From: a virus
Reading direction: 5' to 3' (one strand)
IMG/VR virus record: IMGVR_UViG_3300048591_000595
Location: 1-29,870 of that record
DNA length: 29,870 nucleotides
Shown: positions 1-29,870 of the stretch, piece by piece
Position numbering within the stretch: position 1 is the first letter of the stretch
Layout: the number at the start of each line of letters is the position of its first letter
The notes under the pieces: model-generated
Database searches by the model: none
Told to the model about the DNA's origin: nothing
The model's input: only the letters and a program-made list of their open reading frames with translations
Position numbers and translations under genes: made by a program

Positions 1-59
1 TTAAAGATACTTTTTTCTCAACTATTATAACGAGCCAAGAATAATGAGAATTTTTTCCA

Positions 60-72
60 TTTAGTTTGAGAA
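60..72 (+). repeat. Right-end transposase-binding repeat (R1-like)
   Basis: TTTAGTTTGAGAA is the exact reverse complement of the TTCTCAAACTAAA found three times at the other extremity. Single inverted copies near both tips are what transposase A binding sites should look like. A degenerate TTCTCAACTATT at 15-26 lies outside the candidate terminus and may be chance or host DNA. Confidence 0.7.
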
Positions 73-128
73 AAATATAAATGGGGGAAAAACCATTAGA
101 GCTGACAATCTGTCAGGGAACAGCTAAT

Positions 129-151
129 AAAAAAGCCCCTCGAAAGGGGCT
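129..151 (-). terminator. Intrinsic terminator of the late operon
   Basis: On the minus strand a perfect 7-bp stem (AGCCCCT/AGGGGCT at 134-140 and 145-151, loop of four) is followed by a run of six U. It lies 240 bases downstream of the last minus-strand gene and just inside the element end, so it should end the long late transcript and stop read-through out of the element. Confidence 0.85.
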
Positions 152-390
152 CCAACTCTTACCGGCTCTACGTGCTTTACAAAAACAACTGTGTAAATAG
201 AGTTTTAGAGATTCCTCTCTGCCGGACAGTGCGATTAAATTTTGAAAGCTAAACACAACTTGAAAAGAAGTTTAAGCGTTAAGCCAATTTGTCTTTTCAT
301 TTTTATTTCAATTCTATTGCAGTGCGATTAATTCTTACACTCGAACTTAATAATATTTTCGTTGTTTGTCAAATTAGCGTTAACATTTTT
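152..390. other. Non-coding stretch between the last late gene and the terminator
   Basis: No convincing gene is seen. It holds an exact 12-base direct repeat CAGTGCGATTAA (227-238 and 320-331) and a small hairpin AGAGA-TTCC-TCTCT at 207-220. On the minus strand only very short ORFs without ribosome sites occur, e.g. 21 codons. Its transcript would end at the terminator, so it is a long 3' UTR or a possible small RNA. Confidence 0.4.
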
Positions 391-792
391 TTATTCAATC
401 AAACCGATGTCCTTTTTTTTCTGCCGAATCGGTGCTTTGACAGATTCTTTGTATTCCTCATATTCGATACGATCTGGATGATCGGCAGCAAGATCGCGCA
501 TCTTCAATTCTTTACCGGTACTGTATCTGTCCGCTATCCTAGTTTCGATGATCGAGTCTAGGTCTTTCATCATTTTGCAGTCTCTTAGAATATGTTCTAT
601 TTCGAGGTAAGTTAACTGGGAAATCTCTAGCTCAGCAGGTTGCGAAGAAATGAATGAGGCAATATCTTCCGTCTCGACACCGTGATATTCATAGTTAGAA
701 TCGCGATGATAATTATAAGTTTTTAGTGATTCAGTTTGTCTTAGGCTTATGCAAACCGGGAGTTCAATCTTATTAGTGCGTAAGTAATACAT
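391..792 (-). CDS. Unknown protein encoded directly downstream of the DGR reverse transcriptase (133 aa)
   Basis: The product is not recognised. It is a soluble, charged protein with no membrane segment or signal peptide. Its C-terminal third is Lys/Glu/Arg-rich (I-E-Y-E-E-Y-K then I-R-Q-K-K-K), and the middle is predicted helical. The ATG at 792 is preceded by AGAGGT at good spacing and overlaps the reverse transcriptase 3' end by 20 bases, so the two are translationally coupled. Position suggests either a DGR accessory factor or a tail-fibre assembly chaperone, since Mu-like phages often place such a chaperone after the fibre gene. Neither role is shown by a motif. It is the last gene before the operon terminator. 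Confidence 0.75.
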   Translation of the reverse strand: MYYLRTNKIELPVCISLRQTESLKTYNYHRDSNYEYHGVETEDIASFISSQPAELEISQLTYLEIEHILRDCKMMKDLDSIIETRIADRYSTGKELKMRDLAADHPDRIEYEEYKESVKAPIRQKKKDIGLIE

Positions 793-1804
793 TATAGACC
801 TCTATTTTATTATTTAACATCCATTTCTTTATAAATTCCCAAAAACTAGGGGCCGCTGTGAGAATTTGTTTTACTACATAGAGCAAAGAATTTGTCATTT
901 TTGCATGTGAAAGATAGGAGCTAATTCTTTGCATATTTGGTTCTTTTTTGAGAGTGCGCTTTATTTTGTATAGGGAACGCTTCCTTATTAAGCGGCTATT
1001 AAACCACGTTTTATAACCCACAAAATCGATGCCTTTGGCTATTAGCCCAAGAAATGTTTTCCCATTTAGCTCAAGCTTCAACCCAGATAACAAATTTTTT
1101 ATTTTTTCTAAAGCATTTTTGAGTTCTAACTTATTTAATGACAATAGTATTAGATCGTCCATGTAACGAATATAATGTCTTATTTTAAGAACTCGTTTAA
1201 TATAATGATCGAGAGGGTTAAGAGCCAAGTTTGCAAGTATTTGCGAGGTTACATTACCTAGTGGCAATCCTTTCCCTCCATCGTTAATGTAGAATTTTCG
1301 CAAAATATTAATAGTTTTTTCACATTTAAGAATTTTTCTCAATTCGATTTCTAAAGAATTTTGATCTACCGAATAGAAAAATTTCCTTATATCAAGCTTT
1401 AGATAATAGCCACCATTCTTGTAACTAATTAAATATTTTTTTAATAAGTCACTGGCATTATGAGTCCCCCTTTCGCGGATGCAGGCGTAGGTTTGTCTGA
1501 TAAATCTCTTTTCGATAGTGTCTCTAATACTATTTAAGATTGCATGTTGTACGATACGATCCTCTAAGTGAGGAGCTTCAATCAGTCTTTCTTTTGGATC
1601 TGTTATATAAAAATTTCTAGTTGGTTTAACTTGATAAGTATCGCTTTCAAGTTGTTCTAAAATTCTATTTAAATTTGGAATTAAATTGCTCTCATATTCC
1701 AATATTTTTGAATGGTATGTTTTATTCTTTCTTACCTCTTTCCACGCCTGCATAAGCGCTTCGATTGTGCACCATTCTTTTTTTAAATTACCAATTCGTT
1801 TCAT
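773..1804 (-). CDS. DGR reverse transcriptase (343 aa)
   Basis: This enzyme copies the TR RNA into adenine-mutagenised cDNA that replaces VR. Motif A is at residues 136-146 (LKLD then F-F-Y-S-V-D) with catalytic D138. The DGR-typical G-L-P-L-G-N-V-T-S-Q is at 179-188, and the catalytic Y-M-D-D at 214-217. The length is normal for DGR reverse transcriptases, which lack an RNase H or maturase domain. The ATG at 1804 has AGGAAA just upstream. The gene lies 146 bases downstream of TR in the same direction, as in the avd-TR-RT order of known DGRs. A group II intron or retron identity is unlikely given the adjacent TR/VR pair and the Avd-like gene. The start and all catalytic motifs are intact, so the element is probably active. 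Confidence 0.96.
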   Translation of the reverse strand: MKRIGNLKKEWCTIEALMQAWKEVRKNKTYHSKILEYESNLIPNLNRILEQLESDTYQVKPTRNFYITDPKERLIEAPHLEDRIVQHAILNSIRDTIEKRFIRQTYACIRERGTHNASDLLKKYLISYKNGGYYLKLDIRKFFYSVDQNSLEIELRKILKCEKTINILRKFYINDGGKGLPLGNVTSQILANLALNPLDHYIKRVLKIRHYIRYMDDLILLSLNKLELKNALEKIKNLLSGLKLELNGKTFLGLIAKGIDFVGYKTWFNSRLIRKRSLYKIKRTLKKEPNMQRISSYLSHAKMTNSLLYVVKQILTAAPSFWEFIKKWMLNNKIEVYNVLLTH

Positions 1805-1810
1805 ATTTTC

Positions 1811-1936
1811 CTATTTGATTAGAATTTCGCAATTGCTACTATAATTATCATTTAGTTGCATTTTTGCCATAATGGCAAGGATAAAGCTCCCTTCGATATT
1901 ATTCATCAATAATCTCATTAAGATTATTGCTTTCAT
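1811..1936 (-). other. TR-to-RT spacer with an optional 41-codon ORF
   Basis: The spacer between TR and the reverse transcriptase contains an open frame starting ATG at 1936 and ending TAG at 1811, just before the reverse transcriptase ribosome site. It has no clear Shine-Dalgarno sequence. In known DGRs this region is part of the structured RNA that primes cDNA synthesis, so I favour RNA function over coding. Confidence 0.35.
1864..1878. other. Palindrome TTGCCAT-A-ATGGCAA in the TR-to-RT spacer
   Basis: A perfect 7-bp inverted repeat with a one-base centre lies 73 bases downstream of TR on the coding strand. It is too tight for an RNA hairpin without opening inner pairs, so it may be a protein site or a DNA cruciform. 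It could also be part of the folded DGR RNA. Confidence 0.5.
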
Positions 1937-1950
1937 TAATTGTTAATCGG

Positions 1951-2065
1951 AGTCGGAGGCGCACGGAAACATTTCTATTGCTATTAGTCCGATTATTATT
2001 CAGATTGACAACCGAAACGCCGCTATTGCTAGTATTATTGAACGAACCGCCAACAAGCGCACACA
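1951..2065 (-). repeat. DGR template repeat (TR)
   Basis: These 115 bases match the VR at 2500-2614 at a constant offset of 549. Read on the minus strand, the TR would encode the same C-A-L-V-G-G-S-F... segment but with AAT (Asn) at every diversified codon: ten AAT codons, eight of them altered in VR. Core differences lie at 1953, 1972, 1978, 1993, 1996, 1999, 2000, 2027, 2034 and 2039. All except 2034 are T on the plus strand, which is A in the template sense. The GC-rich, invariant end (1954-1970) is the expected IMH* segment. TR begins 10 bases after the avd stop codon. Confidence 0.96.
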
Positions 2066-2075
2066 TTTTTAAGCC

Positions 2076-2435
2076 CTACCCTTTGGAACAATCATCATTT
2101 CCTAATTCCCTTCTAATCCACGATCCAATCATTCTTCCAACTTCATCAATTCTTTTCTGAGATTCATTTAGCTTTTTATCATCAATATATTTTAAACTAT
2201 GTGATAAATAGATCAACTGTCTCAGAACTTCATGCTTAACATTCATATCACTGAGCGTTGTCTTTTTATGAAATTTTTTATTAACAGTTACGACGTGTTC
2301 GAATATATCATAACCCAGTTCCCTTATTTTGTTTGCTAATAAATATTTTTCGTGCTTGGGAAATTGTTTCAACATGACATTCACATAAATTATCATGTCC
2401 TGCACTTTCTTTTGTATTAATAGATATTCAGACAC
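2076..2435 (-). CDS. avd: Avd-like DGR accessory variability determinant (119 aa)
   Basis: Avd proteins are small, basic four-helix-bundle subunits that form a ring, bind the reverse transcriptase and DGR RNA, and are required for mutagenic retrohoming. This protein has the family-like N-terminal pattern, an I-Q-K helix followed by K-Q-F-P-K-H-E-K-Y-L-L (residues 23-33) and N-K-I-R-E-L-G, then two further amphipathic helices. Its length is typical. The start is a GTG at 2435 without a strong ribosome site. The next ATG (residue 14) would remove the conserved first helix, so GTG is preferred. It sits between the VR-bearing target gene and TR, the classical position. Confidence 0.9.
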   Translation of the reverse strand: MSEYLLIQKKVQDMIIYVNVMLKQFPKHEKYLLANKIRELGYDIFEHVVTVNKKFHKKTTLSDMNVKHEVLRQLIYLSHSLKYIDDKKLNESQKRIDEVGRMIGSWIRRELGNDDCSKG

Positions 2436-2483
2436 TTTTTTGTTTTTTTATGATTAATTCAATTATGCTCACTATCGTTCGCT

Positions 2484-5213
2484 TCACATCGATACAAGAA
2501 GGCGGAGGCGCACGGAAACAGTTCTACTGCTATTAGTCCGAATAGTAGACAGATTGACAACCGAAACGCCGCTATCGCTAGTCTTATCGAACGAACCGCC
2601 AACAAGCGCACACAGAAGATCTCTTAACCATTTATATAACAAGTCTGTTCCGAATTTATTAGTGCCAGCGCTACTTAATGCGTTTCTATCCTTTGGCATC
2701 TTGCAGGCTGCGAGCTTATAAGAATTGCTAGCTCTATCAGTACTAAAAGGTCTAACTATGTTGCTACCGTTCCCAAATCTGTCTGATGTATATTTGTTTA
2801 TAAGTATGTCTGATAAGTCTATCACATCGAAGTTAGCTGAGCATCCTGCAGCCCCCCAATGATCAGTTGAAATTGATGCACCTGACGTAAAACTGCTATA
2901 ATTATGAGACTCTTTCTCTATGTAGAATGTGCCTTTTGTAGCGGATAATCCACTCCCGTCGTAATCGAGCGAAAGAGCTGCAGTTGAGATATAAGTATCA
3001 TTATCAACTCCATTCGTTCGTCTTTTTAACTTGAATGTGTTTATATCTATTGTTTCTACTGTTGTAAAAAGATATTGAAGTAAACTGTTCCACTCACTCG
3101 TATCAGTTCCTTCAATGAATAAAATATCGCCATTCGCATATCCGTGGCCATTCACAGTGAAAACAGCCTCACTGGCTCTTGTAATCGCTGTTATGCTTTT
3201 AGTAGCGGCTAGGCAAGTAATCCCTGGGGCGATCTTCCATGAATTACCTTGGACATCTGCGATACCGCACAATTGCCCATTGTGCGTTGTCATGGCAAGA
3301 TTATTCGCACTACCGGTTTTCCTTACTTCATTTTTTGCATTCCAGTAGTTATCGTCACAAGCCTGCCATGTTGTTGTAGCATCATTGTAATCGCTCCCAT
3401 AGTTGTTATTCCCCCGAGGAAAATTTTTAATACCCCCGCTATCATACCAAGCACAGTATGTCGCTGAACTAACTGCTTTTGCATGCGCCGCTACTAAAAT
3501 ATCTATTGCGCTCCACGTGAAAATGCTTGCCGTCACAAAATCATTGCCTCTACTTTTCGCGACCGCTAGAGACCCATAATATGCGTCCTGTGGAAATTGT
3601 CCATTGCTTATGCAATTGCTAAACGCTCCACAATACCCGTTTGTAGATGTCCTTTTCATTGCAGGGTCGCTGCCGATAGGATTACCATTTTTTATAGACG
3701 ACGCGACTCCAGTTAATTGTGTTGTTCCTGCCCACGTAACATTAGTTAAGGATGGTTCGTATTTGTCAACAAATATTCCATAAAGAAATTTATTGTTGTT
3801 AATAAATTCGCGGTGAAGTATGAACCCATCGGCAATCGCTGCATCAAGGTTATAATCATATTCTTTGAATGCCTTTATTATAGGATCGCCTTCATTGTCT
3901 AGTTTATAAACAAAAGCTGCAATATAAACCATAATTGAGTTGTCGATGTTACATTTGTAATTCCCATAATTAGCGTTACTTTTTTCATAGGTACCGCTTA
4001 TAGGTTTCATAATCGCAGGTAAAACTTCATTCGGACATATTGATACACCGGCTCCATCCACATTGCCAACCTTTATATCGTTGTACGCTGAAAATCGTGG
4101 ATCCTTTTCAGTTACATATCTATTATCTGCTCCGGGTATGCCGGAGGTCCCCGCTAGCGCATACTTTTGCTCAGTAGTTGGTGAATTAGTATATGCTGTA
4201 TCATAATTAGTCTTTAACGTATCAGTCAGTTCGTTTTTAGTAAGTCCTTTCCCTGCAACTTTATCGACTTTTAGGTCTAGTGCAGTTTGCTGAGCTGTCG
4301 ATACTGGCTTATTAGCGTCCGAAGTATTATTAACATTAGCCAAGCCTACGAATGTCTTATCATGTGTGGTCTGCGAATGATCATAGGCAATTTTGCCTCT
4401 ATCGCCTCTGTAAGCCGTGCCAGATGTCTCACCTAGTGCGAGAGACGATGATATTTCAACATAAGCAGTCCCGGAATAACGATAAACCACATTTGTGTCT
4501 AATGCAACATATATTTTTCCACTTTCACCTGTTACGGGGAAAGCAGCTATATTTGCATATTCAAGTACGTCATCTACGTAAGCAGGGAGCTGCGATGCAG
4601 GCACTTTACCTGCCACTAAATCTGCTTTCAATCCTAAAGCAGTTGCTGCAGCCGAGCTTATAGGCTTGTCCGCATCGGCTGTATTGTCTGCGTTCGCAAG
4701 ACCAACATCGGACTTAGATAATGTTATATCAGAACTAAGTGCTTTCCCGACAACTGTTCTTGTATTAGGCACTGGTGTGTAACCTAAGCTATTCTGCTTA
4801 CCGTTCCATGTTGATTTTTCAGCAGCGGACACTGTAAGCTTGTCTCCGGCATCGAGATTTGAAAGCTTGTTTTTTTCTGCTGTTGTATAATCCTCTTGTG
4901 ATAATTGCTTACCGCTTACTTTATCTACTTTTAAGTCTAATGCAGATTGCTGTGCGGTTGAGACAGGTTTATTAACATCTGAAGTGTTATCAGCATTGCC
5001 GAGACCTATCTGTTCCTTACTAACTGAATGCGGGTTATTAGTACTATCGAGATGCCCCTTTATCGTCCCAACTGTAGTTATATTAGTGCCGTCATCGAGG
5101 GTGCTCTCTACATGCAATTCATCCGTGTAAATTTTTTTCCACTTTTTCGCTGCGGTGCCGATTGTGCGGGCTTCTTTATTTTCATTAGGTACAAAATTTC
5201 TTTTCGACATCAT
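2484..5213 (-). CDS. DGR target: variable tail-fibre protein with C-terminal lectin-like domain (909 aa)
   Basis: This is the probable receptor-binding tip. Residues 1-370 are fibre-like, with three copies of a G-L-x-N-x-(D/N)-N-T-(S/A)-D-x-(N/D)-K-P-(V/I)-S motif near 70, 170 and 290, known from many phage fibres. The C-terminal half (about 390-909) is rich in Trp, Gly, Asn and Cys with G-N-S-W-K-like segments, as in the formylglycine-enzyme/C-type-lectin folds used by DGR targets. VR covers residues 867-905. The diversified residues are D876, K877, D880, S889, T890, I891, S896 and T898. The gene ends five codons after VR. AGGAGG lies 3 bases before the ATG at 5213 and 6 before a second in-frame ATG at 5210; the latter has better spacing. 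Confidence 0.92.
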   Translation of the reverse strand: MMSKRNFVPNENKEARTIGTAAKKWKKIYTDELHVESTLDDGTNITTVGTIKGHLDSTNNPHSVSKEQIGLGNADNTSDVNKPVSTAQQSALDLKVDKVSGKQLSQEDYTTAEKNKLSNLDAGDKLTVSAAEKSTWNGKQNSLGYTPVPNTRTVVGKALSSDITLSKSDVGLANADNTADADKPISSAAATALGLKADLVAGKVPASQLPAYVDDVLEYANIAAFPVTGESGKIYVALDTNVVYRYSGTAYVEISSSLALGETSGTAYRGDRGKIAYDHSQTTHDKTFVGLANVNNTSDANKPVSTAQQTALDLKVDKVAGKGLTKNELTDTLKTNYDTAYTNSPTTEQKYALAGTSGIPGADNRYVTEKDPRFSAYNDIKVGNVDGAGVSICPNEVLPAIMKPISGTYEKSNANYGNYKCNIDNSIMVYIAAFVYKLDNEGDPIIKAFKEYDYNLDAAIADGFILHREFINNNKFLYGIFVDKYEPSLTNVTWAGTTQLTGVASSIKNGNPIGSDPAMKRTSTNGYCGAFSNCISNGQFPQDAYYGSLAVAKSRGNDFVTASIFTWSAIDILVAAHAKAVSSATYCAWYDSGGIKNFPRGNNNYGSDYNDATTTWQACDDNYWNAKNEVRKTGSANNLAMTTHNGQLCGIADVQGNSWKIAPGITCLAATKSITAITRASEAVFTVNGHGYANGDILFIEGTDTSEWNSLLQYLFTTVETIDINTFKLKRRTNGVDNDTYISTAALSLDYDGSGLSATKGTFYIEKESHNYSSFTSGASISTDHWGAAGCSANFDVIDLSDILINKYTSDRFGNGSNIVRPFSTDRASNSYKLAACKMPKDRNALSSAGTNKFGTDLLYKWLRDLLCALVGGSFDKTSDSGVSVVNLSTIRTNSSRTVSVRLRLLVSM
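2500..2614 (-). repeat. DGR variable repeat (VR)
   Basis: This is the 3' coding end of the fibre gene, 115 bases aligned to TR. Substitutions at the AAT codons produce GAT, AAG, GAT, TCT, ACT, ATT, AGT and ACT. The GC-rich segment 2503-2519 is identical to TR and is the candidate IMH. The small changes at 2497, 2499 and 2502 may distinguish IMH from IMH*. Just beyond, arms TATCG (2473-2477) and CGATA (2490-2494) form a weak inverted repeat spanning the stop codon, in the place where other phage DGRs carry a target-recognition hairpin. Confidence 0.95.
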
Positions 5214-5221
5214 TATCCTCC

Positions 5222-5842
5222 TTAATCTTTTATTGTAACATCACCATCTTTATCAATGGTGAAATTATTATCAGCAACAACATTATCATCAATTGTTAGG
5301 TTACCATTTTCATCAATTTTCATAATTCCAAAAACGTCATAAGTGCCTATATATTCTCTAAGCCCAACTTCATTTTCCTGCACACGAATAAATTGCCCGC
5401 TCAAAAAATTATCGGCGAAAATAGGGACTAACCTTTTTGCACTTTCAGGCAAATCAATTCCATTCAAGTTGTTCTGAACGTCAAAGTTAATCTTCAATTC
5501 ACCCTTTGCGATTGTGACAGTTTTTGTTGTGTCAGCTACATCATTGGCAATGACATCATAATACATCTTTGCAATCGTAAAAGACTGACTATCAACATCG
5601 TTTAGGCTTATCTTTATTGTTGTTGCATTGTTTTCGTATGTAGCCGTAAGCTCCTGGTCCCCGCCGCCTGCAAGCGTGTTCCTTTTTCGAATAAGCAGAT
5701 CACCTGTCACTTCCTTGTCTATCTTAACACCGAATGATAACTTGTGCGAACTCCAATCGCCGGGCACTGAAAGCGAAAGGCGGTCTTCTCCAAAGTAAGC
5801 ATCTCCGCGCTCTATTAGAAAATTCACTTTTACAGGTTTCAT
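5222..5842 (-). CDS. Probable baseplate/upper-fibre protein (206 aa)
   Basis: It is predominantly beta. The N-terminal ~100 residues resemble the immunoglobulin-like N-terminal domain of phage BppU/receptor-binding proteins: a short R-G-D segment, then an L-S-L-S-V-P strand and a Y-Y-D-V-I strand near residue 92. This is a pattern impression, not an alignment. The C-terminal end has repeated I-D-x-(N/D)-G-(N/D)-(L/V)-T-I-x-D units typical of fibre shafts. The ATG overlaps the upstream 74-residue gene (ATGA, 5839-5842). It lies between the giant tail hub and the DGR target fibre, so it may anchor the variable fibre to the tail tip. Confidence 0.7.
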   Translation of the reverse strand: MKPVKVNFLIERGDAYFGEDRLSLSVPGDWSSHKLSFGVKIDKEVTGDLLIRKRNTLAGGGDQELTATYENNATTIKISLNDVDSQSFTIAKMYYDVIANDVADTTKTVTIAKGELKINFDVQNNLNGIDLPESAKRLVPIFADNFLSGQFIRVQENEVGLREYIGTYDVFGIMKIDENGNLTIDDNVVADNNFTIDKDGDVTIKD

Positions 5843-6063
5843 TTCTTTTTCTCTTTTTTTGTTTCATCTGCGAATTCGATAAAGCCATGCTCTAAATTTA
5901 GGCTTACAGCTTCCTTGATGTCCTTGCTGTTTTTTTTACAGAACTCTGCAATTACTGAATCCATCTCTTGTTTTAGAAGTTGACCTTGTAATTCTAAATT
6001 ACTTTTTTTTGCTGTAATAGCTTCAAGGTGAAATTTTTCTTCTTTGCTTAAAAATAATTGCAT
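5839..6063 (-). CDS. Small coiled-coil protein (74 aa)
   Basis: It is not recognised. It is a Lys/Glu-rich helical protein without a membrane segment. Residues 5-48 could form a coiled coil (E-E-K-F-H-L then L-E-L-Q-G-Q-L-L-K-Q-E-M). The ATG at 6063 is preceded by GGAGG (sense AATGGAGGTTTATAATG). Its stop overlaps the next start by ATGA, so it is co-translated with the baseplate-like protein. A tail-tip assembly or trimerisation role is possible but unproven. Confidence 0.65.
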   Translation of the reverse strand: MQLFLSKEEKFHLEAITAKKSNLELQGQLLKQEMDSVIAEFCKKNSKDIKEAVSLNLEHGFIEFADETKKEKKK

Positions 6064-6086
6064 TATAAACCTCCATTAAATGATGA

Positions 6087-9000
6087 TTAAGTTGCTATTA
6101 ACCCGTGGGTACGCATTGCTTGTAGGATCGAATTCAGTTTGTTACCAGTATCCGCAAGATTTCCTACCGTGCAGTTTGCAATCGCTGCTTCCTGCTGTCC
6201 GATAATTTTATTAAGTGAATTATTTGAATTGTTTTTTATATAAACGCCTGCATAATTGTTAGTTCCATTCCAATTATTTATCTCAAAGTATTTCACACCC
6301 TCTTCGATTAATTGAAACTTTAATTTGCTGTAAGAATAATTAGCAGAACTTTTTACAGAAGCAATCTTGAAGATTGTATTATGTGTTAAGCTGCCGGGAT
6401 AAGAACCCGTGTCCGTTTCGGTTGCAGAACTAAGGCCAACATAACCCTTATAATTATTAGGTGAAGCCGTTGTGGTTAGTTCAAAGATGCTACTAGTTAA
6501 AAATTTTCCATTAAGAGTAAGCGTATCCGCAGATGTAATATTAAAATCTAGAAACGAGCCATTTTTCTTGCCAATGAATAATTTTGGATTACTTGCATCG
6601 TACACTTCAAATCCGGACGCTGAGAAACTTGTTAAAAAGCTCGTGTTACTTTTTGTTAGTGCAATCCCGGCACTAGAAGTACCCATATAAAACTTATCAC
6701 CATCGAAATTGAAACCACTAATCTGACTAACAAAATCTTCGCTTGGTCCACCATACCCAATATTGACGAGCCACTTGCTGTTAATCGCGTCCCAGATGCT
6801 AAATCCATATCTGCTCGCACCGCCATCATTGTAGCCACCAACCTGAGTTATAATCTTATTCGCTCCAGAGACCTGTACAGTCACATTCAGCCCTGATTGG
6901 TATGAAGCAACCGAAGACCGTAGAGTTGTTATAATTGTCTTTGCTGAATTATTATGAGCTGATTGCAGATAACCGTCCTGAATTGTCCAGCTCCCAACCG
7001 TGCCGGAACTTGAAGTGATTGCACCCAAGAAGCTAGCGTTGCCTAAAGTATCAAGAGTAATAATATTTGTAGCCCCGTACCTTACACGAAACCCATTTGT
7101 AGCGTCTATGGTCAAATTTGTTTTTGAATAATCTCCAACTGCCAGACCAAAAACAGGCGTACTGTATCCATACGTGCCATTCAGATTTCCGAACTGACCA
7201 AGAACATTTTGAGTAGATGCAGGATGCCCGGAGTGCTGTACAACACGCGCATACGGACTATTAGAACCATAAGAACCGTCTATCGCACTTACTTCATATA
7301 CTCCATTCCCTGCAGTACCATAGTCGAGAGCCAACGCACCTTTTGCTATTGTTGTACCGGATGTTGCGCTTCCTGCATTAGGCGCTGCCGAGCGTGTAAA
7401 AATAAACGTTTGTGTCTTGGTAGCATCGTTGCGTGAATTAAAAGTGACTGTTCCCCAGCAGTCTGATACTGTTAGCCCACCTGCCGCACGTGAGATATTT
7501 CTTACTCTTACATAATCGCCATTTTGGAATACCGCCCCGGTGAAACCCGAAAATTCTTCTACGATCAGCACAGTAGAACTACCCGGACTTGGCACTGTAA
7601 AATCTGACGATATTTTCGCAACTGATTTACTTATTATTTGCCCGCCCGCTAAAGCTTGTTCAAGATCGGCAATGAAACTTTTAACGTGCATTTCATTAGC
7701 GTATAAGTATCTAAAATCAGCCGCACCGTCATTCATGATCTTCCAACCAGTCAATTGCTGAGAATACACCTTAGAACCGATCGAGCCTGTAAGATCTAGC
7801 CCGCCGAACTCAGGTACGCTTGTAATAGCAATATCTTGAATCGTGTTTAACAAATTAGAAGTCAATTTCAGATTAGTATTGTTATAGCCAAGACTGATAG
7901 TCCTGTCAGACGTCAGATCCCCGCCGCCCGCAAGAGGATAGGACGTTGCAATGTTTCTATCTGCTCTTACCGAGTGCGATGTAGTAGACGCCTGATTAGT
8001 TAGAGAAACCTGTAAAAAAGAGGGTGCCGAACTCGAACTAATGTCTTGAATTGTATTCAAAGCATTAGAACTATTTTTTAGATTAGTCGCATTAAAATTA
8101 ATATAACCTGCATTTATCGCAGTTGCATTCCAGACACCAGTTGCGAGCGTGCCCACACTTGTTAATACCGAGCCGGTTATACCAGTACCGAGTGAAGACA
8201 TTGTCAATACATTCGCACCATTGATTTGAAAAGAATTGCCACCACTTAAATTCAAATTTTGCGTAAGTGTCCCTAGCTTTTGCAGAGAAGAATTGATAAC
8301 AGAACTTCCGAGCGTATCGGCACTAAGCACACTAGCACTATTGATTTTGAAAACTTTTGTATTAGCAATATTCAGATCGTGCGATAGTGTACCAATCGAA
8401 GTTAAAGAAGAACCTAGAACTGTACTACCTAATGTTGTAGCATTCAAAACGTCTACATTATTTATCTTATAAGATTTACCCGAAGCAATATCAAAATCGA
8501 TGTCCGATGTCCAGCGCCCACCCTTGTACTTTATAGAAGCAAGAGAATTATTAGAAGCACCTAACATAATCACGCCACCGTCAAGCGCAGTAATATCGTC
8601 TCCATTTTTGTTGAGTCTGATAGCATGATCTACTACATCATAATCGACTACATTGATTCTATCAATATTGCCACCTATGTAGATGTCTCCATCCACTTTG
8701 ATATTGCCGGTTACCCAACTATTGCCTGTTACCTTGGACTTAAACACAGTATCGGGCGCACCACCAATACCGATTCTTGCGAACTCGGTCGTGACAGAGG
8801 TCTTCTTAATATTTTGAATTGTATCTAATTTATTTTCAGTTTCTGTTAAGGCAAAATTATCTGTATAATTTAGCTTAATTAGGCCCGTTTCTACAGCAAG
8901 AGGAGGGAACCCTATAAGGGAAACGAGAGAACCACTACCACCGCTAGATGATGAACTTGCGCCAGAACCGCCAATATAATTCGATGCAGAGCGTATTAAA

Positions 9001-10502
9001 CTAACTTGTCTGTAATCATAGTCCTCGCCAAGACACTGCACGAAATCGATGTCTATACTTCTTTTACCACTAAAATCGATATTAAAGTTTTCTATGAAAT
9101 AATATTCACCGTCAAGGACACATCTGTCTAATAGTTCAAAGTCTATATAAGAATCTTTTAAAGTCATTTTACGAGATTTTAATTTGTGTCGTTTCCCATA
9201 AAAATTCATTTTTGAATTAGCGATTGTCATTGCAGCTGCATCTGCAGTTTCTTTGCTAATAACATTCACGTCATTTGTAAGTTGTTCAATTTTCAAAGCG
9301 TTTTTAGGATCACGTCCGCCTTTGCCAATTTTGGCGTAACCCTCTATGTTCACGCCACCAATTAGCAATCCTGTCTTTAGTTTTACTTCAACACCATCAT
9401 TTAATTTATCCCAGAAATCATCATCAGAACCCTCAAGAATATCGTTCTCGTTTATAGTTCTTACCGTGCCAGAGCTGTTCAAATTATTAATTGATTGAAA
9501 AACAATCTGACCTGCTTTATTGCAAAAAATGTATACATCAATAGCTTTAGTAATCCATTTAAGGGATTCAAATGCAGTGCCGCCAAATGGACTAGAATCT
9601 ATCATCTTAGTCCAATACGATGTAGGAAGCGAATAGATCGAGTAATTAGAATTATTAATGAAAGTTATACTTGCCCATTGCTGCCTGATTAAGAGCTTTA
9701 TAATCTTAATCGCATCATAACCGATAATTGAATTGCCGGAATAGATGTTCACATCTTCGCCATACCAATCATTTTTGTAGTAAAAAATTCTATAATCGTG
9801 TTCGTAAAAATTAAAAGGTGTGCATTCGCATTCAAGTACCCACACCGGAGAACTTAAAGGCGTGCTACTCCAATTTACATAGACAGTATAGTTCCAAAAA
9901 GCCGAAGTAATGAGACAAGTACGATTGTCAGTAGCACTAAAATCTTTTAATGAAAGAATAGAACCTGCTTTGAAGCCAAGCGCTGCATTATCGAATTGAA
10001 TTGGTACTGAAGAAGGAGTGTAAGCGATCTGGAACCCGTCAACTTCACCGGGACCATTTGCATAGAGTAAATAATCAGGCGTTATAGCATCATTTTCAAG
10101 ATGCGCTTCTACTCTTGCTGTCTGCGTGTAAAGTAAAGTCAAAGCAGAAAGTTTGTCGAGTACATCGATTGTAATATAGCCCGATTTTAAAGGTCGCTTA
10201 ACAGTCGAGAAATCGCATATCCCTTCAAATACCTTCGTATAAGAGCCGTTTGTTCTTTTAAGCTCTATTTCTACTAAATATTTTTGTTTGCTCGTCAGAG
10301 AGCCGCTAAAAGCGTTATAGACAACATTACCAGTCTTATAAATTAACTGTAGCGATAATTTGTCGAATCCTATCAAACCTGATTCGCCCGGATTGGAAGA
10401 TTCGATCTTTCGTCTTAAAGTCGAGAAAGATTTGAGAACTAATAAATTAGACCAGTCGGTTCGTGCGCCGGAGGGCAAATCTGTGAAATATACCTTTATC
10501 AA
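6087..10502 (-). CDS. Giant tail hub/central fibre protein (1471 aa)
   Basis: It is the first gene after the tape measure, the position of the distal tail/tail-hub genes in siphophages. The N-terminal ~500 residues, with alternating beta segments, look like a combined Dit/Tal (tail-hub) region. A Ser/Gly linker lies near residue 514. Residues ~550-950 hold fibre repeats of two kinds: L-N-T-I-Q-D-I (about three copies) and S-x-L-x-x-(I/L/V)-G-T-L (three copies). The C-terminus ends in a helical segment that could trimerise. It starts with TTG at 10502, overlapping the tape-measure stop (TTGA), so expression probably depends on coupling. No separate Dit gene is seen, which suggests a fused hub-plus-fibre. 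Confidence 0.8.
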   Translation of the reverse strand: MIKVYFTDLPSGARTDWSNLLVLKSFSTLRRKIESSNPGESGLIGFDKLSLQLIYKTGNVVYNAFSGSLTSKQKYLVEIELKRTNGSYTKVFEGICDFSTVKRPLKSGYITIDVLDKLSALTLLYTQTARVEAHLENDAITPDYLLYANGPGEVDGFQIAYTPSSVPIQFDNAALGFKAGSILSLKDFSATDNRTCLITSAFWNYTVYVNWSSTPLSSPVWVLECECTPFNFYEHDYRIFYYKNDWYGEDVNIYSGNSIIGYDAIKIIKLLIRQQWASITFINNSNYSIYSLPTSYWTKMIDSSPFGGTAFESLKWITKAIDVYIFCNKAGQIVFQSINNLNSSGTVRTINENDILEGSDDDFWDKLNDGVEVKLKTGLLIGGVNIEGYAKIGKGGRDPKNALKIEQLTNDVNVISKETADAAAMTIANSKMNFYGKRHKLKSRKMTLKDSYIDFELLDRCVLDGEYYFIENFNIDFSGKRSIDIDFVQCLGEDYDYRQVSLIRSASNYIGGSGASSSSSGGSGSLVSLIGFPPLAVETGLIKLNYTDNFALTETENKLDTIQNIKKTSVTTEFARIGIGGAPDTVFKSKVTGNSWVTGNIKVDGDIYIGGNIDRINVVDYDVVDHAIRLNKNGDDITALDGGVIMLGASNNSLASIKYKGGRWTSDIDFDIASGKSYKINNVDVLNATTLGSTVLGSSLTSIGTLSHDLNIANTKVFKINSASVLSADTLGSSVINSSLQKLGTLTQNLNLSGGNSFQINGANVLTMSSLGTGITGSVLTSVGTLATGVWNATAINAGYINFNATNLKNSSNALNTIQDISSSSAPSFLQVSLTNQASTTSHSVRADRNIATSYPLAGGGDLTSDRTISLGYNNTNLKLTSNLLNTIQDIAITSVPEFGGLDLTGSIGSKVYSQQLTGWKIMNDGAADFRYLYANEMHVKSFIADLEQALAGGQIISKSVAKISSDFTVPSPGSSTVLIVEEFSGFTGAVFQNGDYVRVRNISRAAGGLTVSDCWGTVTFNSRNDATKTQTFIFTRSAAPNAGSATSGTTIAKGALALDYGTAGNGVYEVSAIDGSYGSNSPYARVVQHSGHPASTQNVLGQFGNLNGTYGYSTPVFGLAVGDYSKTNLTIDATNGFRVRYGATNIITLDTLGNASFLGAITSSSGTVGSWTIQDGYLQSAHNNSAKTIITTLRSSVASYQSGLNVTVQVSGANKIITQVGGYNDGGASRYGFSIWDAINSKWLVNIGYGGPSEDFVSQISGFNFDGDKFYMGTSSAGIALTKSNTSFLTSFSASGFEVYDASNPKLFIGKKNGSFLDFNITSADTLTLNGKFLTSSIFELTTTASPNNYKGYVGLSSATETDTGSYPGSLTHNTIFKIASVKSSANYSYSKLKFQLIEEGVKYFEINNWNGTNNYAGVYIKNNSNNSLNKIIGQQEAAIANCTVGNLADTGNKLNSILQAMRTHGLIAT

Positions 10503-12673
10503 AACGCACCGCTCGAAAGTTCTGCCAGCCCAATAGATGTTAAACGCTCTGCAGAATATTTATCAAATACAATCTGATTAGGTCTTTGTTTAATCGCATC
10601 TGCTAAAACTCTTATCTCTTTTACAATCGCTAAATCGTTAAAGCTGTACACATTATTTCTTAAAGAGTTTTCAACTGCCATTTTAGTCTGCGTTACCACC
10701 TGCGCCCAGCCTTGCGCATAGTCCTGCATAGGTGCAATAATCTCGATTCCATTCTCACCTACTACCGTGCCGCCTTTAGCGAAACCTTTCATAGAAGTAT
10801 CAGTAGCGGAAATCTTTGCTACGTTAGCTAAACCTGTAGCTATCGTAGTAGCTGCCAGAATACCTCCGAAAAGAGGACCAGCGCCTACGGGCGGAGGTGC
10901 GAATGCGGCTGTTGCTGCTTTATAAGTTTCTATCAATGTTTGCGAAATACTAAGTGCCTTATAAGCTGCCGTCTGCTTACCAAAAAGATTAGCCGTCATT
11001 CCGAGTGATTGAGTAACTGCATTGATTTCAGTTTCTGCTTTAGCAGCTTCAAATTGTTTCTTCTTTTCTAAAGATTCTTGTTCTAAATCGTTTCGTCTCT
11101 GATCGTATGCCTGCGATAATGCAAGAAGCATCTCTTGAGAGTTTTCAAAAATCGATACCTTTTCTATTTCCTTATCATACCAGATGTCGAGTTCCTGCTG
11201 TGCAGAAAGTTTTAAGTATTCGTTTTTATCTCCAAGAAGTATGTCGTCAAGAGCTTCTGTTTCAGGCATAGAAAAATTATCTTCTGCAAATGTAGGCATT
11301 TCCGGCTTTGGTTCTTTTACTACTTGTTTATTGCTAAGCAATGATGAAAGTCTTTCTTGCTCTTTTAAATTTTTTATATGCTTTTCAGAGCCAGCAATTA
11401 ATAAACCTTCTGCTTCTTGAAGTTCTTTAATTTTTTCTTTTACTTGTGTAACCGTCATTCCCATACCGGCTACAACCTTATCCGCTGCATTCAAATTATC
11501 GAGATGTACTTTTAACCAGTTTGTACTTTCTCCTTTTTTATCTGAAATTTCATCTGCGATGTTTCTTGCGCCAAAACCGGACTTATCCCAGTTCGGGTAG
11601 CTTTTATCAACTGTCTTTCTATGATTGATTACAGCAGTAGCGTTTTCGTTAATATTTCCTGTCATTAAATAAATTGCATAAGCGGCAGCAGTAAGACCTA
11701 GAATTAACCACCCCACCGGACCAAGCGAAAATTCTAAAGCGATTATACTTTTCCCAAGTGCGGCAATAGAAGGAATAAGAGAATTATAAATTGTTGTTGC
11801 AATTCCCATTAAGCCGGTTACTCTTAAAGTTACCGCCACTGCACCAAGAGAAATGAATAGACCAATTACACCGCTTAACACAGGTGAAAGTTGATTCAAA
11901 GCTCCAACTAAACTAGCGATAGCAGATGAAAGAGGTCTTAGACCGTAATCTAAAAGTTCACCAATATTTTCCCTCATATCACCGATTGCATTGTTCATCT
12001 TAGCCATAGCACCTGTCGATGACTCACCCATAGCTATCGCTTGCCCACCAATGCTTTTATTTAGCATCTCGAGTACTTTATTCAAATCACCACTTTTCAA
12101 GACTGTTTCATCTAGTCCTTTCACGTACCGCTTAATCATAGTCGCATCGCCTGCAAAAAGATCACCCATCACACGTGTAGCACCACTTAAATCAGTGCCC
12201 ATAATGGTAGCCAAGTTCGCAGCTTGCAAAGTTGCTTCTTTTGTTTGTTCTACTGTAAGTCCCATCGCCAGGAGCATAGCCATACTGCTTTCAGTAACCT
12301 CATCTCCATAGATAGTTGTAGCTTGCAACTCTGCCGCATATTCTACCAATATGTCAGAATTTTCTTTTGTAAACTGACCTGATTGTTTAAGGGCTGTATT
12401 GAGTTTAACAAGTGCAACTTCTTGTTCCTGATATGCTTTTATTGATTCGCCAAAGTTCTGTTGTAATGTGCCCCATACTTCTTTCACTCCTTGAATAATT
12501 TCACGAGCATTATTGAACCCCTGCGAAATCGAAGTGGTTAAATCCGTAACGTCTTGTTTGCCATACTTGAAACTTTTGTACAGTTCCTTTACATTCTCAT
12601 CTGTAAGGTCAATCGCTGCATTAGCTTCCTTGCCATCAATTATTAATTTTATTTTTATTTCATTCGTAGGCAA
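10499..12673 (-). CDS. Tape measure protein (724 aa)
   Basis: Tape measure proteins set tail length and help DNA ejection. The N-terminal third is long, helical and Ala/Gln-rich. Residues ~250-345 hold two or three hydrophobic segments (including V-G-W-L-I-L-G-L), and charged coiled coils and an Ala/Gly-rich hydrophobic stretch follow. It lies directly after the frameshifted chaperone genes, as in lambda-type tails. The start is TTG at 12673 with AGGGAT upstream; no in-frame ATG occurs for about 130 codons, so the TTG start is well supported. By the usual ~0.15 nm per residue, the tail would be about 110 nm (inference). Confidence 0.9.
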   Translation of the reverse strand: MPTNEIKIKLIIDGKEANAAIDLTDENVKELYKSFKYGKQDVTDLTTSISQGFNNAREIIQGVKEVWGTLQQNFGESIKAYQEQEVALVKLNTALKQSGQFTKENSDILVEYAAELQATTIYGDEVTESSMAMLLAMGLTVEQTKEATLQAANLATIMGTDLSGATRVMGDLFAGDATMIKRYVKGLDETVLKSGDLNKVLEMLNKSIGGQAIAMGESSTGAMAKMNNAIGDMRENIGELLDYGLRPLSSAIASLVGALNQLSPVLSGVIGLFISLGAVAVTLRVTGLMGIATTIYNSLIPSIAALGKSIIALEFSLGPVGWLILGLTAAAYAIYLMTGNINENATAVINHRKTVDKSYPNWDKSGFGARNIADEISDKKGESTNWLKVHLDNLNAADKVVAGMGMTVTQVKEKIKELQEAEGLLIAGSEKHIKNLKEQERLSSLLSNKQVVKEPKPEMPTFAEDNFSMPETEALDDILLGDKNEYLKLSAQQELDIWYDKEIEKVSIFENSQEMLLALSQAYDQRRNDLEQESLEKKKQFEAAKAETEINAVTQSLGMTANLFGKQTAAYKALSISQTLIETYKAATAAFAPPPVGAGPLFGGILAATTIATGLANVAKISATDTSMKGFAKGGTVVGENGIEIIAPMQDYAQGWAQVVTQTKMAVENSLRNNVYSFNDLAIVKEIRVLADAIKQRPNQIVFDKYSAERLTSIGLAELSSGAF

Positions 12674-12683
12674 AATCAGATCC

Positions 12684-12983
12684 CTAATTTTTATTCATTG
12701 CTTTTAACTGCTCTAAATCTGTCTTCATTTTGTTCAAATCATTTATTTTTTTTACATAGTACCAATCACTTACAAGCGTTGCTATTGTGCCCTCGATCAA
12801 TCCTATCTTGCTAATATCGCCGTCTGCAATTTCATAAAGCACGTAATCAAAATTTTCAACTTCACTTTTAAGATATGAGACATTGATTTTACTCAATACC
12901 TTTATTTCATTTGCTACTGCTTTTGTTTCTTCATTGAGTCTATTAAATCGCTCTGCATTTCTTTCATCGAATTGACTTTTCTT
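12684..12983 (-). CDS. Minus-one-frame extension of the tail assembly chaperone (gpT-like; 99 aa)
   Basis: This frame is open from just upstream of the slippery site to 12684 and lies exactly in the -1 frame of the upstream chaperone gene. Its only plausible independent start is a TTG at 12896 with badly spaced AAAGG (two bases away). After frameshifting at T-TTT-TTA, translation continues as K-K-S-Q-F-D-E-R... and yields an 84 + 99 = 183-residue fusion. The distal part is helical (L-K-S-E-V-E then M-K-T-D-L-E-Q-L-K). By analogy with lambda gpGT, the fused form would bind the tape measure and recruit tail tube subunits. It ends 10 bases before the tape-measure start. Confidence 0.85.
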   Translation of the reverse strand, partial: KKSQFDERNAERFNRLNEETKAVANEIKVLSKINVSYLKSEVENFDYVLYEIADGDISKIGLIEGTIATLVSDWYYVKKINDLNKMKTDLEQLKAMNKN

Positions 12984-13234
12984 AAAAAAAAATCTTTAAC
13001 AATTTCGAGAGTTTGTTTTTCAGTCGCATCATCAAAAAAATCAATATTCTGTTCGCTCTCATTATTTACGTCAATCAGGACTATTTGTAGAAATTTTTTG
13101 ATAGCATCTTCGTTGTCAAATTCAGCATTGAGATTAGAACCAAGCCCGGAGACTTTCAATAAATTGTTTACCTGCCGAGATTCTTTTATAGTAAGGTCTT
13201 TTAATCCAAATGTTTTGCCGTTTATCGTGTACAT
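12914..13234 (-). CDS. Tail assembly chaperone, short form (gpG-like; 106 aa)
   Basis: It lies between the tail tube and tape-measure genes, the conserved place of the lambda gpG/gpGT-type pair. I choose the ATG at 13234, which overlaps the tail-tube stop as TGATG and has AAGGTAGG upstream, rather than the ATG at 13252 inside the tube gene. The product is acidic and helical. Residues 81-84 (D-F-F-L) are encoded over the slippery run. Most ribosomes should finish here; a fraction should shift into the -1 frame. Confidence 0.85.
   Translation of the reverse strand: MYTINGKTFGLKDLTIKESRQVNNLLKVSGLGSNLNAEFDNEDAIKKFLQIVLIDVNNESEQNIDFFDDATEKQTLEIVKDFFLRKVNSMKEMQSDLIDSMKKQKQ
12983..12989 (-). promoter_or_regulatory. 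Programmed -1 frameshift site T-TTT-TTA
   Basis: A nine-base T run in the coding strand (12984-12992) contains the classical X-XXY-YYZ heptamer T-TTT-TTA in the zero frame (codons TTT TTA, residues 83-84). The -1 frame has a TAA just before the run and stays open for 99 codons after it. Transcriptional slippage on T9 is an alternative route to the same fusion. Confidence 0.85.
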
Positions 13235-14187
13235 CAATAACCTACCTTGCATGTACCGCCGTCAGCTCCATTATCTGCTGCACCGCCGCCTTTATCCGCT
13301 CCAAATAAGAAATCAAATTCATAGATAGAGACATCGCCGCCTAATGTTAGTTTTAAGTTTCTGTCCGTATCAGATATTTCAGGTTCTTCTATTACATGCA
13401 AGACGCCTGAATTAAAATCGAAAGAATCACAAAAAGAGGAATTATTGCCAAATTTAAGAAGCAGAGATTCATTAATATTTTTGTTCAGTCTTTCCATTAT
13501 CTTTGTTATTGAACCGTCCTTGCCAATTACTTCAAACTTAACCTCAATTCGATCTACTAAAGTCTGACCGAAAAGATTTTCGTTATCTTTTGTTTTTAAA
13601 CTAAAAGTAAAACTTGTTAATTCTTTGGCATTAAATAGTACAGTTGCGGAAGGCGATTCTGCAGTCATAAGTCTAAATCTTCTTGTCTTAGTTGTATTTT
13701 CTCCGCCCGGTTGTGTTATGCCGCTTATTGTTACTGCTGTATTAGTCGAAGATGCGTTTATGATTGTCTTTACTGTATCATAGTCGCCAGCTCCTTTTAA
13801 AGTCTCTTTAATCGTTCTTTTATCAGCGTTTATTGAATATTCAAAACCAAGCCCCAATAAAAGTCCTGCCTGTGCAAATTTGAAAACATCTTCACTGCCA
13901 GATGTGATTGATTGCTTAGCAGTCATCAGCTGCGCATCCATATTCAAATTTAGATAGCCGAAATTTGCTTTGAGTGCTAACATTGTCGATTGCATAGTTT
14001 CATATTCTAATGTCGCTTGTAACATATTCCTAAATTGCCGATTCAGATAATCTTTTGGTGCTTTGTATGGTACGAAAGTTAATTTTGCTTCGTTTCTAAA
14101 ACCTGCATATACAGGATTAGTAGGAGTAGTTTCTAAAGTACCAGCATCGCATTTCAAGATCGATTTTATTCCCGGTGTTGAAATCAT
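13234..14187 (-). CDS. Major tail (tube) protein (317 aa)
   Basis: It is assigned by position (immediately before the chaperone frameshift pair and tape measure) and by composition: a beta-rich soluble protein with no signal peptide or coiled coil. It has an Ala/Gly/Asp-rich C-terminal tail (G-A-D-K-G-G-G-A-A-D) that could be flexible on the tube surface. No sheath gene accompanies it, which fits a non-contractile tail. The ATG at 14187 has AGAGGTAATAAA upstream. No sequence motif is diagnostic, so this is positional inference. Confidence 0.75.
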   Translation of the reverse strand: MISTPGIKSILKCDAGTLETTPTNPVYAGFRNEAKLTFVPYKAPKDYLNRQFRNMLQATLEYETMQSTMLALKANFGYLNLNMDAQLMTAKQSITSGSEDVFKFAQAGLLLGLGFEYSINADKRTIKETLKGAGDYDTVKTIINASSTNTAVTISGITQPGGENTTKTRRFRLMTAESPSATVLFNAKELTSFTFSLKTKDNENLFGQTLVDRIEVKFEVIGKDGSITKIMERLNKNINESLLLKFGNNSSFCDSFDFNSGVLHVIEEPEISDTDRNLKLTLGGDVSIYEFDFLFGADKGGGAADNGADGGTCKVGY

Positions 14188-14198
14188 TTTATTACCTC

Positions 14199-14645
14199 TT
14201 ATTTTTTAATTACGAAAAACAATAAAACGACCACTAGAAGAAACCCGATTATGCCATAGAAAGCATACCCAAATTTTTCAGGAGTGGTTGTTTCTTTTTT
14301 GATTAATAGACTTGTTGTATCAGTAAATGTAGTATCCACCGAGCGTTTTGAAATACTGTAAACAAATATCTTTTTTTTAGGGAAAAACGATATTTTAATA
14401 TTAGCTCCATCCACTTCGTCAGTCCCTTCAATCTTTGCACTATCTGATAGCGAAGCAAAAATCAGATCGAGAGAATCAATTGAAGTTTTAGGCATGTTAT
14501 ACAAACTTGCTCTCATAGAATCCTTAATCGCCGGAACGACTACTGAAATTTTTCTATCTAAGATTATTGTTTCAGGAGCTGAACATGCGTTTATAATCAG
14601 AGCTAAAACAAATACAAATAATATTTTATTAATTAAGTTTTTCAT
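14199..14645 (-). CDS. Unimolecular spanin candidate (u-spanin; 148 aa)
   Basis: U-spanins link the outer membrane (N-terminal lipid) to the inner membrane (C-terminal helix) and disrupt the outer membrane in the last step of lysis. From the ATG at 14645 the protein starts M-K-N-L-I-N-K, then a hydrophobic stretch and lipobox-like I-N-A-C (Cys at ~21; Asn at -2 is unusual). A beta-rich periplasmic region follows, then a C-terminal membrane segment (G-I-I-G-F-L-L-V-V-V-L-L-F-F-V) ending I-K-K. This is the T1 gp11 topology. The start overlaps the endolysin stop (ATGA); the upstream ATG at 14666 would bury the signal. Confidence 0.8.
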   Translation of the reverse strand: MKNLINKILFVFVLALIINACSAPETIILDRKISVVVPAIKDSMRASLYNMPKTSIDSLDLIFASLSDSAKIEGTDEVDGANIKISFFPKKKIFVYSISKRSVDTTFTDTTSLLIKKETTTPEKFGYAFYGIIGFLLVVVLLFFVIKK

Positions 14646-15184
14646 TCTTTTACTTGCACGAACCAAACAATTCTAAAATAATTCGCCGGCTGTATCGAGC
14701 GTTTCCTTAGATAAACGCCGTCTCCATTTTCCTGAGAGCCGCCTGATCCGGAAGATGTATTGCCCTCAATTGTTATTCCTAGATTTAAAGTCCAGTTTTT
14801 CACAAAACCAATATGCCCAAAAATAGTATTCCCTTTTTCCCAGCCAACAATTGAGCCGGGCACTATTTTAATTTTCCCTTTCAATACATTCACAGCAAGA
14901 ATTATATCTTTATTTCTTTTAAATTCTCTCGCAAGTCCGCTTCTTGTAGCCGGGGATTTGACATTAGCTTCTGTTAAGCAATAAGAAACAAATGCCGCGC
15001 ACCAGCTATCACCTTTTTTTCTTCCAACAGATTTTAAAAACATTTCAACAGCCTTTCCGTCATTTCTTCCTGTTGCTTCTTTCGTGCCGATGTAGCTCTC
15101 AGCAATACGAAGATGCGATTGACTTTCAAGAAACGAGAATGGCAGAAGCAACAATAATGCTAAGACCAAGAAAAAAAATCGCAT
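14642..15184 (-). CDS. Endolysin, CHAP/NlpC-P60-like, with N-terminal export signal (180 aa)
   Basis: It is a peptidoglycan amidase/endopeptidase. Residues 3-17 form a very hydrophobic segment (F-F-F-L-V-L-A-L-L-L-L-L) after M-R, so it is exported by Sec either as a cleaved protein or as a signal-arrest-release enzyme. The catalytic Cys62 lies in W-C-A-A-F-V-S-Y-C, the His is 124 in F-G-H-I-G-F-V, and the third polar residue may be in E-G-N (140-142). The ATG at 15184 lies inside the 3' end of the holin gene (59-base overlap) with AAAGGAA upstream. An export signal means the holin may act as a pinholin. Confidence 0.9.
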   Translation of the reverse strand: MRFFFLVLALLLLLPFSFLESQSHLRIAESYIGTKEATGRNDGKAVEMFLKSVGRKKGDSWCAAFVSYCLTEANVKSPATRSGLAREFKRNKDIILAVNVLKGKIKIVPGSIVGWEKGNTIFGHIGFVKNWTLNLGITIEGNTSSGSGGSQENGDGVYLRKRSIQPANYFRIVWFVQVKE

Positions 15185-15431
15185 AAGCTACATTTCCTTT
15201 TTTGAGTTCTACAATTGTATTTAGTTCTTTCACTGCATATCTGTCTATCACCCAAATAAGAGCGATTCCAATTACAGCCTTTAGCATACCAAACGCTATC
15301 GCAGAAAATTCTATAAACCAGTTAAACGTGTAGAACATAATAATCGCAGTAATTAAAGCGATTACTAATAATGTCTTGAAAGCCGAGTTTTTATAAAAAG
15401 CCGAGTTATTAAAAAATTGTAACATCGTCAT
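15126..15431 (-). CDS. Holin candidate with three membrane segments (101 aa)
   Basis: Hydrophobic segments lie near residues 19-37, 43-62 and 81-101. It is placed between the XhlA-like gene and the endolysin, so it is the best holin candidate. The loop D-R-Y-A-V-K-E-L then E-L-K-K-G-N-V-A-Y-A before the last segment resembles the DUF350 family of small membrane proteins, which is unusual for a holin. The first ATG (15431) overlaps the upstream stop as ATGA, just after GAGGAGC. A second ATG at 15425 gives a possible shorter product, as in dual-start holins. Confidence 0.7.
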   Translation of the reverse strand: MTMLQFFNNSAFYKNSAFKTLLVIALITAIIMFYTFNWFIEFSAIAFGMLKAVIGIALIWVIDRYAVKELNTIVELKKGNVAYAIFFLGLSIIVASAILVS

Positions 15432-15649
15432 GCTCCTCTTGTAATGATACCAACAATGATTCCAGCGATTGTCCCAGCTAGAAAATTGCCGACTATTATA
15501 GCGCCGATAAATTTTGATTTGAAAGTTTCTAGCCCTCTAATTCTACTTTCGTGATCATCTATTCTTGCAAATTGATGCGAAGTCAAAGCATCTATTTTTG
15601 CTTTAATTACTTCTACATCAGTAATAAGTTTATTTAATTTATCTTCCAT
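15428..15649 (-). CDS. XhlA-like haemolysin/holin-associated protein (73 aa)
   Basis: The N-terminal 45 residues form an amphipathic coiled coil (L-N-K-L-I-T-D-V-E-V-I-K). One C-terminal membrane segment follows (F-I-G-A-I-I-V-G-N-F-L-A-G-T-I-A-G-I-I-V). This matches the layout of XhlA-type lysis proteins. I choose the ATG at 15649, because the upstream ATG at 15688 would translate through a strong hairpin and give an atypical Arg/Cys N-terminus. It is coupled to the holin by ATGA. Confidence 0.75.
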   Translation of the reverse strand: MEDKLNKLITDVEVIKAKIDALTSHQFARIDDHESRIRGLETFKSKFIGAIIVGNFLAGTIAGIIVGIITRGA

Positions 15650-15666
15650 CGTACCATTTTTATTTA

Positions 15667-15686
15667 GCCGGCACGCTCGTGCCGGC
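15667..15686. other. Strong hairpin between capsid and lysis genes
   Basis: GCCGGCAC and GTGCCGGC form a perfect 8-bp GC-rich stem with a four-base loop. Neither side is followed by a T run, so it is not a standard terminator. It lies 18 bases after the capsid gene and may protect the capsid mRNA 3' end or reduce read-through into the lysis genes. Confidence 0.7.
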
Positions 15687-15703
15687 ATGAGAAAAAGTTT
15701 TAA

Positions 15704-16654
15704 TTAAAGACGTATTCTTGACAACCTTTTTACAGCATTTGTTTTTTCTGGAGAGAGCTGTAAGTGCATGCTCAATCTTGCGACTGCATTCGGTTTAACT
15801 TCTGTATTAGGAAAATCAGTAAACATAAAACCTGAGTTAGTCGAGAATGACAAGCCTAATTCCTCAGCGAATCTTGCTATGTACATACTTGTGCAGTCTG
15901 AATTGGTTCCGTCCGATTCTGTTTGTATTATTGCAGTTGTAGGAAGTTTGATGATCGGCACTGACAATATTGTCTCAACTACACCTCCGAATGCATCATT
16001 GATTTGTCCATAGACATGTTTCACTCTTGCAATTGTTGTAAGTCTTGCAGCAAGGTTAGTATTGACCATGATCGCGTTTGCGTTAGGAACGTTAGCAATT
16101 TCTTTTTCTAATGTCTCTAGGAAGTTTCCGTAATTATCAGATGTAAGCTGTAAAGAAATATTTTTATTCATAGCTGCTAATTCAGCCTGAGTAAAACCGA
16201 GTCTTGCAGTTTGTCCGGACGCAACCGCATCAAGGACTAATGTAGAAATACCGAGCATCTGATTACTTGCGGCAGTACCTATGAACATGTGGTCTTGTAT
16301 TTCCTCAGCCATTGCGACTGCGAACTGTGCGAGTTTTCTATCACTGGCTTTTTTCAGTGCTTCCGGACTGTTACCAACGTTAGCGTCTGCAAGATAGAGT
16401 TCGTCAATACTGTATTCTCTTGTGTAGGCTGCAAGAGTTGAGAGAGCAACAGAAGGAGATTGTGCATCACGCTGCGCTGCTGCTCCCGGTGCTCTTGCTG
16501 CCGTACCTGTTTTAGCTAAGGTTTCTTTTGTATTTAAAAATGTACTCGGATCGAGCTTGAATTGTGCTGCTCGAAAAATCGGAGCTAATTCGATCATCTT
16601 AGCCAATAGCGCTGCTGCTCTTCCTGTAAGTGATGAAACTTGTGATATTAACAT
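15704..16654 (-). CDS. Major capsid protein (316 aa)
   Basis: It follows a scaffold-like gene, is of suitable length, and has the strongest ribosome site of the region (AAGGAGTAGTAAC before the ATG at 16654), as expected for the most abundant protein. The composition is HK97-fold-like: an Ala-rich N-terminal arm (to ~75), a spine-helix candidate (residues 97-120, L-K-K-A-S-D-R-K-L-A), N-A-I-M-V-N at ~193-198 and an I-x-K-L-P segment near 239. No protease gene was seen, so head maturation may be protease-free or use the scaffold gene. Confidence 0.85.
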   Translation of the reverse strand: MLISQVSSLTGRAAALLAKMIELAPIFRAAQFKLDPSTFLNTKETLAKTGTAARAPGAAAQRDAQSPSVALSTLAAYTREYSIDELYLADANVGNSPEALKKASDRKLAQFAVAMAEEIQDHMFIGTAASNQMLGISTLVLDAVASGQTARLGFTQAELAAMNKNISLQLTSDNYGNFLETLEKEIANVPNANAIMVNTNLAARLTTIARVKHVYGQINDAFGGVVETILSVPIIKLPTTAIIQTESDGTNSDCTSMYIARFAEELGLSFSTNSGFMFTDFPNTEVKPNAVARLSMHLQLSPEKTNAVKRLSRIRL

Positions 16655-16658
16655 GTTA

Positions 16659-16877
16659 CTACTCCTTGAAAGTTATTTTATGAAAACCGGTGTAAATTAT
16701 TTGTTCCGCATTTGGATATTTTTCTTTTGCTACATTGATTGCTAAATCCATACCGGCTGCTTCATCATTTGCTTCAACACCAATAATATCAGTTGTTTCT
16801 GAATTGCCGTTTATGAATCTGAATTTAAATTCAATTACTTTTTCTTTTACTTCTTTATTCAATTTTATTTTTCCCAT
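16659..16877 (-). CDS. Small head-region protein of unknown function (72 aa)
   Basis: It is not recognised. It is a Lys/Glu-rich alpha/beta protein placed between scaffold and capsid genes, with AGGTAGAAAA before the ATG at 16877. It ends 4 bases before the capsid start, so it is part of the head operon. Decoration or assembly cofactor roles are possible, with no motif to support either. Confidence 0.7.
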   Translation of the reverse strand: MGKIKLNKEVKEKVIEFKFRFINGNSETTDIIGVEANDEAAGMDLAINVAKEKYPNAEQIIYTGFHKITFKE

Positions 16878-16885
16878 TTTTCTAC

Positions 16886-17395
16886 CTAAGAATCAAAAGT
16901 AACTGGATTTGTGATGCCTGCATTAGCGGAATGAGTTAATACTGCATCGAGAACCGGATTGCCAGTTTTAGTTTGAGACTCAGTTTTTGCATTTTCTTTC
17001 TTAGTATTATCAACGGATTTAAGAATCGAGGTTGCCTTTTGTGCAGACTCATAGTCTTTAGCAAATAAACTATTCCAATATGGTTTGTCTGCTTCTGTAA
17101 TTTTTTTATCAGCAAATAATCTATTCACAGCTTCGCTTACTTTCGTTTCTCTTTCTGTTTTAACTCTCTGCTCTTCCGATTGCATTGCTGCTTCTCTTGC
17201 AGTTTGCTCTTTTGCTAGTGCATCTTGCAGAGCCTTGACGTGAGCAGTAAGAGCTGATAGTCTGTCGTCATCTGCCTGTACCTGTTTCACGACTGGCTTT
17301 TCTTCTGTCGTTACTTCATCTTTAAGAGAGTCCTCAATTTCCTGCTCCCTATCCGGGAAAAGCTTTTTTAATAATTCCGCTATCTTATTTTTCAT
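16886..17395 (-). CDS. Head scaffold protein (169 aa)
   Basis: It is highly charged and helical with a long coiled coil (residues ~40-100, rich in Glu, Gln, Ala and Lys). A segment A-V-N-R-L-F-A-D-K-K-I-T-E-A-D-K-P-Y-W follows, which resembles the C-terminal scaffold part of Mu-like protease/scaffold (gpI-type) proteins. The serine-protease domain of those proteins is absent, so this is a stand-alone scaffold. It is the first gene of the late minus operon. The ATG at 17395 has AAGG upstream. Confidence 0.8.
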   Translation of the reverse strand: MKNKIAELLKKLFPDREQEIEDSLKDEVTTEEKPVVKQVQADDDRLSALTAHVKALQDALAKEQTAREAAMQSEEQRVKTERETKVSEAVNRLFADKKITEADKPYWNSLFAKDYESAQKATSILKSVDNTKKENAKTESQTKTGNPVLDAVLTHSANAGITNPVTFDS

Positions 17396-17531
17396 AAAAG
17401 ACCTTGTTCTATTTATTGATATGAATTATGTAACAAAAATAAAAATCATGTAAATAGAAAAAGTTTATATCCGCATACAAAAATAATTTTCAATAACCAT
17501 TCATAATTTTACACAAACACAAGGATTGACT
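17396..17531. promoter_or_regulatory. Divergent late promoter region
   Basis: Both late blocks start here. A minus-strand sigma70-like pair is visible: TTACAT (17453-17448), 17-base spacer, CATAAT (17430-17425). On the plus strand only a -10-like CATAAT (17502-17507) is seen, with no good -35. Arms TTCTATTTA (17407-17415) and TAAATAGAA (17451-17459) form a 9-bp inverted repeat around the minus promoter and could bind a late activator. Confidence 0.5.
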
Positions 17532-17873
17532 ATGTTCGAGTTAGAAGAGATTGAGCTTCTGCTATCCGCGCAAGCTAAAAATATGTTCGCTGATATTGAT
17601 TTATTCAAACAGCTTTCATCAAGTACAACAGAGATAATCATTAATTACACTCACATAAATAAGGAAGATAAACCCGAATGGGCTAAGATTCCTTTTGTTT
17701 TCATTATAGAATATCTTGCCGCAAATCGCATCAATGCAACTTCGCCGGAGCGGTTAAAATTAATTCAAACGAATTATGAAACTGCTTTATTGTTACTCAA
17801 AGATAATATTAATACACAATTTATTGCAGGTAAGACAGGCAGCATTGGAGGCTTGTACGATGTTGACATATAG
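17532..17873 (+). CDS. Mu gp36-like (DUF1320-type) head-tail connector candidate (113 aa)
   Basis: It is a helical protein whose C-terminal half (ending L-I-Q-T-N-Y-E-T-A-L then G-K-T-G-S-I-G-G-L) recalls Mu gp36/DUF1320 neck proteins. The identity rests on pattern and position, paired with a gp37-like gene. I choose the ATG at 17532, seven bases after AAGG, over the TTG at 17526. It is the first gene of the plus block and overlaps the next by 14 bases. Confidence 0.6.
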   Translation: MFELEEIELLLSAQAKNMFADIDLFKQLSSSTTEIIINYTHINKEDKPEWAKIPFVFIIEYLAANRINATSPERLKLIQTNYETALLLLKDNINTQFIAGKTGSIGGLYDVDI

Positions 17874-18309
17874 AGACGTAAGCGATCTATTAAATAAATA
17901 TTTAACTATAAAATTAGTTTCTGCAAAAGTTGATTTCGGTAAATATGGAGAGCTTCCGATTGAGACTCCTTCCGTGCTTCTCTATGTAGAGCCGGAGGGC
18001 AAAAAAGATACAAATGCAAACACATTTACTTTCCGCAAATGGGCGAAGGTAAATATATTCGTATGCGAGGGCGGTGAAGAGATTCCTCACGAAGCTGCTG
18101 CTAAGGCGGTAAAGCTTGCAGAAAAAGTTGAAAAATTAATATCTGAGTTTCCTCAGTTCGCAGACGAGAACAAATTAAATATTAACTCGATGCCTACGAC
18201 TATTCAGGCGACAGATCAACCAATGTCTTTTGACGGATATTATAGCGACATAGCAGTTGTTAATTTAGAATTTTTACTAACGTACTCGGCACATTATGAA
18301 GCAGAATGA
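17860..18309 (+). CDS. Mu gp37-like (DUF1834-type) protein candidate (149 aa)
   Basis: This alpha/beta protein follows the gp36-like gene, as gp37 does in Mu. Gp37-type proteins are thought to act in tail or neck completion. The ATG at 17860 is preceded by GGAGG, eight bases away; an upstream in-frame ATG at 17776 lies deep inside the previous gene and is rejected. The C-terminal beta strands end at V-N-L-E-F-L-L-T-Y. It overlaps the small terminase by 14 bases. Confidence 0.55.
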   Translation: MLTYRDVSDLLNKYLTIKLVSAKVDFGKYGELPIETPSVLLYVEPEGKKDTNANTFTFRKWAKVNIFVCEGGEEIPHEAAAKAVKLAEKVEKLISEFPQFADENKLNINSMPTTIQATDQPMSFDGYYSDIAVVNLEFLLTYSAHYEAE

Positions 18310-18787
18310 AATATCAAAATCAGAAATAAGCAAGTCTATTGCCCTTTATAAATTAGAAAATCCTGAATCTTCAATTAGTGATATTGCTAAGAAATTCAAG
18401 GTCAAGGATCATGTAGCGAGATATGCAATAGATAAGTATGCAGAAGACACTCAGTTTTTGAAGTTGAATAAAAAATCTAAAATACGAGCTTCTCGGATTA
18501 TAGCAGATATTTCTTCAGATACAGAGCTTCTTAGGAAACAATTAAGTTTCGTCATAGCGCAGCTTGAAACAAACGATAGTATGCCTCTTACAGCAAGAGT
18601 TGAGTTCTTAACTCGAATTATTCGCATCAAGGTTCAACTCAGCAATATCGAACTTCAAAATCATCTTAAAAAAGCAGACGCAACGATAATCGCCGCAATA
18701 ATCAAAAGATTTTTGCCTGATGCAACCAATGAGGATATTATAAAAATCTATAACGAAGAACTCATAAAATCCAAAAACGAGGATTAA
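18296..18787 (+). CDS. Small terminase subunit (163 aa)
   Basis: The N-terminal ~50 residues carry a helix-turn-helix (S-S-I-S-D-I-A-K-K-F-K-V, then H-V-A-R-Y-A-I-D). The rest is helical and probably oligomerises. The second half resembles the region Mu gp27-type (DUF3486) proteins use before the large terminase. It would bind phage ends (pac) for headful packaging from the left end. The ATG at 18296 overlaps the preceding gene. Confidence 0.75.
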   Translation: MKQNEISKSEISKSIALYKLENPESSISDIAKKFKVKDHVARYAIDKYAEDTQFLKLNKKSKIRASRIIADISSDTELLRKQLSFVIAQLETNDSMPLTARVEFLTRIIRIKVQLSNIELQNHLKKADATIIAAIIKRFLPDATNEDIIKIYNEELIKSKNED

Positions 18788-18925
18788 ATGAGTACCGCTC
18801 ACGATTTAATACCCTTTAAAAACCGTTTAATGGCGTTCAGGATTAATTATCTCGTCCAAATAGGTAGTTTCACCTGCATCACGAATTTAAGAGCCGTTAA
18901 AAACGATTTTCAGGAGAATCCATAA
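18788..18925 (+). CDS. Small unknown protein between the terminase genes (45 aa)
   Basis: This short ORF starts with ATG directly after the small-terminase stop (TAA-ATG) and ends TAA directly before the large-terminase ATG. GAGG lies five bases before its start. An open frame filling the gap exactly, with a good ribosome site, argues that it is real. It starts M-S-T-A-H-D-L-I-P and ends D-F-Q-E-N-P. It is not recognised. Its DNA also holds two copies of a TTTAA-centred motif shared with the element's left end. Confidence 0.6.
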   Translation: MSTAHDLIPFKNRLMAFRINYLVQIGSFTCITNLRAVKNDFQENP

Positions 18926-20521
18926 ATGGAAAATTTCAGCCAAATCGATTTTACTTTTATCAATTTTTTAAAGCAGGCAGAAGAGGAAAAGCTACAAAAA
19001 GAAAAAGAGGAAAGGAGTAAACAATTTCTTCCTTTCCCTGAAAACGAAAGAAGCGAAACTTCTATATCAAATCGCGTTAGGAAATCATTGAAAGATTTTT
19101 GGTTTTTCGATAAGACCTATTTCCCTAAAGAGCTCTATGGAGAATATTTTGAGCCGAATCGTATGTTAAAAAGTATCGTAAAACTTTCAGAAATTCCCGG
19201 ATTTCACTTAGTACTCGGTCCAAGAAAGCACGGCAAAACTGTACTTGCAAAAAAATTAATGATCTGGAAGTTATTAACTAATCGTTCAAAAGTTGCCGGC
19301 ATTTACGCCGAGACTCTTACTAAAAGCTCTGCAATTCTTAAAGATATATTCACTTTGATTTTCACTAACGAATATATCATGCACGATTGGAAAGCAAATT
19401 TCTCAGAAGCCAATAGTAACCAAGTCGCTTTTAAAATTGACTTGCCTCTTGAGTTTTCAGAACTCAATAAGACGTCTCGATTCTGCGCTGCATTTTCGGA
19501 AGGAAGATCGGTAAGAGGTTATATCCGCTTATTTGGAAGACCTGAGTTCATCATCGGCGATGACATAGAAACTTTAGAATCTTCGTTCACTCCTGCATCA
19601 GTCAATCTAAGAAACGATAAATTGATGGAGGCATTTCACTCGCTTTCCGATAACGGTATATTCTTATCGTTAGGTAATGATTTCAATAATTCCTCTTTTA
19701 TGCACAAATTTAGACTTGATGCAGAGCAGGGACTACTGCACAAAAATTATACAGTCCAAGTTTTCAAAGCGTGGCAACACAATCAGCCTCTTTGGCATCA
19801 GAGATGGAAAGCCAAAACAGAAAATGAATTACGTTCTATTATAGCACCGAAAAGTGAATCAGACTGGCAAGGTAACTACCAGCAAAACCCGATTCCGCCG
19901 GAAGGTTTTTTCTTTTTGCAACAACACTACATCGAATATTCATCGTTACCTAATGATTTAAGAGCTGTAATTTATTGCGACCCTAATCTTTCCAAGAAAG
20001 GGAAAGGTGATACTACTGCAATAACTACTCTAGCATATTCTCCAAAAACGAATATCTATTATATACTTAATTCAATATGTAGAAGTTTCAGCGATGCTAA
20101 TCTGTTATTAGATACACTACTTAAACTCAAAAACGAAACTAAGAATGTCTATGCTATCGGATTCGATGGAAACGTTGCGCAAGAAAGCACGTGGACTCAG
20201 TTCGTAAGGAATTGGTGTGTAATTAATAAATCTGCTTTCCCTGTTATCGAATACAAAAGTTATCGAGTAAATGATCTTGCAAAAAATGTTCAGCTCGTTT
20301 ATTCAGAAAATAGAATTCAATTCCCTGTAAATTTTGCAAAATCACAAGACGGTGAAAATTACTTAAGCCAAATATTCGCATTTACTGGACAGAAAAAAGG
20401 TTCATTGGACGATGCCCCCGATTCACTTATTTGTGCATTTGAATTTTTGCATGAAAGAAAATTAGCAAGAAATTCTTTTCAGCCAATAAAAACAATTAAA
20501 GATTATTATTCAATTATGTAG
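18926..20521 (+). CDS. Large terminase subunit, Mu gp28-like (531 aa)
   Basis: This is the packaging motor ATPase plus nuclease. The Walker A-like motif G-P-R-K-H-G-K-T is at 98-105, and Walker B F-I-I-G-D-D-I-E at 208-215. The RNase H-fold nuclease has acidic residues at D352 (C-D-P), D414 (G-F-D-G) and D495/D496/D499 (L-D-D-A-P-D). Its length is normal. The ATG at 18926 has AGGAG upstream inside the 45-codon gene. It forms a unit with the small terminase and portal. In transposable phages packaging starts near the left element end and takes flanking host DNA. Confidence 0.93.
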   Translation: MENFSQIDFTFINFLKQAEEEKLQKEKEERSKQFLPFPENERSETSISNRVRKSLKDFWFFDKTYFPKELYGEYFEPNRMLKSIVKLSEIPGFHLVLGPRKHGKTVLAKKLMIWKLLTNRSKVAGIYAETLTKSSAILKDIFTLIFTNEYIMHDWKANFSEANSNQVAFKIDLPLEFSELNKTSRFCAAFSEGRSVRGYIRLFGRPEFIIGDDIETLESSFTPASVNLRNDKLMEAFHSLSDNGIFLSLGNDFNNSSFMHKFRLDAEQGLLHKNYTVQVFKAWQHNQPLWHQRWKAKTENELRSIIAPKSESDWQGNYQQNPIPPEGFFFLQQHYIEYSSLPNDLRAVIYCDPNLSKKGKGDTTAITTLAYSPKTNIYYILNSICRSFSDANLLLDTLLKLKNETKNVYAIGFDGNVAQESTWTQFVRNWCVINKSAFPVIEYKSYRVNDLAKNVQLVYSENRIQFPVNFAKSQDGENYLSQIFAFTGQKKGSLDDAPDSLICAFEFLHERKLARNSFQPIKTIKDYYSIM

Positions 20522-20528
20522 GTAGGTT

Positions 20529-21662
20529 ATGAAAGTATATCCAAGTTTATCAGAATACTTTAAATATGTGCAGTCGGCAGAGACCGAAGACCCAAGGGCG
20601 CGTGGTATCAAAAAACTTTTCGATACTCTTAAAAAAGCAATGCAAATAAATTCAAGAATTGTAGGACATTTTTCTACTCGTACAACAGCACTAAGTTCGT
20701 TCGACTGGAACTTAATTGGAGATTTTAATAAAATCGAGGAAATAATAAACAGGAATAAAACGCTTATTAATTATCTGATAAATAATCACACCTACACGGC
20801 GATGTTTGGTGCTACTCTATATAAATTATGTATAATAAATAACGAGCTTGGAAGTCAGCTCTTTGTTGAGAAGAAATATGACAATTCGGAGTTCGATTAT
20901 AACCTCGATTCTTTGTATCTATACGATACGAACGGAAGCTTCACGGAAGAAATAAGCTTGATTGAAAATGAATATCATTTGCTTAACACAATACAATATT
21001 ATTCAAAAGGCGGAATCTTGCGTTCTATAATGCCGATTGAAATAATTAGATTCGATATGATATTAGAAAATGCTAACTGGCTTAGGAAGCTTAAAGGAAT
21101 TTTGCAAATTGTTAATAAAGGCAGTTCACCTGAGAACGAGCGTGCAGCAGAGCAGGCAGCCCAGACGGCAGTTAGCAATAACTACCTGATTAGTGATGAC
21201 CTCATAGAGTTCAAGTTAAACGAAATCGCCGGCTCAGGCGGAACTGTATTCAAAGACTTCATAGACTTTATTAACAAAGAAATTTCAATTGCAATTCTCG
21301 GACAAGCGAATACATCCGAGCTTCCGAACGGTGGAGGATCTCGTGCAGCTCTGCAAATCCAATCCTTGATATCCGCAGATATTTTTTATGCCGACATGAT
21401 CAGAATGGAAGAATTTATTGACAAGATTCTTTTACTTGACTACAAAAATAACTATGATAAGTTAGCTGTAATAGCCCCCTACAAATTTAAATTCAGTATA
21501 GCAGAAGAGCAGGATATTGAAAGGAATGCAGCAGCTCTAAAAATCATAAATGAATTTTTACCGGTATTGAAAAAAGAAGCTTATCAATTTATTAATTTTA
21601 CAGTCCCTTCAAAAACTGATTTGGAAGAGGATATATTACAGCCTAATAAGTCAGCGTTTTAA
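20529..21662 (+). CDS. Portal protein, Mu gp29/DUF935-like (377 aa)
   Basis: It forms the dodecameric head vertex for DNA passage. The key segment is I-S-I-A-I-L-G-Q-A-N-T-S (about residues 250-261) followed by N-G-G-G-S-R-A-A, which matches the DUF935 pattern of a Gly-Gln-Thr core followed by G-G-S-R-A. The protein is shorter than Mu gp29 (about 510 residues), so the C-terminal domain is reduced. It starts 7 bases after the terminase stop with AGGTAGGTT before the ATG at 20529. Confidence 0.87.
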   Translation: MKVYPSLSEYFKYVQSAETEDPRARGIKKLFDTLKKAMQINSRIVGHFSTRTTALSSFDWNLIGDFNKIEEIINRNKTLINYLINNHTYTAMFGATLYKLCIINNELGSQLFVEKKYDNSEFDYNLDSLYLYDTNGSFTEEISLIENEYHLLNTIQYYSKGGILRSIMPIEIIRFDMILENANWLRKLKGILQIVNKGSSPENERAAEQAAQTAVSNNYLISDDLIEFKLNEIAGSGGTVFKDFIDFINKEISIAILGQANTSELPNGGGSRAALQIQSLISADIFYADMIRMEEFIDKILLLDYKNNYDKLAVIAPYKFKFSIAEEQDIERNAAALKIINEFLPVLKKEAYQFINFTVPSKTDLEEDILQPNKSAF

Positions 21663-21664
21663 AA

Positions 21665-22198
21665 ATGAAAAAGCTTTTACAAATAGCAGGTATCCGAGTA
21701 ATTGCCTTAATCGAGGAAAATATAAAAAAAGGAGTCGGGTATGACGGAACTAAATTCGCTTATTCAGACAAGCCCTTTTATAGACCATACGATCATAATT
21801 TATTAAAAAAACTTGGTGGTAAAAACGGCTTAGGAAAATATTATAATGTCGTTACTTCTAAGACAGGCAAGCTCGGCATGATCATTCTTGGCGGCTACAA
21901 AGAATATAAGAGGAAAGTTTATCCGTCTGCTTTTAATCATTTTCTAACAGTGAGCGGTAAGATGCTTCGCTCAATGAATCTAAAAGTAAATGATAGCGAA
22001 GCAATAATATCATTTACAGGAGAAGACAATATCAATAAGGCGTTTTGGTTAAATGTTAGCGGAGCAGGCAGATCGAGAAAACTATGGAAATTCTTAGGTA
22101 TTAGTAATAACCAGTTAAAAGAACTTTCAAAAGATTTGACAGATGAGTTTTATAAAATTACAGCGAAAGAGCTTGCGAAAATCACAAGAAAATCTTAA
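21665..22198 (+). CDS. Virion morphogenesis protein, Mu gpG-like (177 aa)
   Basis: It resembles the phage virion-morphogenesis family (Mu gpG/P2 gpS) that completes tails or joins head and tail: a helical N-terminus, K-P-F-Y-R-P-Y near residue 38, and a central S-G-K-M-L-R-S-M segment followed by an A-F-W-L-N region. The ATG at 21665 begins 2 bases after the portal stop. It ends at 22198, with the next opposing gene ending at 22199, so no terminator separates the two convergent units. Confidence 0.72.
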   Translation: MKKLLQIAGIRVIALIEENIKKGVGYDGTKFAYSDKPFYRPYDHNLLKKLGGKNGLGKYYNVVTSKTGKLGMIILGGYKEYKRKVYPSAFNHFLTVSGKMLRSMNLKVNDSEAIISFTGEDNINKAFWLNVSGAGRSRKLWKFLGISNNQLKELSKDLTDEFYKITAKELAKITRKS

Positions 22199-22861
22199 TC
22201 ACTTCTTTATCACCGGCACCCAGCGATGCCTGCAATTATAGCCACCGCAAAATGCAAATGCCGGCTGTCCAAATTGATTCTTCATTTCACTTACTTCGCG
22301 GAATGAATATTCCTTGCCTAAATGCCTGATACAGAATTCGCGTTCTGTATCAGGTCCTTCATACCTTAAAATTAAATCGTCTTTAAGAACTTCAAAATCA
22401 GAGAAGCGTTTTATATTATCGAGAGCTGCTTTAGTAGTTTCTATCTCTGTTCTAATATGTCGTTCTTCAATTTTTAATTTAGTGAGGGCTTTCCTTGCTA
22501 TATCTTCCCATTTTTTGTCTGTCTTCTCTGATTCTTGTAAGCTCTTATTAATTACGTCTTGCGCCTTTTTTGAACTGCCGGATAATTTAGAATCGGCTCG
22601 ATTGAAAATATTATTGTATTGCTCTTTAATGAAAATTTCTACTTCCGATTTTCTATCATTGCTAAAACTTTTCAATAAGTCGCTTTCAACACCTTTTAAT
22701 ATTGTGTTCAAGTTAGACTTATAGTCCTTCCATAAACCGCCTGAACGTTTAATTAACAACTTAATTTCTTCGTAGCCGGCAGTTTTTAATTTATCAGCTT
22801 TGCCCTCTAAGAAATAAGTTTTAATTATTTTCTTAATTCGTACTTCGAGAAGTTTATTCAT
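22199..22861 (-). CDS. Mu F/SPP1 gp7-like minor head protein (220 aa)
   Basis: The C-terminus has F-C-I-R-H then G-K-E-Y-S and F-C-G-G-Y-N-C-R-H-R-W, the Cys/His pattern found at the end of Mu F-type minor head proteins. These bind the portal and may enter the cell with DNA. The N-terminal two-thirds is helical and charged. I take the ATG at 22861 (after GAGGATAATA) because the upstream ATG at 22891 lies in the previous gene. It is the last gene of the early operon and faces the portal gene on the opposite strand, an unusual separation from its expected partner. Confidence 0.72.
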   Translation of the reverse strand: MNKLLEVRIKKIIKTYFLEGKADKLKTAGYEEIKLLIKRSGGLWKDYKSNLNTILKGVESDLLKSFSNDRKSEVEIFIKEQYNNIFNRADSKLSGSSKKAQDVINKSLQESEKTDKKWEDIARKALTKLKIEERHIRTEIETTKAALDNIKRFSDFEVLKDDLILRYEGPDTEREFCIRHLGKEYSFREVSEMKNQFGQPAFAFCGGYNCRHRWVPVIKK

Positions 22862-23105
22862 TATTATCCTCAAAAAGATATAGCTTGCCATCGCTATCTT
22901 TTTCGTATCGCTTCATATTTTCCTTATTGAATGTAATATCTCCGCCCCAAGAAGTTATTGTGAAGACTCTTTTCCCGCAAGCTGTGCAAATAACAATTCG
23001 GGTATCGTGATCTTCGCTTACTATCCACTTACCCTCTTTCCTGTTCCTATTTCTAAAAACATTCATTACGTCATGCTTATCATTACCGCATATCTTGCAA
23101 ATCAT
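22854..23105 (-). CDS. Zinc-ribbon protein (83 aa)
   Basis: Two C-x-x-C pairs (C3/C6 and C40/C43) predict a zinc ribbon, with basic residues between them (R-N-R-N-R-K). The function is unknown; a DNA-binding or regulatory role is possible. It is coupled by ATGA to the gene before it and overlaps the next gene's start by 8 bases. Being in the early operon next to GemA, it is a candidate for the missing middle/late regulator, which is inference only. Confidence 0.72.
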   Translation of the reverse strand: MICKICGNDKHDVMNVFRNRNRKEGKWIVSEDHDTRIVICTACGKRVFTITSWGGDITFNKENMKRYEKDSDGKLYLFEDNNE

Positions 23106-23386
23106 TTTTTGCCCGTTAAATTTTTTAATAAAATAAAAAAATTTCTATAAGCAGTTAAGTTATCTAATATATCAAAGATAAAAAGAATTTCCTCGTAATC
23201 GAGTTGAGGCAAAAGTTTTTGAATACTTTCAGACTTTTCTTTTACTTCTTTTTCTCTTTCAATTTTTGCTTCCTTAATAAGAATATCTGAATAATGTCCC
23301 ATTGCAATCTCGCTTAGTTTTATTTGTGCATTGTGCGCTTTTTCAATTAGATGGTCTGCCTGAATGAGCAGTTTTGATTTTTTCAA
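23102..23386 (-). CDS. Unknown helical early protein (94 aa)
   Basis: It is not recognised. It is an all-helical charged protein with a Glu/Lys-rich middle (E-K-E-V-K-E-K-S-E) and a hydrophobic C-terminal helix that is not a clear membrane segment. It is coupled by ATGA at both ends with GemA and the zinc-ribbon gene, so it is surely translated as part of the early operon. Confidence 0.7.
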   Translation of the reverse strand: MKKSKLLIQADHLIEKAHNAQIKLSEIAMGHYSDILIKEAKIEREKEVKEKSESIQKLLPQLDYEEILFIFDILDNLTAYRNFFILLKNLTGKK

Positions 23387-23835
23387 TTCTTCGCCTTTGC
23401 TTTTACCGATTTCGACATAGCTTCGAGAGCTGCAAGAATTGTATTCGCATTCTTGTTCGAGAGAAATATGATGTGCGATATTCCTACACGATTGAAGATA
23501 AATTTTTGTAAAGAGTCATCTGTCTTTAAGTCGCTTATTTCTCTCCATATTGCCTCAATCTTTCTAAGTTTTGAAGATGAAGCCATTTTCTTATCTCTTC
23601 CATCAAGCTCAGAGTATTTGTTCTTACCGCTTGCCGATACATTTTTTATTTTTGATACTACTTTAAATCCTGCTTTAATGAATTTTTCTATTAATAAATT
23701 AGCCTGAGAATATGTGAGGTCTTTAGAAGACCTCACACCAAGATTGTATAATAATTCCCGATAGCTCTCTTCATCAATGCCAAGCTGCTTTTTAGCAATA
23801 TGTATCTTCGCAATCTGAGACCTAATCGCTTTCAT
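23383..23835 (-). CDS. gemA: GemA (Mu gp16) homologue, DUF1018 (150 aa)
   Basis: Mu GemA changes host gene expression and DNA topology. Here I-A-K-I-H-I-A-K-K-Q-L-G (residues 8-19) then E-E-S-Y-R and a G-x-x-S-S-K-D-L-T stretch match the DUF1018 start well. The second half has W-R-E-I-S-D-L. I choose the ATG at 23835, eight bases after GAGG, over the ATGs at 23856 and 23853. The gene lies downstream of Gam, as in Mu. Confidence 0.88.
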   Translation of the reverse strand: MKAIRSQIAKIHIAKKQLGIDEESYRELLYNLGVRSSKDLTYSQANLLIEKFIKAGFKVVSKIKNVSASGKNKYSELDGRDKKMASSSKLRKIEAIWREISDLKTDDSLQKFIFNRVGISHIIFLSNKNANTILAALEAMSKSVKAKAKN

Positions 23836-24052
23836 TTTCTGTAACCTCAACATCATAGTCTTCGTTAGCGTCTAGATACTCTACAAAGGATGTTACTGAT
23901 GAAACGCAAACATACAATGAACGCTGAATCTTTTCTACTAAATGTAGATCACCTGTTTTATGCAAAACTGAATAATTATCATTTTTGAATTTGCTCATCT
24001 CTTCAGCGATGCGAGATATTTCTTTTTTTATTTCTTCTAATTGCTCTTTCAT
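23822..24052 (-). CDS. Unknown early protein (76 aa)
   Basis: It is not recognised. The N-terminal half is a coiled coil (L-E-E-I-K-K-E-I-S-R-I-A-E-E-M) and the C-terminus is acidic. It is coupled by ATGA to Gam (24049-24052) and overlaps GemA by 14 bases. This suggests joint expression with nuclease inhibition or replication functions. Confidence 0.7.
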   Translation of the reverse strand: MKEQLEEIKKEISRIAEEMSKFKNDNYSVLHKTGDLHLVEKIQRSLYVCVSSVTSFVEYLDANEDYDVEVTENESD

Positions 24053-24567
24053 TTCTCCTCCAAGTTTTCCCAGTTAATTTCGTAACCGAATTTTTCATCT
24101 TGATCAACTCTAAGCCCTACTGCTGCTAATTTTGAGTCGTCAATTTCTTTTGCTGAATAGGCTGTCAATATTGATTCCTTATCGATTTCCTGTTTCGTTC
24201 TAAGAAATTTGTTTTTGAATATTCTTTTAATTAATTCAATACTTGTTTCGATTTTATATTTCTTATTCAACTGAGCTACCTTAGGCGGATTAGTTCTAAA
24301 AAATACTTTACCGAATAGAAGCGTTTTAGTTCTTGCTGCATCGAATAGAGATTTGTTAATTGTGCAATATCCTTCAATCTCTTGTTCTAGCATCTGCTTT
24401 CTTGAACGAAATTCATAAGTTTCGTCATCAAACTTATTTTTAATTTTATTAATACTTTCATTCATCTGCGCTTCTTTAGATGTAAGATAAGTATCACATT
24501 TTGCGATTTCTTTTAAGGTCGTATTTACGTCCTCGAAATCGTAATTTTTTACTGCTGAGTCTTTCAT
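24049..24567 (-). CDS. gam: Gam-like host-nuclease inhibitor (172 aa)
   Basis: Mu Gam binds double-strand DNA ends and protects transposition/packaging ends from RecBCD-type nucleases; it is related to Ku. The long N-terminal helices (residues 15-75) and R-T-K-T-L-L-F-G-K-V-F-F-R (about 79-91) match the Mu Gam family core, with normal length. The ATG at 24567 has AGAGGT upstream. Its place after transposase genes and before GemA is the Mu order. Confidence 0.9.
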   Translation of the reverse strand: MKDSAVKNYDFEDVNTTLKEIAKCDTYLTSKEAQMNESINKIKNKFDDETYEFRSRKQMLEQEIEGYCTINKSLFDAARTKTLLFGKVFFRTNPPKVAQLNKKYKIETSIELIKRIFKNKFLRTKQEIDKESILTAYSAKEIDDSKLAAVGLRVDQDEKFGYEINWENLEEK

Positions 24568-24571
24568 TTTT

Positions 24572-24757
24572 TTACCTCTTTTTGTTATTAAGTTTTAATT
24601 TAATTAATCTGAATATTGCTTTTATTATTGTTGCGAAAGGGAACTTCTCTTTTTCATAATTCCATTTCGAACTAAGTGCTACATAATCACTGTTATGCCT
24701 TATCTCTACTGTCGAGATAGATTTTACAGTTATAATTGAAATCATTATTTTATTCAT
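24572..24757 (-). CDS. Small basic early protein (61 aa)
   Basis: It is not recognised. It is basic at the C-terminus (K-L-K-L-N-N-K-K-R) and may contact nucleic acid or membrane. AAAGG and GAGAAG precede the ATG at 24757, which overlaps the upstream gene by 8 bases. Confidence 0.6.
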   Translation of the reverse strand: MNKIMISIITVKSISTVEIRHNSDYVALSSKWNYEKEKFPFATIIKAIFRLIKLKLNNKKR

Positions 24758-24938
24758 CTTCTCTGCCTTTTATTATCGCGGCAATAAGTTCTTTGTAATT
24801 CAGAATTGATTTCTTAACAATCGCAATCGAGGCGAGAGATGTAAGCTCAATTCTCGTTAATTTATTTAAGAATATTTCTACTTCTTTCATCTTAGTTTTT
24901 TCTTCTTTAGTAAGTTCTTCAACAGGTTCTCTGCTCAT
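24750..24938 (-). CDS. Small helical early protein (62 aa)
   Basis: It is not recognised. It is an all-helical, Lys/Glu-rich protein. The ATG at 24938 overlaps the upstream stop by one base (TAATG). It is real because of tight coupling within the early operon; no role can be read from the sequence. Confidence 0.65.
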   Translation of the reverse strand: MSREPVEELTKEEKTKMKEVEIFLNKLTRIELTSLASIAIVKKSILNYKELIAAIIKGREDE

Positions 24939-25159
24939 TAGTTCAATCTCACAAAACTGAAAGCATCGCTGATGATATTTGCAAGTGAAATCTTACAGAT
25001 GATCTCATCTCTCTTCTCTTGCGTTTTAGCGTTTCGTGAAACGACTATCATTAAATCGATATAATACTTTGTGCCGGTTTGATAATTCAAATCCGGATAG
25101 CGTTCTTTCACTTCTCTCAATACTTCTGTCATTGTAGTGTTCCTGAAAAATACATACAT
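24938..25159 (-). CDS. Small early protein downstream of transposase B (73 aa)
   Basis: It is not recognised. It is an alpha/beta protein with a central Y-Y-I-D-L-M-I-V-V-S-R strand. AGGAGG lies five bases before the ATG at 25159, one of the strongest ribosome sites in the early operon, so high expression is likely. It starts 10 bases after the B gene. Confidence 0.7.
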   Translation of the reverse strand: MYVFFRNTTMTEVLREVKERYPDLNYQTGTKYYIDLMIVVSRNAKTQEKRDEIICKISLANIISDAFSFVRLN

Positions 25160-25168
25160 GCGTTCCTC

Positions 25169-26125
25169 CTACATCACAATTGTCTTAGAAGCTTTCAATA
25201 TTATCTCTTCGCTTAGAGGTGATTTATTTATATCGCATAATCTTTTAGAACGATTTAAGAGGCGTTTAAGCACACGTGGATTGCATCTTGAAAGGTCTTT
25301 AAATGCTTTTAATTCGCCGTTAATATTAGGGAATACAGAGGTTACAAAAGAGCGAACATCCTCCTCGCTCATATCCACCATACTGCCTGCATCGTCTTTC
25401 CATTGCCCTAATTTTTTGTACCAAGATACTCTTTGGTATAGTTGTGCGAATTGATTGTTGAATCCTTTTAAGTTGTCTCTAAGAATCGGGAGACCGGTCA
25501 AGATTATTCCCATTGTTCCGTTACCGTTTTCGTCCAGGCAATCGTCATGCAGAGAGCGAATTAAATCAAGCGCTCGATCAGGAAGATATTCTGCCTGATC
25601 AATAATTAATAATCGTTTTGAATTTTTCAATTTGTCGGCTATAAAACTTTTCATATCATGTATGCCGAGAGGTTTAGAACCTCCGAGCCTTTCATAAATA
25701 ACTCTAAAAAGAATTTTTGCACTAAACGATCTGTCGGAAAGAATATATACTACGTCAGGGTGCAGCTCGGCATATTTTAAAGCAGATGTCGATTTGCCGA
25801 CTCCGGGATTCCCTGTAACTACTCCGATTTCACAATAGTGGTGGCATAACCCTGCAATTTCATTGAAGATTCTGAAATTGATTGTTTGAATAAAAGGGAT
25901 GATAATTCGTCCGTTTTTGTCTTCGAGTCTTGCATTCTCTTTAATTAGAAAATCTTTAACTGCATCTTCAATTTTTTTAATTGATTTTTCATCCTTAACA
26001 GGGTACTTTCCTGCAAGCCACTGGCTTAGTGTGGCAGAAGAAAAAGGTAGAGCTTTCGATAAAACATTTTGCGAAATTCCTCTTTCTTTCATAAATTGTT
26101 GTAGTTCTTGGACTAAGTTATTCAT
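25169..26125 (-). CDS. MuB-like transposition target-selection ATPase (318 aa)
   Basis: MuB-type AAA+ ATPases coat target DNA, deliver it to transposase A and give target immunity. An N-terminal helix-turn-helix (residues ~14-40; I-S-Q-N-V-L-S-K-A then S-A-T-L-S-Q-W-L-A-G-K) resembles the MuB N-terminal DNA-binding domain. Walker A is G-N-P-G-V-G-K-S-T (105-113), and Walker B is L-L-I-I-D with D176 followed by Q-A-E. Length is close to MuB (312). The ATG at 26125 has GGAGAAAGC upstream. A hairpin separates it from the A gene. Confidence 0.94.
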   Translation of the reverse strand: MNNLVQELQQFMKERGISQNVLSKALPFSSATLSQWLAGKYPVKDEKSIKKIEDAVKDFLIKENARLEDKNGRIIIPFIQTINFRIFNEIAGLCHHYCEIGVVTGNPGVGKSTSALKYAELHPDVVYILSDRSFSAKILFRVIYERLGGSKPLGIHDMKSFIADKLKNSKRLLIIDQAEYLPDRALDLIRSLHDDCLDENGNGTMGIILTGLPILRDNLKGFNNQFAQLYQRVSWYKKLGQWKDDAGSMVDMSEEDVRSFVTSVFPNINGELKAFKDLSRCNPRVLKRLLNRSKRLCDINKSPLSEEIILKASKTIVM

Positions 26126-26153
26126 GCTTTCTCCATTGATTAGTTGTAAAATT

Positions 26154-26185
26154 AAAGCCGATCATTCGTTGTGATCGGCTTTTTT
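26154..26185 (+). terminator. Terminator-like hairpin overlapping the transposase A stop codon
   Basis: An 11-bp perfect stem (AAAGCCGATCA at 26154-26164, TGATCGGCTTT at 26172-26182) with a seven-base loop ends in six T on the plus strand. On the minus strand it is followed by TTTAATTTT, so it could also weaken transcription from A into B. The stem includes the last codons of A. Confidence 0.75.
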
Positions 26186-28243
26186 GTTCTTGGATATGCT
26201 GCGTTCATACTCTTCTTTTTCTATGAGACTAGTAAATATCATTGCTTTTTTATCTATTTTAGGTAAATATTTTTCATCTAAACCGTAAGTACCGGTACGC
26301 TGATAATCCTCTTCAATTTGTTTGACTTCATCAAAATCAGTCCGCATATAAATCGTTAAATCTTCTTTCTGCTCCTGCTCAATATTTCTGCTCGTTAAAG
26401 ATATCCCAAGAGCCAAATTCTCTAAAATTTCGCGTGGATCATAAGAGACGTCAGGGATATAAGAATCAACATTTTTCTTCGTCGCACTCTGCATCTGTAA
26501 GACCTTTTTCAATTGCTCTTTTTCAAGGTCTGTCTTTGCCAGTGCAGCAGTCTTCCATACATTTAGCTCTGCTGTTCCCATGTAGGTGTCATTCTTTGAA
26601 TCGAAGATGTATGCAATCTGAAACTTCTCAATATCTCTGCGCATATAATATCTTTCACCGTTACCTTTTAAAGATTCCATCCAATCCGCATAGTAATGAA
26701 GATTATACCTCGTAGAGATATTGATACCGTTTCTTCCAATTGTGTAGCTCTTTGAACTTCTCATGCAGAGCAATCGAAGTGCATCTTCGCTAACAGTTTT
26801 TCTTACCTTAAATTCTTTCGCCCATACTTGATCTGCGGATTCGCCGTTAAGTTTGCCTTCGCTCTCGTATTTATTGAATACATTATTCCAGAAAAAGTTT
26901 AGGATTTCCGAATATTCTGTAATATCCATAATCTTGTTTCCCTTGATTTCCGCTTGCAATTTTTCAGGTCTCTCTGTAATGTTTCCTCCACGATAGCCCG
27001 GCATCTGTTTATCTAACCACTCTTTCATAACTCGAAATGATCGTTCAATTGTTTTTGATTGCCCTCTGTAAGGTCTACTAAAATGTACAGCAACACCTAA
27101 TCGGTTCATAAGAGATTGAGTGTTCACTTCATCTAATTCTAATTTTCTTTTCTTTTTCCCGCCGGCAAATTCTTTGCACCTGTAGTCTTTTCCATTATCG
27201 ATGTAAATCTCTGCCGGCACTCCATATTTTTCAATTGCAAGCTTAAAAGAATAAAAGATGTCATCACTATCGGGTGCATCTTCATGTACATATATAGATA
27301 GCATCTTTCTAGTCTTCGCATCCGCCCAAAAAGTTATCCAAGGAAATACCGGTTTGCTTTTCGAGTTCCCTTCAAATTTTGTTAATCGTTTAATCTGTTC
27401 CTCTTCCCCGTCCGGAAGCATCCGCATCACCGCCTGATCTGCCTGTCGGTGGTCAGAGAACCAGCATTGACCTGCTCTTATTCCGCTCCAATCACGATCC
27501 GCATAAACCGCATATCTCTTATTCCAATACCTTTCGCCCTTTCGGACTCTCTTAACCGATTGTACCGGTACTCTCTTTGTTAGCTGATTGTAGAACGTAC
27601 TCATACTTGGAAAGTTCTCAGGAATAGCTCCGTAATTTCTTTTAACAGCATTACCATAAGTTTCGAGCCAACAGCTCTTCAGTGTTGGACCGCCCTCTTT
27701 CATATATAAGTTGTAAAAATATTCGTAGTCGCTTGGCTCGATCTTCGTTAGGTCTTTATTCTTTCCGTAACCGGCAAGGAGAGATTGAGCACCTTCATCT
27801 TTATATTTTTTAAGAGCACGGTAATAGCTTTTTAATGAGGTCTTATACTCCGGATATTTTTCATTCCATTGCTTTATAAAAATTTCGAGGTCTTTCCCGG
27901 AGTAACCTCTCGCGCTCTCAATCATTGCAAGATATTTTTTTGCTTTTGTAGTTTTAAATCGCGGCTGCTCGGTGAGTAAGTTTATTTCATCTTCTTGTAA
28001 TCTTCTTTGCGCAAGTTCTTCTGCTCCGATTCTTTTGTAGATCATCAACCTCTTTTCAGGACTCAATGAGTTTATGATTGATTCAGTCTTGAATAGTAAC
28101 TTACATCCTTGCCCGGTTTTACCTTGTTTTGTTATATATTCATAATTATGTTTCGTCTTTTGTATTACTCTTTCCGATACATCCAATAACTTCTGAGCTC
28201 CCTTAGTGTCGATGTATTCTTTATTTATTTCAAGAATTTTCAT
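26162..28243 (-). CDS. MuA-like DDE transposase (693 aa)
   Basis: It catalyses replicative transposition at the end repeats. The catalytic triad is visible: D264 in W-F-S-D-H-R-Q-A-D, D349 in I-Y-I-D-N-G-K-D, and E400 in G-Q-S-K-T-I-E-R-S-F, comparable with MuA D269/D336/E392. The N-terminal region (1-90) has the Mu-type winged-helix DNA-binding segment, and the middle (170-240) the second end-binding domain. The C-terminal ~150 residues should contact B. Length is similar to MuA (663). The ATG at 28243 overlaps the CII-like stop (ATGA). Confidence 0.96.
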   Translation of the reverse strand: MKILEINKEYIDTKGAQKLLDVSERVIQKTKHNYEYITKQGKTGQGCKLLFKTESIINSLSPEKRLMIYKRIGAEELAQRRLQEDEINLLTEQPRFKTTKAKKYLAMIESARGYSGKDLEIFIKQWNEKYPEYKTSLKSYYRALKKYKDEGAQSLLAGYGKNKDLTKIEPSDYEYFYNLYMKEGGPTLKSCWLETYGNAVKRNYGAIPENFPSMSTFYNQLTKRVPVQSVKRVRKGERYWNKRYAVYADRDWSGIRAGQCWFSDHRQADQAVMRMLPDGEEEQIKRLTKFEGNSKSKPVFPWITFWADAKTRKMLSIYVHEDAPDSDDIFYSFKLAIEKYGVPAEIYIDNGKDYRCKEFAGGKKKRKLELDEVNTQSLMNRLGVAVHFSRPYRGQSKTIERSFRVMKEWLDKQMPGYRGGNITERPEKLQAEIKGNKIMDITEYSEILNFFWNNVFNKYESEGKLNGESADQVWAKEFKVRKTVSEDALRLLCMRSSKSYTIGRNGINISTRYNLHYYADWMESLKGNGERYYMRRDIEKFQIAYIFDSKNDTYMGTAELNVWKTAALAKTDLEKEQLKKVLQMQSATKKNVDSYIPDVSYDPREILENLALGISLTSRNIEQEQKEDLTIYMRTDFDEVKQIEEDYQRTGTYGLDEKYLPKIDKKAMIFTSLIEKEEYERSISKNKKADHNE

Positions 28244-28701
28244 AAATCCAGCTCCAATTGTGCAGTAGCAATTTTATTTACATATCTTTTAACACCTAAA
28301 CTTTTTGCCACAATTTCTTCTAAAGCTGAATTAATTTTGCGAAAATTTTCTTCATTTGTAGAAGTAAAAAACTCTAATAATAGAGGAACTACCTTTGATA
28401 ACGCTTCCTGATAATCCGCAGCGATTTCTGTTTTTTCTCCTTTTGTGCCGGTTGCTTTAGGTAGCTTTACTAAAGCGAATCCGCATTCTAGTGCCATCGT
28501 CTTTAATAGATCAAAATTCTTTTTTAGCTTCATAGCCGGTACTGCTAGCTCTATTGGAAATGGAAGCTCCTCAGTGGGTGAGGAAATTCTGCACAGGTAG
28601 CTATATGATTTGTTTAGCTTGTCTGCTAATTCAAAGATTGTCATTCCCTTGCCGTGGACAAGTTCCTGTTCTTTGGTTTTAATGCGTGTATTTAAGTCCA
28701 T
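28240..28701 (-). CDS. CII-like phage regulatory protein (153 aa)
   Basis: It resembles the phage CII/CP76-type regulatory family: residues 20-40 include M-T-I-F-E-L-A-D-K-L-N-K-S-Y-S-Y-L-C-R, a helix-turn-helix segment, followed by a helical C-terminus. The family assignment is by pattern. It lies directly before transposase A. GGAG is about nine bases before the ATG at 28701. It could tune the lysogeny decision together with the Ner-like protein. Confidence 0.65.
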   Translation of the reverse strand: MDLNTRIKTKEQELVHGKGMTIFELADKLNKSYSYLCRISSPTEELPFPIELAVPAMKLKKNFDLLKTMALECGFALVKLPKATGTKGEKTEIAADYQEALSKVVPLLLEFFTSTNEENFRKINSALEEIVAKSLGVKRYVNKIATAQLELDL

Positions 28702-28736
28702 TAGATATTTCTCCGAATATTCTAATTACTTTTTAA

Positions 28737-28770
28737 TTGCCGGTTTATTATATTTAGGTAATGCCGGCAA
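28737..28770. promoter_or_regulatory. Inverted repeat between ner-like and CII-like genes
   Basis: Arms TTGCCGG (28737-28743) and CCGGCAA (28764-28770) are perfect complements 20 bases apart, and the right arm lies in a palindrome TGCCGGCA. It may be an operator or mRNA hairpin between the first two early genes. Confidence 0.45.
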
Positions 28771-28783
28771 GAATAGTTTGTTT

Positions 28784-28951
28784 TTATGCTGCCTTTACTA
28801 ATTGTTCTAATAGCTTATTCAATTGTTTTAGGCGCTTAGGAGTCTTTCTGTAGCCAGTTAGAAGCTGTGATATGTAGCTTTGAGAAACTTTCATAGCTCG
28901 TGCTAGTTCTTTTTGAGTAGGAAGGTTGTGGTAAGTTCTAATGGATTCCAT
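28784..28951 (-). CDS. Ner/Cro-like helix-turn-helix regulator (55 aa)
   Basis: It is a short protein missed by length cut-offs. It starts M-E-S-I-R-T, then P-T-Q-K-E-L-A-R-A-M-K-V-S-Q-S-Y-I-S-Q-L-L, a clear helix-turn-helix at residues ~11-31, and ends in a basic helical tail. The ATG at 28951 has AAAGGA eight bases upstream. It is the first gene of the early operon and is divergent from the repressor, as ner is in Mu, so it probably represses its own promoter and that of the repressor. Confidence 0.85.
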   Translation of the reverse strand: MESIRTYHNLPTQKELARAMKVSQSYISQLLTGYRKTPKRLKQLNKLLEQLVKAA

Positions 28952-29051
28952 AAGTGAGTCCTTTTTTCATTAAAAAAATGTAAATAACTATTACAAACTT
29001 ACCAAATATGATATAATTTGTCAAGAGATATTTATCAATTATGGTATATTT
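28952..29051. promoter_or_regulatory. Overlapping divergent early and repressor promoters
   Basis: The minus strand has TTGACA (29024-29019), 17 bases, TAAGTT (29001-28996), a good early promoter for the operon starting at 28951. The plus strand has TATAAT (29012-29017) with a weak -35 (TATTAC at 28989-28994, spacer 17) for the repressor. The two overlap, so repressor and Ner binding would switch one against the other. No clear operator repeat was identified. Confidence 0.65.
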
Positions 29052-29402
29052 ATGTCGATAGGTGAAAAGTTAAAAGAATGGGGTAAAGAGAAATATGGTA
29101 ATCTTACTATATTAGCTCAATTACTTGATATAACTCAACCTTCGTTATCTAGATATATTAATAATAAAACTGAACCCGGTGCAGGTATTTTAAAAAAATT
29201 AAAAAAATTAGGGTGTAATATTGATTGGTTATTGTCTGAATCGGCAGATTTACCTCCGCCTCCGGACACGGTAGATCGGATTAAGGAACTTGAGGAGGAA
29301 AATAGAAATCTCCGAGATTATATCGTCAAAATTGATCTCCTCACTCAAGCTGTAAAGGAAAGTAAAGAAAAATTAAAGACCGGTAAAAGACCTTTTAAAT
29401 AG
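29052..29402 (+). CDS. Phage repressor, helix-turn-helix plus coiled coil (116 aa)
   Basis: Residues 18-42 (T-I-L-A-Q-L-L-D-I-T then P-S-L-S-R-Y-I-N-N-K-T) form an XRE-type helix-turn-helix. A C-terminal coiled coil (I-K-E-L-E-E-E-N-R-N-L) probably dimerises it. It lacks the peptidase domain of LexA/CI-type repressors, so RecA-dependent cleavage is unlikely. No Shine-Dalgarno sequence precedes the ATG at 29052; the predicted leader is about 28 bases. A six-codon overlapping uORF starts at 29041. It is divergent from the early operon, as Mu c is. Confidence 0.82.
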   Translation: MSIGEKLKEWGKEKYGNLTILAQLLDITQPSLSRYINNKTEPGAGILKKLKKLGCNIDWLLSESADLPPPPDTVDRIKELEEENRNLRDYIVKIDLLTQAVKESKEKLKTGKRPFK

Positions 29403-29421
29403 TCAACTTTTGCCGGTTCTT
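29376..29421 (+). terminator. Possible repressor terminator stem
   Basis: AAGACCGGTAAAAG at the 3' end of the repressor gene pairs with CTTTTGCCGGTTCTT after its stop (about 13 pairs, with G-U pairs, loop ~17). No long T run follows, so it is a weak terminator or a 3' hairpin. Confidence 0.4.
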
Positions 29422-29680
29422 AAATGGTGTTTAAAAACTATTTACTACTATTTCGTCATACATTCTTACGTTCGTTTAAAAAAGTATGATTGTTGGATTT
29501 TAGCTTATAATCTTACTTTTTGTGTTCGTTTAAAGTTCGTTTAAAAACGAACTTGCCGAAAGATATATTATACATTTTTGTTTTTTTGTAATATTGCGAT
29601 TATAGGGCTTAAACATCACATTAACCTTTTAAGAACCGTTTAATATTAGTTTTTAATTAATACTAATGGATTATAATAAA
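29403..29680. promoter_or_regulatory. Non-coding region between the repressor and the end repeats with GTTCGTTTAAA elements
   Basis: GTTCGTTTAAA occurs at 29470-29480, 29524-29534 and 29535-29545. The last is part of the near-palindrome GTTCGTTTAAAAACGAAC (29535-29552). A related TTTAAGAACCGTTTAA lies at 29628-29643. No convincing gene is present. These are likely operator or transposition-enhancer sites. Confidence 0.55.
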
Positions 29681-29815
29681 TTCTCAAACTAAATGAAAAA
29701 GCTATAAAAAGCGTGAAAAATTCTCAAACTAAAAATTTCGCCAAAATAATTGTAACTCATTGCAAACAAACAACTTGCGCCAAATAATTACCTAACACTG
29801 TTTTCTCAAACTAAA
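29681..29815 (-). repeat. Left-end transposase-binding repeats (L1-L3-like)
   Basis: TTCTCAAACTAAA occurs exactly at 29681-29693, 29721-29733 and 29803-29815, all in one orientation, and inverted at 60-72. Spacings (40 and 82 bases) resemble Mu L3-L2-L1 (39 and 105). The flanking bases of the outer copy also match AAAA-x. These are the best candidates for transposase A end sites. Confidence 0.78.
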
Positions 29816-29870
29816 GACTATTTTATAATAGAGTCATTATATGTGGATTGCTCCTCAGAAGTAGCTGATC

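Follow-up and report, generated by a model that had tools for sequence, protein, structure and literature searches.

Our analysis of a 29,870-base viral contig (IMGVR_UViG_3300048591_000595, analysed over its full length and hereafter the window) indicates that a Mu-like phage, seen so far in metagenomes alone, very probably produces both a short and a long tail chaperone from one gene, through a ribosomal -1 slip on T-TTT-TTT / T-TTT-TTA. One Mu-like lineage to which it belongs is likely to have kept this chaperone fusion while swapping the direction of the shift, -1 on T-TTT-TTN and +1 on TTT-CGN at the same Phe codons, with the direction set by the base preceding Phe and the codon following it. 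An uncultured Mu-like phage group thereby gains a confident tail chaperone annotation of a kind that ordinary gene calling would overlook, and eighteen related sites (seventeen independent; eleven -1 and seven +1) form a natural experiment on what sets frameshift direction. Tail chaperone frameshifting of the -1 type has long been known in other phages; the exchange of direction at the same codons would be worth specialist testing, and the literature that we searched, short of a full survey, held no report of such an exchange within one lineage.

Overlapping frames at the slippery site

The site lies near the 3' end of a 106-codon ORF on the minus strand, where the following features were read:

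12914..13234, minus strand: 0-frame ORF, putative tail assembly chaperone with a lambda gpG-like role (ATG 13234, TAG 12914, 106 aa)
12996..12998, minus strand: TAA that ends the -1 frame shortly before the T run (frame reading)
12986..12992, minus strand: second, overlapping heptamer T-TTT-TTT (direct sequence reading)
12983..12989, minus strand: slippery heptamer T-TTT-TTA in the 0 frame (direct sequence scan)
12684..12983, minus strand: -1 frame extension, putative lambda T-like domain (99 codons and a stop)

The initial annotation had placed a programmed -1 frameshift here, and its coordinates, frames and product lengths (106 and 183 residues) all proved correct on direct reading, as did its claim that the -1 frame is open from T-TTT-TTA, with the heptamer at 12989..12983 in the 0 frame. 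The codons at the site are GAT TTT TTT TTA AGA; nine T's at 12992..12984 are followed by an A at 12983, and the two heptamers together make GA-T9-A. The -1 frame is open over 12995..12684, opening one codon before the T9A run (12992..12983), and because the TAA at 12998..12996 closes this frame, a slip would have to take place at or after the T run. The predicted fusion after a -1 slip has 84 + 99 = 183 residues. An ATG at 13252, upstream of the chaperone ORF start, would extend the short product to 112 aa. The T9A string alone is unremarkable, with one copy in the window against 1.9 expected in shuffled windows; in-frame T-TTT-TTN, by comparison, was found twice within the 27-codon overlap, where the codon rate of the contig itself predicts 0.017.

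The majority of ribosomes would complete the 106-aa short chaperone, and a minority would slip back one base at T-TTT-TTT / T-TTT-TTA and continue into the 183-aa fusion. By analogy with lambda, the short form may coat the tape measure protein, as gpG does, and the extension may recruit tube subunits in the manner of gpGT. The sequences show the overlap and its motif, the conservation of both and of the -1 domain, and the lack of start codons in the downstream frame of some relatives; the slip itself, its occurrence at the ribosome, its rate and these chaperone roles are what we infer.

Relatives with a -1 overlap

Searches of viral contigs with the chaperone, the -1 domain, the tape measure gene or the tube gene alone returned G001 (IMGVR_UViG_3300050333_000126) as the sole relative. 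Further relatives were gathered through a terminase search and a terminase DNA motif, filtered for Mu portal matches, and in the filtered records the genes preceding the tape measure gene were read for overlapping pairs. ORF pairs were chosen by geometry first and their motifs inspected afterwards, with the exceptions of G002, G004 and G005 (the first +1 phages, found by inspection), G006 (found via a profile of the first protein) and G012 (picked out by its T run and its downstream domain). All compared sequences are metagenomic or viral contigs, and in several fragmentary relatives no chaperone pair was identified.

The search of relatives for a conserved overlap, proposed with the initial annotation, was favourable. 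Eleven distinct Mu-like phages, the window included, carry the -1 overlap, and in-frame T-TTT-TTN is present in all eleven overlaps (0.24 expected in total). Their sites read as follows:

Window: GAT TTT TTT TTA, -1
G001: GAT TTT TTT TTA, -1
G006: GAT TTT TTT TTC, -1
G007: GAT TTT TTT TCG, -1
G010 (near copy: G011): GAT TTT TTT TTG, -1
G012: GGT TTT TTT TTA, -1
G017: GAT TTT TTC AAC, -1
G018: CTT TTT TTA TTG, -1
G019: GAT TTT TTT TCT, -1
G021: GAT TTT TTT ACC, -1
G028: TCT TTT TTT TTA, -1

This conservation of both overlap and motif supports, at the level of sequence, the reading of the pair as a tail chaperone with programmed -1 frameshifting. The closest comparison is with G001, which is 36% identical over the fusion and has an identical GA-T9-A in the same overlap. 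A chaperone-like ORF with an overlapping candidate -1 ORF was also seen in G029 (contig 18432-19103), yet no slippery heptamer accompanies it, which makes G029 an exception to the pattern.

The long T run might instead cause slippage of RNA polymerase, which by adding a U in T9 (giving T10) would move the downstream frame by -1 and yield a nearly identical protein. This explanation would be consistent with the T9 found in six of the eleven -1 phages, a credible length for such slippage (PMC1088944), and with the lack of a stable RNA structure downstream of the site that could act as a stimulator (z 0.23 in the window and -0.69 in G001). In many bacterial genomes, selection against slippage also starts to show at runs of nine A or T (PMC1088944). 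However, the remaining runs are of eight T's in two phages, seven in two and six in one, and G017 (T6C), G018 and G021 (T7) still have in-frame T-TTT-TTN and the same -1 overlap. A gene expressed by transcriptional slippage on T9 should have a run of roughly nine A or T in every member, whereas 6, 7, 7, 8 and 8 were counted in five of the eleven. The T run is moreover kept in phase with the codons, which would be unnecessary for a polymerase, and in the +1 relatives described below the longest T run in the overlap is at most six. Since run length varies from 6 to 9 and T-TTT-TTN is invariant, slippage by the ribosome is favoured, and polymerase slippage appears improbable. The junction peptide DFFLK would arise solely from a ribosomal slip at T-TTT-TTA, and would therefore separate the two processes.

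A much less likely explanation, one that we consider very doubtful, is that the two frames encode separate proteins, with translation of the -1 frame beginning independently, at TTG 12896 or by reinitiation, and no fusion being made. The assertion that the downstream frame lacks a usable start was accurate for the domain as a whole, as no start codon in the window could yield all of it, but too strong if taken literally, given a TTG at 12896, 30 codons past the site and the first in the frame, and an ATG at codon 86. That TTG would open a 70-aa ORF, and thus a partial product, and in G001 an ATG stands in frame 21 codons beyond the site, both of which would suit separate translation. Against this, start positions vary among the relatives, with the first downstream-frame start 30-63 codons past the site in the window, G010, G018, G021 and G028, and the -1-frame residues FDE and NE.T, conserved between the window and G001, are encoded ahead of every possible start. 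In G012 and G019 not a single ATG, GTG or TTG is present in the downstream frame, in line with the initial reading of a frame that is entered by slippage.

Homopolymers are also where a sequencing or assembly indel could have split one normal ORF, and the T9 run is the longest homopolymer of the window, in a record that is a virus contig without isolate support. Such an artefact can be practically dismissed: eleven distinct contigs, with runs of 6 to 9, share the position of the frame break, and in G017 the run is only T6C.

Both parts of the fusion are conserved as protein families. Leave-one-out HMMs built from the relatives find the window's chaperone, the first part (E 1.2e-4), and its -1 domain (E 5.4e-6); several more divergent members were not recovered by such profiles. 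The -1 domain also matches phrog_32652, a family of unknown function (E 2.4e-4), and the chaperone has no match in Pfam and none to a PHROG of known function. The AlphaFold models are confident (pLDDT 86.7 for the first part, and 85.1). With the first part as query, the best of 350,542 PDB chains was the HK97 tail assembly chaperone 2ob9, a weak match (E 1.1, probability 0.15), and weak matches in BFVD, a set of predicted viral structures, include several named tail assembly chaperones. The modelled resemblance to 2ob9 may be taken as a hint of a shared fold and not as proof.

Relatives with a +1 overlap and the direction of the shift

In seven further phages the corresponding second ORF lies in the +1 frame, and in-frame TTT-CGN occurs in all seven overlaps (0.14 expected in total). 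G016 and G033 are near copies, and six +1 phages are hence independent:

G002: CAA TTT TTT CGT, +1
G005: GAA TTT TTT CGC, +1
G020: AAA TTT TTT CGT, +1
G034: AAA TTT TTT CGC, +1
G004: TCC TTT CGA, +1
G016 and G033: TAC TTT CGC, +1

A +1 slip could proceed by re-pairing of the P-site tRNA-Phe from UUU to UUC, which is possible at all seven sites. A -2 shift was considered for this group and rejected, as TCC-TTT-CGA in G004 and TAC-TTT-CGC in G016 and G033 offer no -2 re-pairing and the UUU to UUC move fits all seven. Among the +1 phages, the AT-rich ones use CGN codons sparingly, mostly at 2-8 per 1000; this scarcity does not extend to G016 and G033. The flanks of the Phe codons differ consistently with direction: a T precedes the Phe codon in all -1 members, and in all +1 members an A or C stands before the Phe codon or codons and CGN after. 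Entry of the +1 relatives into the corresponding ORF would make most sense if it is the fusion that counts.

The evidence for a change of direction within one lineage centres on G017, a -1 phage whose downstream domain is, judged by sequence, a clear homologue of the domain in the +1 phages: a profile of this domain made from the +1 phages alone finds it with E 1e-7. In the chaperone tree, too, G017 falls among +1 phages (support 93), and in the terminase tree it groups with two of them, G004 and G020 (SH-aLRT 89). With its -1 site and a domain homologous to that of +1 phages, G017 suggests that shift direction changed within this family. The terminase tree needs four direction changes, of which at least two are forced by well-supported branches. 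Profile-profile comparison of the whole -1 set with the whole +1 set gave no significant match, and homology across directions therefore rests on G017 and on gene position. For the window type of chaperone, sequence similarity to the +1 type is weak, and their correspondence is indicated by where the genes lie, by the Phe-Phe site that both have and by the common phage backbone.

Gene neighbourhood and comparable systems

The chaperone pair is flanked by two further genes:

13234..14187, minus strand: candidate tail tube gene, directly upstream, 317 aa (assigned by position only)
10499..12673, minus strand: tail tape measure gene, the next gene after the pair (match to phrog_27166, tail length tape measure, E 6.3e-15)

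The location between tube and tape measure genes, as originally described, thus holds on the tape measure side, and on the other side the gene is tube-like by position: it has no family match in Pfam or PHROG, and a 26% identical homologue in G001. The phage itself is Mu-like, with a MuA-type transposase, a MuB-like AAA protein and a Mu portal all matched (DDE_2, E 2e-13; phrog_310, E 3.5e-75; AAA_22, E 1.3e-18; Portal_Mu, E 1.5e-24); HTH_Tnp_Mu_2 of Pfam was also matched in the transposase. A terminase-like gene at 18926-20521 defines a Mu-like phage group with no counterpart among 50,697 phage records, where the terminase search gave no match at E 1e-10. Likewise, tblastn against phage records with the fusion, two downstream domains and the terminase returned no match, and scans of genome collections with the chaperone and terminase alignments found nothing.

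Tail chaperones frameshifted by -1 are classic in lambda and widespread (PMC5009743). The window resembles lambda G / G-T in having the pair directly before the tape measure gene, a short product with a predicted -1 extended product, and a slippery heptamer late in the first ORF. It differs in its site, T-TTT-TTA being another sequence than lambda's, in a chaperone with no sequence match to a known chaperone family, and in having no evident RNA stimulator. P2-type E / E+E' is similar in that a -1 shift occurs in a tail gene preceding the tape measure gene, although the group described here is Mu-like. The P2 frameshift site is also a T-TTT-TTN heptamer. Frameshift efficiency in P2 and its relatives is given as 2-3 times higher (PMC5009743).

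Phage Mu is reported to shift by -2 in its tail region (Xu et al. 2004, cited in PMC2628397). The window shares with Mu the transposase type, Portal_Mu and a change of frame ahead of the tape measure gene, but the predicted shift is -1 in the window and +1 in relatives. For +1 shifting, UUU_CGU frameshifting is reported for PA-X in the title of ref. 125 in PMC5009743, and TTT-CGN is present in all seven +1 relatives; here the genes are putative phage tail chaperones, and the TTT-CGN site is absent from the window itself. HSTV-2 probably uses a +1 shift (PMC5009743), and annotated phage tail chaperones include some that shift forward (PMC10885494).

The window also contains a diversity-generating retroelement (391-5213), with a reverse transcriptase at 773-1804 (RVT_1, E 6.5e-22), a template repeat at 1951-2065 and a variable repeat at 2500-2614, the latter inside a 909-aa gene (2484-5213). 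Nine of the ten differences between the two repeats fall on template adenines. In G001 (2748-6466) the same cassette separates the tube-like gene from the chaperone, unlike in the window, where it is far downstream of the tape measure gene. In G003, from a different metagenome, proteins are identical to those of G001 across the shared part; this contig starts near the retroelement target gene and continues at its right end into some 20 kb of genes that match nothing in the compared phages and are perhaps host DNA.

Bacteroides phage Bacuni_F1 has, at 5290-5942 and ahead of its tape measure gene, two overlapping ORFs that are annotated as separate 'hypothetical proteins'. The second ORF is in the -1 frame and the overlap ends GAA GAA AAA AAA AGT TAG, and from these features the pair looks like another frameshifted chaperone pair.

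What the first reader, a model, noticed from the sequence alone, without database searches (positions are those of the whole stretch)
17396..22198. Packaging/head block inverted relative to the rest of the phage
Mu-type genomes run essentially one way from early to late. Here terminase, portal and connector genes lie on the opposite strand between early and capsid blocks, diverging from the scaffold-capsid operon. The junction of the plus block with the early operon has zero intervening bases (22198/22199), so convergent RNA polymerases may interfere.
Basis: seen in the sequence. Interest (0 to 1): 0.6.

Follow-up and report, generated by a model that had tools for sequence, protein, structure and literature searches.

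The report
Phage packaging genes on opposite strand
In this Mu-type bacterial virus the genes for the DNA-packaging motor and neck lie on the opposite strand from its other genes, which is real and long-conserved, but it is a layout already present in isolated phages such as the Bacteroides hankyphage, so it is mostly ordinary.

Summary
A six-gene plus-strand block (neck protein, unnamed gp37-position protein, TerS, TerL, portal, tail-completion protein; 17532-22198) lies between a minus-strand early operon (MuA, MuB, Gam) and the minus-strand scaffold/capsid/tail operon. It diverges from the latter and meets the former stop-to-stop at 22198/22199.

It is not an assembly inversion and not peculiar to this phage. 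Of 40 loci of its TerL family with an identifiable capsid gene (window included), 39 have capsid opposite TerL (34 of 35 TerL clusters at 90% identity). Two of these prophages sit in chromosomal contigs of one Ignavibacteriales genome. The same layout is in annotated phages: Bacteroides hankyphage p00, Porphyromonas phage013a, Elizabethkingia TCUEAP3, Winogradskyella Peternella_1; KS10 has a variant published in 2008. Mu-like colinearity is therefore not the rule for transposable phages.

Most likely working: a ~130-bp divergent late control region drives two late operons outward (orientation shown; promoters and timing inferred). Polymerase interference is untested.

Less ordinary: the convergent gene 22199-22891 looks like a MuF minor-head gene at the end of the early operon. 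In this family it follows the early operon, not the portal, in 16 of 18 testable loci.

The parts
17396..17531 (.). divergent intergenic spacer between the scaffold gene and the first gene of the packaging block; presumed bidirectional late control region
   Evidence: spacer length median 130.5 bp, IQR 102-141, in 32 loci; promoter-like sites not above shuffles
17532..17873 (+). neck/head-tail connector protein, Mu gp36 type (ORF opens at TTG 17526)
   Evidence: AlphaFold model pLDDT 87.7; best VIA-align match 5ydn Mu neck subunit Z 9.6, then JBD30, P74-26 and T7 connectors; hhalign to gp36 set only 8%
17860..18309 (+). protein in the gp37 position, conserved in the block, function not established
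   Evidence: homologues in 18 of 41 loci, all on TerL's strand; hhalign to gp37 set 4.7%
18296..18787 (+). probable terminase small subunit (by position and N-terminal HTH-like match)
   Evidence: homologues in 30 of 41 loci, all on TerL's strand; hhalign weak, HTH only
18926..20521 (+). terminase large subunit
   Evidence: phrog_38 5e-40; 45-55% identical relatives
20529..21662 (+). portal protein
   Evidence: PF06074 Portal_Mu 1.5e-24
21665..22198 (+). tail-completion/neck protein, Mu gpG-like
   Evidence: AlphaFold model pLDDT 94.1; BFVD matches include phage tail completion and virion morphogenesis proteins; hhalign to gpG set 63.7%; no PDB match at E <= 0.001
22199..22891 (-). MuF-like minor head protein, last gene of the early operon, convergent with the block
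   Evidence: homologues L038 and L002 hit PF04233 at 7.4e-5 and 2.3e-4, both below its cut-off; hhalign to MuF set 83.7%; no direct Pfam/PHROG hit for the window protein
16886..17395 (-). scaffold-position protein opening the capsid-tail operon
   Evidence: position; homologues in L002, L010, L037, L040, L041
15704..16654 (-). major capsid protein
   Evidence: phrog_212 7.6e-14
10499..12673 (-). tail tape measure protein
   Evidence: phrog_27166 6.3e-15
23383..23856 (-). GemA
   Evidence: PF06252 3.1e-19
24049..24567 (-). Gam-like end protection protein
   Evidence: phrog_491 6.2e-29
25169..26125 (-). MuB-like transposition ATPase
   Evidence: phrog_296 8.7e-58
26162..28243 (-). MuA-like transposase
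   Evidence: phrog_310 3.5e-75; PF02914 2e-13
29052..29402 (+). repressor-like HTH protein diverging from the early operon
   Evidence: PF01381 9.5e-7

Best explanation
The window is a near-complete transposable (Mu-type) phage genome, most likely of an Ignavibacteriales host. Its portal-vertex genes (neck, TerS, TerL, portal, tail completion) form a separate late operon read opposite to the capsid-tail operon. This is an inherited layout of the family. Proposed working: after the early minus-strand operon (MuA, MuB, Gam, GemA, MuF-like) has run, a ~130-bp region at 17396-17531 starts two late transcripts outward: capsid and tail leftward on the minus strand, packaging and neck rightward on the plus strand. 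The plus transcript ends against the 3' end of the early operon, which early/late timing makes tolerable. Shown: gene orientations, their conservation in relatives, and the main gene identities (TerL, portal, MCP, MuA, MuB, Gam). Inferred: bidirectional late promoter, timing, tolerance of convergence.
For:: MCP opposite TerL in 39 of 40 loci where MCP was found (41 loci examined, window included), or 34 of 35 TerL clusters at 90%; portal on TerL's strand 39 of 39, gpG-like 34 of 34. Early genes opposite TerL in 15 of 19 loci that show them. Two such prophages lie in 161- and 205-kb contigs of one genome of the Ignavibacteriales order. Same layout in p00, phage013a, TCUEAP3 and Peternella_1 and, by tblastn, in MT835523. 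Scaffold-to-neck spacer narrowly sized: median 130.5 bp, IQR 102-141, n = 32. (passages of PMC12135933): directional RNA-seq on hankyphage, 'all genes were expressed', and most phage proteins found by mass spectrometry in the induced lysate; p00 shares the layout, so the arrangement is compatible with expression.
Against: No promoter was demonstrated: sigma-70-type matches in 15.5-23.5 kb equal shuffles (28 against 25.4, sd 5.1). A candidate operator, ATNCGNAT near the centre of the spacer, was found in 5 of 10 loci used for discovery but in only 2 of 24 new loci (0.76 expected), so it failed as a family-wide signal. In four loci (L010, L039, L052, L056) the early operon runs with the packaging block, so convergence is not obligatory. 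One relative (L054) is colinear throughout.
Confidence: 0.75

Rival explanations
1. The inversion is an assembly or binning artefact of this metagenomic record.
For: The record is a single IMG/VR contig of unknown source.
Against: Independent records share the pattern: of 40 relatives, 39 show an MCP and in 38 of these it is opposite TerL, including chromosomal contigs of 161 and 205 kb; named phage records have it too. No inverted-repeat pair with an arm at each junction.
Confidence: 0.02
2. The block is a switchable segment, like the Mu G segment, present in both orientations.
For: One relative (L054) carries the block in the other relation to the capsid gene.
Against: No invertase-type inverted repeats at the ends. 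In L054 the block has also moved, to a place before a 1582-aa ORF and well downstream of the capsid gene, which a simple flip does not give. No other of the 35 TerL clusters with an MCP shows the other orientation.
Confidence: 0.03
3. Late plus-strand transcription reading past 22198 makes antisense RNA to the MuF-like gene and the early operon, and so helps switch early genes off (the layout is regulatory).
For: Stops abut with no spacer; no terminator-like site listed within 22.15-22.30 kb; folding of the junction is not stronger than shuffles (z +0.75 on plus, -1.21 on minus).
Against: The gap is not conserved (-14 to 4969 bp), and four loci have no convergence.
Confidence: 0.15

Closest known systems
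Bacteroides hankyphage p00 (BK010646) and Porphyromonas phage013a (BK068094)
   Same: MuA/MuB early operon, then TerS-TerL-portal block on the opposite strand, then protease-capsid-tail on the early strand; p00 also carries a diversity-generating retroelement
   Different: in p00 the Mu F-like gene is in the packaging block; in phage013a the annotated adaptor lies between TerL and portal. Here MuF is at the end of the early operon and the neck gene leads the block
Winogradskyella phage Peternella_1 (Winoviridae) and Elizabethkingia phage TCUEAP3
   Same: isolated phages with the same three-block strand pattern
   Different: portal, minor-head and gpG-type genes all within the inverted block; TerL of Peternella only 22% identical
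Burkholderia phage KS10
   Same: TerS-TerL-portal-MuF on the strand opposite to capsid and tail; the authors (PMC2628397, passages read) describe the first ~17 kb as inverted relative to Mu and the head module as interrupted
   Different: block lies outside, left of the repressor, not between early and capsid
Leptospira transposable prophages, TG1/NN/TG2 groups
   Same: PMC8705779 (section 2.5 read): TerS-TerL-Portal block separated from other structural genes
   Different: maps were not held, strand relations not checked here
Escherichia phage Mu
   Same: gene set: MuA, MuB, Gam, GemA, terminase, portal, gpG, gp36, capsid
   Different: packaging, capsid and tail genes on one strand; gp36 and gp37 after capsid

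Membership tests
Transposable (Mu-type) phages | MuA-type DDE transposase with MuB partner | tested here: met
   phrog_310 3.5e-75, phrog_296 8.7e-58; PF02914 2e-13
Transposable (Mu-type) phages | Mu-type portal (gp29), Gam and GemA | tested here: met
   PF06074 1.5e-24, phrog_491 6.2e-29, PF06252 3.1e-19
Transposable (Mu-type) phages | repeated end sites in inverted relation at the two genome ends | tested here: met
   20-nt arms 53-72 and 29681-29700 at 95%; TTCTCAAACTAAA at 29681, 29721, 29803; binding by MuA not tested
Transposable (Mu-type) phages | host DNA at the packaged ends, random insertion with short target duplication | not testable with these tools
   window is a virus record without flanks
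Mu-style colinear late region | packaging, capsid and tail genes on one strand | tested here: not met
Hankyphage-type layout (inverted packaging block between early and capsid) | TerL and portal opposite to both MuA and MCP, and located between them | tested here: met
   compare
Hankyphage-type layout (inverted packaging block between early and capsid) | common descent of the layout with the Bacteroidota phages | tested here: inconclusive
   TerL tree: both clades wholly 'opposite', join unresolved; 3 changes of the label, at least 2 forced by starred branches
Mu G-segment-like invertible element | inverted repeats flanking the segment | tested here: not met
MuF minor head protein (gene 22199-22891) | PF04233 or PF06152 domain | tested here: inconclusive
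   window protein only PF06152 at 0.17; homologues L038 7.4e-5 and L002 2.3e-4 to PF04233, below cut-off; hhalign 83.7%
MuF minor head protein (gene 22199-22891) | gene in the packaging module near portal (85% of 614 phage muf genes have a portal or terminase gene in the vicinity; PMC5576092 passages) | tested here: not met
   opposite strand to portal here; on the early strand in 16 of 18 loci that show both

The most novel reading that the evidence does not exclude
In this Ignavibacteriales-associated family the portal-vertex genes behave as a cassette that flips or moves as a unit, while the minor-head gene MuF has left it and joined the early transposition operon, where it carries variable C-terminal domains in some relatives (CdiA_C in L009). 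A virion or toxin cargo protein would then be made with the transposition proteins rather than with the portal it binds, at a junction where late transcripts of the packaging block run antisense to it.
Probability: 0.3. Interest if true: 0.5.

Novelty: new member of a known kind. Interest (0 to 1): 0.27.

Why it matters
It corrects the assumption that Mu-type phages are colinear: among those read here, packaging opposite to capsid is the rule in Bacteroidota and Ignavibacteriales transposable phages. It gives a comparative set (41 loci) in which capsid-packaging divergence is nearly fixed while early-operon direction is not, which points at the divergent spacer as the late control point. The displaced MuF-like gene would let one ask whether MuF is needed early or simply tolerates early expression.

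Tried and rejected
Assembly inversion: rejected by conservation. Invertible segment: no flanking inverted repeats. Sigma-70-type promoters in the region: not above shuffles. Bacteroidota -7 boxes (motif recalled, not from a call) in the spacers: present in some, a -33/-7 pair only in L009. Shared operator ATNCGNAT: a motif search on six spacers scored above all 12 shuffled sets, but the pattern was in 2 of 24 new loci against 0.76 expected, so it was dropped as a general signal; L050 and L070 do carry it near the spacer's centre. Six loci were skipped in that test for odd spacer length. Terminator at the junction: none listed, folds not unusual. First genome-contig scan with the portal found nothing. 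Search of six records with the window's MuA rang nowhere and shows nothing. phrog_310 found MuA in 12 of 28 virus records; the colinear L054 record was not among them, but its contig has a 613-aa protein related to ORFs in L052, L006, L049 and L047, so 'colinear means not transposing' was not claimed. PDB fold search for the gpG-like model gave nothing at E <= 0.001; sequence searches of PDB for MuF and gpG gave nothing useful. Profile comparisons for gp36, gp37 and TerS were weak. Limits: in the tree the H. pullorum label 'same' rests on position only, since no MCP was matched there, and the count is 3 with or without it; the row for L028 was translated in a wrong frame by me and was dropped by the program. 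Seven of nine genomes found (G163, G199, G236, G279, G338, G368, G401) were not fetched for layout. Loci L042-L046 were fetched and not used. Per-locus counts include near-copies; cluster figures count them once. The gene scan used models seeded from these loci themselves.
Full report
Observation. The block is real. Between a minus-strand scaffold/capsid/tail operon and a minus-strand early operon lie six plus-strand ORFs: 17526 (ATG 17532)-17873, 17776 (ATG 17860)-18309, 18296-18787, 18926-20521, 20529-21662 and 21665-22198. TerL is supported by phrog_38 (5e-40) and the portal by PF06074 Portal_Mu (1.5e-24). The first gene is a neck/connector protein: its AlphaFold model (pLDDT 87.7) aligns best with 5ydn, a Mu neck subunit, at Z 9.6 (rmsd 2.8, 91 residues), followed by connectors of JBD30, P74-26 and T7 (the model is all-helical, so this is to be read with care, and hhalign with the gp36 set gave only 8%). 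The last gene is a tail-completion protein of gpG type by fold (BFVD) and a 63.7% profile match. TerS and the gp37-position protein rest on position and conservation. The plus stop at 22196-22198 and the minus stop at 22199-22201 abut.

What the window is. MuA, MuB, Gam and GemA, a divergent repressor-like gene, and inverted end repeats at 53-72 and 29681-29700 with further copies at 29721 and 29803 make it a near-complete transposable phage. The record is an IMG/VR virus record. Relatives of its TerL at 54-55% identity lie in genomes drawn from the order of a Melioribacteraceae MAG, i.e. Ignavibacteriales (matches in 5 of 146 genomes), which is the basis for the host guess.

Is it an artefact or a family trait? 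TerL relatives were collected from viral and genomic collections. In 41 loci, window included, HMMs seeded from these loci were run on all ORFs. MCP was found in 40; it is opposite TerL in 39 (34 of 35 clusters at 90% TerL identity). Portal is on TerL's strand in 39 of 39 and the gpG-like gene in 34 of 34. Early genes (MuA, MuB or Gam) appear in 19 loci: opposite TerL in 15, on the same strand in 4 (L010, L039, L052, L056). The exception for MCP, L054, is colinear; there the block sits downstream of the capsid gene, before a 1582-aa ORF. So the fixed relation is packaging against capsid, and the early operon's direction is looser.

Known phages. Read from their annotation, hankyphage p00, Porphyromonas phage013a, Elizabethkingia TCUEAP3 and Winogradskyella Peternella_1 have the same three-block strand pattern; the unannotated MT835523 does by tblastn. 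KS10 has packaging opposite to capsid but outside the early region. Mu, BalMu-1, RcapMu, phiRTG5 and D3112 are colinear, as are two Winoviridae records, lotta8-1 and FPSV-S1, in which no MuA is annotated. A Helicobacter pullorum prophage has a longer inverted block. In a TerL tree of 20 rows the label needs 3 changes, at least 2 of them forced by starred branches; whether the window's clade and the Bacteroidota clade share one inversion is unresolved.

Literature. KS10's authors wrote in 2008 that its first ~17 kb appears inverted against Mu and that early genes interrupt the head module (PMC2628397, passages). [quoted passage not shown] The hankyphage transcriptome used directional libraries, and the paper states that all hankyphage genes were expressed (PMC12135933, passages and one section; figures not held). 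Peternella was reported as Mu-like (PMC8776804, passages). A search for papers joining Ignavibacteria with Mu-like or transposable phages found 48 papers with at least 3 of 4 terms; none of the 8 listed holds the word Ignavibacter.

Mechanism. The spacer between the scaffold gene and the neck gene has a median of 130.5 bp (IQR 102-141, n = 32, one of them L054, whose neighbour is probably spurious), which fits a shared divergent late control region. No motif was proven: promoter-like matches equal shuffles, and a candidate operator failed the independent test (2 of 24 against 0.76 expected). Interference at the convergent end is possible, but the distance to the MuF-like gene varies from -14 to 4969 bp in relatives, so close abutment does not look selected.

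The neighbour across the junction. The minus gene 22199-22891 has a conserved FC..H / GGYNCRH signature shared by its family, an 83.7% profile match to MuF proteins, and homologues with weak PF04233 hits; the window protein itself has none at 0.001. In 16 of the 18 loci that show both it and an early gene, it lies on the early strand, including loci where the early operon runs with the packaging block. L060 and L062 (one cluster) are the exceptions, with MuF next to gpG. Published muf genes lie just downstream of portal genes (PMC5576092, passages). In L009 the protein ends in a CdiA_C domain (8.2e-16), a MuF-toxin arrangement of a known kind; the window's copy has no such extension.

Verdict. 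A true, conserved layout, seen here in an apparently unreported host group but of a known kind; ordinary apart from the displaced MuF-like gene.

Noticed in passing
window 773-2614: Diversity-generating retroelement: reverse transcriptase 773-1804 (PF00078 6.5e-22), Avd 2076-2435 (PF22296 2.8e-24), template repeat 1951-2065 and variable repeat 2500-2614 at the end of the tail-fibre gene 2484-5213; 9 of 10 differences are at template adenines.
   Followed up: partly
window 22199-22891; L009 14549-15649: MuF-like gene sits at the end of the early operon rather than beside portal; the L009 homologue carries a CdiA_C toxin-type domain.
   Followed up: partly
window 53-72, 29681-29700, 29721, 29803: Terminal inverted repeats with motif TTTAGTTTGAGAA, one copy on the left and three on the right: candidate transposase end sites.
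   Followed up: no
L054 with L083: The one colinear relative: genes from early to tail on one strand, with the packaging block moved downstream of the capsid gene.
   Followed up: partly
L037 4644-5594: Gene beside the MuF-like gene in an Ignavibacteriales prophage with AP2 domains and HNH-endonuclease family matches, i.e. cargo at the convergent junction.
   Followed up: no
L025 36659-38386 (NC_030945): BalMu-1, a colinear transposable phage, is also annotated with a retroelement Avd and reverse transcriptase, so the retroelement does not track the inverted layout.
   Followed up: no
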